Of a stretch of 64,000 bases of DNA, positions 1 to 64,000 are shown piece by piece. How positions within the stretch are numbered: position 1 is the first letter of the stretch; every line of letters starts with the position of its first letter. The translations under genes and the position numbers were made by a program. Source of the stretch: Promicromonospora sukumoe (lineage in GTDB: Bacteria > Actinomycetota > Actinomycetes > Actinomycetales > Cellulomonadaceae). Location: assembly GCF_014137995.1 (NCBI RefSeq), contig NZ_JACGWV010000001.1, positions 3,224,001-3,288,000 of the forward strand, in the 5' to 3' direction. The notes below the pieces were generated by a model that saw only the letters and a program-made list of their open reading frames with translations, made no database searches and was not told the DNA's origin.

Positions 1-194
1 TGGAGTACCGCGGGGCGCGGATGTCGCTCGGGTACCCGGCGTGCCCCGACATGGAGGACCGGCACAAGGTCGTGGAGCTGCTACGGCCGGAGCGGGTGGG
101 GGTCACGCTGTCGGACGAGCTGCAGCTGCACCCGGAGCAGTCGACGGACGCGTTCGTGTTCCACCACCCGGAGGCCAAATACTTCTCCGTGTGA
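1..194 (+). CDS. metH: Methionine synthase, C-terminal end (partial)
   Basis: This is the last 63 codons of a gene that begins before the window; the reading frame starts at base 3 and ends with TGA at 192-194. The residues EYRGARMSLGYPACPDMED and the ending FVFHHPEAKYFSV match the reactivation (S-adenosylmethionine-binding) domain at the C-terminus of cobalamin-dependent methionine synthase. In that family the RG...GYPACPD stretch contributes to AdoMet binding during reductive methylation of cob(II)alamin. The enzyme is cytosolic and transfers the methyl group of methyltetrahydrofolate to homocysteine. Only the tail is visible, so intactness of the rest cannot be judged. Confidence 0.85.
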   Translation, partial: EYRGARMSLGYPACPDMEDRHKVVELLRPERVGVTLSDELQLHPEQSTDAFVFHHPEAKYFSV

Positions 195-204
195 CGTCGG
201 GCGG

Positions 205-588
205 CTAAGCCTCGGCCGAAGCGGCCGACACCCACGGCTCCGACAACCGCCGGTACCGTGCCCGCAGCTCACGGGACTCCTGGTCCAGGTGCTCACGCCA
301 GCAGCGCGCCGCTCGCACCTGAACCTCACGGTTCGGGGCGACCCCTGCCGGCAGCTTGTGCAGGACGCCGCGGATCGCGTCCAGCGACGCGCCGACGTCC
401 TGCGACCACCGGATGAAGTGCACCTGCGCCAGGGAGACGTCGTCGAACCGCCGCTGGTTCCCCGGTGTGCGCCGGCTCCGGAGCAGACCGTGCTCGTCCC
501 AGAAACGCACGGTCGAGGCCTTGACCCCGGCGCGCCTGGCGAGCTCTCCCACGCTCATCTCCGGCTGCTGTCCGCGAGGTTCGGTCAC
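205..588 (-). CDS. MerR-family transcriptional regulator
   Basis: A 127-residue protein with an N-terminal MerR winged helix: MSVGELARRAGVKASTVRFW followed by DEHGLL and a QRRFDDVSLAQVHFIRW stretch, then a predicted dimerising coiled coil (about residues 75-115). It has a single cysteine (CWREHL), so it lacks the cysteine sets of metal-sensing or SoxR-type members and its signal is unknown. It is transcribed divergently from the NmrA-like gene at 654, with only 65 bp between the two starts. That gap holds a perfect dyad inside a 19-bp promoter spacer, the usual MerR activation layout, so the neighbour is the likely target. Confidence 0.85.
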   Translation of the reverse strand: MTEPRGQQPEMSVGELARRAGVKASTVRFWDEHGLLRSRRTPGNQRRFDDVSLAQVHFIRWSQDVGASLDAIRGVLHKLPAGVAPNREVQVRAARCWREHLDQESRELRARYRRLSEPWVSAASAEA

Positions 589-616
589 CCCGCGAGCCTA
601 TCGAGCGACCGGTGCG

Positions 617-653
617 TTGACTTCGACCCAGGTCGAAGTCGCACGATCACGGC
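617..653 (+). promoter_or_regulatory. MerR-type promoter/operator, leaderless start
   Basis: TTGACT (617-622) and CACGAT (642-647) are separated by 19 bp, the elongated spacer typical of MerR-activated promoters. The spacer region carries a perfect dyad, GACTTCGACC-CA-GGTCGAAGTC (619-640). The CACGAT box lies six bases before the ATG at 654, so the transcript is probably leaderless. The layout predicts activation of the downstream reductase by the divergent MerR protein. Confidence 0.75.
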
Positions 654-1523
654 ATGGCTACCAGCACAGCAAGGATCCTGGTCTTCGGCGCGACGGGGAA
701 CGTCGGAGGTGCGCTCGTCAGGCGCCTGGCCGCCGGCGGGGCGGACGTGAGGGTCCGGGCGATGGTCCGTACCCCGCGCTCCGCGGACCTGCCCGACGGC
801 GTCGAGGTGGTGCGCGGGGACCTGACCGACCTCGACTCCGTCCGGGCCGCGCTCCGCGACGTCGATCGCGTCTTCCTGGTCTGGCCGCTGGGCGGTGGCG
901 AGCTGACGCGAGCGGTCGTCGACCTGATCACGGCACGCGTCCGGCGCATCGTCTACCTCTCGGCGATCGGGGTCCGGGACGACGGCGCCCCGGCCCCCGA
1001 CCCGATCCTCCAGTTCCACACCGACATCGAGCAGGCCGTCCGCGCCTCCGACGTCGAGTGGACGCTCCTGCGGTCGGGAGGAATGGCGACGAACACCCTC
1101 GGCTGGGCGCAGCAGGTGCGCGAGCGGTCGACAGTCAGCTGGATCTACGGCGACGGCGGCCGGGCGCTCGTGCACGAGGCCGACCTTGCCGAGGTCGCCG
1201 AGATCGCCCTGCTGACCGACCGGCTGGTGGGCGCCGCACCGGAGATCACCGGCCCCTCGGTGCTGACACAGAAGGAGCAGGCACGCGCCATCGGGAGCGC
1301 CATCGGGAGGACGGTGACCTGGGAGGAGCTCCCCACAGAGGAGGTTCGCGAGGTGCTGATCTCTACCGGGTGGTCCGCGGCGACGGCTGACGGAGTCCTT
1401 CAGGCATGGGCGAGCACCATCGACCGTCCCGAGGCTCCGACGCCTGACTTCGCGGCCGTGACCGGCGCGACCGGCCGCACCTTCGAGCAGTGGGCAGCCG
1501 ACCACGCCGAGGACTTTCGCTGA
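654..1523 (+). CDS. NmrA-like NAD(P)-binding reductase
   Basis: A 289-residue atypical short-chain dehydrogenase. The N-terminus has the Rossmann pattern ILVFGATGNVGGALVRRL, and the middle contains YLSAIGV and WTLLRSGGMATNTLGW, as in NmrA/HSCARG and quinone-reductase 2 (QorB) like proteins. Such proteins bind NAD(P)H and either reduce quinones or act as redox sensors. No classical YxxxK pair is evident in the expected place, which is normal for NmrA members. The start follows from the promoter at 617-653, which leaves essentially no leader. The substrate is unknown. The MerR partner suggests induction by an electrophile or redox-active compound, which is an inference. Confidence 0.8.
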   Translation: MATSTARILVFGATGNVGGALVRRLAAGGADVRVRAMVRTPRSADLPDGVEVVRGDLTDLDSVRAALRDVDRVFLVWPLGGGELTRAVVDLITARVRRIVYLSAIGVRDDGAPAPDPILQFHTDIEQAVRASDVEWTLLRSGGMATNTLGWAQQVRERSTVSWIYGDGGRALVHEADLAEVAEIALLTDRLVGAAPEITGPSVLTQKEQARAIGSAIGRTVTWEELPTEEVREVLISTGWSAATADGVLQAWASTIDRPEAPTPDFAAVTGATGRTFEQWAADHAEDFR

Positions 1524-1548
1524 GGCTCGACGCCGGGCCCGGAGTTGA

Positions 1549-2346
1549 TCACCGCCCCGTCAGGACGAACTTCGTGATCGCCAGCGCCTCCCGCACGTAG
1601 GCGACGGGGATCTCGATCCAGGGTGTGTCCGCGTGCGCGTGGGTGCTGTCGATCCCGGCGTTCTCGGCGATGTTTCCTGCCCGGAACACGTGGTAGTCGT
1701 TCGTGATGAAGGCCGTCGTGTAGTCGGCGTCGAAGTGGGCGTCCAGGAGCCCCTTCGTCAGGACGAAGTTCTCATGGGTGCTCGTCGACCGGTCCTCCCG
1801 GAGGATCCGGTCCTCCGGGACCCCGTGCGCGACCAGATACCGCTCCATCGCGAGCCCTTCGGGGATGGTCTCCCCCGGCCCCTGACCTCCGGAGACGGCG
1901 ACGACGGCGTCCGGGTTCGCGACGGAGTACCCGACGGCCGCGTCCAGCCGAGAGCGGAGCGACGGCGTCACCTCCTCACCCTTCAGCCCGGCCCCGAGCA
2001 CGACGACGGCGTCCTCCCGGTGCGAGACGGTGTCCGTCCTGCCGAAGACCGCGAGGCACACGAAGAGGAGAAGCAGCAGAACGCTGACGGTCGGGACGAG
2101 GACCTTCAACCACCGGGACAGGAGGTTCCGCGCTCGGCCCCGGGTCCTGTCCCGGTAGAGACCGTAGGACAGGTAGAGCGCGCCGAGCACGAACGTCGCG
2201 ACGACGCCGGAGTTGAGACTGATCGTGAACAGCACGATCACGGCGTCCAGGATCAGCACCGCTCCGACGACGATCCAGAGGAGCCCGGCCGCGCGAGCAC
2301 CTCCGCCTACCGGATCAGAGCCCCCGGCAGCATCGACCGGCGTCAT
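1549..2346 (-). CDS. YdcF/SanA-like DUF218 membrane protein
   Basis: A 265-residue protein with three hydrophobic segments (about residues 20-43, 47-64 and 80-100) followed by a DUF218 domain. Recognisable pieces are DAVVVLGAGLKGEEVTPSLRSRL, VSGGQGPGETIPEG, DRSTSTHENF and FITNDYHVFRAG. DUF218 proteins are linked to cell-envelope integrity and to small-molecule or polyprenyl-carrier metabolism, but the reaction is unsettled. The ATG at 2346 overlaps the stop codon of the upstream kinase gene (ATGA), so the two are translationally coupled. A longer upstream reading of this frame is rejected because it has no family match and lies inside the kinase gene. Confidence 0.8.
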   Translation of the reverse strand: MTPVDAAGGSDPVGGGARAAGLLWIVVGAVLILDAVIVLFTISLNSGVVATFVLGALYLSYGLYRDRTRGRARNLLSRWLKVLVPTVSVLLLLLFVCLAVFGRTDTVSHREDAVVVLGAGLKGEEVTPSLRSRLDAAVGYSVANPDAVVAVSGGQGPGETIPEGLAMERYLVAHGVPEDRILREDRSTSTHENFVLTKGLLDAHFDADYTTAFITNDYHVFRAGNIAENAGIDSTHAHADTPWIEIPVAYVREALAITKFVLTGR

Positions 2347-3263
2347 CTCCGCACCGCCTCGGCCACGACCACCGCGGCGGGGGCGAGCGCCCGTTGGCCG
2401 TCCTCGATGTCCCACAGCGCGTTCTGCAGCAGGCGTCCGAGCGTCCAGCCGGCGGCCTGCTCGCGGTCGAGGCCGAGCACCTCGGTGAGCACGTCGAACC
2501 TCCGGCGCACCATGCGCCGGGGGTCGCCGCCCGCGACGACGTCGTCCCAGCGGCTGTCCAGAGCCGGCCACAGGTCGAAACCCGGGTCCCCCACGAGCGG
2601 CTCCGGGTCGATCGCGAGCCAGGGCTCGCGCTCGGCCGCGAGCACGTTGTCATAGTGAAGGTCCCAGTGCAGCATCCGGTCGCCCGGCTCTCCGGCCAGC
2701 TCCGCCACGACCGCGGCCCAGTCTTGCAGAAGGCGCCGGTCCGCCGGATCGGCCAGCCGCTTCACGGCTCGCGGGACCTGCTCCAGCATCGCGGCGGCGA
2801 CGTCACGCAGGTGCGGCAGCCCGGGCGGCGGCGGGACAACTAGCAGGCGGGCGTGCAGCTCGGCCAGGATCTGGGTCGCCCGGGTGTCGTCCTCGACGGC
2901 GGCGAGCGTGCGGGCGCCGTCGAGCCGCTCCAGGAGCATGGTGCCGCTGCCGGGATCGTGGTCGAGGAGCCGCACCATCCCGTGCCCGTCCCACGCGCGC
3001 AGCCCGGTCAGGGCGGCGGCGGTCTCGGCACGGGGCAGCTGCAGCTTGAGGACCGCGCGCACGCCGTCCGATCCGACCACCGGCACAACGAGCGACGCCT
3101 CTCCCGACGACGTCGCGCCGTCCCGCCGCAGGTCCCAGCGCTCCAGCAGGTCGGCCACGAGACCGGGCAGGCCCGCGATCCATGCCTGCCCCTCGTCGCC
3201 GAAGCTCCGGGCGTACGACGCGGCGAGTGCGGCCGGGACCTCGATCGCTGGTGCTGAGCTCAC
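2343..3263 (-). CDS. APH(6)/hydroxyurea-type phosphotransferase
   Basis: A 306-residue kinase of the aminoglycoside/hydroxyurea family (APH_6_hur). The catalytic loop MLHWDLHYDNVLA is followed by the metal-binding IDPEPLVGDPGFDLWP, which is the StrB-like signature. The N-lobe has LVVPVVGSDGVRAVLKLQLP with the ATP-binding lysine. Family members phosphorylate the 6-OH of streptomycin or hydroxyurea, while many chromosomal actinobacterial copies have no proven drug substrate. It forms an overlapping pair with the YdcF-like gene. Resistance activity cannot be predicted from the sequence alone. Confidence 0.85.
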   Translation of the reverse strand: MSSAPAIEVPAALAASYARSFGDEGQAWIAGLPGLVADLLERWDLRRDGATSSGEASLVVPVVGSDGVRAVLKLQLPRAETAAALTGLRAWDGHGMVRLLDHDPGSGTMLLERLDGARTLAAVEDDTRATQILAELHARLLVVPPPPGLPHLRDVAAAMLEQVPRAVKRLADPADRRLLQDWAAVVAELAGEPGDRMLHWDLHYDNVLAAEREPWLAIDPEPLVGDPGFDLWPALDSRWDDVVAGGDPRRMVRRRFDVLTEVLGLDREQAAGWTLGRLLQNALWDIEDGQRALAPAAVVVAEAVRR

Positions 3264-3336
3264 GCCTGGACCCTAGACGCGGATCGTCCGCTCCCCTACT
3301 TCGACGCCGCGCGCGGGCCCCGGGGATGACGGCGCC

Positions 3337-4026
3337 CTACGACGACGAGTCCCCGCCCACCGCGGCCTCCGCGACGGCGCCGCCGATCGACGCGACCGCG
3401 GCCACCAGGATCGCCTGGTTGACCGCCGCCGCACCCCAGGTGCCCTCCCGCAGCTCACGGGCCCGCTCGGTCACCGCACGCGACCGAGGGATCGCCGGGT
3501 GGAGCTCCCGGAGCGTCCCGCCGGCGGAGAGCACCGCCGTCAGGGCGGCGGTGCGCGGGTCGGGCGGCACGCCGTCCTCCAGGACGGCGCGCACCCGCTC
3601 CAGCAGCGCCGCCTCGTACGGGAGGTCCTGCGCGGGCGTCCTGGTCACCGGGATGAGGCCGAGCACCTTGGAACGTTCCCGGCGCAGCAGTCCTCGGTCG
3701 ACGAGCCGGTCGCGCACCTGCGGCTCCAGGTCGAGCCCGAGGTCGAGGAGCACCGTGTGCACGTGCTTGGGACGCTTCGCCACCTGCGCCGCCGCCGCAT
3801 CCAGCAGCGAGTCGCCGAGCGGCTCGCCCGCGACGGCGTGCACCCGCTTGCCGTCGAGCTCGACCCGGCCCAGCAGCGCGAGCTCGATGAGCACGGCACC
3901 GCCCAGCGTGTAGTGCACGTTGGCCTCGCCCCGGACGGTCCCCGTCCGGTCGTCGAGCAGGAGCAGCAGCAGGTCCTCGACGATCAGCGGCTCGGGGCGC
4001 AGCTGCTGGTGCTTCGGTCGGCGCAT
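3337..4026 (-). CDS. GPP34 (Golgi phosphoprotein 3-like) protein
   Basis: A 229-residue protein matching the bacterial GPP34 family: LIVEDLLLLLLDDRTG at the N-terminus, LGGAVLIELALLGRVELDGKRV, then a long helical body with RDRLVDRGLLRRERSKVLGLIPVTRTP. Eukaryotic GOLPH3 binds phosphatidylinositol 4-phosphate; the actinobacterial versions are common but uncharacterised. The ATG at 4026 is chosen because GGAGAGA lies just upstream and the conserved domain begins about ten residues in. A 548-codon extension of the frame runs through the dedA region and is not real. The C-terminus ends in a hydrophobic segment rich in Ala and Val. Confidence 0.8.
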   Translation of the reverse strand: MRRPKHQQLRPEPLIVEDLLLLLLDDRTGTVRGEANVHYTLGGAVLIELALLGRVELDGKRVHAVAGEPLGDSLLDAAAAQVAKRPKHVHTVLLDLGLDLEPQVRDRLVDRGLLRRERSKVLGLIPVTRTPAQDLPYEAALLERVRAVLEDGVPPDPRTAALTAVLSAGGTLRELHPAIPRSRAVTERARELREGTWGAAAVNQAILVAAVASIGGAVAEAAVGGDSSS

Positions 4027-4083
4027 CGGTCTCTCCTCGGCGGTGCGGGCGGCAGGGTGGCGTCGTGCCCGCACCATGAGAGC

Positions 4084-4102
4084 CCCTGCCCCTGGGGCAG
4101 GG
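4084..4102 (-). terminator. Hairpin after dedA
   Basis: CCCTGCCC (4084-4091) and GGGCAGGG (4095-4102) form an 8-bp GC stem with a three-base loop, between the dedA stop and the start of the GPP34 gene. There is no T tract, so this is a probable intrinsic terminator of the actinobacterial GC-hairpin kind rather than a certain one. Confidence 0.45.
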
Positions 4103-4142
4103 TCAACCGGCCGGCTCGACCGGCAGAGCCAGTCGCCCCAGG

Positions 4143-4802
4143 TCAGCGCACCTGCTGCTCGACGGGCCGCTGCGCGCGACGTCGTCGGACCCGGCCCACC
4201 AGGAACCAGACGACGGCGACGAGGACCGCCCCGATGACGATGTACTGCAGCACGGAGGCGTACGGGTCGACGGCGTGCCAGTTGGCCCCGAGCACGTATC
4301 CGGCGACGACGAAGATGCTGTTCCAGATCAGGCTGCCGGCGGCCGTCAGGAGCGTGAAGACCAGCAGGCCCATGCGCTCGGTGCCCGCGGGGATGGAGAT
4401 GAAGCTCCGGAAGATCGGCAGCATCCGGCCGAAGAAGACGGCCTTGGTGCCGTGCCGGGCGAACCAGGCGGTCGTCCGGTCGACGTCCTCGACGTCGACC
4501 AGGGGCATCCGGGCGGCGATGGCGCGCATGCGGTCGTGCCCCAGCCACGCGCCGAGGCCGTAGAGCACCCAGGCACCGGCGACGGAGCCGATGGTGGTCC
4601 AGATGATCGCCCCGGCGAGGGACAGGTCTCCGAGCCGCGCCGCGAACCCCGCCATGGGGAGCACGACCTCGCTGGGGATCGGCGGGAAGATGTTCTCGAT
4701 GAAGATCGCCAGGCCGGCGCCGGGACCACCGAGCGTCTCCATGAGGTCCACGGTCCACCGGGCGATGCCGTCGAGCTCGGGGGCGGGATCGGTTGCGCTC
4801 AT
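4143..4802 (-). CDS. DedA-family membrane protein
   Basis: A 219-residue integral membrane protein of the DedA/SNARE-associated (VTT) family. Typical signatures are GAGLAIFIENIFPPIPSEVVLP, LGAWLGHDR, FFGRMLPIFRSFISIPAGTERM and LIWNSIFVVAGYVLG. DedA proteins are half-transporter-like; several flip undecaprenyl phosphate or phospholipids and support membrane potential and resistance to cationic peptides. Its upstream region carries two tandem 11-bp copies of the motif that also precedes the response-regulator gene and the LCP gene, so it is probably part of that two-component regulon. Confidence 0.9.
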   Translation of the reverse strand: MSATDPAPELDGIARWTVDLMETLGGPGAGLAIFIENIFPPIPSEVVLPMAGFAARLGDLSLAGAIIWTTIGSVAGAWVLYGLGAWLGHDRMRAIAARMPLVDVEDVDRTTAWFARHGTKAVFFGRMLPIFRSFISIPAGTERMGLLVFTLLTAAGSLIWNSIFVVAGYVLGANWHAVDPYASVLQYIVIGAVLVAVVWFLVGRVRRRRAQRPVEQQVR

Positions 4803-4888
4803 GCGTCGTGGCTTCTTTCGTCGGGTCGAGCGGATCGAGGGGTGCGCCGGCCGGCGAGGAACGGGCCAGCGGCTCGACCGTAGTGAGA

Positions 4889-4910
4889 CGAACCTGAAGC
4901 GGACCTGAAG
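4889..4910 (-). promoter_or_regulatory. Tandem response-regulator boxes upstream of dedA
   Basis: Read on the minus strand, two abutting 11-bp repeats, CTTCAGGTCCG and CTTCAGGTTCG, differ at one base. The 11-bp period and direct orientation are typical of OmpR/PhoB-type binding sites. They lie about 90 bp before the dedA ATG. The exact 11-mer CTTCAGGTTCG recurs at 4965-4975 and 7116-7126 on the other strand. Confidence 0.65.
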
Positions 4911-4954
4911 ACGCCGACTTGACGGGCCCCCGCCCCGGGTGGTCGGAGGTCTTC

Positions 4955-4991
4955 CTGAAGGGCTCTTCAGGTTCGTTCAGCACGCGTTCAT
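4955..4991 (+). promoter_or_regulatory. Response-regulator element before the two-component operon
   Basis: An inverted repeat CTGAAG-GGCT-CTTCAG (4955-4970) runs into three directly repeated pentamers, TTCAG (4966), TTCAG (4976) and TTCAT (4987), spaced 10 and 11 bp. The same arrangement with the same spacings occurs at 7106-7142. It lies 76 bp before the regulator ATG, consistent with autoregulation. A weak -10 candidate, GACCAT, is at 5003-5008, the same offset at which AAGGAT follows the second copy. Confidence 0.65.
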
Positions 4992-5066
4992 GGAGCTTCG
5001 GTGACCATGACGGCCTGGCCGTCGTCGACGTCGGCGCACCACGACGGTCTGAGAGAGGGTTGTCCC

Positions 5067-5744
5067 ATGCGTGTACTCGTGGTGGATGACGAGATCCGGT
5101 TCGCCGACGGCCTCCGGCGTGGTCTGGAGGCGGAGGGCTTCTCCGTGGACCTCGCCCACAACGGCACGGACGGTCTGTGGCGCGCCCGCGAGGTGAGCTA
5201 CGACGCGATCGTCCTGGACCTGATGATGCCGGGCATGAACGGCTACACCGTCTGCCAGACCCTGCGCGACGAGGGCAACTGGACGCCGATCCTCATGCTC
5301 ACGGCCAAGGACGGCGCCTGGGACCAGGTCGAGGGACTGGACCTCGGCGCCGACGACTACGTGGTCAAGCCCACCGAGCACGTGGTGCTGCTGGCCCGGC
5401 TGCGCGCGCTGATCCGCCGGGGGCGCCCGGAACGCCCGACGACGCTCGTGGTCGGCGACCTGCGCGTCGACCTCGCCACGCGTGAGGTGCACCGTGGTGC
5501 CGCGCCGGTCAAGCTGACCGCCCGGGAGTTCGCCGTCCTGGTCTTCCTGGCCCGGGATGCCGGCACCGTGCGGAGCAAGAGCGAGATCCTCGCCGCGGTC
5601 TGGGAGGACCAGTTCGAGGGCGACTCGAACATCGTCGAGGTCTACATCGGGCACCTGCGCGCCAAGCTGGACAAGCCGTTCGTGCTCGACACGATCCAGA
5701 CGGTGCGCGGCGCCGGCTACCGGCTGATGCCCCATGCTGCGTGA
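5067..5744 (+). CDS. OmpR-family response regulator
   Basis: A 225-residue regulator. The receiver domain (1-115) has the acidic pair in VLVVDDE, the phospho-acceptor D51 in AIVLDLMMPG, the switch T79 and K101 in VVKP. A winged-helix Trans_reg_C domain (about 130-222) ends in TIQTVRGAGYRLMP. The ATG at 5067 is chosen over an in-frame ATG at 5001, because the receiver fold starts exactly there and the upstream codons overlap the probable promoter. It overlaps the sensor-kinase gene by 11 bp. Likely targets are its own promoter, dedA and the LCP gene, from the shared repeat. Confidence 0.92.
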   Translation: MRVLVVDDEIRFADGLRRGLEAEGFSVDLAHNGTDGLWRAREVSYDAIVLDLMMPGMNGYTVCQTLRDEGNWTPILMLTAKDGAWDQVEGLDLGADDYVVKPTEHVVLLARLRALIRRGRPERPTTLVVGDLRVDLATREVHRGAAPVKLTAREFAVLVFLARDAGTVRSKSEILAAVWEDQFEGDSNIVEVYIGHLRAKLDKPFVLDTIQTVRGAGYRLMPHAA

Positions 5745-7098
5745 CCAGGAGCCGGGTGACCGCGGGCTGCGTGACCTGATGCCCGGCGGCCGGCGGTTCT
5801 CGCTGCGCGTCCGGATCACCGCCTCAACCGTCGCGATCGTGCTGGCGGTGCTCGCGGTCGGCGGGTTCGCCGTCGTCGCGCTGCTGGAGCGGTCGCTGGT
5901 CGGGTCGGAGGCGCAGACCGCCGAGGACCAGGCCCAGCAGTTCGCGCTGGACAGCGCGACGGCCGGGGAGCTGGCGAAGTTCGACGCCGACGAGGTGATC
6001 ATCCAGCTCCAGCTCGACGGCGTGGTGGTCGGCGTGGCCGACGACGACCTCAAGGACACCCTCCCGCTGCCCGTCTCCGAGCGCGAGCGGATCGTGCGCG
6101 TGCTCGACGAGCGGTACCTGGTCCAGTCCGCCCCGGTCATCCTGGACAGCCGCGTGCACCACGTGGTGGTCGGCCGCTCCCTCGACACCGCCGACGAGGC
6201 GGTGCGCGCCGCGACCGTGCTGATGGCCGTCGCGGTGCCCGCGGTCAGCGCCTTCGTCGCGCTGATGACCTGGACCGTCGTCGGACGCTCGCTGCAGCCC
6301 GTCGAGCGCATCCGGCGCGACGTCGAGTCCGCGGGCGACGACCTGACCCGCCGCATCGCGCCGCCCGGCGGCACCGACGAGGTGTCCCTCCTGACCTCCA
6401 CGATGAACAAGATGCTCGACAAGCTGGAGGCCGCGCAGCGCGCCCAGCGGCGGTTCGTCTCGGACGCCTCGCACGAGCTGCGGTCGCCGGTCGCCGCGAT
6501 CCGCCAGCACACCCAGGTAGCGCTCCGGCACCCCGACACGACCGACCTGGCGACCCTGGCGGGCACCGTCGACGTCGAGGCCGCCCGCCTGCACGAGCTC
6601 GTCGACGACCTGCTGCTCCTGGCCCGGCTCGACGAGGGCATGACCCGGAACCGGCGCGAGATCGACCTGGACGACGTGGTCCTGGCCGAGGCCGCGCGAC
6701 TGCGCACGCTCGGGATCGTCGTCGACACCACCCGGGTGGGCCCGGCCCGGGTGCTCGGCGACGAGGTGCTCCTGGTGCGCGCCGTCCGCAACGCCGCGGA
6801 GAACGCGCGGCGCCACGCCGGCACGCGCGTCGACCTCACGCTCACCACGGACGCGGGCCAGGTCGTGCTGTACGTCGACGACGACGGCGACGGCGTCCCG
6901 GAGCAGGACCGCCAGCGGATCTTCCACCGGTTCGAGCGCCGCGACGACGCCCGCAGCCGCGACAGCGGTGGGTCCGGGCTCGGGCTCGCGATCGTGGCCG
7001 AGGCGGCCCAGCACACCGGCGGGACCGCGGCCCTGTCGGCCGCGCCCACGGGCGGGGCCCGGCTGGAGCTCCGGCTGCCCGAGCACCGCGACCGCTGA
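5734..7098 (+). CDS. Sensor histidine kinase (HisKA-HATPase)
   Basis: A 454-residue membrane kinase. It has an N-terminal membrane segment (about 26-50), an extracytoplasmic sensor of about 100 residues, a second membrane segment near 160-180 (VLMAVAVPAVSAFVALMTW) and a HAMP region. The H box FVSDASHELRSPVAAIRQH places the phospho-histidine at H247. The N box VRNAAENARRHA and G boxes DDDGDGVPEQDR and GGSGLGLAIV follow. The start overlaps the regulator gene by 11 bp; an in-frame ATG at 5779 is an alternative. The sensor domain gives no clue to the signal, but the apparent regulon (dedA, LCP) points to envelope stress. Confidence 0.92.
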   Translation: MLRDQEPGDRGLRDLMPGGRRFSLRVRITASTVAIVLAVLAVGGFAVVALLERSLVGSEAQTAEDQAQQFALDSATAGELAKFDADEVIIQLQLDGVVVGVADDDLKDTLPLPVSERERIVRVLDERYLVQSAPVILDSRVHHVVVGRSLDTADEAVRAATVLMAVAVPAVSAFVALMTWTVVGRSLQPVERIRRDVESAGDDLTRRIAPPGGTDEVSLLTSTMNKMLDKLEAAQRAQRRFVSDASHELRSPVAAIRQHTQVALRHPDTTDLATLAGTVDVEAARLHELVDDLLLLARLDEGMTRNRREIDLDDVVLAEAARLRTLGIVVDTTRVGPARVLGDEVLLVRAVRNAAENARRHAGTRVDLTLTTDAGQVVLYVDDDGDGVPEQDRQRIFHRFERRDDARSRDSGGSGLGLAIVAEAAQHTGGTAALSAAPTGGARLELRLPEHRDR

Positions 7099-7105
7099 GG
7101 CGTTG

Positions 7106-7142
7106 CTGAACGTCTCTTCAGGTTCGTTCAGCCCCGGTTCAT
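7106..7142 (+). promoter_or_regulatory. Second copy of the response-regulator element, before the LCP gene
   Basis: CTGAAC-GTCT-CTTCAG (7106-7121) then TTCAG (7117), TTCAG (7127) and TTCAT (7138) repeat the architecture of 4955-4991 with identical spacings and about 80 % identity over 37 bp. It begins eight bases after the kinase stop codon, so the LCP gene has its own regulated promoter rather than only read-through. The element covers the ATG at 7141, which argues against that codon as the true start. Confidence 0.65.
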
Positions 7143-7227
7143 GCCGCGGACCCAAGGATGTCGGCGTGCATACCTGCGGGCGACCCCCTCTGCGGACCTC
7201 TCGACCGGACGACGGGCGGCGGGCGCG

Positions 7228-8604
7228 GTGAGCGACTTCTGGACGGCGGTCCGGCCGGTCGGCGAGATCGTCCCCGGGGTTCCGCGGCACGCGCGCTCGG
7301 GTGAGCGCCAGCCGCGCCACGTGCGCAGCTGGCGCAAGGCGTTCGTGGTCCGCACCGTCACGATGAGCGTGATCGGCACGCTGGCGTTCGGCTCTGCGGC
7401 CGCCGCGACGGCGTACCACAACGCGATCTCGCAGATCGACGTCCAGGACCTCGACGGCCTGGTCGCCGAGGTGGTCAAGCCGAAGGACCCGTCCGACCCG
7501 TTCAAGGACGAGCCGGTCAACCTGCTGCTCATGGGCACCGACATCCGCGACGGCTCCAACGCGGACATCGGCGGCGTCGTCGACGGCATGCGCTCCGACA
7601 CGACGATGCTGGTGCACATCTCGGCCGACCGGCAGTGGATCGAGGTCGTCTCCATCCCCCGCGACTCGATGCTCGCCATCCCGGCGTGCGAGCTGCCGGA
7701 CGGCTCGCGGAGCGCGCCGTACACGGGCAGGTTCAACTCCGCGTTCTCGACGGGCAGCGGCGGCGCTGCCGCTGACATGCGGTACGCGGCGGCCTGCACG
7801 ATCAACACGGTCAACTCGCTGACGGGCGTGACGGTGTCCAACCACGCGGTGGTCAAGATGAACGGCGTGATCGACGTCGTCGACGCGCTCGGCGGCGTCA
7901 AGATGTGCCTGCCCGAGGCGCTGCACGGCGACCCGCGGTCCGCGCGGATCGACCTGGAGGCCGGGGAGAACCGGCTCGACGGCAAGACGGCGATCCAGTT
8001 CCTGCGGGTACGGAAGGGCACGGGACTGGGTCTGGAGATGGGGAGCGACCTGGCGCGGATCGAGCGGCAGCAGATGTTCATCAACGCGACCCTGCGGCAG
8101 ATGCTCTCCGCGGAGACGCTGGCCGACCCCACCAAGACGTACCGGCTGATCAACGCGGCGCTGGGCTCGCTGAGCGCCGACCCGGCGATCGCCAACCCGG
8201 GGAACGTGGCCGGGCTGGCGTGGTCCCTGCGGCAGATGGAGAAGCGCAACATCGTCATGACGGCGGTCCCGGTCTACGACAACGCCGACGGCGCGACCGT
8301 GTCCTGGTCGCCGGAGACCTCGGAGATCTTCGACCGGCTGGCGGCCGACGAGCCGCCGGAGGACGTCGTGCTGGAGACCCCGGAGCCGTCAGGCTCGCCG
8401 AGCGCGAGCGGCGGGGCCGGGTCGGGCGGTGGGGACGGGGCGGACGACGGCGGCGCGACCGACCAGGCGGGCGGTTCCGCCGCGGAGGAGGAGCCGGACG
8501 ACGCGACGGGCAGCACGACGGACGACGCGACCGACGAGGGGCGGCCCGACGAGCCGAAGCCCAGCCCGAGCCCCGAGGTGCTCCCGGACGGCATCTGCGC
8601 CTGA
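7228..8604 (+). CDS. LytR-CpsA-Psr (LCP) family glycopolymer transferase
   Basis: A 458-residue protein with a short cytoplasmic N-terminus, one membrane anchor (about 38-63) and an extracytoplasmic LCP domain. Domain landmarks are VNLLLMGTDIR, MRSDTTMLVHI, WIEVVSIPRDSM, GRFNSAF, DALGGVKMCLP, GENRLDGKTAIQFLRVRKG and DLARIERQQMF. LCP enzymes move cell-wall glycopolymers from a lipid carrier to peptidoglycan. The last 80 or so residues are a Glu/Asp/Pro/Ser-rich tail. GTG 7228 is preferred because the upstream ATG (7141) lies within the repeat operator; the longer start remains possible. Confidence 0.85.
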   Translation: MSDFWTAVRPVGEIVPGVPRHARSGERQPRHVRSWRKAFVVRTVTMSVIGTLAFGSAAAATAYHNAISQIDVQDLDGLVAEVVKPKDPSDPFKDEPVNLLLMGTDIRDGSNADIGGVVDGMRSDTTMLVHISADRQWIEVVSIPRDSMLAIPACELPDGSRSAPYTGRFNSAFSTGSGGAAADMRYAAACTINTVNSLTGVTVSNHAVVKMNGVIDVVDALGGVKMCLPEALHGDPRSARIDLEAGENRLDGKTAIQFLRVRKGTGLGLEMGSDLARIERQQMFINATLRQMLSAETLADPTKTYRLINAALGSLSADPAIANPGNVAGLAWSLRQMEKRNIVMTAVPVYDNADGATVSWSPETSEIFDRLAADEPPEDVVLETPEPSGSPSASGGAGSGGGDGADDGGATDQAGGSAAEEEPDDATGSTTDDATDEGRPDEPKPSPSPEVLPDGICA

Positions 8605-8609
8605 CGGCG

Positions 8610-8636
8610 CGGCGGGCCGGCGTCGCGGGCCCGCCG
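8610..8636. terminator. Convergent hairpin between LCP and minus-strand gene
   Basis: CGGCGGGCC (8610-8618) pairs with GGCCCGCCG (8628-8636) around a nine-base loop, in the 43-bp gap between two converging genes. It probably acts on both strands. There is no T run. Confidence 0.45.
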
Positions 8637-8647
8637 GCGCAGCGGGG

Positions 8648-8881
8648 CTAGCGCCCGACCGCCCGCTCCACGCGGTCGAAGCCGGCGGTCTCCCGGGGGT
8701 CGCCGACGGTGCCCGAGGGGTCGGTGTCCAGCGGCACGACCTCGCCGTCGCTCCGCAGCCCCCAGGCCACCAGCGCCGCGCGCACCTCGGTGTCCCCGTC
8801 CTTGTAGACGGCCACCCAGCCGTCGGCGGGGATGAGCTGGACGATCTGCTCCTGCGCGGTGAACTCCATCGTCTCGGTCAT
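8648..8881 (-). CDS. Small conserved-looking protein, unknown function
   Basis: A 77-residue acidic protein, ending FDRVERAVGR, that I do not recognise. The middle reads QLIPADGWVAVYKDGDTEVRAALVAWGL, a pattern of short strands like that of small beta-rich proteins. There are no membrane segments or cysteines. ATG 8881 is chosen; a GTG nine bases upstream is possible. Codon use matches its neighbours (G/C at third positions), which supports it as real. It stands alone between converging LCP and a co-oriented kinase gene. Confidence 0.6.
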   Translation of the reverse strand: MTETMEFTAQEQIVQLIPADGWVAVYKDGDTEVRAALVAWGLRSDGEVVPLDTDPSGTVGDPRETAGFDRVERAVGR

Positions 8882-8934
8882 GCCGAGCACGCTATCCGAC
8901 CAGGCACCCAGGACCCCGGCACGCCACGCTCGCG

Positions 8935-9801
8935 CTAGTGACCGTCCAGCCGGCTGACCACCGTGTCGAGCGTCGGCCAGGGGGCGCCCGCGCGCAGCAC
9001 GCGCAGGAGCTCATCCCCGAAGGCCCTTCCCCGCGGGAACTGGTCGCCGACGTCCCAGCGCCAGGCGGCGACCATCGCGAGGACGAGCTGCCGGCAGTCG
9101 TCCAGCAGCTCCTGGTCGGCGCCCTGGTAGTGCTCGCGGACGGCCTCGGGGACGTGCGCGAGGTCGAACTCGACGGGTCCGCGGCAGCACGTCTCGAGGT
9201 CGATGAACAACGGTCCGTCCGCGGTGCTGAGCACGTTGCCCGGGTGGGGCTCACCGTGGAGCAGCTGCTCCAGGGGGCCGCAGTCGTCGATCGCCCGTCG
9301 CAGGTCTGCCAGCCGCCCGGCGAGGAATGCCCGGTCCGCGTCCGCGAGCGCCGGCGAGAGGTCGGCGTCGGCGACGATCCGCTGCGCCTCCGTGATGCGG
9401 TCGGTGAACAGGGGGCTCGGCAGGTCGACGGTGCGCATGCCTTCGTGCAGCCGCTTCAGTGCCTGGGCGACGTCGGCCGGTGCGGCCGGGGGCGTCACCT
9501 GCTCGTAGTAGGTCCACAGCGTCACGGCGAATCCGTCGCGGACGTGCACCCGCGGTTCGGTCCGGAGCTCAGGCAAGCCCACGGGGCATCCGGCCGCGAC
9601 GAGCCGTTGCGCGAGGTCGACCTCGAACTGCGCGACCTCCTGTCCCAGCGGGGCGACCCGGGCGAGGACGTCGGACGGCGTGAGCCGCAGCGCCAGCTTG
9701 TTCGAGTTGTGCAGCACGACGGCATTGTCGGCGGGAAGGCCGAGGGATGCGGCGACCGTGGTCGCGGCCGTGATCGCGCGCGCGACGTCGGTCATCTCCA
9801 C
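8935..9801 (-). CDS. Aminoglycoside phosphotransferase-like kinase
   Basis: A 288-residue protein of the APH/choline-kinase superfamily. The catalytic motif LLHGEPHPGNVLST and the metal-binding PLFIDLETCCRGPVEFDLAHVPE are intact, and the N-lobe has KLALRLTPSDVLARV. GTG 9801 is preferred since AGGAT lies six bases upstream; the ATG two codons later has no usable spacing. It is distinct from the APH(6)-type gene near 2.3 kb. The substrate is unknown; many such actinobacterial kinases act on sugars, amino alcohols or macrolide-like compounds. Confidence 0.8.
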   Translation of the reverse strand: MEMTDVARAITAATTVAASLGLPADNAVVLHNSNKLALRLTPSDVLARVAPLGQEVAQFEVDLAQRLVAAGCPVGLPELRTEPRVHVRDGFAVTLWTYYEQVTPPAAPADVAQALKRLHEGMRTVDLPSPLFTDRITEAQRIVADADLSPALADADRAFLAGRLADLRRAIDDCGPLEQLLHGEPHPGNVLSTADGPLFIDLETCCRGPVEFDLAHVPEAVREHYQGADQELLDDCRQLVLAMVAAWRWDVGDQFPRGRAFGDELLRVLRAGAPWPTLDTVVSRLDGH

Positions 9802-9940
9802 GCACGCATCCTGGCACGGCCGGGCAAGGCGATTTCGATCGCTCAGGATCGCCCTCGCTTCACCCCCGCCCACGCTGCGTCACCCCAGGTCGGCTGCAAC
9901 CATGGTCCGGTTCTGCACGCCGTGGTGAGGGGAGACGCAG

Positions 9941-11233
9941 GTGACCGGGTACGCCGTCGTGGACGTGGAGACCACCGGGTTGTTCCCCGGCGGGCACGAC
10001 CGGATCGCGGAGATCGCGATCGTCCAGGTCGACCCGGACGGCCAGGTCGAGGACACCTGGGCCACGCTCGTCAATCCGGGCCGGGACCTCGGCCCGCAGC
10101 GGATCCACGGGATCAGCGCCGCCGACGCCCGCCACGCGCCGACGTTCGGCGATGTCGCCGGCCTCGTGGCCGAGCTGCTGCGAGGACGCACGTTCGTGGC
10201 GCACAACGCGCAGTTCGACCGCCGGTTCGTCTGGCACGCGTTCGCCGGCACCGGGTACGACGTCCCGCTCATCGCGCCGACCACCCTGTGCACGATGCGC
10301 ACCGGCGCGCAGCTGTTCCCCACCGCCCCGCGCTCCCTGGCCGGAGCCTGCTTCCACCACGGCGTCACGCTCGACTCCGCGCACGAGGCCCTGTCCGACG
10401 CCCGCGCCGCGGCCGGCCTCCTGCGGATCTACCTGGCCGGCGGCGCCCGCCACGTCGTTCCCGGCTGGGACGACGTCGTCGAGCTCGCCGCGACCACGCC
10501 CTGGCCGCTCATCCCTGCCACCGGGGCGGCGCCCGTCCGGCGGGGCGTCTCGTCCGAGCGCGACACGCACTTCCTCGCCCGGCTCGCCGCGGCCCGCACC
10601 CTGCCCATCACCACGTGGGAGAAGGAGGAGTACCTGGAGCTGGTCGACCGGGCGCTGCTCGACAGGCACATCTCGGCCCGCGAGCACGACCAGCTCGCCG
10701 AGCTCTGCGTGCAGCTCGAGATCGGTCGCGCGGAGGCCGGCGCGCTGCACCGCGAGTACCTCGCGGGGCTCGCGGCCGTGGCCTGGGCCGACGGCGTCCT
10801 CGACCCCGCCGAGGTGGCCGACTTCCTGGCCGTGGCCGGCATGCTCGAGGTTCCCGCCGCGGACGCGCAGCGCATCCTCGAACGGCCCGTTCCCACGAGC
10901 CCTGACATCACGAGCAGCACCGCCACCGGGACCGGTACGAGCAGCGCGACGAGCCGGTTCACGCTCGCTCCCGGCGACCTGGTCGTGTTCACCGGCGCGA
11001 TGGACGAGCCCAGGGACGTGTGGGAACGCCGGGCGGGCGCGGCCGGGCTCGTCCCGCACCCCGCGGTCACCAAGAGGGTGCGCCTGGTCGTCGCGGCCGA
11101 CCCGGACTCGATGTCCGGCAAGGCCCGCAAGGCGGCGTCCTACGGCATCCCCGTGGTCGGCGAAGTCGGGTTCGCACGAATCCTGGACCGTCTCGCGCTT
11201 TCCACGACGGCGGGCGTGCGGACCGGCGGATAG
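9941..11233 (+). CDS. DEDDh exonuclease with C-terminal BRCT domain
   Basis: A 430-residue protein with three parts. Residues 1-165 are a DnaQ-like 3'-5' exonuclease with all DEDDh residues: AVVDVETTG, FVAHNAQFDRRF and HEALSDARAA. Residues about 205-285 are a helical segment (WADGVLDPAEVADFL) reminiscent of TerB-like repeats. Residues about 340-420 are a BRCT domain (GDLVVFTGAMDEPRDVWERRAGAAG...VVGEVGF). This composition is common in actinobacteria as a polymerase III epsilon-like protein and probably acts in repair or proofreading. The GTG at 9941 has AGGGGAG seven bases upstream. Confidence 0.88.
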   Translation: MTGYAVVDVETTGLFPGGHDRIAEIAIVQVDPDGQVEDTWATLVNPGRDLGPQRIHGISAADARHAPTFGDVAGLVAELLRGRTFVAHNAQFDRRFVWHAFAGTGYDVPLIAPTTLCTMRTGAQLFPTAPRSLAGACFHHGVTLDSAHEALSDARAAAGLLRIYLAGGARHVVPGWDDVVELAATTPWPLIPATGAAPVRRGVSSERDTHFLARLAAARTLPITTWEKEEYLELVDRALLDRHISAREHDQLAELCVQLEIGRAEAGALHREYLAGLAAVAWADGVLDPAEVADFLAVAGMLEVPAADAQRILERPVPTSPDITSSTATGTGTSSATSRFTLAPGDLVVFTGAMDEPRDVWERRAGAAGLVPHPAVTKRVRLVVAADPDSMSGKARKAASYGIPVVGEVGFARILDRLALSTTAGVRTGG

Positions 11234-11260
11234 CCGCGCCGAACGGTCCGGGTCGACCCG

Positions 11261-11527
11261 TTACGGCTTCCCGTCGTCGCCGGGCACCTCGTCGGCGGGA
11301 GTCTCGTCGTCGGGCACGGTGCTGCCCCGCATCATCGCGAACACCGGGAAGAACGCCACACCGAGCGCGATGCCGATCGCGAGGTTGTCCAGCGCGATGC
11401 CGAGTGCCACCCCGATGCCCAGGCCGACGGCGACGCCGGCGCCCCAGTTCCGGCTGCCGGTCGAGGCCCACGTCGAGGTCGAGGTGGTGTCGTCCCCGCT
11501 CTGGTCGTCCGGTCCGGTGTGTGCCAT
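11261..11527 (-). CDS. Small two-helix membrane protein
   Basis: An 88-residue protein with an acidic Ser/Thr-rich N-terminus, two closely spaced hydrophobic segments (AGVAVGLGIGVALGIALDN and LAIGIALGVAFFPVFAMM) and an acidic C-terminal tail (DDETPADEVPGDDG). Glycine-zipper spacing is evident in the first helix. A GGGG-containing ribosome site precedes the ATG at 11527. Function is unknown; similar small proteins are common in Micrococcales. It converges on the exonuclease gene with 27 bp between them. Confidence 0.65.
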   Translation of the reverse strand: MAHTGPDDQSGDDTTSTSTWASTGSRNWGAGVAVGLGIGVALGIALDNLAIGIALGVAFFPVFAMMRGSTVPDDETPADEVPGDDGKP

Positions 11528-11607
11528 GTCCCCAACGTAGGCAGGAACAGGTGCGCGAGTCCTCCCCCTGGAGTCTGATCTTGCGCCGGACGAGGCATGC
11601 TGTACCC

Positions 11608-11853
11608 ATGCCGAAGACCCTCCCCACCGGACCCACCGTGATCACCGACGACAGCGAGGTGCGCTTCGTCGCCGGGGCCGACCAGTTCGCACTCAAGCTC
11701 AAGGACGGGCACCTGCACGTGCGCGCGATCGACACCGACGGCGGTGAGGCGCAGGTCGTCGTCATCCCGACGTCGCGCAACACGCTCAACCTGGAGATCA
11801 AGCGCTCGGGCGCCCACGGGCCGGTGCCCGTGGAGGGGCCGACGCTGCGCTGA
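11608..11853 (+). CDS. Small basic protein, unknown function
   Basis: An 81-residue protein starting MPKTLPTGPTVITDDSEVRF. Alternating hydrophobic stretches (VRFVAGADQFALKLKDGHLHVRAI, AQVVVIPTS) suggest an all-beta fold. No family is recognised. A much longer reading of the same frame from 11020 overlaps the exonuclease gene and is not credible. A strong GC hairpin follows the stop codon at 11884-11918, as expected for a monocistronic gene. Confidence 0.6.
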   Translation: MPKTLPTGPTVITDDSEVRFVAGADQFALKLKDGHLHVRAIDTDGGEAQVVVIPTSRNTLNLEIKRSGAHGPVPVEGPTLR

Positions 11854-11883
11854 GCGCGGCCTCGGCCTCGAGCTCGTTTCCGC

Positions 11884-11918
11884 ACGAAGGCCCTCGCACC
11901 TGTGGCGAGGGCCTTCGT
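11884..11918 (+). terminator. Strong GC-rich hairpin terminator
   Basis: ACGAAGGCCCTCGC (11884-11897) and its exact complement GCGAGGGCCTTCGT (11905-11918) enclose a seven-base loop. The 14-bp perfect stem sits 31 bp after the stop of the small gene and before the flavodoxin promoter (TACGAT box at 11982-11987). Confidence 0.8.
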
Positions 11919-12028
11919 CGTTCCCCGCACCGCTGCCCGCACGCACGCCCGGCACGCCCGCCGTCGTCGGCCGAGCGTGCCTACGATGAAACGGCACACG
12001 TGCAATGTTTCGGAGGAGGCTGAGTCCG

Positions 12029-12568
12029 ATGAGGGTATTGGTGGCCTACGCGAGCAAGTACGGAGCGACCGAGGGCATCGCGCAGCGCATCGGAGAGACC
12101 CTGCGCGGTCGCGAGCTGGAGGTCGACGTCGCGAAGTGCGGCGATGTGGCTGAGGTGTCCGGCTACGACGCCTATGTCGTCGGGTCGGCTGCGTACGAGT
12201 TCAACTGGCGCAAGGAGGCCAGGAAGCTCGTGGAGCACAACACCGACCAGCTCGCCGCGCACCCGGTATGGCTGTTCAGCAGCGGACCGCTCGGCACCGA
12301 GAAGGTCGACAAGGAGGGCAAGGACGTCCTGCAGGGGGCAGAGCCCAAGCAGTTCAAGCAGTACGCGGACCTCCTGCACCCGCGCGGGACGCAGGTGTTC
12401 CGCGGCGCGTACGACCACGACAAGGTCCACGGGGCCGACCGGATCATCGCGTGGATGCCGGGGATCCGGGACGCCATGCCCCAGGGCGACTTCCGCGAGT
12501 GGGACGTCATCGACACGTGGGCGATGTCGATCGCCGACGCGCTGGGGGCACCGGCCGGCGGCCGCTGA
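12029..12568 (+). CDS. Flavodoxin-domain protein (HemG/protoporphyrinogen-oxidase-like)
   Basis: A 179-residue flavodoxin-fold protein. MRVLVAYASKYGATEGIAQRI is the FMN phosphate-binding loop, followed by YDAYVVGSAAYEFNWRKEA and VWLFSSGPLGTE, the second and third FMN-contact segments seen in HemG-like flavodoxins. It probably acts as a cytosolic FMN oxidoreductase; the electron partner is unknown. GGAGGAGG lies nine bases before the ATG at 12029. An in-frame ATG at 12005 precedes that ribosome site and is therefore rejected. Confidence 0.85.
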   Translation: MRVLVAYASKYGATEGIAQRIGETLRGRELEVDVAKCGDVAEVSGYDAYVVGSAAYEFNWRKEARKLVEHNTDQLAAHPVWLFSSGPLGTEKVDKEGKDVLQGAEPKQFKQYADLLHPRGTQVFRGAYDHDKVHGADRIIAWMPGIRDAMPQGDFREWDVIDTWAMSIADALGAPAGGR

Positions 12569-12610
12569 CAGCTGGTACGCAGGTCCGCTACCGGACAGGT
12601 CGGGTGCGGG

Positions 12611-13492
12611 TCATCGGGTGCCTCCCGACCAGAAGTCCGCGGGGATCTCCTCGGTGGCGTCGGCCGGCAGCATCCAGCCCGTCCCGAGGAGCCGAGCCCG
12701 CTCCTCGAACGTGATCGCGATGTCGTCGGGGTCGTCCGGCGCCGGAACCCGGCCGCCGGGAGAGACGACGGAGTCGACCCGCCAGTCCCTGCCGTCCCAG
12801 CGCAGGGTGGCGGCGTGGTGCGTCCAGCGGATGTCGACGTCGGAGGTGTCCTGCGCCCCGCCGACGCCGCTGAGGCACGGCGCCCAGGTCGAGACGACCA
12901 CCTCGAAGGGCAGCTGCGCGGGCTCGTCCGGGCCGGACGAGGCGACGCCGTAGCTCCCCGTCGAGACGACCTTGTAGGCGCCGAACTCGTAGGCGCACCC
13001 GGCGAGAGCGTTCGCCCCCAGCCGTTCCTGGGCGTCCGCCGCCGCCTCGTCGGTCAGGCCGCTGGCGGCACGTCCCTGGTCGGTGAAAATCCGTTCGGCG
13101 ATCTCCGCCCGTTCCTGCGGCGTCCGGAACAGCGCCGCACCGGCCGCGTTGCCGTAGGTCATCAGGGCCGAGACCGCGCCGTCGACGCTCTGCGGGAAGC
13201 CGGCGGGGACGCCCGCGACGTCCTCGGTCGCCCCGGCGTCCTCCGCGGCCTCACCCACGGGCAGGGTCGTCGGGGCGTCGGTGGGGGCGAACACCGGATC
13301 GAGGTCGTCCCCGCCTCGGAGGCCCAGCACGCCCACGACCGCGGCGATCAGCACGACCCCGGCGAGGCCGCCCACGAGCCCGTTCCCCAGGCGCCGGTCG
13401 CGCCGCGCCTGGGGATCGTGCTCGGGTGACGGGACCCGGTCCGCGGATGCGGACGGCAGGCGCGCCGCGTCCTCTTCGTGCGCGACCAGCAT
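12611..13492 (-). CDS. Single-pass membrane protein, unknown function
   Basis: A 293-residue protein: a charged cytoplasmic N-terminus, one membrane helix (about 38-58, GLVGGLAGVVLIAAVVGVLGL), then an extracytoplasmic region of about 230 residues with cysteines in LAGCAYEFG and TWAPCLSG that could pair. The extracellular part resembles uncharacterised actinobacterial envelope proteins but no family is firm. ATG 13492 is preceded by GGGGAG; a start 24 codons upstream lacks a ribosome site. It follows the surface-protein gene at 13574 by 81 bp on the same strand and may be co-transcribed with it. Confidence 0.7.
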   Translation of the reverse strand: MLVAHEEDAARLPSASADRVPSPEHDPQARRDRRLGNGLVGGLAGVVLIAAVVGVLGLRGGDDLDPVFAPTDAPTTLPVGEAAEDAGATEDVAGVPAGFPQSVDGAVSALMTYGNAAGAALFRTPQERAEIAERIFTDQGRAASGLTDEAAADAQERLGANALAGCAYEFGAYKVVSTGSYGVASSGPDEPAQLPFEVVVSTWAPCLSGVGGAQDTSDVDIRWTHHAATLRWDGRDWRVDSVVSPGGRVPAPDDPDDIAITFEERARLLGTGWMLPADATEEIPADFWSGGTR

Positions 13493-13573
13493 CGAGCTCC
13501 CCCTCGTCGAGACCTGGTGGACCGTAGGTTCGTGAGCAGGGCTCAGCGACGGCGGGGACAGCATAATCCCTGA

Positions 13574-16174
13574 TCAGAGGCTTGCTGTGCCCGCACGCCG
13601 GTACCGGGACCACACGATGAGCGCGGCGCCCCCGAGCACCAGCAGGACCGCGACGAGCACCACGACGCCGGTACCGGCCGAGCCGGTCGCGGCGAGCTGA
13701 CCGTCGGGTCTGTCGGCGTGGTCGCCGCCGTCGCCCGTGCCGGGCGGCGGCGCCGGGGTGGGTGGGCCGGGCGGCGGGGTCGTCGTCGGGCCGGGTGTGG
13801 GACCGGGGTCGCTGACGACGACGGTGTCCCCGCCCAGGTAGCCGGTGCCGCCGTCGCCGTACCGCACGGTCTCCAGCGTCGACTGGCGCGTCGTGACGGG
13901 CATCTCGGGGTGCTCCGTGCGGAACTTGGTGCGGTCGATGTTCTCCTTGGGCTGCCGGTCGAACGTCACCCCGCCGGTGTAGAACTCGTACTCGAGCACC
14001 ACGCCGTCCTGCTCGTACTCCCGCGTGAAGTGGAAGTCGCCCTCGTAGTACGACCGGCGGTAGTCGGCGAAGATCGCGTCGCGGTCCCACTCGGTGCGCG
14101 ACGGCCACGCGGCCGCGTCGTCGGACCCGATGATCGAGGCGTAGGCGCCGGGGCGCTCCGCGTTGCGCTCCTTGACCCACTCGGCCGCGACGCGGGACGT
14201 GTAGACGGTCCGCAGCTCGGCGTACCGCTCGTCCTCGTTCACGATGCGCTCCACCTCGGGCGCGATCAGCTCCTGGATCTGGCGGTCGTTGTGGTCCTGG
14301 ACCCACTGCGGCTGGTCGCACTCCTCGCCGGGGAGGGTGTCCCACGGCTCCGCGCTGACGTTCAGCGGGGCGTCGATGATGTAGAACCGGCCGTCCTCCT
14401 CGCGGACCTGCGCCGGGTGCGGCTCGATCCACATGCGGTAGCCGCTCCAGCACGGCGCCCCGTTCACGTGGGCGAGCGAGTCCCAGAAGCGGTCGCCGAC
14501 CGGGTTGCCCGGCGCCATCAGCCGCGCGAAGTCGTGCTTCATCTCCAGGTCGGCCTCCAGCAGGACCCGCCCCGCGTCGGTCTCCGCGAACTTGTCGTCG
14601 ACGATCACGTCCGGCTGGTCGGGGTGCAGGTTCACCCAGAACCGGTTCGGGTGCAGGGCGAGCCACGTGAAGAACGAGTCGGACGCCAGGTCGAGCCGGC
14701 CCTGGCCGCCGAAGGACGGGTTGGCCTCGTCGTCGTTGAGGCCCGCCTTGAACGAGTACTCCATGCCCTCGCCCTCGACGGGCTCGGTGATGTACCGCAG
14801 CTCCAGCGAGGTCCAGTCGATGCCGCCCGGGCTGCGGACGGCGTTGCCCGCGCTCGGCGCCCTGCGGAACGCGTCGGCGATGCGCCGGGCGTCCTCCGGG
14901 GTCCGGCCGGACTGGCGCGCCAGGTCCGAGACGGGGCTCTGCGGGAACATGTGCAGGTTCGCCCCGGGAATCCGCGTCGTCCGGAACGCCGTGGGCACCG
15001 CCGTCGACCTGGTCGGCACGTACACCCTGCGCTCGACCGGGGCGTACGTGTGGTGCCCGATGCCCCGGCTCGCGAGCCGGTCGATGTCGGCGGCCGTGAT
15101 GCTCCGCCCGACGACGGTCGCCCGCGCGCCGGTCTTCTGCGCGAGCTTCTGGTCGAACCGCTCCTGCCAGGCGTTCTGCACCTTGCCGGCCTTCGCGTCC
15201 ATCACGTGCCGGAGCTCGCCGCCCGCGGTCCGGCGGGCGAAGTCGACCACCCGGTCGCTCTTCACGAACTTGTCGGCGAGCCGCTTGGCCTGGGCGTCGG
15301 TCTTGCCCTCGGCCTTGTGCCGCGCGACCTCCTCCGCGTGGATCTCCCGGCGGATCTCGTTGAAGAGGGCCCGGTGGTTCTCCTTGATCGAGTACTGGCA
15401 GAACCACTCGGTGCCGCCGAGCTCCATGAACTCCGCGACGTCCTGCTCGTAGGCCGGGCCGCGGCGGCCGTTCCCCTCGCCGTTGATGTAGCGGTACGCC
15501 AGGTAGTCGTCGAACGTGCCGGGGTCGGTGCCCTTCTTCTGGTGCGCGGCCACGTGCTTCGCCCAGTACTGGTAGGCGTGCTCCGGCGTCGCGTTGGCAT
15601 ACTTTTTCGTCAGGCTGATGGCGGCGAGCTCGGCGGGCGTGGGCGCCTTCAGGCCGGACAGCGACAGCCGGGGCCAGTTGAGGTCGTACGTCCGCGCGAC
15701 GTCGCCCTTGCTGCGGAACTCGTAGACGCCGCCGGGGCGCTCCCCGGGGAGGGTGCCGGGCTTCGGCGTACCCTTGATGTTGTACGTCTTGCCGCAGGTC
15801 GTGGGCACCTTCGGGGCCGCGAGCGGGTCGACGTCGGCCGGGTCGTCCTCGGCGGCTGGGCGGTTCGCGCCGGGCTCGGCGTCGGGCTCGGTCGACGGCT
15901 CGGTCTCCGGCTCCTCAGCGGGCTCCGAGCCTGCCTCGCCCGGGTCGGGCGAGCCGCTGACCGACGGCTCGGGGACCGGGGAGCTGCCCGCCGGGCTCGG
16001 TTCCAGGCTCGGTTCCGGGCTGGCTCCCGGGCCCGGCGTCGCGTCCGAGACCTCGGCCTGGACGGCACCGGCGGCCGACGCCGAGACCAGGCCCGGCGAC
16101 AGCACCAGCAGCGCCGCCAGGATGCCGACGAACCACCGGTGCGGCCGGCGGGCGGATGGGTCTGTGCTCCACAC
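13574..16174 (-). CDS. Large cell-wall-anchored surface protein (LAATG sorting signal)
   Basis: An 866-residue secreted protein. It has a signal peptide (about 1-38), a Pro/Ser/Glu-rich stalk (about 45-118), a long globular body (about 120-770), a Pro/Thr/Gly-rich linker and a C-terminal sorting signal: LAATGS, a hydrophobic helix and a basic tail (YRRAG). LAxTG is the motif of actinobacterial class E sortases. The body is unrecognised. Residues 309-330 (VVDFARRTAGGELRHVMDAKAG) faintly resemble a PD-(D/E)xK nuclease core, and later blocks such as FFTWLALHPNRFWVNLHP and LLEADLEMKHDFARL look well conserved in character. Function is unknown. Confidence 0.75.
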   Translation of the reverse strand: MWSTDPSARRPHRWFVGILAALLVLSPGLVSASAAGAVQAEVSDATPGPGASPEPSLEPSPAGSSPVPEPSVSGSPDPGEAGSEPAEEPETEPSTEPDAEPGANRPAAEDDPADVDPLAAPKVPTTCGKTYNIKGTPKPGTLPGERPGGVYEFRSKGDVARTYDLNWPRLSLSGLKAPTPAELAAISLTKKYANATPEHAYQYWAKHVAAHQKKGTDPGTFDDYLAYRYINGEGNGRRGPAYEQDVAEFMELGGTEWFCQYSIKENHRALFNEIRREIHAEEVARHKAEGKTDAQAKRLADKFVKSDRVVDFARRTAGGELRHVMDAKAGKVQNAWQERFDQKLAQKTGARATVVGRSITAADIDRLASRGIGHHTYAPVERRVYVPTRSTAVPTAFRTTRIPGANLHMFPQSPVSDLARQSGRTPEDARRIADAFRRAPSAGNAVRSPGGIDWTSLELRYITEPVEGEGMEYSFKAGLNDDEANPSFGGQGRLDLASDSFFTWLALHPNRFWVNLHPDQPDVIVDDKFAETDAGRVLLEADLEMKHDFARLMAPGNPVGDRFWDSLAHVNGAPCWSGYRMWIEPHPAQVREEDGRFYIIDAPLNVSAEPWDTLPGEECDQPQWVQDHNDRQIQELIAPEVERIVNEDERYAELRTVYTSRVAAEWVKERNAERPGAYASIIGSDDAAAWPSRTEWDRDAIFADYRRSYYEGDFHFTREYEQDGVVLEYEFYTGGVTFDRQPKENIDRTKFRTEHPEMPVTTRQSTLETVRYGDGGTGYLGGDTVVVSDPGPTPGPTTTPPPGPPTPAPPPGTGDGGDHADRPDGQLAATGSAGTGVVVLVAVLLVLGGAALIVWSRYRRAGTASL

Positions 16175-16317
16175 GATCGCGTCCCCTGTCCGAGGGCAGC
16201 GCCTGGGAGCGCGATGTGCGTGCCCTCGAAGGCGCCATCGCCGCGTGTCAAGTTACTGACGAGATGACGGGGATGCCACGAAAGTGAGTTTCTTCGATTT
16301 CGCCCTCCGGACCGGCG

Positions 16318-17424
16318 CTAGCCGGCCAGGTCCGCCGGCCGCACCTCAGCACCGGTCGCGGCGGCCTGCTGGATCGCGCACAGCAGCAGGACGGTCTCGA
16401 CCGCGTCGTCGACGCCGACCGGCACCGGCCCGGACGTCTCCAGCGCGTCGACGATCCCCGTCCACTGGGCCAGGTGTCCCGCGTGCCCGATCGCGAGCGG
16501 TTCGGCGGCGCCGCTCGTGATGCCGCCCGCCCCCGGCGCCGACACCCCCGGCACGTCCCAGCGGCGCACCTCCCCTTGTCCGAGCTCGACCGAGCCCCGC
16601 GACCCGAACAGCCCGATCGTCGCGGGGAACCCGGGCGGCGTCGCCGTCGTCGTCGTGACCACACCGAGCGCACCCGAGGCGAACCGCAGGGTCGCCACGG
16701 TGGTGTCCTCGGCCTCGATCTGGTGCGCGAGCGTGCCGGACTGCGCCGTCACCGACTCGACCGGGCCGCACAGCCAGCGCAGCAGGTCCACGTTGTGCAC
16801 GCCCTGGTTCATCAGGGACCCGCCGCCCTGCGCCGTCGTCGACCGCCAGCCGGCCGAGCGGTAGTAGGCGTCGTCACGGTGCCAGTGCACGTGCGTCATG
16901 GCGAGCCGCAGCTCGCCCAGCGCGCCGTCGTCGAGCGCCCGCTTGAGCGCGACGTGCTCGGCCTCCAGGCGGCGCTGGGAGATCATCGAGACCGTCAGCC
17001 CGCGCTCGTGCGCGGCCCGGGCGATCCGCAGCGCGTCGCCGGCGTCGAGCGCGAGCGGCTTCTCGACGACGACGTGCCGCCCCGCCTCCAGCGCCGCCAG
17101 CGCGAGCGCCGCGTGCGTGCCGCTCGGCGTGCAGATCGCCACGACGTCGACGTCGGGGTGGGCGATCACCTCGTGCGCGGCGAGGCGCGCCGCCGGCAGG
17201 TCCCTCTTGCCAGGACCCGCCGGCGGGCGCGCCCGGCCGCTGTACGCGACGAGCCGCGCCCGGCCGCTCAGCTCGGCGAGCGCCCGGGCGTGCATCGCAC
17301 CGATGCCGCCCATCCCGACGATCCCGACGCCGAGGGGAGCACCACCCGACGTGTCAGACCTCCAGGTCCCCCTGGTGACCTGTGGGTCTGACACGTCGGG
17401 GAGGGCGTCGTCACTCCGGGGCAT
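16318..17424 (-). CDS. Gfo/Idh/MocA-family sugar oxidoreductase
   Basis: A 368-residue NAD(P)-dependent dehydrogenase. The Rossmann motif VGIVGMGGIGAMHARAL begins at about residue 33; VVAICTPSGTHA and the catalytic HVVVEKPLALD follow, and the C-terminal domain has GGGSLMNQGVHNVDLLRWL. Family members oxidise or reduce sugars and cyclitols, including C3 oxidation to keto sugars. Its ATG overlaps the ABC ATPase stop by 14 bp, so it is the last gene of the transporter operon. The first 30 or so codons read through a 56-bp palindrome (17345-17400), so its N-terminus is unusual; no in-frame start lies between the palindrome and the Rossmann fold. Confidence 0.85.
   Translation of the reverse strand: MPRSDDALPDVSDPQVTRGTWRSDTSGGAPLGVGIVGMGGIGAMHARALAELSGRARLVAYSGRARPPAGPGKRDLPAARLAAHEVIAHPDVDVVAICTPSGTHAALALAALEAGRHVVVEKPLALDAGDALRIARAAHERGLTVSMISQRRLEAEHVALKRALDDGALGELRLAMTHVHWHRDDAYYRSAGWRSTTAQGGGSLMNQGVHNVDLLRWLCGPVESVTAQSGTLAHQIEAEDTTVATLRFASGALGVVTTTTATPPGFPATIGLFGSRGSVELGQGEVRRWDVPGVSAPGAGGITSGAAEPLAIGHAGHLAQWTGIVDALETSGPVPVGVDDAVETVLLLCAIQQAAATGAEVRPADLAG
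17345..17400. repeat. 56-bp near-perfect palindrome inside the oxidoreductase 5' end
   Basis: CCCGACGTGTCAGACC (17345-17360) and its exact complement (17385-17400) flank a second dyad, CAGGTC (17363-17368) with GACCTG (17377-17382), around an eight-base loop. The structure sits just past the ATPase stop codon. It looks like an extragenic palindromic element or attenuating hairpin captured in the start of the next gene. Confidence 0.75.
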
Positions 17425-18241
17425 GGCTCGCGCCCAGGAGGTCGCGCAGCCGCTCGGCCGCCGCCGTGAACCGCGGGTCGGCGAGCGTGGGCCCGTACTC
17501 GCGGCGCTCCGGGAGCCCCGGTTCGAGGGTCTCCACGATCCGGCCGGGCCGCGGGCTCATGACGACGATGCGGCTGCCCAGGTACACCGCCTCCGGCACG
17601 GAGTGGGTCACCAGCACCACGGTGGTGCCGGTCTCGCGCCAGATCCGGTTCATCTCGATGTTCATCTGCTCGCGAGTCAGCGCGTCGAGCGCGCCGAACG
17701 GCTCGTCCATGAGCAGCACCCGGGGCTCGTGCAGCAGGGCGCGGCACAGCGCGACGCGCTGCTGCATGCCGCCGGACAGCTCGTGCGGCAGGGCCTTCTC
17801 GAACCCGGTCAGGCCGGTGAGCTCGATGAGGTCGTCCGCCCGCTCCTCCGCCCGACGCCGGTCCATGCCGCGCATCTCGGCCTGCAGCAGGATGTTCTTG
17901 CGCACGCCCCGCCACTCCAGCAGGGCCGAGCGCTGGAACGCGAAGCCGATCTCGCGCTGCGGCCCGGTGACGGGCTTCCCGTACAGGCGCACGTCGCCGT
18001 CCGTCGCCAGGGTCAGACCCGCGATGATCTTGAGCAGCGTCGACTTGCCGCAGCCCGACGGCCCCGCGATCGTGACGAACTCGCCGGGCTGAACGGCCAG
18101 CGAGACGTCGTCGAGCGCGACGGTCTCCGAGCGCTTGGACGTGAAGCGCCGCGTGAGGTGCGAGACCTCGATGATCGGGTCGGTCCCCACGCTCCGCGCA
18201 GGGCTCCCGTGGCTGGCAATGGGCCCGGTCGTGGCGGTCAC
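17411..18241 (-). CDS. ABC transporter ATPase (SsuB/TauB/ThiZ-like)
   Basis: A 276-residue ATPase with Walker A GPSGCGKST, Q loop FAFQRSALLEWRGV, signature LSGGMQQRVALCRAL, Walker B VLLMDEPFGALD and the switch histidine in VLVTHSVPEA. These match the nitrate/sulfonate/taurine/HMP subfamily. The GTG start at 18241 overlaps the end of the binding-protein gene (ATGTGA) behind a GGGGAGGA ribosome site, so the longer frame is rejected. It energises the permease at 19362. Confidence 0.92.
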   Translation of the reverse strand: MTATTGPIASHGSPARSVGTDPIIEVSHLTRRFTSKRSETVALDDVSLAVQPGEFVTIAGPSGCGKSTLLKIIAGLTLATDGDVRLYGKPVTGPQREIGFAFQRSALLEWRGVRKNILLQAEMRGMDRRRAEERADDLIELTGLTGFEKALPHELSGGMQQRVALCRALLHEPRVLLMDEPFGALDALTREQMNIEMNRIWRETGTTVVLVTHSVPEAVYLGSRIVVMSPRPGRIVETLEPGLPERREYGPTLADPRFTAAAERLRDLLGASHAPE

Positions 18242-19296
18242 ATGTCCTCCCCGAAGGTCCCGTCCCAGTAGGCGTCCGGCGTCGGCTCGCCCTCGAACTC
18301 GGTGTTCTCGGTGAGGAACGTCAGGGTGTCGGTCCACTGCTGCTCGGTGTTGACGCCGGGCGCGGGCGCCTCCTCCAGGTTGAGCAGCCCGATCGTCGCC
18401 TCGAGCTGGGCCGCGAGCACGCTCTCCTCGGGCGCCTGCTCGGCGTTCTCCGCCATCGCCGCGACCGCGGCCTCCTGGTCCTCCGACGCCGCGAGGAACG
18501 ACTTCGACGTCGCCCGCACCATCGCCTGCACCAGCTCGGGGTCGCCCTCGATCGTCGCCTCGTGCGCCAGCAGGCCGGTGCCGAGCATGTTCATGCCGAA
18601 GTCGGAGAACGGCAGGGCCGAGACCTCCTTGCCCGTCTGGTTCTCGATCGTCGGCGCCTGGTCGTGGTGGAAGCCCTGGATGGCGTCGACCTTGCCCTCG
18701 ATCAGCGCGGCGATCTTGCCCGCGGCGTCGACGTTGACCACGGTCACGTCCGCCGGGTCCACGCCGTTGATCTCCAGCCACGCCGGGAAGGTGCCGTACA
18801 TGGCGTCGCCCGGCGTGCCGCCCACCGTCTTGCCCACGAGGTCGGCGGGCTCGGTGATGCCCTGGTCCTCGAAGAACTCGACCGAGCTGGGGCCGGTCTG
18901 CAGGAAGACGCCGACGCTGCGCACCGGCATGCCGGAGCTGATGCCGTTCGCCAGCGGCGGGGTGTCCGCCCAGCCGAAGTCGGTGTTGCGCTGCGCGACC
19001 TGCTGCACCGTGTTGCCGGACCCGTTGCCCGGCTGGATCGTCAGGTCGATCCCCTCGTCCTCGAAGATCCCCTGCTCGACGCCGTAGTAGAACGGCGCGT
19101 GCTCGCCGTACGGCACCCAGTTCAGGGTCACCGTGACCTCGGTCAGGCCCTCGGCGTTCTGCCCGCCCGACCCGGCGGCGCCGGTCTGCCCGCAGGCCGC
19201 GACGGTCGCCAGGGCGACGCCGCCCACGGCCAGCGACTGAACGATCTTGCGGCCGCTCGTCCTGCCGCCACGCTTCTGCTTCGTTGCACCACGCAT
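18238..19296 (-). CDS. NMT1/SsuA-like ABC substrate-binding lipoprotein
   Basis: A 352-residue lipoprotein: an N-terminal basic/hydrophobic signal with lipobox LATVAACG, then an NMT1/THI5-like type 2 periplasmic-binding fold. LNWVPYGEHAPFYYGVEQGIF, FGWADTPPLANGI, VGGTPGDAMY and VDAIQGFHHDQAPTIEN are typical of ThiY, SsuA and RibY relatives. The ligand cannot be assigned: HMP, sulfonates, riboflavin precursors and aromatic acids are all bound by this family. No TPP or FMN riboswitch is visible upstream; instead the operon has a LacI-type operator. It is the second gene of the operon. Confidence 0.88.
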   Translation of the reverse strand: MRGATKQKRGGRTSGRKIVQSLAVGGVALATVAACGQTGAAGSGGQNAEGLTEVTVTLNWVPYGEHAPFYYGVEQGIFEDEGIDLTIQPGNGSGNTVQQVAQRNTDFGWADTPPLANGISSGMPVRSVGVFLQTGPSSVEFFEDQGITEPADLVGKTVGGTPGDAMYGTFPAWLEINGVDPADVTVVNVDAAGKIAALIEGKVDAIQGFHHDQAPTIENQTGKEVSALPFSDFGMNMLGTGLLAHEATIEGDPELVQAMVRATSKSFLAASEDQEAAVAAMAENAEQAPEESVLAAQLEATIGLLNLEEAPAPGVNTEQQWTDTLTFLTENTEFEGEPTPDAYWDGTFGEDM

Positions 19297-19361
19297 GGGA
19301 GAGCCTTTCTGGTCGTGCCGCCCCGGGGACGGCGGAGAACGCGGAAGAGTGCGGGCCTGGA

Positions 19362-20240
19362 TCAGACGGTCGCGAGCGCGAGGTTGCCGCGCCGCGAGGC
19401 GTGCCACGGGATGAGGAGGCGTTCGAGCACCTCGACCAGCACGAAGAGGACCACGCCGATGAGCGACATGAGGATGAGGTCGGCGAACAGGAGTGGTGCG
19501 TCGAGGTTGCCGCTGGCGAGCAGCAGCACGTACCCGAGGCCGCGGTCGGCGCCCACGAACTCGCCGACGACGGCGCCCACCACCGCCAGCGTGACCGCGA
19601 CCTTGAGGCCGGACATGAGCTGCGGGAGGGCCCCGGGGAACCGGATCTTGCGGAAGGTCTTCCACCGCGACGCGCCCATCGTCGCGGACATCTCCAGCAG
19701 CTCGGGGTCGACCGAGCGCAGCCCCGCCACGGCCGAGACGACGACCGGGAAGAACGCGATGAGCACGGCCAGGACGATCTTCGGCGTCATGCCGAACCCG
19801 AACCAGACCACGAGGATCGGCGCGATGGCGATCTTCGGGATGACCTGGGCGAACAGGATGAGCGGGTAGAGCGACTTCTCCGCCGTCCGGGAGTAGACCA
19901 GCAGCACCGCCGTCGCCACGCCGATCACGGCCGCGAGCACGAACCCGAGGATCGTCTCCAGCGTCGTGACCCACGTGTGCTCCAGGAGCATGGGCCACTC
20001 GGCGATCATCGTCTCCGCGACCGCGCCGGGCGCGGGCACGAGGTAGGCGGGGACCAGCTCGCGCCAGGCCACGAACCACCACACGCCGAACAGCGCGAGC
20101 AGCACGGCCACCGGCCGCCAGGACTCGGCCAGCAGCGTCAGTGCCCGGGTCCCGAGCGGCGTCCCGCCGTCGGCCTGCGCCGCCGGCCGGGGCCTGCGCG
20201 AGGGCGGCGTCGTGGGGCGGGCCTCCTGGGTGGTCACCAT
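19362..20240 (-). CDS. ABC transporter permease (SsuC/ThiX-like)
   Basis: A 292-residue permease with about six membrane helices. The ATPase-coupling EAA region reads MSATMGASRWKTFRKIRFPGALP, and GAVVGEFVGADRGLGYVLLLA is typical of the nitrate/sulfonate permease family. ATG 20240 is preferred because GGAGG lies eight bases upstream; an in-frame ATG at 20255 has only a weak site. It is the first gene of the operon permease, binding protein, ATPase, Gfo/Idh/MocA oxidoreductase. The promoter around 20401-20446 is covered by a LacI-type operator. Confidence 0.9.
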   Translation of the reverse strand: MVTTQEARPTTPPSRRPRPAAQADGGTPLGTRALTLLAESWRPVAVLLALFGVWWFVAWRELVPAYLVPAPGAVAETMIAEWPMLLEHTWVTTLETILGFVLAAVIGVATAVLLVYSRTAEKSLYPLILFAQVIPKIAIAPILVVWFGFGMTPKIVLAVLIAFFPVVVSAVAGLRSVDPELLEMSATMGASRWKTFRKIRFPGALPQLMSGLKVAVTLAVVGAVVGEFVGADRGLGYVLLLASGNLDAPLLFADLILMSLIGVVLFVLVEVLERLLIPWHASRRGNLALATV

Positions 20241-20400
20241 GGCGTGATCCTCCATAGTTCGCTCTTTCCGTTTCGTCGCACGGGGTCGACGTCGACACCC
20301 GTGGGGCAGCGGGTCAGGGCACACCGGACTGCGATGTCAGGGGCGTGCCGGTCGGTAGAGCAGGTCAGCGGCTCCGCCTGTGGAGCTGCTTGCCGGGGAC

Positions 20401-20446
20401 ACTATGAGGCGCGTGGGGGGCCGACAACGAGTTGCCACTTGTTGCC
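20401..20446 (-). promoter_or_regulatory. LacI-type operator and promoter of the ABC operon
   Basis: The operator core CAACGAGTTGCCACTTGTTG (20425-20444) is a quasi-palindrome with 16 of 20 matching positions. Reading leftward, GTTGTC (20428-20423) and CATAGT (20406-20401) are plausible -35 and -10 boxes spaced 16 bp, so bound repressor would cover the -35. A 24-bp segment (20423-20446) is repeated exactly, in reverse orientation, at 22073-22096. The 160 bp between the -10 box and the permease ATG form a leader with no recognised element. Confidence 0.75.
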
Positions 20447-20458
20447 ACCGGGCCAGGG

Positions 20459-20752
20459 TCAGCCGTCACCCGGGCGGGTGACGGGTTCCAGGTCGACGGC
20501 GACCGACCGGAAGCCCGCGGACCGCACGGCCCGCAGCACCTCACCGCGCAGCGGCTCCGCCGTCATGCTCGCGAGGTCGCGGTGCGGCGCCTCGAGGCGC
20601 GCCAGGTCGCCGTGGTGCCGCACCCGGATCTCCTCCAGGCCGAGGCGCCGCAGCTCGCTCTCCGCGGCCTCGATCTGCACGGCGTCGTCCGCCACCGCCT
20701 CCTCCCTCACGTGGTCGTCGGGCACCGCGAGCGGGTCGGTAGGCAGGGTCAT
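20459..20752 (-). CDS. Stand-alone LarE C-terminal domain (fragment or micro-gene)
   Basis: A 97-residue reading frame whose second half (SELRRLGLEEIRVRHHGDLARLE, then VLRAVRSAGFRSVAVDLEP) closely resembles the C-terminal domain of LarE, the sacrificial sulfur transferase of nickel-pincer cofactor synthesis. Full LarE proteins are about 270 residues with a PP-loop SGGVDSS motif and the sulfur-donating cysteine; both are absent here. It may be a relic of larE or an independent small protein. Its ATG (20752) has no strong ribosome site. It lies between the ABC operon and the lacI gene, within the operator-rich segment. Confidence 0.5.
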   Translation of the reverse strand: MTLPTDPLAVPDDHVREEAVADDAVQIEAAESELRRLGLEEIRVRHHGDLARLEAPHRDLASMTAEPLRGEVLRAVRSAGFRSVAVDLEPVTRPGDG

Positions 20753-20785
20753 GCCTGTCATTCGAGGGCGCCGCACCAGGGCCGT

Positions 20786-20807
20786 CAAGGAGTTGCCACC
20801 TCTTGCC
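20786..20807. promoter_or_regulatory. Weaker copy of the LacI-type operator
   Basis: These 22 bp match the strong operator at 20425-20446 at 19 positions (CAAGGAGTTGCCACCTCTTG then CC). A small dyad CTTGCC-N5-GGCAAG overlaps its right end (20802-20818). It lies about 85-105 bp upstream of the lacI start and before the LarE-like frame, so it could serve either. Confidence 0.5.
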
Positions 20808-20842
20808 GGGCAGGCAAGAACCTGCCGCCACGGGCCGGACCA

Positions 20843-20882
20843 CGGCAAATGGTTGCCGTCGGCCGGTCGCGCGCCGTACGCT
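20843..20882 (+). promoter_or_regulatory. lacI promoter with overlapping palindrome, leaderless start
   Basis: The perfect dyad CGGCAA-ATGG-TTGCCG (20843-20858) supplies the putative -35 (TTGCCG, 20853-20858). TACGCT (20877-20882) follows after 18 bp and lies eight bases before the ATG at 20891, suggesting a leaderless transcript. A palindrome over the -35 box predicts autorepression. Confidence 0.6.
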
Positions 20883-20890
20883 CCCCGCGC

Positions 20891-21931
20891 ATGGGCGAAA
20901 CTGGCGAAACCGGGAGCTCTAGCAACAGACCGACCATCTACGACGTCGCCAGGGCTGCCGGCGTCGCACCCTCGACCGTCTCACGCGCGTTCTCCCGTCC
21001 GGGGCGCGTGAACGCCGACACCGCGGACCGCATCCGGCGCGTCGCGCACGAGCTCGGGTACCGCACCAGCCCCATCGGGCGCGGCCTGCCCGACGGCCGG
21101 ACCGCGCTGCTCGCGATCATCGTGGCCGACCTGACCAACCCGTTCTTCTTCGAGATCATCCGCAGCGCCGAGAAGACCGCCATCGACTCCGGGTACACGC
21201 TCCTGGTGGTGGACGCGCACGAGTCGAGCGGGGCCGAGCGCCGGGCCCTGGAGCGCACGCTGCCCCTGGTGGAGGGGGTCGTCCTCGCGACCTCGCGGCT
21301 GTCGGACGCCGCGATCCGGGCCGTCGCCAAGCAGCGGCCGACCGTCGTCATGAACCGCGTGGTCGCGGACGTGCCGAGCGTGGTGACGGACAACGCCCAG
21401 GGCATGCGGCGCGCCGTCGAGCACCTGGCGGGACTGGGCCACTCCCGGCTGACGTACCTGGCCGGGCCCGAGGCGTCCTGGGCCGACGGCATGCGCTGGC
21501 GCGCCTTCCGCGAGGCGACCCAGGAGCTCGGCCTGCGGGCGCGCCGGCTCGGCCCGTTCGCGCCGACCCTCGCCGGCGGGCTCTCGGCCGCCCAGGCCCT
21601 GACCACCCACACCGCCACCGCGACCGTCGCCTACAACGACCTCGTCGCGATCGGCACGATGCGCGGGCTGACCCGGCTGGGGGTCGAGGTGCCCCGCGAC
21701 CTGAGCGTCGTCGGGTTCGACAACATCTTCGGCTCCGACTTCTGCACCCCTCCGCTGACGACGGTCGCCTCTCCCCTGCGCCACTTCGGCACGTTCGCCG
21801 TCCAGCGCCTGCTGAACCAGCTCCGGGCGCCGTCGGCCGGGCTGTCGGCCGCGGCGTCGTCCGGCCTGTCGGCCCCGGCGCTGCTCCCGGCCAAGCTCGT
21901 CGAACGCGGCTCGACCGCCCGCCACGGCTGA
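20891..21931 (+). CDS. LacI-family transcriptional regulator
   Basis: A 346-residue repressor. The HTH is TIYDVARAAGVAPSTVSRAF (about residues 15-34) followed by the hinge helix, then a periplasmic-binding-like ligand domain with IIVADLTNPFFFEIIRSAE, VVMNRVVADVPSVVTDNAQG and LSVVGFDNIFGSDFCTPPLTTV. The effector is probably a sugar or related small molecule. Operators matching one motif occur in its own promoter region, before the ABC operon and before the secreted-enzyme operon, so it is the likely common regulator. ATG 20891 is fixed by the TACGCT box and the start of the HTH. Confidence 0.92.
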   Translation: MGETGETGSSSNRPTIYDVARAAGVAPSTVSRAFSRPGRVNADTADRIRRVAHELGYRTSPIGRGLPDGRTALLAIIVADLTNPFFFEIIRSAEKTAIDSGYTLLVVDAHESSGAERRALERTLPLVEGVVLATSRLSDAAIRAVAKQRPTVVMNRVVADVPSVVTDNAQGMRRAVEHLAGLGHSRLTYLAGPEASWADGMRWRAFREATQELGLRARRLGPFAPTLAGGLSAAQALTTHTATATVAYNDLVAIGTMRGLTRLGVEVPRDLSVVGFDNIFGSDFCTPPLTTVASPLRHFGTFAVQRLLNQLRAPSAGLSAAASSGLSAPALLPAKLVERGSTARHG

Positions 21932-21936
21932 CCCCG

Positions 21937-22025
21937 GCAGTTGGACGCTCGTTCACCAGGCAGTCCGCGGCCGCGTCTCGGCCCGTCACGGTCCCGGACC
22001 GCCTGGTGAACGCTCGTCCAACTGC
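21937..22025. repeat. 25-bp inverted repeat downstream of lacI
   Basis: The arm at 21937-21961 pairs with 22001-22025 at 23 of 25 positions around a 39-bp spacer; the outer ends read GCAGTTGGACGCTCGTTCACC and its near complement. It begins six bases after the lacI stop, so it probably terminates lacI and insulates the next promoter. Each arm is itself weakly dyadic around ACGCTCGT, so a protein-binding role is an alternative. Confidence 0.6.
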
Positions 22026-22072
22026 TCGGCGCAGACCAGCGACCGGCGCGGCGGTGCGCGCGCCCTGGGAGG

Positions 22073-22120
22073 GGCAACAAGTGGCAACTCGTTGTCCGGG
22101 GTCAGCGCTCACCGCATAGT
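22073..22120 (+). promoter_or_regulatory. LacI-type operator and promoter of the secreted-enzyme operon
   Basis: Bases 22073-22096 are the exact reverse complement of 20423-20446. TTGTCC (22092-22097) and CATAGT (22115-22120), spaced 17 bp, make a convincing promoter whose -35 is buried in the operator. Transcription would begin near 22127, leaving an 84-base leader before the ATG at 22211. Confidence 0.8.
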
Positions 22121-22210
22121 GACGTGGCGTACCCAGCCGTCGGCGCAACGACGCCGCCCCCGGCGGGCACGGTCCCCGCTAGGCAGGTCCTCGATGGAGA
22201 GGCAAGGCCC

Positions 22211-25200
22211 ATGGAACGCAGATCGACCCACCGCACCCTCGCCGCGATGCTCGGCGTGCTCGTGCTGCCGTTCACGGTGCTCCCGGCAGCCGCGCAGGCC
22301 TCGGCCCAGTCAGCCGTGCAAGCCGCGGCCGACCCCACCCGGCCGCAGGAGCCCGGCGTGACCCTGCGCGTCTTCGACGTCCAGGTCCCGCTGGAGGACT
22401 ACTGCACGCTCAAGCCGGGCCAGACGCCGAACATCGACAAGCTGATGCCGACGATCGACTACCGCACGGCCGCGGACTTCGGCCTCACGGACCGGTTCGT
22501 CACCGAGGTGACCGGCTACCTGAACGTGCCCGACGCCGGCACGTACGACTTCCGGGTCACGAGCGACGACGGCGCCCGCCTGCTGCTGGACGACACCGTC
22601 GTGGTGGACCACCCGGGCAAGCACGGGGCCACCCCGAAGGACGGGTCGGTCGCGCTGGAGGCCGGGTACCACGCCCTGCGCATCGACCACTTCGACGGCG
22701 ACTTCGGCCAGCAGCTCACGCTGGAGTGGCGCCCGCCGGGCGCGACCGGCTTCGCGCTGGTGCCGAACTCGGTGCTGAGCACCGACGCCGAGGTCACCCG
22801 CGTCACCTCGCCGGGCCGCAAGCTCTGCGAGGGCGTCGACGAGGCGCCGGGCGACGGCCTGCCGCTGACCGAGGTGCACCCCGACTACACGCTGACGAAC
22901 CTGCGTCCGGACGGCTTCGAGCCGCAGGTCACGGGCATGGACTGGCTGCCGGACGGCCGCATGGCCATCGCCACGTGGGGCGGCGACCGCGAGACCGTGC
23001 TCGGCGAGGTGTACCTGGTCGAGAACGTGACGGGCGACGGCGGCGCCGACGACGTGACGTACACGAAGATCGCCGAGGAGCTCGAGGAGCCGATGGGCCT
23101 GAAGGTCGTCGACGACCGGATCTACGTCTCCGAGAAGCACGGGCTGACCGAGCTCGTGGACACCGACGGCGACGAGGTCACCGACGAGTACCGCGAGGTC
23201 GCGACCTGGCCGTTCGGCGGCAACTACCACGAGTTCGCGTTCGGCCTGCTGTACGAGGACGGCTACTTCTACGTCTCCACGGGCATCGCGATGGTGCCCG
23301 GCGGCGCGACCCGTGACCCGCAGCTCGTCGAGAACCGCGGCTCGGTGCTGAAGATCGACGAGGAGACCGGCGAGGTCGAGTACCTCGCGGGCGGCCTGCG
23401 CACCCCGAACGGCCTCGGCTTCGGGGCGGACGGCGGCATGTACGTCACCGACAACCAGGGCATGCACGTGCCGACGTCGAAGCTGGTCCGGGTCGAGGAG
23501 GGCGCATTCTACAACCACTACACGAACCCCGACGGCCCGTACGACGACCAGCCCGTCACCGAGCCCGTGCTGTGGATGCCGCACAGCGAGATCTCCAACT
23601 CGCCGAGCAACCCGGTGATCCTCACCGAGGGCGTGTTCGAGGGCCAGATGGCGATCGGCGACGTGACCTACGGCGGCCTGCAGCGCGTCTACCTGGAGGA
23701 CGTCGCCGGCCAGGAGCAGGGCGCCGTCTTCCGCATGACGCAGGGCCTGGAGTCCGGCGTCAGCAGGACGAGCGTGGGACCGGACGGCTCGATCTACGTG
23801 GGCGGCATCGGCTGGTCGGGCAACTGGGGCCAGGCGGGCAAGCTCGGCTACGGCCTGCAGAAGCTCACGTTCGACGAGAGCCGGGCGTTCGACATGCTCG
23901 AGATGCGCGCGGTCGAGGGCGGATTCGAGATCGAGTACACGATGCCGCTGTCGGCGGAGACCGCCGAGAACCTGGCCGAGAAGTACGAGGCGGCGCAGTG
24001 GCGCTACGTCTCCACGCCGCAGTACGGCGGGCCCAAGATCGACGAGGAGGACCTGGACGTCACCTCGGCGACGCTCTCGGCGGACCGTAGGACGGTGACC
24101 CTGGCGGTCGACGGGCTCAAGGCCGGCCGGGTGGTCAACGTGCACTCCCCGCGGCCGTTCGCGGCCGAGGGCGGCGAGGAGCTGTGGAGCACCGAGGCCT
24201 GGTACACGATGAACCGCCTGCCGGACGGCACCACCCCGCCGCCCGTCTACGAGGCCGAGGCCGCCGACATCTCCGGCGGGGCCGGCTGGAACACCAACCA
24301 CGCCGGGTACTCGGGCGCCGGGTTCGTGGACCGCAACTGGGAGCCGGGCGCCCGCACCACGTTCGCAGTCGAGGCCGGCGAGGCCGGGCCGCACGACCTG
24401 GCGCTGCGCTACGCCAACGGGCAGAACTCCGACCCGAGCCCGACGCCGCGGTCGATGAGCCTGTACGTCAACGGCGAGAAGCAGAAGCAGGTCTGGCTCG
24501 ACAGCACCGTGACCTGGGCCAACTGGCAGACGCAGACCGAGACGGTCGAGCTGCGCGAGGGCGCCAACACGATCGCCTACGTGCACGACGAGGACGACCT
24601 GGGGCACGTGAACCTGGACAGCCTCACCGTCACGCCCAGCGAGCGCATCGCCCTGTTCGACGGCGGCGACCTCGACGCCTGGGAGAAGGCGAGCGGCGGG
24701 GCCGCGACGTGGCCCGTCGCGGACGGCTCGGTGGAGTCCTTCGGCGGCGACATCCGCACCAAGGAGAAGTTCGGCGACTTCCGGATGCACGCCGAGTGGT
24801 TCCAGCCGGAGCACGCCGACGACGTGACCGGGCAGGCCCGCGGCAACAGCGGCGTCTACATCCAGGAGCGCTACGAGGTGCAGGTGCTGGAGTCCTTCGG
24901 CATCGACCCGCCGAAGAACAACGACGCCGGCTCGATCTACCTGAAGAAGGCCCCGGACCTCAACGCCGCGACCGAGATGGGCACGTGGCAGACGTACGAC
25001 ATCGAGTTCCGTGGCGCCCGGTTCGCCCCGGACGGCACCAAGACCGAGGACGCGCGGCTCTCGCTCTGGTGGAACGGGCAGCTCGTGCACGACGACGTCG
25101 CGATCGACGGCAAGACCGGCAACGGCAAGAACGAGGGGCCGACGCCGGGCCACATCAAGCTCCAGGACCACGGCGACGCCGGCCTGAACCCGCGGTTCCG

Positions 25201-25534
25201 CAACATCTGGATCGAGCGCCTGACCGGGGAGGAGACCTCGCAGGCCCTCGCGTCCAAGGTCTCGGCGAAGCTCGCCCCGCCGAAGGTGAAGGCGGGCCAG
25301 GACGTGCGGGCCGAGGTCAAGGTGCCCGGCGCCAAGGGGAAGCCGGCCCCGACGGGGACCGTCCGGGTCACGGTCGGCGACACGTCGGTCAGGGCCACGC
25401 TGGGCCGCGGTCCGGCGCGGGTCGTCGTCCCGACGTCGGGCCTGGCGAAGGGGGTGCACCCGGTGACGGTGCAGTACCTCGGCGACCTGACGTACGGGCG
25501 CAGCACGACGACGGTCGACCTCACCGTCCGCTGA
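22211..25534 (+). CDS. Secreted PA14 / sugar-dehydrogenase-like propeller / CBM / DUF1080 fusion
   Basis: A 1107-residue exported protein. Domains in order: signal peptide (1-about 38); PA14-like (about 92-175, GYLNVPDAGTYDFRVTSDDG then ARLLLDD); a six-bladed glucose/sorbosone-dehydrogenase-like propeller (about 213-555); a CBM6/35-like module (about 676-800, YEAEAADISGGAGWNTNHAG); a DUF1080 3-keto-disaccharide hydrolase domain (about 812-1003, ALFDGGDLDAWE, GNSGVYIQERYEVQVLESFG, GHIKLQDHG); and a C-terminal Ig-like domain (about 1020-1107). DUF1080 members cleave or eliminate across 3-keto-glycosides. GGAGAGG sits eight bases before ATG 22211. It is the first gene of a three-gene operon under a LacI operator. 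Confidence 0.87.
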   Translation: MERRSTHRTLAAMLGVLVLPFTVLPAAAQASAQSAVQAAADPTRPQEPGVTLRVFDVQVPLEDYCTLKPGQTPNIDKLMPTIDYRTAADFGLTDRFVTEVTGYLNVPDAGTYDFRVTSDDGARLLLDDTVVVDHPGKHGATPKDGSVALEAGYHALRIDHFDGDFGQQLTLEWRPPGATGFALVPNSVLSTDAEVTRVTSPGRKLCEGVDEAPGDGLPLTEVHPDYTLTNLRPDGFEPQVTGMDWLPDGRMAIATWGGDRETVLGEVYLVENVTGDGGADDVTYTKIAEELEEPMGLKVVDDRIYVSEKHGLTELVDTDGDEVTDEYREVATWPFGGNYHEFAFGLLYEDGYFYVSTGIAMVPGGATRDPQLVENRGSVLKIDEETGEVEYLAGGLRTPNGLGFGADGGMYVTDNQGMHVPTSKLVRVEEGAFYNHYTNPDGPYDDQPVTEPVLWMPHSEISNSPSNPVILTEGVFEGQMAIGDVTYGGLQRVYLEDVAGQEQGAVFRMTQGLESGVSRTSVGPDGSIYVGGIGWSGNWGQAGKLGYGLQKLTFDESRAFDMLEMRAVEGGFEIEYTMPLSAETAENLAEKYEAAQWRYVSTPQYGGPKIDEEDLDVTSATLSADRRTVTLAVDGLKAGRVVNVHSPRPFAAEGGEELWSTEAWYTMNRLPDGTTPPPVYEAEAADISGGAGWNTNHAGYSGAGFVDRNWEPGARTTFAVEAGEAGPHDLALRYANGQNSDPSPTPRSMSLYVNGEKQKQVWLDSTVTWANWQTQTETVELREGANTIAYVHDEDDLGHVNLDSLTVTPSERIALFDGGDLDAWEKASGGAATWPVADGSVESFGGDIRTKEKFGDFRMHAEWFQPEHADDVTGQARGNSGVYIQERYEVQVLESFGIDPPKNNDAGSIYLKKAPDLNAATEMGTWQTYDIEFRGARFAPDGTKTEDARLSLWWNGQLVHDDVAIDGKTGNGKNEGPTPGHIKLQDHGDAGLNPRFRNIWIERLTGEETSQALASKVSAKLAPPKVKAGQDVRAEVKVPGAKGKPAPTGTVRVTVGDTSVRATLGRGPARVVVPTSGLAKGVHPVTVQYLGDLTYGRSTTTVDLTVR

Positions 25535-25611
25535 CCTGACCCCTGACCCGGCCCCCGAAGCCCACCAGGCTCCCGCAGCTGATCTTGTCCCTCGAAGGAG
25601 AGGTTCGTCCG

Positions 25612-26838
25612 ATGGAACGCACCACCAGCACGCCCGCACACAGCCCCCACCGCACCCCAGCCCGCACCCCGAGGCGCGCCGCGAAGCCGTGGCTCGCCGC
25701 CGCGGTGGTCGCCACGCTGTCCCTGCCGGTCCTGGCCGCTCCCGCGGGTGCGGCCGGGCCCGGCGGGGGCCACGGTCCCGGCCCGGGCGCCGGGACCACC
25801 GCGTGCGCGTACGGCTACACCAGCGACGCCACGGTCTGGTTCGGCGCCGGCGCCGACTCCGGCGTGACCAACCACGAGACCCGGGCCGGCTGCACCGTGA
25901 TGGACGAGATCATGGCGGGGGCCCCGTTCAGGACGCACGGCCAGTTCGTCCGGACGGTCACCTCGGTGACCAAGGACCTGGTGCGCGAGCGGGTCCTCAC
26001 CGGCGGCGAGCGCCGCGACATCCTGCGCGCGGCGGCCGCCTCGAAGGTGGGCAAGCCCCACCCGGTGACCGGCAAGCGGGCGGTCGACCTGTCGGCGATC
26101 GGCCTGGTGGGCTACACGGTCCGCGCGACCATGCCGACCGACGCCGAGGGGACGCTCGCGGCGCTGGCCGGGTGCGGCTTCCAGAACATCGAGCCGTCGG
26201 GCAGCGCGGGCAACTTCTACGGCTACACGGCCGCGGAGCTGGCGCCGCTGACGGACGAGGCAGGGATCGAGGTGCCGTCGCTGGGCGTGAGCCTGTCGAA
26301 CCTGCAGAACGACGTCGACCTGGTGGCGGCCGAGGCGCACGCGATCGGCGCGAAGTACGTGCGCATCTCGGGCTCCGGCTCGTGGACGCTCGCGGACTAC
26401 TCCCGGACGGCCGCGATCCTCAACGAGGCGGGTGAGGCGCTGAGTGCCGAGGGCATCCGGGTCGCGTACCACAACCACGGGTACGAGTTCGAGACCGAGG
26501 AGGACGGCGTCGCGGGCTACGACGTGCTGGTCCGGGAGACCAACCCGGCCTTTGTCACGATGGAGCTCGACGTGTACTGGGCGGCTAGCACGGAGACCGC
26601 CGCCACGGACCTGTTCGCGCGCTACCCGGGCCGGTTCGAGCTGCTGCACCTCAAGGACATCGCCGAGGACGGCTCCTTCGCCGACGTCGGCGCGGGGACC
26701 ATCGACTTCGCCGAGATCTTCGCCGCCGCGCCGCTCGCCGGGGTCCGGTACGGCTTCACGGAGAACGACCAGCCGTCGCCCGACGGCGTGACGTCCGCGT
26801 GCACCAGCCTCGGCTACCTCGCCGAGCTGCGCTACTGA
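25612..26838 (+). CDS. Secreted sugar isomerase/epimerase-like TIM barrel
   Basis: A 408-residue protein with a signal peptide (hydrophobic stretch about 26-46, ending in APAGAAG), an N-terminal extension of about 100 residues with two cysteines, and a xylose-isomerase-like TIM barrel. Barrel landmarks are VRISGSGSWTLADYS, VAYHNHGYEFE, FVTMELDVYWA, FELLHLKDI and GAGTIDF, which supply the usual metal ligands (His, Glu, Asp, His). Most family members are cytosolic; an exported one fits extracellular or cell-surface work on keto sugars beside the DUF1080 protein. AAGGAGAGG precedes ATG 25612. A 77-bp gap separates it from the first gene. Confidence 0.85.
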   Translation: MERTTSTPAHSPHRTPARTPRRAAKPWLAAAVVATLSLPVLAAPAGAAGPGGGHGPGPGAGTTACAYGYTSDATVWFGAGADSGVTNHETRAGCTVMDEIMAGAPFRTHGQFVRTVTSVTKDLVRERVLTGGERRDILRAAAASKVGKPHPVTGKRAVDLSAIGLVGYTVRATMPTDAEGTLAALAGCGFQNIEPSGSAGNFYGYTAAELAPLTDEAGIEVPSLGVSLSNLQNDVDLVAAEAHAIGAKYVRISGSGSWTLADYSRTAAILNEAGEALSAEGIRVAYHNHGYEFETEEDGVAGYDVLVRETNPAFVTMELDVYWAASTETAATDLFARYPGRFELLHLKDIAEDGSFADVGAGTIDFAEIFAAAPLAGVRYGFTENDQPSPDGVTSACTSLGYLAELRY

Positions 26839-26852
26839 GAGGGAGAGTGCCG

Positions 26853-29615
26853 ATGTCCGCACCGCACAGCCGGGCACGCCGACGGCTCCTGGGTGCGACG
26901 ACCGGTCTGGTCGTCGCGCTCGGGGCCCTGGTCCCCGCCACCACAGCCGCCACCGCCCATCCGGGCTCGGACCACGGCGGGTCCGATCACGCCGAGACGA
27001 CCGAGTTCGACAAGGTCCCGCTGGTCACGGAGGGTCTCGCCGACCCGTTCGAGCTGGACGTGGCCGACGACGGCCGCGTCGTCTACATCCAGCGCACCGG
27101 CCAGGTGGTGGTGCTGGACCAGGAGACGCTGCGCCAGACCACGGCCCTGGACCTGGACTACTCCCTGGACCTGCTCCAGCAGTCCGACGGCCTGCTGGGC
27201 CTGACCCTGGACGACGACTTCACCGAGAACGGGTGGCTGTACCTGCTCTGGAGCGACCCCGACGTCGCCAAGATGAACCTCTCGCGGTTCACGATGGGGC
27301 CGGACGACACGATCGACCCGACGTCGGAGAAGCGCCTGCTCGACTTCACCATCTGGCGCGGCGAGGGCCGCGCGAACTCGCACATGGCCGGCTCGCTCGC
27401 CATGGGCCCGGACGGCGACCTGTATGTCGCGACCGGTGACAACTCCGACCCGTTCGACCAGGCGGGCTACACCCCGATCGACGAGCGGGAGGGCCGCCGA
27501 GGCTGGGACGCGCAGGGCACGTCCGCCAACACGAACGACCTGCGCGGCAAGGTGCTGCGCATCACCCCGGAGGACGACGGCACGTACTCGGTCCCGGACG
27601 GCAACCTGTTCGCGCCCGGCACCGAGGACACCCGCCCGGAGATCTACGGCATGGGCTTCCGCAACCCGTTCCGGATCACCGTGGACCCCGGCACCGGCGC
27701 GGTGCTCATCGGGGACTACGGGCCCGACGCCCGCGTGGCCGACCCGCTGCGCGGCCCGGAGGGCCAGGTCGAGTTCATCCGGATGACGGAGCCGGGCAAC
27801 CACGGCTGGCCGTACTGCCACGCCGACAACCAGCCGTACATCGACTACGACTTCGCCACCGGAGCGTCCGGCGAGGCGTTCGACTGCGCCAACCCGGTCA
27901 ACGACTCCCCCAACAACACGGGCCTGCGCGAGCTCCCGCCGTCGCAGGAGCCGCTGGTCTGGTACGGCTACGGGGAGTCGGCGGAGTTCCCCGAGCTCGG
28001 TACCGGCGGCGCGGCGCCCATGGGCGGCCCGGTCTACCGGTTCGACCCGGACCTCGACGTCAAGACGAAGTTCCCGGAGACCTTCGACGGGCACTGGTTC
28101 GTCTCCGAGTACGCCCGCAACTACTACAAGGTGCTCTCGCTCGACGAGACCACGGGCGAGCTCGCCTCGATCGACCCGTTCCTGGAGGGCGAGACGTTCG
28201 TCGCCCCGTTCGAGGCCGAGTTCGGCCCCGACGGCTCGCTCTACATCATCGACTTCGGCCTCGGCCGGGGTGCGGGCCGCGGCAGCACCAACACCGACGC
28301 CGGCATCTACCGCATCGACTACGCGGCCGACGGCCGCCGGCCGATCTCGCAGTTCAGCGCCGACGTCGACTCCGGCCACGAACCGCTGACCGTCGCCTTC
28401 GACGGCGGCGCCAGCGAGAGCCCCGACGGGCTCGACATCACCTACGAGTGGGACTTCGAGAACGACGGCGTCGTCGACTCCACCGAGGCCAACCCGACGC
28501 ACACGTACACCGAGCGGGGCCAGTTCGGCGCCCGCCTGACGGTCACGGACAGCGAGGGGTTCACCGGCGTCTCCGTGCAGAAGATCACGGTCGGCAACAC
28601 CCGGCCGGACGTCGCCTTCGGGGCGCCGTTCCACGGCGGCTTCGCCGAGCTCGGCGACACCGTCGACTACTCGGTGGACGTGGACGACGTCGAGGACGGC
28701 TCCACCGAGGCGGGCACCATCGACTGCGAGCAGGTCACGGTGAACACCCAGCTCGGCCACGACACCCACGCGCACCCCCTGGACAACTACACCGGGTGCT
28801 CCGGGTCGGTGTTCCTCGACCCGGCGGACCACGGCGTGGGCCAGAACGTCTACCCCGTGCTCGGGGCGGGCTACCAGGACCTCGGCGCCGACGGCGTGCC
28901 CGCGCTGGCCGGCCAGGACGTCATCCACCTGCAGGTACGGGACAAGGAGGCCGAGTTCTACGCGGACAGCTCCGGCGTCACCGTGGCGGACGGCGCGGAC
29001 GCCCGCGGCGGACGCCTGGTGACCGACGTCGACCACGGCGACTGGATCGCGTTCGGCCCGGTGGACCTGCGCGGCATCGACGGCCTGACGGTCGGCGCCG
29101 TCCGCGGCGCCGCCGACACGACCGTCGAGGTCCGGGCCGGCAGCCCGACCGGGCGCAAGCTCGGCCAGGTCGAGGTACCCAAGGCCACGGGTGCCGGGCA
29201 GGTCGTCTCGCCCAGCCTCGACCTCAAGGCGCGGCAGGGTGCCACCACCCTGTACCTCGTCGCGAAGAGCAAGCGCGAGCCGGCCGACGGCGCGAACGTC
29301 GGCCTCGACTGGCTCGTCTTCCACGGGCGCGGCGTCGCCGACGCCACCGCCCCGGTCGTGACGGCCGAGGCCGGCCGCGGGGCCGTCCGGGCAGGCAGCC
29401 CGGTCGACCTGTCCGGGTCCGCCGTGGCCCCCGAAGGGCGCGAGATCGTCTCCTACCAGTGGGACCTCGGTGACGGGACCACCGCGGACGGCGCGAGCGT
29501 CGCGCACGCCTACGAGCAGCCGGGCCGGTACACGGCACGACTCATCGCGACCGACAGCGAGGGCACTCGCGACTGGACGACGGTCGAGCTGAGGGTGTCG
29601 CCCGCCAAGCCCTGA
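26853..29615 (+). CDS. Secreted sugar dehydrogenase-like (GSDH) propeller with PKD domains
   Basis: A 920-residue exported protein: signal peptide (1-about 37); a glucose/sorbosone dehydrogenase propeller (about 50-480) with GLLGLTLDDDFTENGWLYL, LAMGPDGDLYVATGDNSD, YGMGFRNPFRI and GNHGWPYCH; a PKD domain (about 493-585); a region of unknown fold with paired cysteines (about 590-700); a CBM6-like module (about 710-825); and a final PKD domain (about 830-915). The propeller class uses PQQ in known enzymes and oxidises aldoses, but PQQ ligands cannot be confirmed by eye. It starts 14 bp after the TIM-barrel stop, with GGGAGAG upstream, so it is co-transcribed. Confidence 0.85.
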   Translation: MSAPHSRARRRLLGATTGLVVALGALVPATTAATAHPGSDHGGSDHAETTEFDKVPLVTEGLADPFELDVADDGRVVYIQRTGQVVVLDQETLRQTTALDLDYSLDLLQQSDGLLGLTLDDDFTENGWLYLLWSDPDVAKMNLSRFTMGPDDTIDPTSEKRLLDFTIWRGEGRANSHMAGSLAMGPDGDLYVATGDNSDPFDQAGYTPIDEREGRRGWDAQGTSANTNDLRGKVLRITPEDDGTYSVPDGNLFAPGTEDTRPEIYGMGFRNPFRITVDPGTGAVLIGDYGPDARVADPLRGPEGQVEFIRMTEPGNHGWPYCHADNQPYIDYDFATGASGEAFDCANPVNDSPNNTGLRELPPSQEPLVWYGYGESAEFPELGTGGAAPMGGPVYRFDPDLDVKTKFPETFDGHWFVSEYARNYYKVLSLDETTGELASIDPFLEGETFVAPFEAEFGPDGSLYIIDFGLGRGAGRGSTNTDAGIYRIDYAADGRRPISQFSADVDSGHEPLTVAFDGGASESPDGLDITYEWDFENDGVVDSTEANPTHTYTERGQFGARLTVTDSEGFTGVSVQKITVGNTRPDVAFGAPFHGGFAELGDTVDYSVDVDDVEDGSTEAGTIDCEQVTVNTQLGHDTHAHPLDNYTGCSGSVFLDPADHGVGQNVYPVLGAGYQDLGADGVPALAGQDVIHLQVRDKEAEFYADSSGVTVADGADARGGRLVTDVDHGDWIAFGPVDLRGIDGLTVGAVRGAADTTVEVRAGSPTGRKLGQVEVPKATGAGQVVSPSLDLKARQGATTLYLVAKSKREPADGANVGLDWLVFHGRGVADATAPVVTAEAGRGAVRAGSPVDLSGSAVAPEGREIVSYQWDLGDGTTADGASVAHAYEQPGRYTARLIATDSEGTRDWTTVELRVSPAKP

Positions 29616-29634
29616 AGCCCCTGACCCCGCCGAC

Positions 29635-29676
29635 AGCGCCGGCCCGGACCACCCCGCGGTGGTCCGGGCCGGCGCT
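29635..29676 (+). terminator. Very strong terminator of the secreted-enzyme operon
   Basis: AGCGCCGGCCCGGACCACC (29635-29653) pairs perfectly with 29658-29676 around the tetraloop CCGC. This 19-bp stem lies 20 bp past the stop codon and is followed by ACTTCTC. It closes the three-gene operon and separates it from the AraC gene. Confidence 0.9.
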
Positions 29677-29748
29677 ACTTCTCACAGTCTTGGAATTGCC
29701 GGCGTCGCGACGATTGCCGCCGGTCGGAGCCCGGCAGAGACTGGATCG

Positions 29749-30813
29749 GTGGCTACGGATTCGGTGTCAGGCATCAAGTCCCGGAAAGATGACGGCATCC
29801 TGGAAGATGTCTTCGCACAGTTCCCGGTACCCCTCGCCGAGCACCAGCTCTTCCGGACCGCCGATCCCGGGACGGCCCGCGAGGAGGTGACCCGGACCCT
29901 CTTTCCGCACGACCTGCTCCTCGACGGCGACGCGCACCCCTTCGAGGCGTCGGTCCGCAGCGCCCGGCTCCGAGCGGTGAGCATCACCGTCCTGGCCTAC
30001 GGGTCCGACGTCGAGCTCGTCGCCGAGCGGGCCGACTCCGCCTACGTCGTCGCCCACCCGCTCGTCGGGCGGGCGACGTTCGACGTCGGGGCGCACCAGG
30101 TCGCCGTCCGGCCCGGGACCGCCGCGGTGTCCACGCCCGGCGAGCCGCTGCGCGTCCGCTGGTCTGCCGGGAGCGTGCTGCTGGTGATCACCGTGGACAG
30201 GGCAGCGCTGACGGAGGAGCTCGAGACGTGGACGGACGCCGAGCCCGGGGTACCCCTGCGCTTCGAGCCCGCCGTCGGTGTCTGGGACATGCCGGCCGCC
30301 GGCTGGTGGTCGGCCGTCGACAACCTGGTCGAGGACCTCGACTCGCCGGCACCGACGCTGCGCCACCCCGCCGCGGTGTCCGCGGCGGAGCGGAGCCTGA
30401 TGGTCGGGCTGCTGCTGTCGGTGCCCCACAACTACTCGGGCCGGCTCTGGGAGCGGCCGCTGCCGATCGGCCCCGAGTGGCTCGGCCGCGCGACGGACCT
30501 GATCGAGCGCGTCCCGCACCGCACCTGGACCGTGCCCGACCTGGCGCGCGCGGCCAACACCAGCACCCGGGCGCTGTACGACGGCTTCCGCCGCTGGCTG
30601 GGCACCACCCCCATGGAGTACCAGCGGCAGGTCCGGCTGCGCCGCGCCTGGGTCGAGCTCCGGACCGCCGACCCCGGCGCGGAGACCGCGACGGTGACGG
30701 AGATCGCCTCCCGGCTGGGGTTCACCAACCTCGGACGGTTCGCGGCCGGGTACCGACGCCGGTTCGGCGAGCTGCCGTCGACGACGCTGCAGCGCGGCCG
30801 GGACGGCTACTGA
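29749..30813 (+). CDS. AraC-family transcriptional regulator
   Basis: A 354-residue regulator with an AraC_binding_2-like N-terminal domain (RTADPGTAREEVTRTLFPHD, AVSITVLAYGSDVELVA) and a C-terminal double HTH: RTWTVPDLARAANTSTRALY and TEIASRLGFTNLGRFAAGYR, ending with RRFGELPSTTL. GTG 29749 is a plausible start; the frame is open to 29659 but that part falls next to the terminator. It converges with the sugar permease genes, with only five bases between stop codons, and may regulate either that importer or an operon elsewhere. Ligand unknown. Confidence 0.85.
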   Translation: MATDSVSGIKSRKDDGILEDVFAQFPVPLAEHQLFRTADPGTAREEVTRTLFPHDLLLDGDAHPFEASVRSARLRAVSITVLAYGSDVELVAERADSAYVVAHPLVGRATFDVGAHQVAVRPGTAAVSTPGEPLRVRWSAGSVLLVITVDRAALTEELETWTDAEPGVPLRFEPAVGVWDMPAAGWWSAVDNLVEDLDSPAPTLRHPAAVSAAERSLMVGLLLSVPHNYSGRLWERPLPIGPEWLGRATDLIERVPHRTWTVPDLARAANTSTRALYDGFRRWLGTTPMEYQRQVRLRRAWVELRTADPGAETATVTEIASRLGFTNLGRFAAGYRRRFGELPSTTLQRGRDGY

Positions 30814-30818
30814 GCCCC

Positions 30819-31670
30819 CTACTTGACGGCGCCCGCGGTGAGCCCGGCGATCACCTGCCGCTGCAGGATGAGGAACAAGCAGATCGGGACCAGCATCACC
30901 AGCGTCGCCCCGGCGACCGCCCCGGTGACGTTGAACCCGAACTGCGACTTGAACCCGGCCAGCACGAGCTGCACGTTCCGGTTCTCCTCCGAGACCAGCA
31001 GCAGGTTCGCGAAGAAGAACTCGTTCCAGATGTTCACGAAGGCGACCACCGCCACGGTCGCCAGCGCGGGCCGGGTCAGCGGCAGCACCACCCGGAACAG
31101 CGTGGTGAAGTACCCGGCGCCGTCGATCATCGCGGCCTCCTCCAGCTCGGGCGGCGTCGAGAGCATGAACGCCCGCAGCACCACGAACGTGAACGGGAAC
31201 TGCAGCGCCGAGTACAGGATCACCATGCCGATCCGGGAGTCGAACATCCCCAGCTCCCGCACCACGAAGAACACCGGCGTCGCCAGGCCGACCAGGGGCA
31301 GCGCCAGCGCCAGGGAGAACAGCGCCACCAGGGCGTTGCGGCCGGGGAAGGAGAACCGCGCCAGCGGGTAGGCCGCCAGGAACGCCGCCGTCAGCGCGCC
31401 GAGCGTGCCGAGCCCCGCGTACAGGAGCGTGTTCAGCATGTACTCGTGCAGGTGGATCTGGGTGAAGGCGTCGACGAAGCCCTGCACGGTGAACGGCGCG
31501 GGCAGGAGACCCTGGCCGGAGAAGATCTGGTTCCCGGTCTTGAAGGCGGACAGCATGACCCACGCCGTCGGCGCGAGCGCCAGCAGCACGACGAGGCCCA
31601 GGAAACCGTAGATCAGCACGTTCGCCCAGCCGGACCGGCGTCCGGCGGCAGTCGTCTGGATGTCGCTCAC
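30819..31670 (-). CDS. Sugar ABC permease, MalG-like
   Basis: A 283-residue CUT1 permease with six predicted helices. The EAA coupling loop reads PPELEEAAMIDGAGYFTTLFRVVLPLTRPAL, and the C-terminus ending AGLTAGAVK is family-typical. The GTG start overlaps the stop of the MalF-like gene by four bases (GTGA). It is the last gene of an operon running FAD oxidoreductase, binding protein, MalF-like, MalG-like. No ATPase is encoded here, so a shared MsiK/MalK-type ATPase elsewhere is likely, as is usual for actinobacterial CUT1 systems. Confidence 0.92.
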   Translation of the reverse strand: MSDIQTTAAGRRSGWANVLIYGFLGLVVLLALAPTAWVMLSAFKTGNQIFSGQGLLPAPFTVQGFVDAFTQIHLHEYMLNTLLYAGLGTLGALTAAFLAAYPLARFSFPGRNALVALFSLALALPLVGLATPVFFVVRELGMFDSRIGMVILYSALQFPFTFVVLRAFMLSTPPELEEAAMIDGAGYFTTLFRVVLPLTRPALATVAVVAFVNIWNEFFFANLLLVSEENRNVQLVLAGFKSQFGFNVTGAVAGATLVMLVPICLFLILQRQVIAGLTAGAVK

Positions 31671-32650
31671 AGTGCACGCTCCCCGATCCGGAAGATGCGT
31701 CGGACGGCGACGATCAGCACCAGGCCGATGACGATGATCACCGAGCCGACGGCGTTGGCGAAGCCCCACTCGCCGTTCAGGTACGACCGGTACGCGTACA
31801 GCGCCAGCGTCGCCGTCGCGTCGTCGGGCCCCCCGGCGGTGAGGATGAAGACCAGGTCGAACATGCCGATGTCCACGAGCAGCCGGATGAGGATCGCGGT
31901 GCCGATGACGTTGCGCAGCAGCGGCAGGGTGATGCGGGTGAGCTGCTGCCACGTCGAGGCGCCGTCGACCGAGGCCGCCTCGTACAGCTCGCCCGGGATC
32001 GCCGCGATCTCGGCCATGACCAGGATCACCACGAACCCGATGATGAACACGAAGGTCCCCGCGACGGCCCACCGCGCCGTCGCCGTGTCGAAGAGCCAGT
32101 CCCGTCCGGGCAGGCCCACCGCGCCCAGGGCGTTGTTCAGCAGCCCGGCCCGCGGGTTGTAGAACATGGAGAAGACCAGGGCGTAGGCCGCGCCCGAGAT
32201 GACGAACGGCACGAAGATGATCGTCCGCAGCGTCTTCCACCCGCGGGGCCGCAGCGCGAGCACCATGCCGACGCCGACGCCCAGCGGGACCTGGATGAAC
32301 ACCGAGGCCGCCGCGTAGAACAGCGTGTTGCCGAGCGCCTTGAGGAAGACGGGGTCGCCGAACATCTGCCGGTAGTTGTCGAGACCCGCCCAGGCGAAGT
32401 CCAGCCCGCTCCAGCGGGCGAACGCCGTGGCCGCCAGCACGAGGAACGGCACCAGGAAGAACGTGCCGAACAGGACGAGGCCGGGCAGCAGCGACACCGC
32501 GACGGGGCCGCGCATGCCCCGGGGAATCCGAGTCCCCGGGACGGGCCGGGCGCGCCGGGTGACGAGGCGGCGGCGCGGGGGCCCGACCGCTGGTTCGGGG
32601 GCGGGCGCCGGGACGGTGTCCGGCGGTCGGTCCTTCGTGAAAGCGCTCAT
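31667..32650 (-). CDS. Sugar ABC permease, MalF-like
   Basis: A 327-residue CUT1 permease: a Pro/Arg-rich cytoplasmic N-terminus of about 50 residues, then six helices. The coupling loop is IPGELYEAASVDGASTWQQLTRITLPLL, and VDIGMFDLVFILTAGGP follows. ATG 32650 has AGGAGGGC upstream. It pairs with the MalG-like protein and receives substrate from the lipoprotein encoded just upstream, with 11 bp between the genes. Confidence 0.92.
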   Translation of the reverse strand: MSAFTKDRPPDTVPAPAPEPAVGPPRRRLVTRRARPVPGTRIPRGMRGPVAVSLLPGLVLFGTFFLVPFLVLAATAFARWSGLDFAWAGLDNYRQMFGDPVFLKALGNTLFYAAASVFIQVPLGVGVGMVLALRPRGWKTLRTIIFVPFVISGAAYALVFSMFYNPRAGLLNNALGAVGLPGRDWLFDTATARWAVAGTFVFIIGFVVILVMAEIAAIPGELYEAASVDGASTWQQLTRITLPLLRNVIGTAILIRLLVDIGMFDLVFILTAGGPDDATATLALYAYRSYLNGEWGFANAVGSVIIVIGLVLIVAVRRIFRIGERAL

Positions 32651-32661
32651 GGCCGCCCTCC

Positions 32662-33984
32662 TCACTGCCCGCTCGCGGAGTCGACGGTCAGACGCTCCAG
32701 GAACTCGTCGGTGTCCAGGTCGCCCTTCACGTAGGCGGGCCACAGGTTCTTCCACGACGTGTCGAGCCCCGCCGGCCCGTGCACGCGGGCGTGCGGGTAG
32801 GCGTGCTCCAGGTCGGTGGCCTGCTCGATCAGCCCGGTCGCCAGCGGCTCCAGGTCGGCGGCCTTCGCCGCCGCGGCGTCGACGACCACCGGCGGGTTGG
32901 CGCCCGTGGCCTGCGCCTGCGTGAGCACCTCGTCCTGCGAGGACATGAACTTCACGAACGCCTCGACCGCCTCGAGCTCGCCCTCGTCCGTCGCGCCGGA
33001 GACCCAGCCGGCGCCCGAGACCACGACCGTGCCCTGACCGCCGTCGGTCCAGCCGGGCGCGGGGGCGTAGCCGGTCTTCTCGTACAGGCCCGGGGCCGCC
33101 TCGGGCGTGAGGTTGGTCTTGACGAACCACGGCCCGTTGGGCACCGTCGCCGCCTCCTCGGTCAGGTACGGGGCGGCCGCGTTCTGGAAGTCGCCGGAGA
33201 ACGCGTCGGCGTTCACGTACCCCTCGGTGTGCCAGTCGCGCAGGCGTTCGGTCGCCTGCACGACGGCGGGGTCGTCGCCCCAGTCCTCCAGGTCGACGAT
33301 GCCCTCGCCCAGGAACTCGGCCCCGCCGGGCTGGGTGCCGATCAGGTTGGCCCACATGAGCTTCGTCGCCCAGTCGCCGTCGAGCGCGAGCGCGATCTTG
33401 CCCTCGCTCTTCAGCTCCGCCGCCAGGTCCTCGAACTCGTCCCAGGTGGCCGGGAACTCGTCGTACCCGGCGGCCTCCAGCAGCTCCTTGTTGTAGTAGA
33501 TCCCGATCGCGTCGCGCTGCTGCGGGATAGCCCAGACCTGACCGTCCGGTCCGGTCAGCGCGTCGAACGCCTGGTCGTAGAAGCTGTCCGCCCAGTCGGC
33601 GTCGGCCTCCAGGCTCGGCGCGAAGTCGTGCAGCCGGCCGTTCTGCTCCATCGCCTTGATCTCGCCCGAGTTGAGCTGGAACAGGTCGGGCAGGTCGTCG
33701 GCGAGCGCCAGGCGCTGGTAGTACTGCAGCCGGTCGTCGCCGGAGCCGGCGTTCGGGTTCTCGATGGTCTCGACCTTGTACTGGCCGGCGAACTGCTCGT
33801 TGAACCGTTGCGCGGCCTCGTAGTTGTACTGCAGGAACGGGTCGGTCGGGCTCTCCTGGCAGGTGGCGCAGGTGACGACCACCTCGCCCGTGGCGGAGGT
33901 GTCCGTGCCGGAACCGCATCCCGCGACCGCGGTCAGCAGCGCTGCCGCCGAGGCGGTCACCGCCGCCGTTCTCCTGGTCGTTCC
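32662..33984 (-). CDS. Sugar ABC substrate-binding lipoprotein (family 1)
   Basis: A 440-residue extracellular solute-binding protein. The signal has lipobox LTAVAGCG, and the body shows the family 1 layout (ALADDLPDLFQLNSGEIKAM, VWAIPQQRDAIGIYYNKELLEAAGYDEFPATWDEF, MSSQDEV). An unusual CATCQES stretch near the mature N-terminus adds two cysteines beyond the lipidated one. AAGGAG precedes ATG 33984. The ligand is probably an oligosaccharide or modified sugar. A GEVVVTCATCQ start is shared with other actinobacterial CUT1 binding proteins, in my recollection. Confidence 0.9.
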   Translation of the reverse strand, partial: GTTRRTAAVTASAAALLTAVAGCGSGTDTSATGEVVVTCATCQESPTDPFLQYNYEAAQRFNEQFAGQYKVETIENPNAGSGDDRLQYYQRLALADDLPDLFQLNSGEIKAMEQNGRLHDFAPSLEADADWADSFYDQAFDALTGPDGQVWAIPQQRDAIGIYYNKELLEAAGYDEFPATWDEFEDLAAELKSEGKIALALDGDWATKLMWANLIGTQPGGAEFLGEGIVDLEDWGDDPAVVQATERLRDWHTEGYVNADAFSGDFQNAAAPYLTEEAATVPNGPWFVKTNLTPEAAPGLYEKTGYAPAPGWTDGGQGTVVVSGAGWVSGATDEGELEAVEAFVKFMSSQDEVLTQAQATGANPPVVVDAAAAKAADLEPLATGLIEQATDLEHAYPHARVHGPAGLDTSWKNLWPAYVKGDLDTDEFLERLTVDSASGQ

Positions 33985-34073
33985 CATGACGTCATCTCCT
34001 TTGATGATTCCTGCCTGATCCAGCGTGGTGGTGCCTGCGTGGTGGTGCCCGCTGTTCTTCCCGGGCGGCCGGG

Positions 34074-35693
34074 TCAGTAGCCCGTGACCCGCGGCCAGTG
34101 CCGTTCGATGCCGGCGGTCTCGATCTCGCGCGTGAAGTCGGCCAGCAGGTCCTCGTCCTCGCGGACCTGCCGGGGCGTGGCCTTGTGCTGCACGCAGAAC
34201 GCGATCAGGTGGCCCGTGACCTCGCCGATGTTCCATTCCATGAGCGGCATCCGGTAGGCACCGTTGGTGATGTGCGTGGTGCCGATGTTCTTCGCGCCGG
34301 GGAGCAGGTTCTCGACGCGGACGGGCAGCAGGGCGCCCAGCGGCAGCTCGAACGGGCAGCAGCCGATGTCGATATAGGGGTCGCCGCCGGTCGAGGGGTG
34401 CAGGTCGATGCGGTACATCCCGACGCCGACGCTGTCGTCGTAGGTGACGGCACCCTCGTCGCCGCGCACCGCGAGGGAGAGCTCCTGCTCGACGATGGTG
34501 TGCTCGGCGCGGATGCGGCGGGACTCCCGGATGTAGGGGGTCTTCGCCAGGCCGTCCTCGGTGTCGCCGAGCACGTCGCCGCGCAGGCGCAGTCCCGGCC
34601 AGCCGGTGCCGCCGTCGGGCCGGGGCGCCTCGGTCTGGAGCCAGTACAGGAACGAGCGGCTCAGCTCGCGGGCGGCGCGCGCGTGCGCCTCGGCGTCGGG
34701 GTGGTCGAAGACGGGCCCGCCCCAGTAGTCCATCTGCGGCCAGTTCACCAGGGTGAGGTCGCTCGGGTAGGCCTCGGGCCGGAAGTTGGCCCTGGCCGCG
34801 ATCCGGCGGAAGGTCCACAGGTTGCGGTCCATCGAGCCCACCCGCTGGTCGGCGTAGTCGGGCCGGATGCTCGCGAGGTCGTCGTCGGGGTTGGGCCAGA
34901 ACTGGTGCCGCACCGGGAGGCGCGTCTTGGGGTGCGGCGCGGTCAGCGAGAGCTGGCCGTCGGGCCAGTCGACGGCGCGGGCCGCCCTGAACTGGTCGTA
35001 CCCCGCCGGCCGGTCGATGGTGTGGTCCTCCTCGGGCCGGTGGTCCAGCGCGAAGCACACCGACACCGGCTGCATGTTCATCGGGTCGGCCACGGCCGCG
35101 GCGTGGGGCTCGCCCGTGTCGACCTCGGCCTCGGCGCCCGTCACGTACTCGACGCCGGCCAGCCGCAGCAGCTCGCCGGTCTCGCTCGCGTCGATCACCC
35201 AGTCGGCGGAGACGACCGTCGTCTCCCCCGTCCGCGAGCCGCGCACCGTCACGGCCGTGACCCGGTCGCCGTCGGTCTCGGCGGCGAGCGGCTCGTGCTC
35301 CATCAGGACCTGCAGCAGGCCCGAGCCGCGCAGCGGGGCCACGAGGCTCTCGAGCACGGCGAGCGTGACCCGGGGCTCGTGGCAGAGGTCGGAGACCTTC
35401 GCGCCGCCGGGGTTGAACGCCGGACGGCGCAGGGCGTCGTCGGTCAGCGGGTAGTTGCGCCGGTAGTACTCCCGCACGGAATTTCGATATTCCCGATATG
35501 TAGCGGTACTGCCGAACTGCTCGATCCAGACGTGTTCATCCGGTGGAACTCCCTGGGCGGTCAGGACTCCGCCCAGCCAGTCCGTGGGCTCCGTGAGCAC
35601 CACCCGAATACCGCGACGGGCGGCGGTCACGGCGGCCATCACGCCGCCCACACCACCACCGACGACCAGAAGCTGTGTCTCGTTTTCACGCAT
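34074..35693 (-). CDS. FAD-dependent oxidoreductase (FAD_oxidored family)
   Basis: A 539-residue flavoprotein. The N-terminal dinucleotide fold is LLVVGGGVGGVMAAVTAARRG; VIDASETGELLRLAGV and LLPVRVENLLPGAKNIGTTHI with the ending RMPLMEWNIGEVTGHLIAFC match the PF12831 group often found beside sugar ABC operons. It likely oxidises a sugar-derived substrate in the cytosol; the exact reaction is unknown. It is the first gene of the importer operon, 89 bp before the binding protein gene. ATG 35693 is used; another in-frame ATG at 35720 lies in the promoter region. It faces a divergent AraC gene. Confidence 0.85.
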   Translation of the reverse strand: MRENETQLLVVGGGVGGVMAAVTAARRGIRVVLTEPTDWLGGVLTAQGVPPDEHVWIEQFGSTATYREYRNSVREYYRRNYPLTDDALRRPAFNPGGAKVSDLCHEPRVTLAVLESLVAPLRGSGLLQVLMEHEPLAAETDGDRVTAVTVRGSRTGETTVVSADWVIDASETGELLRLAGVEYVTGAEAEVDTGEPHAAAVADPMNMQPVSVCFALDHRPEEDHTIDRPAGYDQFRAARAVDWPDGQLSLTAPHPKTRLPVRHQFWPNPDDDLASIRPDYADQRVGSMDRNLWTFRRIAARANFRPEAYPSDLTLVNWPQMDYWGGPVFDHPDAEAHARAARELSRSFLYWLQTEAPRPDGGTGWPGLRLRGDVLGDTEDGLAKTPYIRESRRIRAEHTIVEQELSLAVRGDEGAVTYDDSVGVGMYRIDLHPSTGGDPYIDIGCCPFELPLGALLPVRVENLLPGAKNIGTTHITNGAYRMPLMEWNIGEVTGHLIAFCVQHKATPRQVREDEDLLADFTREIETAGIERHWPRVTGY

Positions 35694-35712
35694 ACAAAGA
35701 TGAGACCAGGAT

Positions 35713-35742
35713 TTGACCATTATTTACATGACTGCAATACAC
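35713..35742 (+). promoter_or_regulatory. AT-rich divergent promoter region, AraC side
   Basis: TTGACC (35713-35718) and ATACAC (35737-35742), spaced 18 bp, form a likely promoter reading toward the AraC gene. The segment 35690-35750 is the most AT-rich part of this neighbourhood. If transcription starts about seven bases after the second box, the AraC mRNA would begin near the in-frame GTG at 35749. Confidence 0.5.
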
Positions 35743-36552
35743 TGTTGTGTGTCCCAGTTTGATGCCACCGCGCGTCGCCTCCGGATCGCCGACGCGACCG
35801 CGAGGAACCTGGTGCAGCCCGCGGGGTCCCGGATCGGGCCACGCCGGCAGCAGGAGATCCAGCTCATGCTGATCCACTCGGGGTCCCTGACGCTGCGGCT
35901 CGACGGGGGCGCTCCCCGCCACGTGTCCGCCGGCGAGATCTGCCTCCTCCTGCCCGGTCACACCGAGGAGATCCGGTTCGACGAGCACCTCGACACGGGC
36001 GAGACGCTGGTCCGCGGGCGCATGGAGAACTCAACCGCGCAGATGCGCGTCTGGCTGGAGTCGCTCCGGCCCACCCGGACGCTGTCGTCCGCCCTGACCT
36101 ACCTGGCCCGCGAGGCCGTCACCACGGAGCAGACCCGGCTGACGGCCGACGGCGCCCTGGTGGACGCGCTCGCGACGGCGGTGCTGTGGCGGTTCATCGC
36201 GGAGTTCCGGAACCTGCCCGCCGCGCTGCCGGGGTCGATCGAGGAGGCCCGGCTGTTCATCCACCGGCACCTCGAACAGCCGATCACGCTGACCGACATC
36301 GCGCAGGCCGCGTCCGTCACCCCGGCCCACCTGGTCCGGATGTTCCGCACCCACATGGACACCACGCCGGTCCGCTACCTCTGGGACCGCCGCATCTCGC
36401 TGGGCGTCGAGCTGCTCACCTCCACGGGGCTCCCGGTCGGCTCGATCGCCGTCCGCTGCGGGTTCAAGACCAGCTTCCACTTCTCGCGGAAGGTCAAGGA
36501 GACGACCGGCCTGTCGCCGTCGGAGCTGCGGACGTCGACGGCGCGCGGCTAA
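35728..36552 (+). CDS. AraC-family transcriptional regulator (cupin-HTH)
   Basis: A 274-residue AraC regulator: an N-terminal cupin-like ligand domain (IQLMLIHSGSLTLRLDGGAPRHVSAGEICLLLPGH) and a C-terminal double HTH (ITLTDIAQAASVTPAHLVRMFR and GSIAVRCGFKTSFHFSRKVK, then TTGLSPSELR). It is divergent from the FAD oxidoreductase/sugar importer operon and is its probable activator. ATG 35728 is given as the start; GTG 35749 would suit a leaderless transcript better, and the cupin fold starts after both. Confidence 0.88.
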   Translation: MTAIHCCVSQFDATARRLRIADATARNLVQPAGSRIGPRRQQEIQLMLIHSGSLTLRLDGGAPRHVSAGEICLLLPGHTEEIRFDEHLDTGETLVRGRMENSTAQMRVWLESLRPTRTLSSALTYLAREAVTTEQTRLTADGALVDALATAVLWRFIAEFRNLPAALPGSIEEARLFIHRHLEQPITLTDIAQAASVTPAHLVRMFRTHMDTTPVRYLWDRRISLGVELLTSTGLPVGSIAVRCGFKTSFHFSRKVKETTGLSPSELRTSTARG

Positions 36553-36571
36553 GGCCGTCGACGGGCAGGGC

Positions 36572-37798
36572 CTACCCGCGCCCGCGCCCGCTCCCGCGGA
36601 GCCCGCGCAGGCCGAGCGCGGCCACGGCCGCGATGACGATCCCCGCTCCCCCGATCGCGACGTGCGGCCCGGACAGCGTCGTCGCCCACCCGCCGAGCAG
36701 GCCGCCCAGCGGGTACCCGACGCCGTAGGCGGCCATGCGGGCCGCGGTGTTCACCCGGGAGCGGAGCCGGTCGGGGGTGGCGAGCTGCCGCCACACGACC
36801 GTGGCGAGCACGACCGAGAGGTAGCCGGAGCCCCACAGCACGGTCAGGGCCAGGGCGACCGGCACCACCGTCGCGAACCCGCAGCCGATCGCCCCGGCCG
36901 CCGCGACCCACAGGCCCGCGAACGCGACGGACCGCTCGGTCCTGCGCCGGGTCGCGATCGGCACAACGACGGTCGCGACCAGCCCGCCGACCGCCCACGC
37001 CGCGAACAGCATGCCGGTGGTGCCGCCGCCGGCCGGGACGTCGAGCCGCCGCACGGTCCAGGGCACCACCTGGGACACGAACACCCCCTGGCTGGCCGTG
37101 ACGGCGACGCCGAGCAGGATGGTCGACCGCACCCGCCGGTGCGAGACCAGCCAGCGCGCGCCGTCGAGGATCGCCCGGTACATGCCCGCCGGCACCTCCG
37201 AGGCCGCCGCGGCCCCGCGCGGGAGGCGCCCCCGCTGGAAGCAGAGGACCGCCAGGACGGAGGCGCACGCGCCGACGGCGATCGTGGACGGGGCGGGCAG
37301 GAACGCCGACAGGGCGCCGACGATCCCCGGGCCCACCATCTCCACGACGCTGCTCGTGGCGAACAGCAGCGCCGTCACCGCTGCGAGGCGGCCCGGGGGT
37401 GCCAGCGCGGGGACCAGCCCGAAGTTGGCGGCGTCGGCGAAGACGAAGGCCGTGCGCGCGACGGCCACCGCGACGACGACGTGCACCGGGGTGAGGCCGC
37501 CGAACGCCGCCGCGACCGGCAGCGTGCCGACCGCCAGGGCGGTGACCAGCTCGCAGGACCGCAGCACGACCGTGCGGTCGTTCCGGTCCGCGACGGCCCC
37601 GGCGACCGGCCCCAGCACCAGGTAGGGCAGGCCGTGCACGGCGACGAGGGCCGAGACCCACAGCGCCGAGCCGGTCTGCTGGTAGACGGCGATCGGCGTG
37701 GCGACCAGGACCACGGAGGCGGCGACCAGGGACAGCACCCGGCCCAGCCAGTACCACCGCAGCGCCTGGTCACCCAGCAGCCGTACCCACTCGGGCAC
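36572..37798 (-). CDS. MFS transporter (MFS_3/enterobactin-exporter-like)
   Basis: A 408-residue protein with about twelve hydrophobic helices. DRNDRTVVLRSCELVTAL after the second helix is the A-loop of the major facilitator superfamily, and RRTERSVAFAGLWVAAAG marks the inter-half region. The N-terminus reads WYWLGRVLSLVAASVVLVATPIAVYQQTGSALWVS, typical of drug or siderophore exporters of the MFS_3/TetV type. GTG 37798 lies four bases after the stop of the pyruvyl-transferase-like gene, so the two form an operon. Substrate unknown. Confidence 0.85.
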   Translation of the reverse strand: MPEWVRLLGDQALRWYWLGRVLSLVAASVVLVATPIAVYQQTGSALWVSALVAVHGLPYLVLGPVAGAVADRNDRTVVLRSCELVTALAVGTLPVAAAFGGLTPVHVVVAVAVARTAFVFADAANFGLVPALAPPGRLAAVTALLFATSSVVEMVGPGIVGALSAFLPAPSTIAVGACASVLAVLCFQRGRLPRGAAAASEVPAGMYRAILDGARWLVSHRRVRSTILLGVAVTASQGVFVSQVVPWTVRRLDVPAGGGTTGMLFAAWAVGGLVATVVVPIATRRRTERSVAFAGLWVAAAGAIGCGFATVVPVALALTVLWGSGYLSVVLATVVWRQLATPDRLRSRVNTAARMAAYGVGYPLGGLLGGWATTLSGPHVAIGGAGIVIAAVAALGLRGLRGSGRGRG

Positions 37799-37802
37799 GG
37801 GC

Positions 37803-38879
37803 TCAGCGGGCCGTCAGCGTGTCGACCCGCGCCCCCTCGGCCGGGTCGATCGCCTCCCGGGGGTCGACGAGGCCGAGGCTGCGGCCGATCTGGAGCACCC
37901 GCCGGGACATCTCGACGTTCGCCGCGCGCGCCTGCCCGAGCGCCTCGGGTGCCGGCCGCGCGTGCTCGACGGCGCTCGGCCAGTCGGCCTGGCTCGCGTA
38001 CGAGACGGGCCACCGGAACCCGTGGAACCGCGTGGAGTTCGGCGCGACGGACACCGCGCCGCGGCCCAGCATCAGCGCCCAGTACAGGGCGTGGTACGAG
38101 TTGGACACCACGACCTTCGCCGACGCGAGCCGGGTCAGGGTCTCCAGGATGTCCTCGGTGTTGTTCGTGATGTGCTCGAAGTCGGCCCCCGTGGCCAGCG
38201 GCCGGGACGTGTCGATGCCGCGCTCGTAGTGGTTGAGCACCACGAACTCGTGCTCCGGCTCGCGCTCGCGCAGCAGGTCGAAGGCGGGCAGCATGCAGCT
38301 CGCGCACGGCACCCACGGCATGCCCGCGTCCCAGTCCCGCACCCCGACGACGTCGGCCTTGCCGAGCCACTCCGGCCAGATCCTGGTGACGCCGTCCTTC
38401 AGCACCCGCCGGCGCCACCCCGTGGTCGGGTCGAGCTGCACGCCCTCCTGGTAGTTGTGGCCGATGCCCCACAGCGCCACCGAGGCGGGCCGCTGGGCGA
38501 AGATCGACTCCACGCAGGTCTCGAACCGGCCGGGCCCGACCAGGCCGCTCCCGCCGACGATCACGAGCTTGCCCTGCAGGGGCGAGAACTTGCCGAGCGC
38601 CTGGAGCGACGCCGCCTCGTACAGGCTGATGGTGCGGCCGAGCCGCTCGACCCACGCGACCGTCCGGCCCACGGCGGACCAGTGGTCGCCGACGTTGCGC
38701 ATGCTGTTGCTCTCGCACACCGCGACGACGGGGGCGTCCGCGAGGAGCTCCGTCAGCTCGAGGAGGCTCCTGGTGGACGACGCCGGCCCCGCGGGCGGGG
38801 CGGTGAACGTCGTCCTCCCGACGCCGTCGAGGCCGCTCGACAATCCCTCGAACTCCTTGACGGTACGCATCACATCCAT
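37803..38879 (-). CDS. Polysaccharide pyruvyl transferase-like protein
   Basis: A 358-residue protein of the PF04230 family. NVGDHWSAV near the N-terminus, LVIVGGSGLVGPGRFETCV, VALWGIGHNYQEG, ADVVGVRDWDAG and the C-terminal VVVSNSYHALYWALMLGRG follow the family order. Known members transfer pyruvate from PEP to surface-polysaccharide sugars or act in murein-linked glycan modification. AAAGG lies nine bases before ATG 38879. It is followed immediately by the MFS gene, so a role in making and exporting a small glycoconjugate is possible but speculative. Confidence 0.8.
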   Translation of the reverse strand: MDVMRTVKEFEGLSSGLDGVGRTTFTAPPAGPASSTRSLLELTELLADAPVVAVCESNSMRNVGDHWSAVGRTVAWVERLGRTISLYEAASLQALGKFSPLQGKLVIVGGSGLVGPGRFETCVESIFAQRPASVALWGIGHNYQEGVQLDPTTGWRRRVLKDGVTRIWPEWLGKADVVGVRDWDAGMPWVPCASCMLPAFDLLREREPEHEFVVLNHYERGIDTSRPLATGADFEHITNNTEDILETLTRLASAKVVVSNSYHALYWALMLGRGAVSVAPNSTRFHGFRWPVSYASQADWPSAVEHARPAPEALGQARAANVEMSRRVLQIGRSLGLVDPREAIDPAEGARVDTLTAR

Positions 38880-39003
38880 GTTTTCGAGCCTTTCGTCCAG
38901 GGCGGCGGTCAGCCGGTGTTCAGGCGAAGCCGGCCCCGTTCGGGCCGACTTCTGACCACGTTATGGGCGAAAAACTCGGCGGCCTATACGCTGCGTGCCG
39001 ACC

Positions 39004-39053
39004 TTTCGGCCGAAAATCGCAGGAATAGCCACCTGATTCGAATTGATGAATTC
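39004..39053. promoter_or_regulatory. Two palindromes upstream of the pyruvyl-transferase operon
   Basis: TTTCGGCCGAAA (39004-39015) is a perfect 12-bp palindrome and GAATT-GATG-AATTC (39040-39053) is a second dyad. Both lie in the AT-richer 221-bp gap before the operon start at 38879 and after the IclR stop. They are candidate operators for the IclR protein or another regulator. Confidence 0.4.
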
Positions 39054-39100
39054 CCCGTACCGGATGTGTTACGTCCGTGAGAACGTGCCCTTTCCCCGGG

Positions 39101-39922
39101 CTAGGCCTGCGGCGCCGGGGCGGCGGCGGAGGCCAGCTCGTCCGGCGTCGGCGCGGGCCCCAGGATCGGCACCAGGTCCGCCAGGGCCAGCCGCAGGAGC
39201 CGGTCCGCCGTGCGCCGCCGGACGTCGGGCACGTCGATGCGCATGGCCGTGGCGAGCGCCAGGTTGTCCGACGTGCGCGGCCCCGTCCGCACGAGCACCC
39301 CCGAGCACGCCGTGTCGCTGCGGCACTGGCCGTGCTCCGTGTAGACCCCCGACGCCGCGGCGCGGTGGAGCTCGTCGTCGACCTCGTCCTGGCTGCGGGC
39401 GGTCTGCCCCGTGAAGGGGCGCAGCCCGGCCGCCTTCAGGTAGCGGTGCCGCCGGTCGGCGGGCAGCGCCGCGAGCAGGGCGAGTCCCCCGGCCGTGGCG
39501 TGGGTGGCCTCCGGCAGGCCGTCCGCGATGTCGTCCAGGCGCGGGGCACCGGTGGTCTCGCTGTGGGCGAGCACGACGAGCTGCCCGTCGCGCAGCGAGG
39601 TCAGGAACACGCCGCACCCGGTCTGCGCCGCCAGGCGGCGCAGCACCGGCCGGACCCGGTCCAGCCGGGCGGTCACGTCGACGGCCGGGCCGAGGACGTC
39701 CGGGAGGAAGTAGTGCCGGCCGTCCGCGCCGCGCCAGGCCCACCGGCGGTCGGTGATCGTCCGTAGGTGGTGGTAGACGGTCTTGACCGGGATGCCGGTG
39801 CGGCGCGCGAGCTGCTTGGCGGTGAGCCCCTGCGGGCTGCGGCTGAGGTGCTCCACGATCCGCAGCGTGCGGTCCGGGCTACGGAGCCCGGGGACGGCGG
39901 CGGTCGGGCGAGAGGCAGACAA
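39101..39922 (-). CDS. IclR-family transcriptional regulator
   Basis: A 273-residue protein. The winged helix (about 17-75) reads RTLRIVEHLSRSPQGLTAKQLARRTGIPVKTVYHHLRTI; the effector domain has VFLTSLRDGQLVVLAHSE, ATHATAGGLALLAALP and SGVYTEHGQCRSDTACSGVLV, as in IclR ligand domains. The start is TTG 39922, eight bases after GGAG. It is co-oriented with the pyruvyl transferase-MFS pair, which may be its target. A 12-bp palindrome, ATGATTAATCAT, at 40056-40067 lies about 135 bp upstream of its start. Confidence 0.85.
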   Translation of the reverse strand: MSASRPTAAVPGLRSPDRTLRIVEHLSRSPQGLTAKQLARRTGIPVKTVYHHLRTITDRRWAWRGADGRHYFLPDVLGPAVDVTARLDRVRPVLRRLAAQTGCGVFLTSLRDGQLVVLAHSETTGAPRLDDIADGLPEATHATAGGLALLAALPADRRHRYLKAAGLRPFTGQTARSQDEVDDELHRAAASGVYTEHGQCRSDTACSGVLVRTGPRTSDNLALATAMRIDVPDVRRRTADRLLRLALADLVPILGPAPTPDELASAAAPAPQA

Positions 39923-40055
39923 CGAGATCGCTCCACATCACTGGATGTCGGCACCAACGAGGACGATCTTCGTTCGCACTCAGGAATCACTCATGGTCGT
40001 TCGGCGGACCCAGAAATTCAAAGGTTCTTCACCCGGTGGCTTTTCACCCTGAGAA

Positions 40056-40067
40056 ATGATTAATCAT
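40056..40067. promoter_or_regulatory. AT-rich palindrome between iclR-type and ABC-F genes
   Basis: ATGATTAATCAT is a perfect 12-bp palindrome in an otherwise GC-rich region. It lies in the 169-bp gap upstream of the IclR gene and is a candidate autoregulatory site. Confidence 0.4.
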
Positions 40068-40091
40068 GAATGACCGGTGATCGAGCAATGC

Positions 40092-41702
40092 TCACTGGTC
40101 GAGTGAGAACAGGCGCCCCTGCCACCGCGAGCGCATCAGCCGGTCGTGCCCGGCGACGACGACGGCGCCGGGCGCCTGCCCGAAGGCGTCCTCCAGCTCG
40201 TCGACGAGCGTCGGCGAGAGGTGGTTGGCCGGCTCGTCCAGCAGGAGCAGGTGCGGCGGGCGGGCGAGGACGAGCGCGAGCGCCAGCCGGCGCCGCTGCC
40301 CGACGGACAGGTCGCCGACGGGTGTGCCGGCCTCGCGCGCGGCGAGCAGCCCGAGCGTCGCCAGCGGCGTCCGCTCGGCGGCCTCCTCGCCGAGGGTGTC
40401 GCGGTAGGTCTGCTCGGCGGTCCGCTCGGGACGTTCGAGCTCCGTGTCCTGGCGGAGGTACGCGATCTCGGCGTCGGGGCGCCGTCGGAGGGTTCCGGCG
40501 AAGCCGACCTCGCCGGCGAGGACGCCGAGCAGCGTGGACTTGCCCGCCCCGTTGGGGCCGGTGACCAGCAGCTTGTCCCCGGCGTCGACCATGAGGCGCG
40601 CGACCCGGAGCCGGCCCGGCACCTCGAGGTCCGTCATCTCGGCGAGCGGGCCCTCGGACGCGGGCAGCGCGACGTGCGGGGCGCTCAGGCGCAGGGGTGG
40701 CGGTGGGGCGGGCACCGCGGTGCGGGCCCGTTCCACGAGGCGCCGCCGGGCGTCGCGCGCGCGTCGGGCGACCTGGTTCTGCACCCGGCCGGCACGGTGC
40801 CCGTAGCCCATCTTCTCGGAGTCGCGCCGGACCCGGTCCGAGGCGTGCTCGGGGGCGACCTCGATGAGGGCGAGGGCCAGCCGTTCCAGCTCCTCCTGGT
40901 CCTCGCGGTAGCGCTGCTCCCACCGCTGCCGCGCCGCCCGCTTGTGGTCGGCGTACGCGGAGTAGCCGCCGCCGAACACCACCGGTCCGGACGCGGCGGG
41001 GTCGAGGTCGACCAGGCCCGTGCAGACGGCGTCCAGCAGGGCGCGGTCGTGGCTCGCGAGCACGACGACGCCGGGGAACGCGCGCAGGTGCTCCTCGAGG
41101 AACGCGATGGCGGCCTCGTCGAGGTGGTTGGTCGGCTCGTCGAGCACGAGCGCGGCGGGCTGCCGCAGGAGCAGGGCCGCGAGCGCCAGCCGGCCACGCT
41201 GCCCGCCGGAGAGGGTGCGCAGGGTCCGGTCGGCGGGGATCGTGTCGAGCCCGAGCGCGCGCAGCACCTGCGCCGCGCGGCGGTCCGCGTCCCAGGCGTC
41301 GGTGCGCTGCGCCTGGGCAAGCCGTTCGGCGTAGGCCGCGGACGCCGTCTCGTGGTCCGCCGCGTGCGCCGGGACGCCGGCCAGGTGCTCGGCGGAGGCG
41401 CCGAGGCGTTCGAGCGCGTCGCGGACGGGCCGCAGCGCGTCGTCGACGACCTCGCCGACGGTCGAGTCGGGGACGAAGGGCAGCTCCTGGGCGAGGTAGC
41501 CGACGTCGGCCGGTCGCTCGACGTGCCCGCCGTGCGGGTGGAGGTCCCCGGCGAGGAGCCGCAGGGCGGTGGACTTGCCGGTGCCGTTCTCGCCGATGAT
41601 CCCGGTGCGTCGGCCGGGGCCGACGCGCAGCGAGACCCCGTCGAGGATGCGCCTCCCGCCGGCGACGTAGGTGACGTCGTGCAGGGCCAGGGAGTCGCTC
41701 AC
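40092..41702 (-). CDS. ABC-F family ATPase
   Basis: A 536-residue soluble protein with two ABC domains and no membrane segments. The first has Walker A GENGTGKST, signature LSGGQRGR and Walker B ALVLDEPTNHLD; the second has GPNGAGKST, LSVGQRRR and LLLLDEPANHLS. A charged linker (about 250-320, QRWEQRYREDQEELERL) separates them. ABC-F proteins bind the ribosomal E site and act in translation or in ribosome protection against antibiotics; the short linker does not settle which. The start is GTG 41702. It stands alone, between the IclR region and the RidA promoter. Confidence 0.9.
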   Translation of the reverse strand: MSDSLALHDVTYVAGGRRILDGVSLRVGPGRRTGIIGENGTGKSTALRLLAGDLHPHGGHVERPADVGYLAQELPFVPDSTVGEVVDDALRPVRDALERLGASAEHLAGVPAHAADHETASAAYAERLAQAQRTDAWDADRRAAQVLRALGLDTIPADRTLRTLSGGQRGRLALAALLLRQPAALVLDEPTNHLDEAAIAFLEEHLRAFPGVVVLASHDRALLDAVCTGLVDLDPAASGPVVFGGGYSAYADHKRAARQRWEQRYREDQEELERLALALIEVAPEHASDRVRRDSEKMGYGHRAGRVQNQVARRARDARRRLVERARTAVPAPPPPLRLSAPHVALPASEGPLAEMTDLEVPGRLRVARLMVDAGDKLLVTGPNGAGKSTLLGVLAGEVGFAGTLRRRPDAEIAYLRQDTELERPERTAEQTYRDTLGEEAAERTPLATLGLLAAREAGTPVGDLSVGQRRRLALALVLARPPHLLLLDEPANHLSPTLVDELEDAFGQAPGAVVVAGHDRLMRSRWQGRLFSLDQ

Positions 41703-41771
41703 CTGCGGACCCTACGGTCCGGGGCGCGACGGTGAGACGTCTTTTTCCGAGGTCGTGTGACCAGCGCCACC

Positions 41772-41805
41772 CCGATAACATAGCATTGCCGTGTTATGTT
41801 ATCGG
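41772..41805 (+). promoter_or_regulatory. TetR-type operator before ridA
   Basis: CCGATAACATA (41772-41782) and its exact complement TATGTTATCGG (41795-41805) flank a 12-bp spacer. TGTTAT also occurs at 41792-41797, giving overlapping half-sites. The dyad is 38 bp before the ridA ATG, in the expected promoter position. The half-site ATAG/TATG theme recurs at the tetR promoter (42877-42889). Confidence 0.7.
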
Positions 41806-41842
41806 TGTCCGCAGGGAGAGACACACAGGAAGAGGCAAGGCC

Positions 41843-42250
41843 ATGACCGTGAAGCTGGTACACCCCGAAGGCGTCAACCGGGTCGACGTCCACCACCAGG
41901 TCGCCGAGACGCAGGGCTCGCGCACCGTGTACCTCGCGGGGCAGGTGTCCTGGGACACCGAGGGCAACCTCGTGGGCGCGGGCGACGTGGCCGCACAGGC
42001 CGAGCAGGCGTACCTCAACATCGCCGCCGCGCTCGACGCGGTCGGGGCGACGGCGGCCGACCTCGCCAAGGTCACCGTCTACATCGTCGAGCTCGACGCC
42101 GAGAAGGCCGAGCAGTTCGTCGTCGGCCGCGAGCGCGCGGCCGCCACCCTCGGCGTCGAGCTCCAGCAGCCGAGCACCTGGATCGGCGTCACCGCGCTGG
42201 CCGCGCCGGGCTACCTCGTCGAGGTCGACGCCATCGCCGTCCTGCCCTGA
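41843..42250 (+). CDS. RidA/YjgF-family protein
   Basis: A 135-residue protein. VYLAGQVSWDTEGNLVGAGDVAAQAEQAYLNIAAALDAVGA and VTVYIVELDAE, then ERAAATLGVELQQPSTWIGVTALAAPGYLVEVDAIAVLP follow the RidA family. RidA proper deaminates reactive enamines and imines; the Arg that binds the carboxylate in RidA (…RxA/P) is not in its usual context here, so a sister subfamily is likely. AGGAAGAGG precedes ATG 41843. It ends within the 3' end of the converging tetR gene (40-bp overlap), and its promoter carries a matching dyad. Confidence 0.85.
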   Translation: MTVKLVHPEGVNRVDVHHQVAETQGSRTVYLAGQVSWDTEGNLVGAGDVAAQAEQAYLNIAAALDAVGATAADLAKVTVYIVELDAEKAEQFVVGRERAAATLGVELQQPSTWIGVTALAAPGYLVEVDAIAVLP

Positions 42251-42864
42251 GGCGGCCGTAGCGCGGCCCAGCCGGCCTCGACCGAGCGCCGGCACACCGC
42301 GGGATCGTCGCCGGCGGCGACGATCACCGCGGTGAGGAGCGGGATGCCCGAGGCGAGGGTGCGCCGTGAGGCGACCCGGCTGACGACGAGCGACACGATG
42401 CCATGGCAGACGGTCCAGACCTCGGTGGCGAGCCGCTCGGGGTCCGTGTCCTCGGCGATCCGGCCGGCGTCGTGACAGCGGCGCGCGGCCCGCACGAGGT
42501 ACCCGAGGGTCGCCTCGGCGGCCTCGACGTCCTCCAGCTCGACGGTCGCGTCGAACATGACGCGGTACAGGTCGGGGTGCTCCAGGGCGTTGACCGCGTA
42601 GGCAGCCACCCCGGCCACGAGGTCCTCGACGGGGTCCTCAGGGACGGCGAGCTTCTCGAACCGGGCCGCCAGCAGCGTGAAGCCCTCCTGGCGCAGCGCG
42701 CGCCACACCCCGTCCATCCCGCCGAAGTAGGTGTAGACCGCCATGGTCGAGACCCCGGTGCCGTCGACGAGGGACCGCAGCGTGATGGGCTCCCGCTCGC
42801 GCAGCATCCGCGCCGCGCGCTCCAGGAGCAGGGTCCGGACGGCCGGGTCCTTTTGCCTCGCCAT
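42211..42864 (-). CDS. TetR-family transcriptional regulator (WHG C-terminal domain)
   Basis: A 217-residue repressor. The N-terminal HTH is MLREREPITLRSLVDGTGVSTMAVYTYFGGMDGVWRAL. The C-terminal half has a ligand/dimer domain of the WHG type (AYAVNALEHPDLYRVMF, VWTVCHGIVSLVVSR). A TAGAAT box at 42872-42877 lies seven bases before the ATG, implying a leaderless mRNA, and ATAG-N5-CTAT overlaps it. It converges on and overlaps ridA by 40 bp; both promoters carry dyads with similar half-sites, so it probably represses ridA and itself. Confidence 0.87.
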   Translation of the reverse strand: MARQKDPAVRTLLLERAARMLREREPITLRSLVDGTGVSTMAVYTYFGGMDGVWRALRQEGFTLLAARFEKLAVPEDPVEDLVAGVAAYAVNALEHPDLYRVMFDATVELEDVEAAEATLGYLVRAARRCHDAGRIAEDTDPERLATEVWTVCHGIVSLVVSRVASRRTLASGIPLLTAVIVAAGDDPAVCRRSVEAGWAALRPPQGRTAMASTSTR

Positions 42865-42871
42865 GCCGGTG

Positions 42872-42889
42872 ATTCTATAGCATCACTAT
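42872..42889 (-). promoter_or_regulatory. tetR promoter with overlapping half-sites
   Basis: On the minus strand TAGAAT (42877-42872) serves as a -10 box seven bases before the tetR ATG. The dyad ATAG-CATCA-CTAT (42877-42889) overlaps it and the stop codon of the upstream HAD gene. This suggests autorepression. Confidence 0.5.
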
Positions 42890-43749
42890 GAAAAGGCTGG
42901 CCTGGTGTCGGAGTGCAGGGCGTCGGCGTGGAGCGTGTCAGCGTGCAGGGCGTCGAGGGCGACGGCGGCCCCGTGCTCGTCAAAGGTTCCGGTGACGGCG
43001 TCGGCCGCTTCCCGCACCACCGCGGGCGCGTGCCCCATCGCCACGGCGTGGGCGGCCCACCGGAACATCTCCAGGTCGTTCCGCCCGTCGCCGATCGCCA
43101 CCGTCCGCGAGGGCTCGACACCGAGGTTGGCCCGCACCTTCTCCAGCGCCGTCGCCTTGCTCAGCCCCGGGCCCGTGACGTCCAGCCAGTCCTCCTCGGC
43201 GAGCACGGCGGAGAGCCCGGCGGCCCGGACCGGCTCCGCCAGCCGCCCGGCACCGGGCCCGCGCAGCACGAGCCGGGTCGTCTCCCGCCCCGCCAGGTCT
43301 CGTGCGGAGACGATCTGCTGCGCGCCGTTGAGCTGCCCCGTGGGAAACAGGTGCGTCACGTCGTAGCCCCAGCCCACCCGCTCCGCGGCGATCTGCAGGC
43401 CGGGAAGCTCGGCGCGCGACGACCGGACGACGGGCCCCGGGTCGAAGTTCTGCACGTCGTCGAGCTCGTAGCCACGCCGGGTCCGCGGGTCCAGGCGGAC
43501 GGTGACCGCACCGTTCGAGGCGACCGCCCAGCCCTCGGCGAGCCCCAGCGACCTCGCGATCGGCAGCACGCCGACCAGGGATCGCCCCGATGACAGCACC
43601 ACGTGATGGCCGGCGGCGACGAACCGGGCGATCGCGTCGCGCACGGACCGGTCGATCTGCATCGTGGCCGGCCGCGCCAGCGTGCCGTCGATGTCGAGCG
43701 CGGCCAGGAGCGGCTGGCGTCGTTGGTCGTCCTGCTCGTTCATGGTCAT
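42886..43749 (-). CDS. HAD-superfamily (Cof-type) phosphatase
   Basis: A 287-residue hydrolase. Motif I is ALDIDGTLARP, motif II is VVLSSGRSL, and motifs III/IV are in LSKATALEKVRANLGV and VAIGDGRNDLEMFRWA, with the C2B cap of Cof-type sugar phosphatases between them. It likely dephosphorylates sugar phosphates or nucleotides in the cytosol. The C-terminus carries a short repeat of the type LHADTLHADALHSDT. Two nearby ATGs (43749 and 43743) are equally plausible. It runs into tetR with 21 bp between. Confidence 0.85.
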   Translation of the reverse strand: MTMNEQDDQRRQPLLAALDIDGTLARPATMQIDRSVRDAIARFVAAGHHVVLSSGRSLVGVLPIARSLGLAEGWAVASNGAVTVRLDPRTRRGYELDDVQNFDPGPVVRSSRAELPGLQIAAERVGWGYDVTHLFPTGQLNGAQQIVSARDLAGRETTRLVLRGPGAGRLAEPVRAAGLSAVLAEEDWLDVTGPGLSKATALEKVRANLGVEPSRTVAIGDGRNDLEMFRWAAHAVAMGHAPAVVREAADAVTGTFDEHGAAVALDALHADTLHADALHSDTRPAFS

Positions 43750-43948
43750 GGTCGCTTTCGGTGGGGTCGCACGGACGGGAGCCGATCCAGGGGTTCGACG
43801 CCGACTGCGGTTTGGCGTTGCCCTGTCGCGAATTTCGGCTCTCATGAGGTCAATCCAAGGTCCGATGCGCCGCTCAGAACACCCTGCGCAGGCGTGAGGC
43901 TCGTGGCAGGATTTCCCCGTCTCACCGGGAGATGTGGAGGGGGCGACC

Positions 43949-44992
43949 ATGAAGACGCGCAGCAGGAAAGCCGAGCAGCGTGCCCTGGCCGAACAGCTGC
44001 GCGCCGAACAACGGACGTGGTCCGAGATCGCGATGGTCTTCACCGGACGTTTCGGCGTGAACCTTCGGGCGGCGCTACGCATGGTGCACGGCTGGAGCCA
44101 GCAGGACGCTGCGGACAGGTGGAACGAGCGCTGGCCGGACGACCCCAAGACGTTCAAGAACTTCTCGTACTGGGAACAGTGGCCGGCGCCGACCGGTCAC
44201 GCTCCCTCGCTCGACGTCCTCGCGCGCCTCGCCGAGCTCTACGAGTGCGCCCTGTCGGACCTGGTCAGGGACTGCGCGGACTTCCGGCACCGCGATGCGA
44301 CGTTCCGCGACGTCCGGGCGCTCCAGACCCTTTCCCAGGACTTGTCCCCCGACGACGATGCCCGGGACACGACCCAGGTGGAACTGAGCGGCCTCCTGGC
44401 TTCGCTGGACCAGATGGACGTGAGCGAGCTGGCGCGTCTGACGACCGCGTGGGCGGTCCGTTCCGGCGCTCCGGACACGCGGCGTTCGGTCCTGCTCAAG
44501 CTCTCGGCCGGCCTGTCCCTGGCGGCAGCGTCCACGCCGCTGGCGGGCGCTGACCCAGCCGCCGCGCCAGGCATGTCAACCACCGAGAGCGGCGTCGAAG
44601 GAATCTGGCACTCGCAGTACCGGTACCGCAGCTCCAGCCAGGACGAGGAACAAGTCGACGAGCACTACGTGGTTGCTCGCCAGCACGGCACGCGGTGGAT
44701 CGCCCAAGGACTGCCGCACTCGACCGGCTCGCAGATCCGGCTGGAGCTGGCACTCGACCCTCCGGTCGCGACGGGCACGTGGCGCGAGACGACCGCTCCG
44801 GACGGCCGATACCGCGGAGCGAGCTACCACGGTGCGCTCCAGATGGTGATAGATCCCAGTGGCCGCAGCATGCACGGCATGTGGCTCGGGTTCGGACGCA
44901 GATTCAGCGTGAACGCCGGCGAGTGGACCCTGACCTGGCAGGAAGGATCGACCAGCAGAGCCGCCCAACGCGACTTCTACGACCGCGCCTGA
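43949..44992 (+). CDS. HTH protein with C-terminal beta domain, unknown function
   Basis: A 347-residue protein. The N-terminal third has an XRE-like helical segment (NLRAALRMVHGWSQQDAADRWN, then SYWEQWP and LDVLARLAELYECALSDLV). A central hydrophobic Ala/Leu stretch (LLKLSAGLSLAAASTPLAGA) resembles a signal or membrane anchor. The C-terminal 120 residues (GIWHSQYRYRSSSQDEEQ, GTRWIAQGLPHS, TGTWRETTAPDG) form a beta-rich lipocalin-like domain. This layout recurs in streptomycetes, in my recollection, with unknown role. GGAGGGGG precedes ATG 43949. It overlaps the converging PLP gene by 16 bp. Confidence 0.7.
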   Translation: MKTRSRKAEQRALAEQLRAEQRTWSEIAMVFTGRFGVNLRAALRMVHGWSQQDAADRWNERWPDDPKTFKNFSYWEQWPAPTGHAPSLDVLARLAELYECALSDLVRDCADFRHRDATFRDVRALQTLSQDLSPDDDARDTTQVELSGLLASLDQMDVSELARLTTAWAVRSGAPDTRRSVLLKLSAGLSLAAASTPLAGADPAAAPGMSTTESGVEGIWHSQYRYRSSSQDEEQVDEHYVVARQHGTRWIAQGLPHSTGSQIRLELALDPPVATGTWRETTAPDGRYRGASYHGALQMVIDPSGRSMHGMWLGFGRRFSVNAGEWTLTWQEGSTSRAAQRDFYDRA

Positions 44993-45876
44993 GTATCGAA
45001 GTCGGGCCCGGTGATCACCGCGACGATCCGCGTCCCGACCGGGAACTCGCCCTTCGCAGCAAGGTCGTAGATCCCGTACATCATCTTGGCGACGTAGACC
45101 CAGTCCAGCCGCAGTCCGTGGCGACCAAGGAAATCGTCGACGAACGCGCCCAGCTCCGGCGTGGACTTCGCGTACCCACCGAAGTGGTAGCCGGTCTCGA
45201 CCTGCCAGTTCACGGTCGCCTCACCAAGCGCGTCGCGCTGGAGGGCAGCGACGTCGTCGGAGAGAAAGCCCCCGCCCTTCAGCGACGAGAAGCCGAGGGC
45301 ACGCTGCCCAGGCCCGAGCCCGGCCGCGAGGCCGGCCAGAGTGCCGCCGGTACCGACCCCGCAGCAGACGACGTCGAAACCCTCCGTGATCTCGCCGACC
45401 ATTTCGGCGCACCCACGAACCGCCAGCGCATTGCTGCCGCCCTCGGGCACCAGGTAGAAGTCGCCGAACTCAGCGTGCAGCCGATCCGTCACCTCTCGGT
45501 CCGTCTTGCGGCGATAGGTCTGACGGTCCAGGTAGGTCAGCCGCATCCCATGGTCGACGGCGAACTGCAGCGACGGGTTCAGCGGGTCGTACGCCTCGCC
45601 CCGGATCACGCCGATCGTCTCGAAACCGAACAACGCCCCGGCCGCAGCTACTGCCCGGACGTGGTTGGAGTACGCGCCGCCGAAGGTCAGCAGCTTCGAG
45701 GCACCTGCCGTGCGAGCAGCTTCGAGGTTGTACTTGAGCTTGCGCCATTTGTTGCCCGGCAGGTCCGGATGGATCAGGTCGTCCCGCTTGAGCAGAAGTC
45801 GCACACCTGCTGCGTCGAGGCGCTCGTCGTCCAGTACCTCGACCGGAGACGGGAGCAGCAGCGCGGGCACAGACAT
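44977..45876 (-). CDS. ACC deaminase/D-cysteine desulfhydrase-like PLP enzyme
   Basis: A 299-residue fold type II PLP enzyme. LLLKRDDLIHPDLPGNKWRKLKYN carries the PLP lysine, KLLTFGGAYSNHVRAVAAAG the substrate loop, and VVCCGVGTGGTLAGLAAGL the phosphate-binding loop. Family members split D-cysteine to pyruvate, ammonia and sulfide or deaminate 1-aminocyclopropane-1-carboxylate; the two are hard to tell apart by eye. It is monocistronic on the minus strand, ending within the 3' end of the HTH gene. Its upstream region holds the palindromes preceding the 27-residue peptide gene. Confidence 0.85.
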   Translation of the reverse strand: MSVPALLLPSPVEVLDDERLDAAGVRLLLKRDDLIHPDLPGNKWRKLKYNLEAARTAGASKLLTFGGAYSNHVRAVAAAGALFGFETIGVIRGEAYDPLNPSLQFAVDHGMRLTYLDRQTYRRKTDREVTDRLHAEFGDFYLVPEGGSNALAVRGCAEMVGEITEGFDVVCCGVGTGGTLAGLAAGLGPGQRALGFSSLKGGGFLSDDVAALQRDALGEATVNWQVETGYHFGGYAKSTPELGAFVDDFLGRHGLRLDWVYVAKMMYGIYDLAAKGEFPVGTRIVAVITGPDFDTQARS

Positions 45877-45966
45877 GCTGGAAGTCTGGCACGCCGGTGG
45901 CTGCCCTGATCCGAGGCATCCCCCTCACGTCCATGCCCGCGGATCGACGCGCCCCTCCGCTATCAC

Positions 45967-45986
45967 AGCGCGAATCATTTCGCGCT
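45967..45986. repeat. Perfect dyad between the PLP gene and the small peptide gene
   Basis: AGCGCGAA-TCAT-TTCGCGCT, eight-base arms around a four-base centre. It lies about 90 bp upstream of the PLP gene start and 130 bp upstream of the peptide ATG, in a locally AT-richer segment. It could be an operator for either divergent unit. Confidence 0.5.
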
Positions 45987-46064
45987 TTAAGCACCAATAT
46001 CCCTTTCACGTTGCAGTGTCCGCGTCGCGTACTTAACGTATGGAATGCGAACACACCGTTCGAC

Positions 46065-46085
46065 TCACTGGACGTCGTCCAGTGA
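46065..46085 (+). promoter_or_regulatory. 21-bp perfect palindrome before the small peptide gene
   Basis: TCACTGGACG-T-CGTCCAGTGA, ten-base arms with a single central base, ending 30 bp before the peptide ATG. In the transcript it would form a hairpin only with difficulty (one-base loop), so a DNA-binding dimer is the more natural reader. Confidence 0.6.
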
Positions 46086-46115
46086 TCCCCATTGTGTGAA
46101 AGGAACACAGCTCCA

Positions 46116-46199
46116 ATGAGCCTCGTCGACATCATCTCGCACCTGCTGGACAACCTCGGCTGCACCCTCGAGCAGGTTCTGCAGCTGCTGGGTCTCTGA
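46116..46199 (+). CDS. 27-residue peptide gene, unknown function
   Basis: A short frame beginning MSLVDIISHL, with 27 residues, ten leucines or so and a single cysteine (C16). Wheel-like spacing of Leu/Ile/Val against Asp/Glu/Gln/His suggests one amphipathic helix. AAAGGAA lies about ten bases before the ATG, a 21-bp palindrome lies 30 bp before it, and a 15-bp terminator hairpin with a GTTCGTTGT tail follows 77 bp after the stop, so the unit looks like a genuine small transcript. No known family is recognised. A leaderless bacteriocin, a signal or a regulatory peptide are all possible. Confidence 0.55.
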   Translation: MSLVDIISHLLDNLGCTLEQVLQLLGL

Positions 46200-46276
46200 C
46201 CTGGTGCGATACCGCTGATCAGGTAGGCCCCGTCCGGGACTGCCGATAGCGGCGCTGGATCACTCCCCCAGCAGAA

Positions 46277-46311
46277 GAGCTCCCCTCGCGGGTATTCCGC
46301 GAGGGGAGCTC
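46277..46311 (+). terminator. Terminator of the small peptide transcript
   Basis: GAGCTCCCCTCGCGG (46277-46291) pairs perfectly with 46297-46311 around the loop GTATT and is followed by GTTCGTTGT, a partial T-rich tail. It is one of the strongest intrinsic terminators in the window. Confidence 0.85.
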
Positions 46312-46320
46312 GTTCGTTGT

Positions 46321-46354
46321 GCGCTCACGCAATGCGGGTTGCGCTCACGCAATG
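46321..46354. repeat. Tandem 14-bp repeat with internal dyads
   Basis: GCGCTCACGCAATG occurs twice, at 46321-46334 and 46341-46354, with a 20-bp period. Each copy contains a dyad around CTCA (the second is TTGCG-CTCA-CGCAA). It lies in a gap between the terminator and the 3' end of the DUF1877 gene, next to CTTATAAG (46388-46395). Purpose unknown. Confidence 0.6.
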
Positions 46355-46447
46355 TTTACCGCTCCCGGTGGACAATTCCTTGGGCCTCTTATAAGCACCT
46401 GGGAATGCATTTCGCCGCGGCGCACGCGACCAGCCGGGGCCAGCCGC

Positions 46448-46945
46448 TCAGTCGATCCAGACGAGCATGCCCATCCCGGCGTCGGAGGCCTCGGCGAAGA
46501 ACTCCGTGAGTCGCTTCAGGTGTCCGACGAGGTAGTCCTTGCCGTCCTCCTGGGCCCACGCACCCTGCGGGTAGACGTCGGCCTCGACGAGGTCGGCGGA
46601 CGGCACCGCGTCCACCGCGGCCTGCGCGTCCAGGCCGCCGAGCGCCGTCGACAGTTCCGCGACCCGCTCCACACTCAGCCACGACGGCGGCCCATAACCC
46701 CAGTCGTCCGCGTCCGGCACGGGCTGGTCCCCGTAGACGACGGCGGCCGGCACACCAGCGCGTTGCAGCACGAAAACCAGCCCGTGCCACGCCTTGTCGA
46801 TGTCCATCAGGCGCTGGTCCGGTTCCGCGCCCGCATCCTGCAGGTCCCACAGCTCGTCGATGAGGTCCCGGATCGCCTCCGGGTCCGCCAGTGCCAGGTC
46901 AAGGTCGTGCGGCGCGAGGCGCATGTACTCGCCGATCATGCTCAT
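46448..46945 (-). CDS. DUF1877 (YfbM-like) protein
   Basis: A 165-residue protein: MSMIGEYMRLAPHDLDLALADPEAI at the start, then LMDIDKAWHGLVFVLQ, VYGDQPVPDADDWGYGPPSWLSVERVAELSTAL and LVWID at the end, all characteristic of DUF1877. The family is widespread and uncharacterised; the fold is alpha/beta and cytosolic. ATG 46945 is used, matching the conserved MxMIGxYxRL start; an upstream in-frame start adds 15 unconserved residues. Confidence 0.8.
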   Translation of the reverse strand: MSMIGEYMRLAPHDLDLALADPEAIRDLIDELWDLQDAGAEPDQRLMDIDKAWHGLVFVLQRAGVPAAVVYGDQPVPDADDWGYGPPSWLSVERVAELSTALGGLDAQAAVDAVPSADLVEADVYPQGAWAQEDGKDYLVGHLKRLTEFFAEASDAGMGMLVWID

Positions 46946-47009
46946 GCTCCGCACGGTACGGGCACCCACTGACACGACCGGCGGGCACAACCCTCGCCGG
47001 GCCAGGGCC

Positions 47010-47495
47010 TCAGCTCCCGAACGTCTCCAGCAGCGTCGACCGCTCCGCGTCGGTGAGGTTGGTCGCGATCAGCTTGCCCCGCATGCCGTGGAAGCGTTCG
47101 CCCACGCGGTCGATGTCGCCGTCCTGGGTCACGGCGAACAGCGCGGACGTGCCGACCGTGACCTGTTCCCGGATCGTCTCCAGCTGCGTCTTGTCGATGC
47201 CGACGGCCTCCGTGTGTTTGGCCAGGGCTCCGATCGCCGCACCGGCGGCAGCGCCGATGAGCGGCATGAAGAACAGGGTGCCCAGGAGCAGCCCCCAGAA
47301 CGCGCCCCACCCGGTGCCGCGCCACTCGCCCTCGTGGGCCTGCTTGGTGGTAGGGGTCGCCTGCCCGACGGGCCAGGACACCACGGCGTGGTCGACGACC
47401 GTGATCAGCCCTTCCGAGGCCGCCTGCTTGAGGTTCGAGGCCGCGGCCTGCGCGCCCTCGGGGTCGTCGAACTTCCAGACGGTGAACGTGGTCAT
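47010..47495 (-). CDS. DUF1269 membrane-associated protein
   Basis: A 161-residue protein of the DUF1269 family: MTTFTVWKFDDPEGAQAAASNLKQA, then VVSWPVGQATPTTKQAHE, a glycine/alanine-rich hydrophobic hairpin (WGAFWGLLLGTLFFMPLIGAAAGAAIGAL) and a C-terminal ferredoxin-like half (SALFAVTQDGDIDRV). Members are presumed membrane-associated and are often stress-linked. ATG 47495 has GAGG five bases upstream; an ATG four codons earlier abuts its ribosome site and is less likely. Confidence 0.8.
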   Translation of the reverse strand: MTTFTVWKFDDPEGAQAAASNLKQAASEGLITVVDHAVVSWPVGQATPTTKQAHEGEWRGTGWGAFWGLLLGTLFFMPLIGAAAGAAIGALAKHTEAVGIDKTQLETIREQVTVGTSALFAVTQDGDIDRVGERFHGMRGKLIATNLTDAERSTLLETFGS

Positions 47496-47683
47496 CGTGA
47501 TCCTCATCCTCCTGGCACGATCGAGCGCCCCCGCCTCTCGATCGTCGCACCGGCTCCCGCGCCGCGCTTGCCGAACAGATCCGGGGCCGCCGGGCCGGCA
47601 CCGGGCGCGACGGAGCCCGATCGTCAGCCTCCGTTAGGCCGCGCGTCACCCCGGCGCCAGACGACGGCGCCACGATCTCACCC

Positions 47684-49540
47684 GTGGAAAACAGCCTCTC
47701 CCGCCGGTCCCTGTTCCGGGCAGCAGCCGCCGTCCCGATCCTGTCGGCAGCTGCCGCCGGGACGACGCCGGCCACCGCCGCAGCCGCGCCGTCGGCGACG
47801 ACCCCGCACGGCGGGCGCCCCGACACGACCGCCCAGCGGTTCACCATCGCCGTCCTCCCCGACACGCAGTACCTGCTGGACGACGGCGGTTCCGACGCCG
47901 AGCCCGTGCGTGCCACGCTGCGTCACCTCGACCGCGAGCGCGCGCAGGACAACATCGTCTTCATGACGCAGCTCGGTGACGTGACCGAGCACGGCACCGA
48001 GACCGAGATGCGTGCCGCGAGCCGCGCGTTCGACGCCGCCGGCCGCCTCCCGTACAGCGTGCTGGCGGGCAACCACGACGTCAGCGGCGACGACCAGCGC
48101 GGCGACTCGCCGTACCTGCGCACGTTCGGACCCCAGCGTTTCCGCCGGATGGAGACCTACGGCGGTTCCTCCCCCGACGGCTACAACAGCTACCACGTGG
48201 TCCGCGGCGGCGGCCGGGAGTGGCTGGTCCTGGCGCTGGACTGGCGCCTGTCCGACGCCGGGCTGGCCTGGACCCAGGGTGTGCTCGACGAGCACGCCGC
48301 GCTGCCCGCGATCCTGACGACGCACGACCTGGTCTGGGCCGAGGACGACGGCACGGCCCACCTCTCCGACAACGGCCAGCGCCTCTGGGACCGCCTCATC
48401 AAGGGCAACGACCAGATCTTCCTCGCGCTCGGCGGGCACTACTGGCCGTCGGGCCGCACGACGCTGACGAACGACGCCGGCCACCCCGTGCACCTGCACA
48501 TCACCAACTACCAGGACCGTTACTACGGCGGCGCGGGCATGGTGCGGTACTACGGCTTCGACCTGGCGCGCGGCGTGATCGACGTCGAGACGTTCTCGCC
48601 CTGGCTGCTCGCCAAGGACGAGCCGACGCCGCTGGAGGCGGAGCACGTCGAGCTGAGCGGCGACGTCGACCGGTTCACCGTCGAGATCGACTTCGACGAG
48701 CGCTTCGCGGCGTTCGCGCCGCCGGTGCTGCCCGCGCCGCTGCCGCCGTCGGCCGTGATGCCGCGCGGCACGGTCGCGTACTGGCGCTTCGACGAGGCCG
48801 GACTGGCCGCGGCGGGGTCGGACGGCGCTCACGTGGCACCCGGCACCGTGGCCCGCGACCTCACCGGGAACGGCAACGACCTGACCTCCGAGCTGCTGCA
48901 CACCAGCGACCGGAACGCGCTGACCTGGTCGGCCGAGCACCACGACGCGCAGCCGGCCCGCGCCAGCCTGCGGTTCGACGGCGGCAAGTCCCCCGACCGC
49001 GGCGCCGTGCTGCGGACCGGGCCGGACGCGCCGGTGAACAGCGCGACGTTCGAGTCCGGCTACACGATCGAGACGTTCCTCAAGCTGCCCGAGCCCTTCG
49101 AGGGCGACCACTCCTGGATGGGCATCCTGAGCTGGGAGGGCCGCGCGGGCGACGCCGGCAAGCACAGCGGATGGTCCGACGACGAGCCCACGTGCAGCCT
49201 CAACCTGTCGGGCGAGCGGTTCCTGCAGTTCGTCGTCTACCCCGTGCCCGTCGACGCCGACCCGACGTCGTGGAGCCACGCGATCCCGGTGGGCCGCTGG
49301 ATGCACGTCGCGCTCGTCAACGACGGCCGGCACACGGTGATGTACGTGGACGGCTCCAAGATCGTGCGCAACGCCGCCGAGGAGTCGCGCGGCATCTCCA
49401 CGCTCGGCAAGCCGTTCGCGATCGGCGGCACGCAGTCCGCCGAGAAGTACGGGCAGGGCTTCTACGGCTGGATCGGCGACACCCGGATCGTGTCGCGCGC
49501 CCTGCGCCCGAACCAGTTCCTCACGGCGCGGGGTCGCTGA
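47684..49540 (+). CDS. Tat-exported metallophosphoesterase with LamG domain
   Basis: A 618-residue secreted protein. It has a twin-arginine-like signal (LSRRSLFRAAAAVPILSAAAA), a calcineurin-like phosphoesterase domain (about 48-300) with LPDTQYLLD, QLGDVTEHG, LAGNHDVSG, TTHDLVW and LGGHYWPSG as metal-ligand motifs, and a LamG-like concanavalin fold (about 360-610, VAYWRFDEAG to GWIGDTRIVSRAL). It may cleave phosphate esters or phosphodiesters outside the cell. CACGAT (47671-47676) lies seven bases before GTG 47684, suggesting a leaderless transcript. It overlaps the converging gene by 20 bp. Confidence 0.85.
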   Translation: MENSLSRRSLFRAAAAVPILSAAAAGTTPATAAAAPSATTPHGGRPDTTAQRFTIAVLPDTQYLLDDGGSDAEPVRATLRHLDRERAQDNIVFMTQLGDVTEHGTETEMRAASRAFDAAGRLPYSVLAGNHDVSGDDQRGDSPYLRTFGPQRFRRMETYGGSSPDGYNSYHVVRGGGREWLVLALDWRLSDAGLAWTQGVLDEHAALPAILTTHDLVWAEDDGTAHLSDNGQRLWDRLIKGNDQIFLALGGHYWPSGRTTLTNDAGHPVHLHITNYQDRYYGGAGMVRYYGFDLARGVIDVETFSPWLLAKDEPTPLEAEHVELSGDVDRFTVEIDFDERFAAFAPPVLPAPLPPSAVMPRGTVAYWRFDEAGLAAAGSDGAHVAPGTVARDLTGNGNDLTSELLHTSDRNALTWSAEHHDAQPARASLRFDGGKSPDRGAVLRTGPDAPVNSATFESGYTIETFLKLPEPFEGDHSWMGILSWEGRAGDAGKHSGWSDDEPTCSLNLSGERFLQFVVYPVPVDADPTSWSHAIPVGRWMHVALVNDGRHTVMYVDGSKIVRNAAEESRGISTLGKPFAIGGTQSAEKYGQGFYGWIGDTRIVSRALRPNQFLTARGR

Positions 49541-49949
49541 CCCGCGCGTCGAGGTACGTCCGGACCCGGGCCAGCAGCAGGTCGCACCGGGCGACCGTGG
49601 GCGGGCTGTCACCCAGCCCGTCCCGGTCCAGGACCCGCCGCTCCGTCACGACGGAGCCTGGCGGGAACTGCTGCCAGGTCAGGTCGACCGCGAGCACGCC
49701 GACGTCGGTCGGCACCTCGTTCCAGAAGTGGACCTCGTCGCGGTACCGGGTCCGGACGACGCCCTTGACGATCTCGGCCGCCGGGAGGAAGTGCTGCACC
49801 ACGCGCGACGTCGGGTAGCACTGGCCGAGGGCCGGGTTGCCCTCTTCCCGGACGCCGCCGTACGACGTCCGCTCGTCCCAGGACGCCTCCAGCGCCTCGC
49901 GCAGCGCGACGAGGTCGACCGGGGTCGGCGGCACGTCGATGGTGGTCAC
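49521..49949 (-). CDS. YunG-like protein
   Basis: A 142-residue protein resembling the YunG family: LREALEASWDERTSYGG, GQCYPTSRVVQHFLPAAEIVKGVV, HFWNEVP and VLAVDLTWQQFPPGS are in the family order, with the invariant-looking Cys in GQCYPTS. This group is distantly like cysteine-protease folds but its activity is unknown. GTG 49949 is preferred because AAAGG lies eight bases upstream; GTG 49955 is too close to it. Confidence 0.7.
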   Translation of the reverse strand: MTTIDVPPTPVDLVALREALEASWDERTSYGGVREEGNPALGQCYPTSRVVQHFLPAAEIVKGVVRTRYRDEVHFWNEVPTDVGVLAVDLTWQQFPPGSVVTERRVLDRDGLGDSPPTVARCDLLLARVRTYLDARVSDPAP

Positions 49950-49988
49950 CCGCACAACCTTTCACCCGCCCGCTGCGTCGTAGGGGGT

Positions 49989-50642
49989 ATGAGACACACA
50001 CACGAGAAGGCACGTTCCATCGTCCTGACGGCCGGCCTCGTCGTCGGCCTCACCACGGGGGCGACGACGGCCGCCGTCGCCGCGCCGTCGCAGGTGGCGT
50101 GCTCCGCCGTCGCCGCGCACGCGCCGAGCCACGTCGCGGACCCGCCCGGGTGCGACCCGGTCGGCATCCCGATCAAGCTGGGCGAGCCCACCGACGGCGC
50201 GACGGACACCTGGCAGTCCACCGAGACGGACGGCGTCGGCTACAAGCTCCCGGCCGACTGGACCGGCCGCGCCGTCGTGGGCGACGGCGGCCCCGGCCAC
50301 GAGTGGGAGTCGCCGGAGACCATCTACTCCGACGAGTTCGGCGACCTGCACTGGCGGGTGCTCATGCAGTCGCCGTTCTACGACCAGGAGATGCCCGACC
50401 CCGAGGTGCTGAACGAGCTCGGGTACTACGCCTCGTACATCGACGTCGACGGTGCGTCGGAGGCCGTGCTCACGGCCGCGCAGACCGGTCACTGGGGCGC
50501 GCCGGGGGTCGAGACCATCGACTTCCAGGTCTTCGTCCAGTCGGAGGAGACCGGTGTGGTCAGCCGGTTCATGGGCGAGCTGCCGCCGGGCGACGAGGGG
50601 CAGTTCCTGCTGGACAACTTCGTGCCGACGATCGAGCCCTGA
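49989..50642 (+). CDS. Secreted protein, unknown function
   Basis: A 217-residue protein with a clear signal peptide (hydrophobic core IVLTAGLVVGLTTGATTAAVA, cleavage near AAPSQ) and a mature domain rich in Asp, Glu and aromatics (WTGRAVVGDGGPGHEWESPETIYS, GDLHWRVLMQSPFYD, YYASYIDVDG). Two cysteines in the mature N-terminus could pair. No family is recognised. GGGGGT precedes ATG 49989. A GC hairpin terminator follows the stop. Confidence 0.7.
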   Translation: MRHTHEKARSIVLTAGLVVGLTTGATTAAVAAPSQVACSAVAAHAPSHVADPPGCDPVGIPIKLGEPTDGATDTWQSTETDGVGYKLPADWTGRAVVGDGGPGHEWESPETIYSDEFGDLHWRVLMQSPFYDQEMPDPEVLNELGYYASYIDVDGASEAVLTAAQTGHWGAPGVETIDFQVFVQSEETGVVSRFMGELPPGDEGQFLLDNFVPTIEP

Positions 50643-50668
50643 TCCTGGGCTGAATCCGAGGTAAACAG

Positions 50669-50701
50669 GGGCGGGTCCCGGCACGGCGCCGGGGCCCGCC
50701 T
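50669..50701 (+). terminator. Hairpin terminator after the secreted protein
   Basis: GCGGGTCCCGGC (50671-50682) pairs with GCCGGGGCCCGC (50688-50699) with one G-T wobble and a five-base loop, extendable by a pair at each end. It sits between converging genes and probably serves both. Confidence 0.7.
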
Positions 50702-50729
50702 CTGTGGTCCGGGAGGCTCGCCGGGAGAC

Positions 50730-51971
50730 CTACCGGGAGCCGTCCCCGGCGTCGGCCAGGGCGATCAGCGCGCTCCCCGCGTCCGCCGTCATGCCCGTCG
50801 TGTCGACCATCGCGCGCGCGGTCTCGGCGGCGTACTCCGCGCCGCAGGCCTCGACCACCGCGGGGATCGAAGACTTGAGGAGGGAGTACTCGGTCGGGCC
50901 AACCTCGTCGCCCTCGAGGTCGGTCGGGTCCATGAGCTTCTCCCCGACATAGAGGTTCACGAAGTCCCGGACCTCACCCCCGAGCCGGGAAGCGTCCTGG
51001 CACGCGTACTCCTCGACGATCGCCTCGATCTCGGGTGCCGCGTACGTCTCCACCGCTCGTTCCGGGGCGGTGAACTCGGCGTCCGACGCGAGCTGGGCGA
51101 CGGCGTCCTGGATCTCGGTGGGCGTGCAGTTCCAGTTGGTCTGCCCGTGCTCGATCGAGCACTGGTACACCCGGCGGTGGGTCGACGGCGCCACGACCAG
51201 TTCCTCCCGGGTGCCCAGACCGGGGAGGACGAACGACTTCTCGGTGCCCTCCCGCACCACCGGACGGTCGCTCACCTCCTGGCCGGCGGCCACCTCGAAG
51301 ACGACGTCGCCGGCGACCGACTGCGCCGTCGGGCCGAAGCCGAGCTGGACGTACCCGGACTCGCCCGCCGCGAGGTTGAACGCGACCGGCACGTCCTGAG
51401 CCTCCCGCAACGCCGTGAGCGTGTCGTCCGCCGGGGTCTCCCCCAGGGCCAGCGTCGCGCTGAGCCCCTCCGCGAGCCCCGCAGACCGGCAGTCGAAGAC
51501 GAAGGACGGCTTGGCGTCCGGCGCGTTCTCGTCCCGCTGGAAACGCAGGTCGGAGACGCGCACGTACTCGCCGCCGCTGCCCGTGTTGGTCAGCTCGATC
51601 GTGATCGGGGCCACGCGCGTGCCGTGGTCCTGCAACCACCGGACGTGCTCCGGCTGGCAGTAGAGCTCCAGCGGCTGCGGCAGGTCGGTCAGGTCCACCG
51701 AGGCGTCGAGTACGAACCGGGGGAACGGGTAGCTCTCGTCGACGGACGCGACCAGGGACACGTCGTCGACCGTGGACGCCGTCGTGTCGTGGCGCAGCTG
51801 CAACCAGCCGATGACGACCCCCACGACTGCCAGGACCGTGACGCCGAGCGCGACGTACGCACTCCTGTTGAACCGCGCGACCGGCTCCTCACCGGATCTC
51901 AGCGCCCCGGCCGTCGATCGTCCGAACCTCGCGATGACGCGTCGTGCCCTGCTCGAGGGCCTGGGATCCAT
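50730..51971 (-). CDS. Single-pass membrane protein, unknown function
   Basis: A 413-residue protein with a basic N-terminus, one membrane helix (about 38-58, YVALGVTVLAVVGVVIGWLQL) and a large extracytoplasmic region. That region has paired cysteines (LYCQPEHV, FDCRSAG, YQCSIEHG, NWNCTP) and beta-sandwich-like patterning in the first 250 residues, then a helical tail. No family assignment is possible by eye. It is monocistronic between the terminator at 50669 and the NUDIX frame. Confidence 0.65.
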   Translation of the reverse strand: MDPRPSSRARRVIARFGRSTAGALRSGEEPVARFNRSAYVALGVTVLAVVGVVIGWLQLRHDTTASTVDDVSLVASVDESYPFPRFVLDASVDLTDLPQPLELYCQPEHVRWLQDHGTRVAPITIELTNTGSGGEYVRVSDLRFQRDENAPDAKPSFVFDCRSAGLAEGLSATLALGETPADDTLTALREAQDVPVAFNLAAGESGYVQLGFGPTAQSVAGDVVFEVAAGQEVSDRPVVREGTEKSFVLPGLGTREELVVAPSTHRRVYQCSIEHGQTNWNCTPTEIQDAVAQLASDAEFTAPERAVETYAAPEIEAIVEEYACQDASRLGGEVRDFVNLYVGEKLMDPTDLEGDEVGPTEYSLLKSSIPAVVEACGAEYAAETARAMVDTTGMTADAGSALIALADAGDGSR

Positions 51972-52016
51972 CGTGTGATCGTAGGGGTCACGACGTCGGG
52001 TGAAAAGGAATGTCGG

Positions 52017-52500
52017 TCATTCCGCGAGCGCCTCGACGAGGCGGTCCACGAACGCGGCCTGCGCGCTGACGACGACGCGCCGTGCCTCGTCGGGCGCGAA
52101 CCAGGCGACGCGGTCGATCTCGGGGATCTCGATGCGCCTGCCGGACCGGGGCGGCCACTCGATCTCGACCGTGTTGCTGCTGATCCGGCTCAGGTCGGGT
52201 CCGGGCTGCGGCCACTCGCGCGCCCAGGCGTGCACCACCTTGCCGGCGCGCTGCTTCACCTCCCCGAGCACCAGGTCCGGGGCCCGACGACGGCGGCAGC
52301 TCCAGCCCGAGCTCCTCGGCGGCCTCGCGCAGCGCGGCGGCGTGGGCGTCCTCGCCGGGTTCGAGCTCGCCCTTCAGCAGCGACCACGACCCGGCGTCCT
52401 TGCGGGCCCAGAACGGCCCGCCCATGTGGCCGAGCAGCACCTCGACCCCGCCGTCGGGCAATCGCCGGAAGGGCAGGAGGCCCGCGCTCGTCGTCGCCAT
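52017..52500 (-). pseudogene. NUDIX hydrolase split by a frameshift
   Basis: The first 75 or so codons from ATG 52500 encode a clean NUDIX start, with the box GELEPGEDAHAAALREAAEE then LGLE. The frame then loses homology, while the +1 frame supplies the expected C-terminal half (LGEVKQRAGKVVHAWAREW, EIPEIDRVAWFAPDEA) to a stop at 52017. Removing one base in the run of four G at 52279-52282 restores a single 160-residue protein of the MutT/NUDIX YfcD-less family with DLVLGEVKQ at the joint. It is either a recent pseudogene or a sequencing error in a homopolymer. Confidence 0.85.
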
Positions 52501-52565
52501 GGGTCCCAGTCTGCGGCGCGGCGTCGTCCGGGGCTTGTCCTGGACGGCGCAACTGGACGGCGGGC

Positions 52566-53495
52566 CTAGACCGCGAAGCGCGCGATCGCGCGCGTCAGCT
52601 CGACCACGGAGTCCTGCCCGCCGTGCCCGTCACCGAGCACGTGGAGCTCGCTCCCCGGCCAGGCGCGGTGCAGCCGCCACGCGGTCACGGCGGGCCCCGA
52701 GATGTCGTGCCGGCCGTGGATGAGCACACCAGGCACCTGCGCGAGCCGGTCCATGCGGCCCAGGATCTCGTCGCCGCCGAACCCGGAGTGCGACCAGTAG
52801 TGGGTCACGAGCGTGGCGAGCACGTCCCGCACGGGCGGGTCCTGCCAGCGCGGGTCGGGGCTCCACCCGGGTCCGAGGGAGACGTGGGTGTCCTCCCAGC
52901 GCCCCCACGCGGCCGCCGCGTTCGTTCGCACGTCGGGCGACGGGTCGCGCATCGCGCGGGCGTAGGCGTCGACGAGGCGTTCGCCCGGCTCCCGGTCGAC
53001 GGCGCCGTCGAACAGCTCCCACTCCTCGGGGAAGACGCGGCCCATGGCCTCGGTGATCCACTCGACCTCCTCGGTCGACGTGTTGGTGACGGCGAAGAGA
53101 GCGATCCCGCTCACCCGCTCGGGGTGGGCCTGCGCGTAGGCGAGCGCGAGCGTGCTGCCCCAGGACGCGCCCGTCACGGTCCAACGCTCGATGCCGAGGT
53201 GGCGGCGCAGGGCCTGGATGTCCTCGATCTGGGCCGGTGTCGTGTTCTGGTCCAGCAGGTCCAGCCGCTCCGTCACGAGCGGGCGGCTGCGCCCGCACCC
53301 CCGCTGGTCGAACGTGACCGCCTGCTGACGATCCGAGTCGATGCGGCGGCGGTGGCCCGCCATCGACCCGCTGCCCGGACCTCCGTGCAGCCAGAGCACG
53401 GCCGGGCCGTCGGGGTTGCCGAACGCCTCGTAGTACAGCTCGTTGCCGTCGGCGACGCGCAGGTGTCCGGTACGCAGCGGGTTCGGGGAGGTCAT
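52566..53495 (-). CDS. pip: Proline iminopeptidase
   Basis: A 309-residue alpha/beta hydrolase of the S33 family. LWLHGGPGSG is the oxyanion loop, DQRGCGRSRP is the family hallmark, GASWGSTLALAYAQ carries the nucleophile Ser, and LIHGRHDISGP and GDGHGG supply the Asp and His. The alpha-helical cap matches bacterial Pip. It cleaves N-terminal proline from peptides in the cytosol. It starts 60 bp from the divergent DinB gene. Confidence 0.9.
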   Translation of the reverse strand: MTSPNPLRTGHLRVADGNELYYEAFGNPDGPAVLWLHGGPGSGSMAGHRRRIDSDRQQAVTFDQRGCGRSRPLVTERLDLLDQNTTPAQIEDIQALRRHLGIERWTVTGASWGSTLALAYAQAHPERVSGIALFAVTNTSTEEVEWITEAMGRVFPEEWELFDGAVDREPGERLVDAYARAMRDPSPDVRTNAAAAWGRWEDTHVSLGPGWSPDPRWQDPPVRDVLATLVTHYWSHSGFGGDEILGRMDRLAQVPGVLIHGRHDISGPAVTAWRLHRAWPGSELHVLGDGHGGQDSVVELTRAIARFAV

Positions 53496-53554
53496 CCCCC
53501 GAACCTAGACGAAGCCCACCCCACCCCACGGGCCGACGTCGCTACGGTTCCAGG

Positions 53555-54094
53555 ATGAGGACGATCACCGACCCCGCAGAGCGCTTCGACACCCCCTTCA
53601 CCGCCGACGAGAAGCAGACCCTCCTGGGGATCCTCGCGTTCCAGCGCGACACGCTGCGCTGGAAGGTCTCGGGGCTGAGCGGCACCCTGCTCGCCTACCG
53701 ACATGCGCCCAGCGACCTGTCGCTCGGCGGTCTGCTGAAGCACCTCGCCGTCATCGAGCAGGCCTGGGTGAACGTGACGTTCGCGGGGACGGTCGAGACG
53801 CCGACCTGGTACGCCCAGTACAAGGCGCAGCAGGGGCGGAAGGACTGGACCTTCGCCACCGCCGCAGACGACTCGCCCGAGCAGCTCCTGACCTGGCTGG
53901 ACGAGGCCCAGCGCAGCACGGAGCAGATCGTGGCCGAGACCGAGGACCTCGGCACGCTCGCGCAGGAACCGTTCTGGGAGGGCCAGGAGGCCTCGCTGCG
54001 GTGGATCCTGCTCCACCTGATCCAGGAGTACGCCCGGCACCTCGGGCACGCGGACCTGATCCGGGAGGCGATCGACGGGTCGGTCGGGATCTAG
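53555..54094 (+). CDS. DinB-family (DUF664) putative metalloprotein
   Basis: A 179-residue four-helix DinB-like protein. LAFQRDTLRWKVSGLSGTLLAYRHAPSDLSLGGLLKHLAVIEQAW and ILLHLIQEYARHLGHADLIREAIDG carry the three spaced histidines expected to bind a metal. Actinobacterial DUF664 members are thought to be thiol(mycothiol)-dependent transferases. TACGGT at 53543-53548 lies six bases before the ATG, so the gene may be leaderless. Confidence 0.85.
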   Translation: MRTITDPAERFDTPFTADEKQTLLGILAFQRDTLRWKVSGLSGTLLAYRHAPSDLSLGGLLKHLAVIEQAWVNVTFAGTVETPTWYAQYKAQQGRKDWTFATAADDSPEQLLTWLDEAQRSTEQIVAETEDLGTLAQEPFWEGQEASLRWILLHLIQEYARHLGHADLIREAIDGSVGI

Positions 54095-54219
54095 GTCGTC
54101 AGCGGCGGATCGGGGGCGCCGGCCGCCGCTCGTCCGGAAGCCGGGCGGCCGTTTCTGCTGTGGGCAGATCGGGGTCGGCTCGGCGGGCGGTGCGAACGTG
54201 CGTGCCATACGTTGATGGC

Positions 54220-55938
54220 ATGACGCGGACGGGTGGAGTGCCAGGATCGGCGGGCAGGGAGCCTGCTCGATCGGTGCTGCCCGACGGCGCTCCGCCGCCC
54301 GACGCCGTCGATGGATTGGCGGGCGTGCGGGCGGTGCGTCAGGCACTGGCGGGCATGATCCTGCCTGGTGCCGCCGATGTTGGGTCTGGTGGTCTTGTCT
54401 CGGGTGCTGTTCAGGCCGAGTGGGTGGACCTGCTCGCCGAGCTGGAGGCCGTGAAGAACGCGATCACGGCGACCCAGGCCCGGTTGGCTGTGGTGTTGGA
54501 CGAAGCCACTCGTGCTGACGAGGCCCGGCAGAGCATCCGGGCCGAGCGGCAGGGTCGTGGTGTGCCGAACCAGGTCGGTGCCGCGTTGCGGGTGAGCCCG
54601 CATGCTGGTGCCGGGTTCGTGAGCACGTCCCGGGTCTGGGTCACGCAGATGCCGCACACGTTCGCGGCCCTGCAGTCCGGGGTGCTGTCGGAATGGCGGG
54701 CCACGCTCCTGGTGCGGGAGACCTCGCACCTGTCGCTGGAGCACCGCGCGCTGGTCGACGAGGAGATCTGTGGTCCCGCGCATCTGGCCGAACTGGCGCG
54801 GATGGGGACCCGGCGGCTGATCGCCCGGATCAAGGAACTTGCCGCACAGTTGGACGTGCACGCCTGCGTGAAGCGCAACGCCAAGGCCGTCTCGGAGCGG
54901 CGGGTCTCGGTGCGTCCGGCGCCCGACCTGATGGTCTACTTGACCGCCCTGGTCCCGATGGCGCAGGGTGTGCAGGCCTACGCCCAGCTCAAGACCCACG
55001 CCGAAGCCCTCAAGGCCGGCGGGGACGAACGTGGAACCGGGCAGATCATGGCCGACACCCTCATCGAACGTGTCACCGCCCGCGAACCCGGGCACGCGGA
55101 CGACGTGCCGGTCACGATCAACCTCCTCGTGTCCGACCAGACCCTGCTGGCCGACGGCAACCAGCCGGCCGTGGTGGTCGAGGGCGCCCCCGTCGGCGCG
55201 GGGGTCGTTCCGGCCCCGGTCGCCCGACACCTCGCAGCCCACGCGATCGACACCGACACCGCCTGGCTCCGCTCGATCTACGTCAACCCACACGGCCGAC
55301 TGCTGGCCACGACGTCGACGTCCCGGTTCCACCCCCAGGGCCTCGCAGCACTCTTGCGCGCCAGGGAACAGGGCATCTGCGCCACCACCTGGTGCGACGC
55401 CCCCATCCGACACACAGACCACATCACCCCGCACACCGACGGCGGCCCCACCAGCCTCGACAACGGCCAAAGCCTGTGCGCCAGATGCAACCACGCCAAG
55501 CAGGCACCCGGCTGGTCACAGAAGACCACCCAGCTCGACGGACTCCACGCCGTCGAGACCATCACACCGACCGGGCACACCTATGTCTCGGTCGCGCCCA
55601 CACCACCCAGGCCGAGCAAGACCCGAGACGCGACCGCAGCCCCTGACACGAACTCCACCGGCGCAGCACCCGACGGCTCACTGGCAACCGGTCAGACAGG
55701 CCGAGACCTCGACTCGACCCCCGACCGCGTCACGGCACCCCCATGGACCCCAGCCGTCGGCATGACCGGCCCCGCACACGACCGCACCCCGCGCAGCCGC
55801 TACTCGATCGGCTGCCACACCACCACGGCCCATGGCGCGATCGCCTACCGACCGAGCCCGCCACCCCGCCGATCACGCCCGGGTCGAGCCCGCGCCCGAA
55901 GACGTCGACCCGACTTCTCCTGGAGCCACCCCACCTGA
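54220..55938 (+). CDS. DUF222-HNH endonuclease family protein (13E12-like)
   Basis: A 572-residue protein with a DUF222 region (about 35-330) and an HNH nuclease motif near residue 388-430: ICATTWCDAPIRHTDHITPHTDGG and CARCNHAKQ, giving the zinc cysteine pairs and the catalytic His. The C-terminal 120 residues are a low-complexity Pro/Thr/Arg tail. This family is multicopy in many actinobacteria, where copies recombine; whether it cuts DNA in vivo is unproven. ATG 54220 is chosen over the open frame from 54001, which overlaps dinB. TACGTT lies six bases upstream. Confidence 0.85.
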   Translation: MTRTGGVPGSAGREPARSVLPDGAPPPDAVDGLAGVRAVRQALAGMILPGAADVGSGGLVSGAVQAEWVDLLAELEAVKNAITATQARLAVVLDEATRADEARQSIRAERQGRGVPNQVGAALRVSPHAGAGFVSTSRVWVTQMPHTFAALQSGVLSEWRATLLVRETSHLSLEHRALVDEEICGPAHLAELARMGTRRLIARIKELAAQLDVHACVKRNAKAVSERRVSVRPAPDLMVYLTALVPMAQGVQAYAQLKTHAEALKAGGDERGTGQIMADTLIERVTAREPGHADDVPVTINLLVSDQTLLADGNQPAVVVEGAPVGAGVVPAPVARHLAAHAIDTDTAWLRSIYVNPHGRLLATTSTSRFHPQGLAALLRAREQGICATTWCDAPIRHTDHITPHTDGGPTSLDNGQSLCARCNHAKQAPGWSQKTTQLDGLHAVETITPTGHTYVSVAPTPPRPSKTRDATAAPDTNSTGAAPDGSLATGQTGRDLDSTPDRVTAPPWTPAVGMTGPAHDRTPRSRYSIGCHTTTAHGAIAYRPSPPPRRSRPGRARARRRRPDFSWSHPT

Positions 55939-56011
55939 CGCTGACGACCGCAGCGTCCTCCGCGGTCCCCGTGAAGCGCCCCGTCCAGATCCCCTGGCAG
56001 GATGCGGTCCC

Positions 56012-56887
56012 GTGAACACTCCGCCCCCGCCGTCGGACATCACCACCGTCTTTCCCGAGCTGGCCGGGTACGAGCGCACGACGACGCTGCTGCATCCGCG
56101 CCCGGGCACACCCGAGGTACACGAGTCGTCGATCGGCGGACCGTTGCTGTGGCCGGCCGACGAGCCGTGGCCGACGGCGCAGGTGCCCTACGACCAAGAG
56201 GCCATCCCCCTGGTCGCGGTGCTCCAGCTCTGGGTCCGCGACTTCCCGGAGCTGGCACACCCCAAGGACAGGGACGTCCTGCAGATCCTGTGGTGTCCCG
56301 ACGACAACGTCGATGCCTTCGACATGGACTACTTCCGTACTGGGCTACCCGATGCCGGGTTCATGGTCGTCTGGCGCCGGTCGGAAGACGTCACCGAGGT
56401 CTTGGCCGACGTACCGCGTCCGGCGGGAGACCAGACCATCTCGAAGGGTTATGTACCGGTCCCCTGCCGGCTCGTCCCGGAGCGTGTCACCGAGTACCCG
56501 CCGGCCTGGGTGCTCGGCCAGGCTTTCGACGACCATGCGCAACGCCGCGACGACGAGCTGGACAGCCATTACAACCGCGTGCGGTCCTTCGCCGACGGGT
56601 CCAAGGTCGGCGGATGGCATGCGGACTGCGGGGTCGGCGGACCGTACTTCGGCGCCTTCGTCTGCGACTGCGGTACGCCGCTCAGCCCGCTGCTCAGCCT
56701 GGCCAGCACCGAGGTCGCCCACACGGACCGGACGACCACCACGAGCTATCTCGTGCCTCCGGCTGCCGAGCCGCGCGGCCGGGAGTGCAGCGAGCCCACC
56801 GGGCTGGTGCTCGGCAACTGGACCAACCTCCAGCTCTTCTACTGCACCGAGTCCTGGGACCACCCGGTCCAGCGGTACGTCATGTAG
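56012..56887 (+). CDS. DUF1963-like protein
   Basis: A 291-residue cytosolic protein. VHESSIGGPLLWPADEPWP and IPLVAVLQLWVRDFPELA, then VLQILWCPDD and a C-terminal GLVLGNWTNLQLFYC, fit the YwqG/DUF1963 pattern of actinobacteria. A cluster of cysteines and histidines (WHADCGVGGPYFGAFVCDCG) may bind metal. Function unknown. GTG 56012 is the likely start, with CAGGAT eight bases upstream as a possible leaderless promoter. Confidence 0.7.
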   Translation: MNTPPPPSDITTVFPELAGYERTTTLLHPRPGTPEVHESSIGGPLLWPADEPWPTAQVPYDQEAIPLVAVLQLWVRDFPELAHPKDRDVLQILWCPDDNVDAFDMDYFRTGLPDAGFMVVWRRSEDVTEVLADVPRPAGDQTISKGYVPVPCRLVPERVTEYPPAWVLGQAFDDHAQRRDDELDSHYNRVRSFADGSKVGGWHADCGVGGPYFGAFVCDCGTPLSPLLSLASTEVAHTDRTTTTSYLVPPAAEPRGRECSEPTGLVLGNWTNLQLFYCTESWDHPVQRYVM

Positions 56888-56925
56888 GGCGACCCCGACG
56901 TCGGTGCTCCATCCGGTGCGAGACC

Positions 56926-57381
56926 ATGGGGCACATGCCCTCCCCCGTCCGCCCCGGTCTCGACGTCAGCCGCGCACTGACGATCCCCCGCGCCGAGCTC
57001 ACCGAGCGGTTCTCGCGCTCCTCCGGCCCGGGCGGGCAGGGCGTGAACACGACCGACTCGCGCGTCGAGCTGTCCTGGGACGTCGCGCGCTCGGCCGTGC
57101 TGAACGACACCCAGCGCGAGCGCCTCACGGAGCGGCTGTCCAGCCGACTCGTGGACGGGGTGCTCACCGTCGTCGCCTCCGAGCACCGGGAGCAGCGGCG
57201 CAACCGCGACGCCGCCGCCACGCGGCTGGTCGCGCTCATCGCAGACGGCCTGGCACCCGGCCCACGGACCCGGAAGGCGACGCGCGCCACCCGAGGCTCG
57301 AAGGAGCGGCGGCTGACCGCCAAGAAGCAGCGGTCGGCGACGAAGAAGCTCCGCTCGTCGAAGCCGAGACGCGAGGACTGA
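56926..57381 (+). CDS. arfB: Alternative ribosome-rescue factor ArfB (peptidyl-tRNA hydrolase)
   Basis: A 151-residue class I release-factor-like protein. The catalytic GGQ lies in RFSRSSGPGGQGVNTTDSRVEL, and the C-terminal tail is strongly basic (KERRLTAKKQRS, KKLRSSKP), as needed to enter the empty mRNA channel of stalled ribosomes. It hydrolyses peptidyl-tRNA on non-stop complexes. ATG 56926 is used; ATG 56935, three codons in, is an alternative. Confidence 0.9.
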   Translation: MGHMPSPVRPGLDVSRALTIPRAELTERFSRSSGPGGQGVNTTDSRVELSWDVARSAVLNDTQRERLTERLSSRLVDGVLTVVASEHREQRRNRDAAATRLVALIADGLAPGPRTRKATRATRGSKERRLTAKKQRSATKKLRSSKPRRED

Positions 57382-57383
57382 CG

Positions 57384-57419
57384 GGTCAGCGCGGAATGTC
57401 AGGTCAGCGCGGGATGTCG
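57384..57419. repeat. 18-bp tandem duplication at the end of the regulator gene
   Basis: GGTCAGCGCGGAATGTCA (57384-57401) is followed directly by GGTCAGCGCGGGATGTCG (57402-57419), differing at two positions. On the minus strand the second copy encodes the last codons and stop of the regulator; the first repeats them after the stop. Confidence 0.7.
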
Positions 57420-58933
57420 ATGCCGTACTGCGAGATCTTGCGGTACAGGGTCGCCCGGCTCATGCCGAGCTCGTCGGCGGCGGCCTTCATCGACGACGCG
57501 TGCCGGCTCAGGACCCGCACGATCTCGTCGCGCTCGAACGCCTCGATCCGGGACAGCCGGTGCGACGTGCCGGACAGCACCTCGGGCGGCAGGTGCCGCA
57601 GGTCGACGACGTCGGCGCGCGTCGCCGCGAACCGGACCGCGTCGGTGAGCGCCCGCACGTTGCCCGGCCAGGCGTGGTTGTGCAGGGCACGCTCGGCGGT
57701 CCGCGTGAACACGATCTCGTGCCCCCGCAGCCGGCGGGCGATCTGCCGGGCCAGTGGCAGCACGTCGTCGGGCCGCTCGCGCAGCGGGGGCACCTCGACC
57801 ACGGACTCGACCAGGGATGCCAGCGGCGCCGGGACGTCCTCCAGGCGCTCGGCCGTGACCGCGAGGACGATCCGCGGGGCGTCGCCGCCGGCAGCACCGC
57901 CACCGCCATCAGCCGAGCCGGCACCACCACCGCCAACGGAACCGGCCCGCGCCGCGAGCACCAGGTCACGCAGCCGTTCGGCGACCCACAACGGCAGAGC
58001 CTCGACGTCGCGCAGGACGACGGCGGTGTGCGGCTTGTCGAGCTCGGGGGTCCACAGGCCGAGCCAGGGCTCGATGTCCTGCGGCGCCGGAGCGCTCGCC
58101 GCCAGGATGCGGTCCCGGGGTCGGACCGACCGCAGCGCCTGGGCCAGCAGCGTCGCCCGGCCGGACCCGGGTTCGCCGACCGCCGCGACGACGCGCCCCT
58201 CGGCGACGCCCGCGCTCGCACGCGCGGCGGCCTCGGTCCACGGCCCGGACAGCCCGTCCAGGGTCCCGGCGCCCGGCTCCAGGCGGGGCTTCTCGATGCG
58301 GAAGACCTCGCCGCGCGGCTGGGGCCGGGGCCGCCGGCCGCGTGAGCGGGCCAGCATCATCGCCGCCGTCGTCCCGGCCGCCGACTGGGCGAGCGCGAGC
58401 AGCAGGTCGCTCGACGACTTCGACCAGGTCGTGAGGTTCACGGCGCCCTCGACCCGCCCGGTGAGCGGGTCCAGGACGGGCGCGGCCGCGCAGGTGTAGG
58501 TGCACAGGCTCAGCGCGTAGTGCTCGTCAGCGCGCACCACGGTCGGTGCCCGGTCGGCCAGCGCGAGCCCGAGGCCGTTGGTCCCGGCCTCCCGTTCCGC
58601 GTACGAGAACCCGGGCGCGAGGTGGACGGCGTCGAGCGCCCGCAGCAGCGACCGGTCCCCGCTCAGCCGGTTGAGCACCAGGCCGTCGGCGTCGGTGAGC
58701 ATGAGGCTGACGGGCTCGTTCGCGAGCGTGCGGTGCAGGTTGGTCAGCACCTCGCGGCCGCACTCGAAGAACAGCGACTCGTCGTCGTACGTACCCGTGA
58801 ACACCGGCTCGACGTCGTCGAGCGGCACGCCGTACTCCTCGCTGCGCTGCCAGGAGTCGAGGAGCCGCTGGGGTACGGGCACGACGGAGGCGTCATGCAG
58901 CCGTGCCCGCTCCGGCAGGTGCCCTTCGCGCAT
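57404..58933 (-). CDS. GAF/Fis-type regulator of the MimR/AcoR class
   Basis: A 509-residue regulator. It has an N-terminal GAF-like sensor (about 30-190; RLLDSWQRSEEYGVP, LLTDADGLVLNRLSG-like stretch, AEREAGTNGLGLAL), a degenerate AAA+ domain (about 215-430; AAVGEPGSGRATLLAQAL, then ERPDDVLPLARQIARRL) and a C-terminal Fis HTH (MKAAADELGMSRATLYRKISQYGI). No GAFTGA loop is visible, so sigma-54 contact is unlikely, as is usual in actinobacteria. A glycine-rich insert interrupts the AAA+ domain. ATG 58933 is used. It is divergent from the amidohydrolase operon, which it probably activates. Confidence 0.85.
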   Translation of the reverse strand: MREGHLPERARLHDASVVPVPQRLLDSWQRSEEYGVPLDDVEPVFTGTYDDESLFFECGREVLTNLHRTLANEPVSLMLTDADGLVLNRLSGDRSLLRALDAVHLAPGFSYAEREAGTNGLGLALADRAPTVVRADEHYALSLCTYTCAAAPVLDPLTGRVEGAVNLTTWSKSSSDLLLALAQSAAGTTAAMMLARSRGRRPRPQPRGEVFRIEKPRLEPGAGTLDGLSGPWTEAAARASAGVAEGRVVAAVGEPGSGRATLLAQALRSVRPRDRILAASAPAPQDIEPWLGLWTPELDKPHTAVVLRDVEALPLWVAERLRDLVLAARAGSVGGGGAGSADGGGGAAGGDAPRIVLAVTAERLEDVPAPLASLVESVVEVPPLRERPDDVLPLARQIARRLRGHEIVFTRTAERALHNHAWPGNVRALTDAVRFAATRADVVDLRHLPPEVLSGTSHRLSRIEAFERDEIVRVLSRHASSMKAAADELGMSRATLYRKISQYGIDIPR

Positions 58934-59007
58934 CGGAGCCTCCGTCAGTCCGTCCTGGCGTCCGGCCCACGCTACAACCGGGCCCGCGATGCCGCCGTCG
59001 GGCCGCC

Positions 59008-59061
59008 GTCTCAGATTGAGACACCGGACCCCTGCTGCGCCGTCCCGCGCCGACATACGTT
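59008..59061 (+). promoter_or_regulatory. Promoter with GTCTCA-N3-TGAGAC activator site
   Basis: A perfect 15-bp dyad GTCTCA-GAT-TGAGAC (59008-59022) stands about ten bases upstream of CTGCTG (59032-59037) and TACGTT (59056-59061), spaced 18 bp. The dyad upstream of the -35 fits an activator site for the divergent GAF/Fis regulator. A 45-base leader precedes the ATG at 59107. Confidence 0.65.
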
Positions 59062-59106
59062 CGCGGCAGTCGGTGTCGACGAGGTCACCGAGGGACGGAG
59101 AACAGC

Positions 59107-60156
59107 ATGTACACCAAGGACGGCGAGCGCTACTTCATCGTCGACGCGCACATCGCCCTGTGGGACGCGCGGCCGGAGAACCAGCGCAACGTGCACGGCA
59201 AGCAGTTCATCGACTGCTTCTACGACTACCACGCGAACCTGTCGCCGGAGTCGGAGAAGTGGTCGTACGAGGAGTACCTCTACCAGGGCGGCGAGCGCCT
59301 GAAGAGAGACCTCTTCGAGGACGGCTACGTGGACCACGCGATCTTCCAGCCGGCGCACCTCGGCGAGTTCTACGTCAACGGGTTCGGGCAGACCGAGGAG
59401 GCGTTCGCCCTCGCGCAGGCCGACCCCGGCCGCCTCACGTACAACCACCACTTCGACCCGCGCAACGGCGAGGCGGGCCTGGACCAGCTCCGGGCCGACG
59501 CCGAGCGGATGAACCTCAAGGGCGTGAAGCTCTACACCGCGGAGTGGCACGGCGAGTCGCGCGGCTACAAGCTCAGCGACCCCTGGGCGTACCGGTACTT
59601 CGAGGCGTGCCGCGAGCTGGGCATCACCAACATCCACGTGCACAAGGGCCCCACGATCCGGCCCCTGGACCGGGACGCGTTCGACGTCGCGGACATCGAC
59701 CACGTGGCCAGCGACTTCACCGACCTGAACTTTGTGGTGGAGCACGTGGGCCTGCCGCGGCTGGAGGACTTCTGCTGGATCGCCACGCAGGAGCCGAACG
59801 TGCACGGCGGCCTGGCCGTGGCGATGCCGTTCATCCACACGCGGCCGCGCTACTTCGCGCAGATCATGGGCGAGCTCCTGTACTGGGTCGGCGAGGACCG
59901 CATCCAGTTCTCCTCCGACTACGCGCTGTGGACGCCGCGCTGGCTCGTCGAGGCGTTCGTCGACTTCCAGATCCCGGACGACATGTCGGCCGAGTACGGC
60001 CCCATCACCACCGCGCAGAAGAAGAAGATCCTGGGCCTGAACGCCGCGAAGATGTACGGCATCGAGGTGCCGGAGGAGCTGCGGCTGCCCGACGCCGGCG
60101 AGCCCGCCGTCGGCCCGCGGGAGCCGGAGCGTGCCGACCTGGCGGGCGCGCGATGA
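59107..60156 (+). CDS. Amidohydrolase-family protein of propane-oxidation clusters
   Basis: A 349-residue TIM-barrel protein: YFIVDAHIALWDARPEN near the start, GVKLYTAEWHG, ITNIHVHKGPTIRPL, LNFVVEHVGLP and IQFSSDYALWTPRWLVEAF supply the metal-binding His, Lys-region and Asp of the amidohydrolase_2 group. Close relatives sit beside propane/acetone monooxygenase genes (mim/prm) and are thought to assist enzyme maturation or handle a metabolite; the role is not settled. GGAG precedes ATG 59107. Its stop overlaps the next ATG (ATGA). Confidence 0.85.
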   Translation: MYTKDGERYFIVDAHIALWDARPENQRNVHGKQFIDCFYDYHANLSPESEKWSYEEYLYQGGERLKRDLFEDGYVDHAIFQPAHLGEFYVNGFGQTEEAFALAQADPGRLTYNHHFDPRNGEAGLDQLRADAERMNLKGVKLYTAEWHGESRGYKLSDPWAYRYFEACRELGITNIHVHKGPTIRPLDRDAFDVADIDHVASDFTDLNFVVEHVGLPRLEDFCWIATQEPNVHGGLAVAMPFIHTRPRYFAQIMGELLYWVGEDRIQFSSDYALWTPRWLVEAFVDFQIPDDMSAEYGPITTAQKKKILGLNAAKMYGIEVPEELRLPDAGEPAVGPREPERADLAGAR

Positions 60157-60884
60157 GCACGCTCACGCGGGTGCCGACCGAGGCCGACGTGCGCGGCGCG
60201 CTCGGCGTCGTCATCGACCCGGAGCTGGACGAGCCGATCACCGACCTCGGGTTCGTGCGCTCGGTCGCGCTCGACGGCGGCCGCGTCGAGGTGCACCTGC
60301 GGATGCCCACGTCGTTCTGCTCGCCGAACTTCGCCTACCTCATGGCGTCCGACAGCAAGGACGCCCTGACGGCGCTGCCCGGCGTGACGCACGTCGTCGT
60401 CGAGCTCGACGACCACCACGACTCGGCGATCATCAACGCGGGCCTCGCCGCCGACGCCGGGTACCGGGGCACGTTCAAGCACGAGGCCGAGCAGGACCTC
60501 GACGAGCTGCGCACCACGTTCCGGCGCAAGGCCCACACGGCGGCCATGGAGCGCGCCCTGACCGCGCTGCTTCGGGCCCGGCCTGCCGTGCAGGTGACCG
60601 AGCTGGGCACCATCCGCCTCTGGGACCTCCCGGACGACGCGACGACGGCGGCCCTGCTGCGCCGTCGGGCCGCGATCGGCCTGCCCGACGACGCCGACGC
60701 GCTGGTGCTGGTCGACCACGAGAACACCGGCTACGCGCCGGACCGGGCGCCGATGGCGCTGCGCCGCGCGCGGTCCACCCGCATCTCCGTGGAGGGCAAC
60801 GCCCACTTCTGCCGCGGCCTGCTGCGCACCCGCTACCCCGGGTCCGAGAAGGACCAGTCCCCCACCAAGGAGCACACGTCATGA
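60153..60884 (+). CDS. DUF59 (MIP18-like) metal-sulfur/di-iron assembly factor
   Basis: A 243-residue protein. The N-terminal 100 residues are a DUF59 domain: VRGALGVVIDPELDEPITDLGFVRSV and VHLRMPTSFCSPNFAYLMASD. The C-terminal half (RRKAHTAAMERALTALLRAR, DHENTGYAPDRAPMALRRARSTRISVEGNAHFCRGLL) is specific to the version found in propane-monooxygenase clusters. DUF59 proteins help metal or Fe-S centre assembly. It overlaps both neighbours by ATGA junctions, so the three genes are translationally coupled. Confidence 0.85.
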   Translation: MSTLTRVPTEADVRGALGVVIDPELDEPITDLGFVRSVALDGGRVEVHLRMPTSFCSPNFAYLMASDSKDALTALPGVTHVVVELDDHHDSAIINAGLAADAGYRGTFKHEAEQDLDELRTTFRRKAHTAAMERALTALLRARPAVQVTELGTIRLWDLPDDATTAALLRRRAAIGLPDDADALVLVDHENTGYAPDRAPMALRRARSTRISVEGNAHFCRGLLRTRYPGSEKDQSPTKEHTS

Positions 60885-61915
60885 CCAGGATGCGAGCCGT
60901 CCAGGTGGTCGGCTACCACCAGAACCTCGAGCTGACCGAGGTCGACGTCCCCGAGCCCACCGGCCCGTTCGACGTCGTCGTGAAGATCGGCGGGGCCGGG
61001 GTGTGCCGCACCGACCTGCACATCCTCGAGGGGCAGTGGGCGCAGAAGTCCGGCGTGACCCTGCCGTACACGATCGGGCACGAGAACGCCGGGTGGGTAC
61101 ACGCCGTCGGCAGCGCGGTGACCAACGTCGCCGAGGGCGACAAGGTGATCGTGCACCCGCTGATCACCTGCGGCCTGTGCCGCGCGTGCAGGTCCGGCGA
61201 CGACGTGCACTGCGAGGTCAGCGCGTTCCCCGGCATCGACACCCACGGCGGGTACGCGGAGTACCTGCGTACCTCCGCGCGCAGCGTGGTGCGGATCGAC
61301 GACCGGCTGGAGCCGTCCGACGTCGCCGCCCTGGCCGACGCCGGTCTGACGGCGTACCACGCGGCCGCGAAGGCGGCCCGGCGGCTGACGGCGCGCGACC
61401 GGTGCGTCGTCATCGGGGCCGGCGGCCTGGGGCACATCGGCATCCAGGTGCTCAAGGCGCTCACCCCGGCCGAGCTGATCGTCGTCGACCGCAACCCCGA
61501 CGCGCTCAAGCTCGCCCTGGACATCGGGGCCGACCACGGGATCGTGGCCGACGGCGCGCACGTCGAGGAGGTGCTCGCGGCGACCGGCGGGAGCGGCGCC
61601 GAGGTGGTGGTCGACTTCGTGGGCGAGGGCGGCGCGACGTCGGAGGGCCTGCGGATGCTGCGCGAGGCCGGCGACTACCACGTGGTCGGGTACGGCGAGA
61701 ACATCGACGTGCCGACCATCGACGTCATCTCCAGCGAGATCAACATCATCGGCAACCTCGTCGGGTCGTACAACGACCTGTGCGAGCTGATGGTGCTCGC
61801 CGCCCGGGGCGCGGTCACGCTGCACACCGCGAAGTACGCGCTCGACGACTTCCAGACGGCGATCGACGACCTCGACGCCGGGCGGGTCCGGGGGCGCGCC
61901 ATCCTGGTCCCGTAG
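60881..61915 (+). CDS. Zinc-dependent alcohol dehydrogenase
   Basis: A 344-residue medium-chain dehydrogenase. GAGVCRTDLHILEGQW and GHENAGWVHAVG give catalytic zinc ligands, CGLCRACRSGDDVHC the structural zinc site, and VIGAGGLGHIGIQVLKAL the NAD-binding fold. It is probably the 2-propanol or related alcohol dehydrogenase that follows alkane hydroxylation in mim/prm clusters. It is the third gene of the amidohydrolase operon, starting within the DUF59 stop codon. Confidence 0.9.
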   Translation: MTRMRAVQVVGYHQNLELTEVDVPEPTGPFDVVVKIGGAGVCRTDLHILEGQWAQKSGVTLPYTIGHENAGWVHAVGSAVTNVAEGDKVIVHPLITCGLCRACRSGDDVHCEVSAFPGIDTHGGYAEYLRTSARSVVRIDDRLEPSDVAALADAGLTAYHAAAKAARRLTARDRCVVIGAGGLGHIGIQVLKALTPAELIVVDRNPDALKLALDIGADHGIVADGAHVEEVLAATGGSGAEVVVDFVGEGGATSEGLRMLREAGDYHVVGYGENIDVPTIDVISSEINIIGNLVGSYNDLCELMVLAARGAVTLHTAKYALDDFQTAIDDLDAGRVRGRAILVP

Positions 61916-61946
61916 GCCCTGGTCCAGCAGGCGCGCCCCCGGGGCG

Positions 61947-62927
61947 TCAGCGCGCGGCGTCGACGGCCGCGTGGATGGCGTCGAGCTCCTCCCACGCGAC
62001 CGTCGGGCGCTCCAGGCCCCGCCGGTCCAGGTAGGCCTGGGCCCGGGCGCGCAGGCCGCGGACGAACCGGAACGGCGTCAGCAGGCCCGCGGTCCGGACG
62101 CCCTCGACGACGCGCTCCGGGCGGAACACGAGGCCGCCGTCGGACACACCGCCCTCGGACGCGCCGCCGTCAGACACCGTGAGCTCCCCGAGCACCACGA
62201 AGCTCCGGTTCCCGGCGAGCTGCTCGTCGTGCCGGTGGAAGAGCAGGCTCGCCGGACCCGGCTTCGCGTCGACGCCGGGGACCAGCAGGCCGCCGTCGGC
62301 GGCCACGGGGACCACGCGCTCCAGGGTGGGCCGCCCGTCGTCGTCGAGCCGGGCCAGGACGCCGCTGGTGAAGCTGCCGAGCTCCCGGGCGACCGGGGCC
62401 GGCAGGCCGGGCATCGCGGGGACGGACAGCGGCCCCCTCGGGGCGGGCAGCGCCGGGCGTGTCGTGACGACGACGGGCGTCACGCTGATGATCAGCCGCA
62501 TGTAGTACACGTCCAGGAGGCGGCGGACGAGCCCCCCGGTCGACAGGGCGCGCGACGACGGCTGCGCCGACGAGATCCGCTGCCACAGGTCGGCGTTGCG
62601 CGCGAAGCTGGTCACGATCTCGTCCGGGCTCTCGCCCTCGCCCTGGAGCAGCACCTGGCCCGGCCGGTCCGGCACCGAGAGGTCCAGGCCGCTGCCCGTC
62701 GGGTCCGAGAACAGGAGGGCGACGCGGGGGTCGCGGCGCACGTTGAGCGCCTTCTGGGCGAACCCGATCGACGTGGACAGCACGAAGGTCTGGTCGGCGG
62801 GCCGCCAGACGCCGGACACCGGCCACGCGACCGGGGTGCCGGACCGCGAGATGGTGGCGACCTCGCAGGTCAGGTAGGACGACATGATGCGGGCAACACC
62901 TGGATCGACCAGCTGGTCGTGTTCCAT
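61947..62927 (-). CDS. Pyridoxamine 5'-phosphate oxidase-like flavin protein
   Basis: A 326-residue protein with a split-barrel flavin-binding N-terminal half: YLTCEVATISRSGTPVAWPVSGVW, FVLSTSIGFAQKALNVRRDPRVALLFSDP and VLLQGEGE follow the PNPOx-like order. A second, weaker barrel repeat follows (GVLARLDDDGRPTLERV, GPASLLFHRHDEQL). A short Ser/Asp/Gly/Ala repeat (SDGGASEGGVSDGG) interrupts the second half. It may reduce or oxidise a F420- or FMN-dependent substrate. It converges on the alcohol dehydrogenase with 31 bp between. Confidence 0.75.
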   Translation of the reverse strand: MEHDQLVDPGVARIMSSYLTCEVATISRSGTPVAWPVSGVWRPADQTFVLSTSIGFAQKALNVRRDPRVALLFSDPTGSGLDLSVPDRPGQVLLQGEGESPDEIVTSFARNADLWQRISSAQPSSRALSTGGLVRRLLDVYYMRLIISVTPVVVTTRPALPAPRGPLSVPAMPGLPAPVARELGSFTSGVLARLDDDGRPTLERVVPVAADGGLLVPGVDAKPGPASLLFHRHDEQLAGNRSFVVLGELTVSDGGASEGGVSDGGLVFRPERVVEGVRTAGLLTPFRFVRGLRARAQAYLDRRGLERPTVAWEELDAIHAAVDAAR

Positions 62928-63041
62928 GAGGAGTCTCTTCCGTACGGGTTCCGGAGCGGGGCGCGGAAAGTATGGCAGCGTTTCCGCAGGTCAGGTTTCC
63001 GCGGGCAACCGTCCCTGGGCGGCGGGCTACGATCCGAGACG

Positions 63042-64000
63042 ATGACCCGCACCGACTCCCCCGCGCTCGCCGCGGCCCTGCGAACCAGCCTGCCCGACGG
63101 CGCCGTGCTCACCGAGGACGTCGAGCGCTACGCCCACGACGACGCCGAGTGGGCCGACCACGCGACGCCCGCCGCCGTCGTGCTCGCCACGAGCCTGGAC
63201 GACGTCGTCGCGACCGTGCGGATCGCGGGCGAGTACGGCGCGCCCGTGGTCCCACGCGGGGCCGGGACGGGCCTGTCGGGCGGGGCGAACGCGATGGCCG
63301 GCGCCGTCGTGCTGTCGCTGGAGCGGATGACCCGGATCGTCGAGGTGAACGCCGCGGAGCGGTACGCCGTGGTCGAGGCGGGCGTGCTCAACGACGACCT
63401 GCGCCGGCACGTCGCGCAGCACGGGCTCTGGTACCCGCCGGACCCGGCGAGCCAGGCGATCTCGACCATCGGCGGCAACGTCGCGACCAACGCGGGCGGC
63501 CTGTGCTGCGTCAAGTACGGCGTGACCCGCGACTACGTGCTCGGCATGACGGTGGTGCTCGCCGACGGCTCCGTCGCCCGGCTCGGCCGGACCACGGCCA
63601 AGGGCGTCACCGGCTACGACCTGACGGGCCTGATGGTCGGGTCGGAGGGCACGCTGGGCGTCGTCGTCGACGTGACGCTCAAGCTCCGCCCGCTCGGCGG
63701 GCGCGAGGACCGGGCGATCGTCGGCTGGTTCCCCTCGCTGGCCGACGCCGGGAACGCCGTCGCCGCCGTCTCGGCCGCCGGCATCGTGCCCGCCGCGCTG
63801 GAGCTCATCGACAGCACCTGCCTGCGCGCCGTCGCCGACTGGCAGGGCTGGACGCTCCCCGAGGGCGCGGCCGCGCTGCTGCTCGCGAAGGTCGACGAAC
63901 CCGGCGCCGCGGGCGAGGCCCTCGCCGACCGGGTCGCCGCGTTCTTCGAGGAGGCGGGCGGCACCCAGGTGGAGCGCGCCTTCGAGGCGGACGAGGTGGA
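63042..64000 (+). CDS. GlcD-like FAD-linked oxidase, N-terminal part (partial)
   Basis: A frame that is open to the window edge, giving 319 residues of an FAD-binding oxidoreductase. VPRGAGTGLSGGANAMAGAVVLSLERM is the FAD pyrophosphate loop of the PCMH fold, and STIGGNVATNAGGLCCVKYGVTRDYVLGMTVVLADG and GYDLTGLMVGSEGTLGVV are signatures of glycolate oxidase subunit D / D-lactate dehydrogenase relatives. TACGAT at 63028-63033 lies eight bases before ATG 63042, so the gene is probably leaderless. It likely oxidises a 2-hydroxy acid, passing electrons to quinone. Confidence 0.9.
   Translation, partial: MTRTDSPALAAALRTSLPDGAVLTEDVERYAHDDAEWADHATPAAVVLATSLDDVVATVRIAGEYGAPVVPRGAGTGLSGGANAMAGAVVLSLERMTRIVEVNAAERYAVVEAGVLNDDLRRHVAQHGLWYPPDPASQAISTIGGNVATNAGGLCCVKYGVTRDYVLGMTVVLADGSVARLGRTTAKGVTGYDLTGLMVGSEGTLGVVVDVTLKLRPLGGREDRAIVGWFPSLADAGNAVAAVSAAGIVPAALELIDSTCLRAVADWQGWTLPEGAAALLLAKVDEPGAAGEALADRVAAFFEEAGGTQVERAFEADEV

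What the first reader, a model, noticed from the sequence alone, without database searches (positions are those of the whole stretch)
16318..29676. One LacI regulon joining an uptake operon to a secreted keto-sugar enzyme set
An exact 24-bp operator occurs in opposite orientation in the promoters of the ABC/Gfo-Idh-MocA operon (20423-20446) and of the three-gene secreted operon (22073-22096), with weaker copies near lacI. The secreted set has a propeller sugar dehydrogenase, a DUF1080 domain (3-keto-glycoside hydrolase/lyase family) and an exported sugar isomerase-like TIM barrel; the cytoplasmic set has an oxidoreductase and an NMT1-type importer. Known 3-keto glycoside routes use the same families, but usually inside the cell or periplasm. 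This looks like an extracellular oxidation-cleavage-uptake route.
Basis: partly seen in the sequence, partly recalled or inferred. Interest (0 to 1): 0.82.

Follow-up and report, generated by a model that had tools for sequence, protein, structure and literature searches.

The report
Glucuronide-linked keto-sugar regulon, partly secreted
A soil actinobacterium appears to use one repressor to switch on both exported enzymes of the type that cut sugar bonds after oxidation and a transporter with an intracellular partner enzyme, and related genomes suggest that the target is glucuronic-acid sugars.

Summary
Two exact copies of a 24-bp operator sit in opposite orientation in the importer and secreted-operon promoters, with no other copy in the 6.5-Mb genome within 3 mismatches. 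The pair flanks the same lacI in Promicromonospora, Cellulosimicrobium and Oerskovia. In two genomes where the TIM-barrel and propeller genes lie elsewhere in the chromosome, the operator still heads them. One regulon is well supported; binding is untested.

The 'isomerase-like' barrel keeps all five metal/catalytic residues named for the 3-keto-glycoside beta-eliminase AtOGE and looks exported. The oxidation step is the weak link: the propeller has the sugar-dehydrogenase fold, but its PQQ anchors look lost and no PqqE passed the cut-off.

New here is the likely substrate. Orthologous LacIs sit beside beta-glucuronidase, glucuronide transporter and glucuronate isomerase genes. The Cellulosimicrobium/Oerskovia loci examined place uxaC after the DUF1080 gene and uxuB (uxuA where the contig reaches) beyond the importer end. 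I propose a glucuronide route with exported steps, a new variant of a known kind. No reaction was shown.

The parts
16318..17424 (-). Gfo/Idh/MocA oxidoreductase, no signal peptide seen by eye, last gene of importer operon
   Evidence: Pfam PF01408/PF22725/PF02894; nearest PDB chains 3q2k/3q2i nearly full length, E 2e-50 / 6e-46; 34% identity to 3q2k
17411..18241 (-). ABC ATPase of Tau/Ssu/NMT1 class
   Evidence: PF00005; overlaps the oxidoreductase gene by 14 bp and the SBP gene by 4 bp
18238..19296 (-). NMT1/THI5-type solute-binding lipoprotein (lipobox by eye)
   Evidence: PF09084 E 1.8e-42; nearest PDB 4nmy and 3ix1 (formyl-aminopyrimidine binder), E 2e-18
19362..20240 (-). ABC permease, first gene of importer operon
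   Evidence: PF00528
20423..20446 (-). operator OP1, 183 bp upstream of the permease start
   Evidence: exact 24-mer
20459..20752 (-). 97-aa ORF equal to the C-terminal part of LarE; remnant of a larE gene
   Evidence: TIGR00268 profile positions 188-253 of 259, 42 bits, under the 150-bit cut-off
20784..20797 (-). lacI-proximal dyad GGCAACTCCTTGAC (probable autoregulation site)
   Evidence: same type in 18 of 18 distinct assemblies with lacI and its upstream region
20844..20857 (.). lacI-proximal palindrome GGCAAATGGTTGCC
20891..21931 (+). LacI-family repressor
   Evidence: PF00356, PF13377 over cut-off; orthologs of 61% identity or more in seven genus labels
22073..22096 (+). operator OP2, ending 115 bp upstream of the DUF1080 gene start
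   Evidence: exact 24-mer
22211..25534 (+). secreted (signal by eye) PA14 - DUF7133 propeller - CBM35 - DUF1080 (3-keto-disaccharide hydrolase) - Ig protein, 1107 aa
   Evidence: Pfam; DUF1080 E 4.8e-40; nearest PDB 4qhz
25612..26838 (+). secreted (signal by eye) AP_endonuc_2 TIM barrel, OGE-type beta-eliminase homologue, 408 aa
   Evidence: PF01261; PDB 8tcs/8tcd/8tct/8bvk; H287, H289, E318, D320, H346, E384 invariant in the 12 sequences aligned
26853..29615 (+). secreted GSDH propeller - PKD - CBM6 - PKD protein, Tat-like signal by eye, 920 aa

Best explanation
One LacI repressor, derived from a glucuronide-responsive lineage, holds down two promoters through a 24-bp operator placed just upstream of a CATAGT-like block. 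A glucuronide breakdown product releases it (inferred). The cell then exports three proteins: one with a DUF1080 3-keto-glycoside-cleaving domain, one OGE-type Mn-dependent barrel that would break 3-keto-glycosides by beta-elimination (or hydrate the glycal product), and a sugar-dehydrogenase-fold propeller; the first and third also carry carbohydrate-binding modules. The freed product enters through the NMT1-type ABC importer, and the cytoplasmic Gfo/Idh enzyme oxidises or reduces C3. The resulting glucuronate feeds UxaC, then UxuB and UxuA. Shown here: regulon architecture, conservation, domain content, active-site residues, and genomic coupling to glucuronate genes in relatives. Inferred: DNA binding, inducer, substrate, all reactions, and who performs the extracellular C3 oxidation.
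For: Operator. In one search the TC-centred site occurs in 10 of 13 sampled Promicromonospora genomes and 12 of 17 genomes of the Cellulosimicrobium group. Relocation: TIM-GSDH lie about 1.8 Mb (G049) and 2.2 Mb (G098) from lacI yet keep the operator; all 5 TIM genes found among 24 probed genomes sit in an operator-headed unit. The operator tracks the DUF1080 ortholog, 21/3/1/125, p 2e-21, counted by hand (genomes not independent; 8 genomes whose match has another centre were counted as without). Chemistry; fusions. Glucuronide link: LacI orthologs (61-70%) beside beta-glucuronidase and glucuronide symporter genes in 4 loci; beta-glucuronidase over cut-off in L155 and L157, the transporter in L155, glucuronate isomerase in L155 and L192. 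L192 (taken as Motilibacter) has LacI, LarE, LarA-like, UxaC, UxuB, the TIM-GSDH fusion, Gfo, importer and a second TIM within 19 kb. UxaC lies after DUF1080 in 8 of 8 Cellulosimicrobium/Oerskovia assemblies examined whose stretch reaches that far, and UxuB beyond Gfo in 10 of 10. UxuA is over cut-off in L062. The nearest PDB relatives of Gfo by sequence, 3q2k/3q2i, are recalled to be WlbA, a C3 dehydrogenase of a uronic-acid sugar nucleotide.
Against: In the window's own genome uxaC lies on another contig (C3:404848) with no operator near it, so the coupling is seen in relatives only. A second, 39-42% LacI sits in the Cellulosimicrobium/Oerskovia loci, often between Gfo and uxuB or between DUF1080 and uxaC, and may control the uxu genes instead. 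L192 has no site within 5 mismatches of the 24-mer, so the regulon itself is not shown there. In the Micromonospora- and Streptomyces-like loci the importer, TIM and propeller occur without DUF1080 or this operator and with no clear Gfo, so the core module may serve another substrate there. PQQ anchors are not conserved in the propeller alignment. The CBM35 is nearest to CBM35s of glucan enzymes (GH31, CITase), not to a uronate binder. No close beta-glucuronidase was found in the own genome, but two GH2-type matches of 32% exist, so hydrolysis is not excluded there.
Confidence: 0.55

Rival explanations
1. One reading: the same regulon, but for neutral glycosides (3-keto-glucosides), oxidised outside the cell by the propeller, cleaved by DUF1080 and imported.
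For: In the papers seen, DUF1080 and AP_endonuc_2 enzymes act or are proposed to act on 3-keto-glucosides, 3-keto-trehalose or 3-keto-lactose. The CBM35 resembles glucan-enzyme CBM35s. The propeller has the sugar-dehydrogenase fold.
Against: LacI orthology, the LarE remnant and the UxaC/UxuB/UxuA coupling point to glucuronate. No PqqE over cut-off and the PQQ anchors do not align.
Confidence: 0.2
2. The propellers are substrate-binding scaffolds, not dehydrogenases. C3 oxidation is done in the cytoplasm by Gfo, or by other organisms, and the exported barrel and DUF1080 protein only cleave 3-keto-glycosides found outside.
Against: The positions of sGDH His144 and Arg228 are invariant in 9 of 9 sequences. 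The Tat-like export signal and many other invariant polar residues suggest an active site.
Confidence: 0.15
3. The importer brings in an aglycone or a pyrimidine-like cofactor precursor rather than a sugar product, and shares the regulon for that reason.
For: The binding protein's nearest PDB relatives include a formyl-aminopyrimidine binder and THI5.
Against: The importer lies beside the TIM, mostly with a propeller, in 14 of 20 stretches from other families, with no thiamine gene noticed by eye in the stretches listed; the NMT1 class is broad and no equivalog passed its cut-off among the rows shown.
Confidence: 0.1

Closest known systems
Oxidation-elimination-hydration-reduction glycoside pathway (A. 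tumefaciens GlycDH/AtOGE, PMC10628242; and the gut-metagenome system to which I recall PDB entries 8tcd/8tcs/8tct/8tdi belong)
   Same: Gfo/Idh oxidoreductase plus AP_endonuc_2 barrel with the same five AtOGE residues
   Different: The barrel looks exported from a Gram-positive cell; DUF1080 and propeller proteins are co-exported; NMT1-type importer; LacI of the glucuronide lineage
Periplasmic LacABC-DUF1080 lactose route of Caulobacter (PMC9007349, passages)
   Same: Exported DUF1080 protein tied to a sugar C3-oxidation function
   Different: Propeller and OGE-type barrel here; operator-defined regulon. LacABC-type genes were not searched for in this genome
Levoglucosan pathway LgdA-B1-B2-C (PMC10066097, passages)
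   Same: Gfo/Idh plus PF01261 barrels plus ABC importer
   Different: No secreted set is described in the passages seen; Gfo is far below the levoglucosan dehydrogenase cut-off (87 of 650 bits)
uid/uxu glucuronide loci with GH2 beta-glucuronidase (L155, L156, L157, L070)
   Same: Orthologous LacI, similar operator core, coupling to UxaC/UxuB/UxuA in relatives
   Different: No GH2 beta-glucuronidase or symporter in the window or the Promicromonospora/Cellulosimicrobium loci; elsewhere in the own genome only GH2 matches of 32%

Membership tests
LacI/GalR repressor | LacI HTH and periplasmic-binding-protein-like effector domain | tested here: met
   PF00356 50 bits, PF13377 98 bits, both over cut-off
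LacI/GalR repressor | binds its operators | not testable with these tools
   only conservation and co-occurrence
DUF1080 / 3-keto-disaccharide hydrolase (PF06439) | domain over curated cut-off | tested here: met
   138 bits against 26.8
DUF1080 / 3-keto-disaccharide hydrolase (PF06439) | cleaves 3-keto-glycosides | not testable with these tools
   no assay
OGE-type Mn beta-eliminase | PF01261 barrel with AtOGE His132, His134, Asp163, His189, Glu233 | tested here: met
   aligned to H287, H289, D320, H346, E384; invariant in the 12 sequences aligned, window included, chosen from 142. That 8bvk is AtOGE is inferred from length and residue numbers
OGE-type Mn beta-eliminase | beta-elimination activity | not testable with these tools
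   a related barrel is a probable hydratase, so lyase or hydratase is open
PQQ sugar dehydrogenase (GSDH) | six-bladed GSDH propeller fold | tested here: met
PQQ sugar dehydrogenase (GSDH) | catalytic His and Arg (sGDH H144, R228, residue roles recalled) | tested here: met
   H133 and R226 of A1 invariant in 9 of 9 and aligned to 1c9u
PQQ sugar dehydrogenase (GSDH) | PQQ-anchoring K377, R406, R408 (recalled) | tested here: inconclusive
   align to A/T, A/S, F/L; weak alignment of the C-terminal blades
PQQ sugar dehydrogenase (GSDH) | PQQ synthesis in the organism | tested here: inconclusive
   PqqE: 0 matches over cut-off; PqqC: no match. None of the 14 control genomes was over cut-off in either, so absence is not proven; PQQ could also be scavenged
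NMT1/THI5 HMP-type importer | SBP family | tested here: met
   PF09084 over cut-off
NMT1/THI5 HMP-type importer | an NCBIfam equivalog assignment over cut-off | tested here: not met
   none over cut-off for SBP and permease, nor among the best 25 of 188 rows shown for the ATPase
Glucuronide (uid/uxu) regulon | regulator orthologous to LacI beside GH2/UxaC | tested here: met
   61-70% identity, near-identical HTH helix, pocket motifs shared and absent from the 42% paralogs
Glucuronide (uid/uxu) regulon | hexuronate genes under the operator in the window genome | tested here: not met
   uxaC on C3, no operator there; coupling seen only in relatives

The most novel reading that the evidence does not exclude
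A Gram-positive cell supplements or replaces hydrolytic beta-glucuronidase by an exported redox-elimination system: glucuronides are C3-oxidised by secreted propellers without classical PQQ anchoring, cleaved by a secreted OGE-type lyase and DUF1080, and the 3-keto-uronate is imported by an NMT1-class transporter and reduced inside. All of it would be run by a LacI taken over from a beta-glucuronidase / nickel-pincer (Lar) locus whose LarE fossil still lies between the promoters.
Probability: 0.3. Interest if true: 0.78.

Novelty: new variant of a known kind. Interest (0 to 1): 0.62.

Why it matters
In the papers seen, the non-hydrolytic 3-keto route for breaking glycosidic bonds works inside cells or in the Gram-negative periplasm. 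A coordinated exported version in actinobacteria, tied by regulation and synteny to glucuronate catabolism, would give a testable substrate class for a large set of unassigned secreted proteins (6,873 relatives of the GSDH domain among 7,991 scored candidates; many ThuA-GSDH fusions and secreted 'sugar phosphate isomerases' among the rows listed), and would raise the question of how C3 oxidation is powered outside a Gram-positive cell.

Tried and rejected
Inositol pathway: Gfo's top NCBIfam match is inositol 2-dehydrogenase but at 142 of 355 bits, and the barrel matches IolE at only 39 of 290; rejected because the barrel's nearest solved relatives are the 3-keto-glycoside enzymes. Levoglucosan route: below cut-off. 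Thiamine uptake as sole role of the importer: kept as a weak rival. Global operator: rejected, two sites in the genome; the relaxed 15-mer with up to 2 mismatches gives 15 places against 9 for the control, so at that looseness extra sites are mostly chance. Sigma-70 promoters and terminators: none found in 20230-22230, so the promoter reading of TTGTC...CATAGT is by eye. The flanks of OP1 are not a clean control: much of the leader downstream of OP1 is conserved too among Promicromonospora. G005:C81 operator-like site (L223): no member of the set nearby, taken as chance or unrelated. UxuA search: 6 of 22 loci given had it; in L061, L063, L079, L080, L085, L086 and L225 the stretch ends at UxuB, in L072 before it; none in L054, L056, L070, L155, L157, L192, L222, L224. 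PQQ genes: PqqE and PqqC searches gave nothing over cut-off, but no control genome did either. Literature: 10 searches; none listed a paper that I recognised, from title and start of abstract, as being on an extracellular 3-keto route for glucuronides or on this LacI (one search showed 12 of 1,930, 10 of 130), and the library lacks most subscription papers; the gut-metagenome pathway paper itself was recalled, not read. Papers seen: PMC10628242 outline with abstract and sections 7, 8, 14; PMC9007349, PMC10066097 and PMC10622841 passages only; the rest as search listings.
Full report
OBSERVATION. The operator claim holds exactly. The 24-mer is present at 20423-20446 (minus) and 22073-22096 (plus), with no further copy within 3 mismatches in the window or in the 6,512,079-base assembly. 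A dyad pattern GGCAANNNNTTGYC finds the same two places and the palindrome at 20844-20857. OP1 lies 183 bp upstream of the permease start and OP2 ends 115 bp upstream of the DUF1080 gene start. In an alignment of the secreted-operon promoters of seven Promicromonospora genomes (window included) the operator is identical while much of the intergenic sequence is not; a CATAGT-like block follows, 18 bp downstream at OP2 and 16 bp at OP1 in the window, kept in most but not all. At OP1 the leader downstream is also well conserved, so there the operator does not stand out. The block is where a -10 element could sit, which suggests repression by promoter occlusion (inferred; the consensus scan found no sigma-70 promoter).

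MORE THAN CHANCE. In one search, 37 of 200 genomes of the family matched the degenerate pattern with at most 1 mismatch, and the reversed control gave 0 in all 200. Reading the table by hand, 24 of the 37 have the window's TC centre or a near variant: 10 of 13 Promicromonospora genomes (own included), 12 of 17 genomes of group g7, the single g11 genome, and G005; the other 13 have other centres. Eight of the 13 Promicromonospora genomes have the exact 24-mer twice on one contig, in opposite orientation; the seven others of these eight were fetched and show lacI between the sites. Of the genomes without the operator, G048, G087, G117, G106, G129, G141 and G032 were searched for LacI: six have no match at E<=1e-80 and G087 has only 45-50% paralogs. 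Among the 150 genomes I counted 21 with both the DUF1080 ortholog (78% or more over the best stretch) and the TC-type operator, 3 with the operator only (G111, G149, G005), 1 with the ortholog only (G124, whose operators have 2 mismatches) and 125 with neither: Fisher p 2e-21. Caveats: the genomes are related, and 8 of the 125 match the degenerate pattern with another centre. Genomes that have only a DUF1080 paralog of 46-56% show no TC-type operator.

NATURAL EXPERIMENTS. In G049 and G098 the TIM and propeller genes lie about 1.8 and 2.2 Mb from the lacI-side operator pair and are headed by the operator with one mismatch. In G123 one operator (2 mismatches) heads a unit TIM - TIM2 - permease - SBP - ATPase - Gfo - propeller - DUF1080 paralog, so the two operons of the window are one there. 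In G111 the DUF1080 gene is missing at this place and the operator heads TIM-propeller. Of 24 genomes probed, 5 have this TIM gene at E<=1e-60 and all 5 are in operator-headed units. This is strong evidence for one regulon; protein-DNA binding was not tested.

THE SECRETED SET. Signal peptides were judged by eye. The TIM barrel (25612-26838) has as nearest solved relatives 8tcs, 8tcd, 8tct and 8bvk. 8bvk is taken to be AtOGE from its length and the residue numbers in PMC10628242 (section 8 read). The AtOGE residues His132, His134, Asp163, His189 and Glu233 align to H287, H289, D320, H346 and E384, and these with E318 are invariant in the 12 sequences aligned, the other 11 being 31-80% identical to the window protein. 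So this is an exported OGE-type enzyme, lyase or hydratase; the A. tumefaciens operon has an eliminase and a probable hydratase, both annotated as sugar phosphate isomerases. The DUF1080 domain scores 138 bits against a cut-off of 26.8. Fusions tie the modules together: TIM with GSDH (P0139, P0143, and L192), ThuA with GSDH and DUF1080 (P0208), DUF1080 with TIM (P0114).

THE CYTOPLASMIC SET. The importer is of the NMT1/Tau/Ssu class; its binding protein is nearest to 4nmy and to a formyl-aminopyrimidine binder, so its ligand is open. Gfo matches 3q2k and 3q2i nearly over its full length (E 2e-50 and 6e-46, 34% identity to 3q2k). I recall these as WlbA. A passage in PMC10622841 says that the corresponding step (WbpB there) is C3 oxidation of a UDP-uronic acid, and its reference list names WlbA papers for the same sugar. 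8tdi, named glucuronide-3-dehydrogenase, matches more weakly.

SUBSTRATE. LacI orthologs of 61-70% identity occur in other genera. In L155, L156, L070 and L157 they lie beside genes matching beta-glucuronidase and the glucuronide symporter. Of the proteins scanned against NCBIfam, beta-glucuronidase was over cut-off in L155 and L157, the transporter and LarC in L155, glucuronate isomerase and LarE in L155 and L192, and glucuronate isomerase and LarE in L222. Their recognition helix and effector-pocket motifs match the window LacI and differ from the 42% paralogs. L192, taken as Motilibacter aurantiacus because its contig length equals that of P0139, holds the LacI, LarE, a LarA-like protein, UxaC, UxuB, the TIM-GSDH fusion, Gfo, the importer and TIM2 in 19 kb, but no site within 5 mismatches of the 24-mer. 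In the Cellulosimicrobium and Oerskovia loci examined, UxaC lies after DUF1080 in 8 of 8 assemblies whose stretch reaches far enough: with no other gene of the query set between in 6, and with the 42% LacI between in 2 (L062, L081); L082 and L083 end too soon, and G065, G088, G098, G112, G118, G133 and G149 were not fetched at this locus. UxuB lies beyond Gfo in 10 of 10, often with the 39-42% LacI between. UxuA follows in the 6 loci whose stretch reaches it (L062, L071, L081, L082, L083, L226). UxaC of L225 and UxuA of L062 are over their curated cut-offs; UxuB is under its cut-off (295 of 603 bits), so 'fructuronate reductase' is the best name, not a certain one. The window carries a fossil of this origin: a 97-aa LarE C-terminus at 20459-20752. 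Against this, the window genome's own uxaC is elsewhere without an operator, and the own genome has no close beta-glucuronidase but two GH2-type matches of 32% and one weaker.

BREADTH. In the class sample 20 of 394 genomes have a TIM at E<=1e-30. I took 20 stretches, covering 20 of the 25 matches outside the own genome. The importer trio sits beside the TIM in 14 of the 20 (L192 included), and 13 of these 14 also have a propeller; in the two of them scanned besides L192, the propeller protein begins with ThuA (L185, L188). None of the 20 has a DUF1080 match or an operator within 5 mismatches; Gfo matches occur in L192 (67%) and L201 (29%) only. In the 66 of 80 named loci outside Promicromonospora, Cellulosimicrobium and Oerskovia the DUF1080 protein has no TIM, GSDH, SBP or permease match of the query set in the DNA held, up to 10 kb each side, and no operator. 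So importer plus exported TIM plus propeller looks like the old core; LacI, Gfo and DUF1080 are additions here.

VERDICT. New variant of a known kind.

Noticed in passing
window 20459-20752 (-): A 97-aa ORF equal to the C-terminal part of LarE, present at 60-85% identity in the Promicromonospora, Cellulosimicrobium and Oerskovia loci without the ATPase part; remnant or small functional protein.
   Followed up: partly
L070 12898-14301; L192 4964-6235; also L155, L158, L159: A LarA-like nickel-pincer enzyme (best NCBIfam match in L070 and L192 'putative hexonate epimerase', under cut-off) sits in the glucuronide loci L070, L155 and L192, hinting at a uronate or hexonate epimerase.
   Followed up: no
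L062 10502-11557; L069 7471-8454; L192 17631-18458: A second barrel without an obvious signal peptide (TIM2) lies in the importer operon of relatives and is missing from the window.
   Followed up: partly
L065 (own genome, contig C2): A paralogous cluster with DUF1080 (48%), GSDH (49%), Gfo (37%) and ABC genes but no such operator; similar in G117 (L161) and, without a GSDH match, G014 (L162).
   Followed up: no
L185-L191, L197-L199, L202-L204: Importer trio next to a TIM and (except L202) a propeller protein in other actinobacterial families; a 389-aa ORF without Pfam match lies between ATPase and TIM in L188.
   Followed up: partly
window 21940-22021: A long inverted repeat after lacI (GTTGGACGCTCGTTCACCAGGC and its near complement), also in L054, absent from the other relatives aligned; possibly a mobile repeat.
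   Followed up: no
window about 17350-17400: An inverted repeat (GTGTCAGACC ... GGTCTGACAC) inside the 5' end of the Gfo reading frame; relatives' similarity mostly starts after it, so the true start may be further in.
   Followed up: no
window 29659-30813 (+): AraC-family regulator after the secreted operon, best NCBIfam match AndR, under cut-off.
   Followed up: no
L224 (strain G123): A 67% LacI with a palindromic operator-like site beside UxaC, UxuB and a TRAP solute-binding protein: a separate hexuronate unit in a Promicromonospora.
   Followed up: partly
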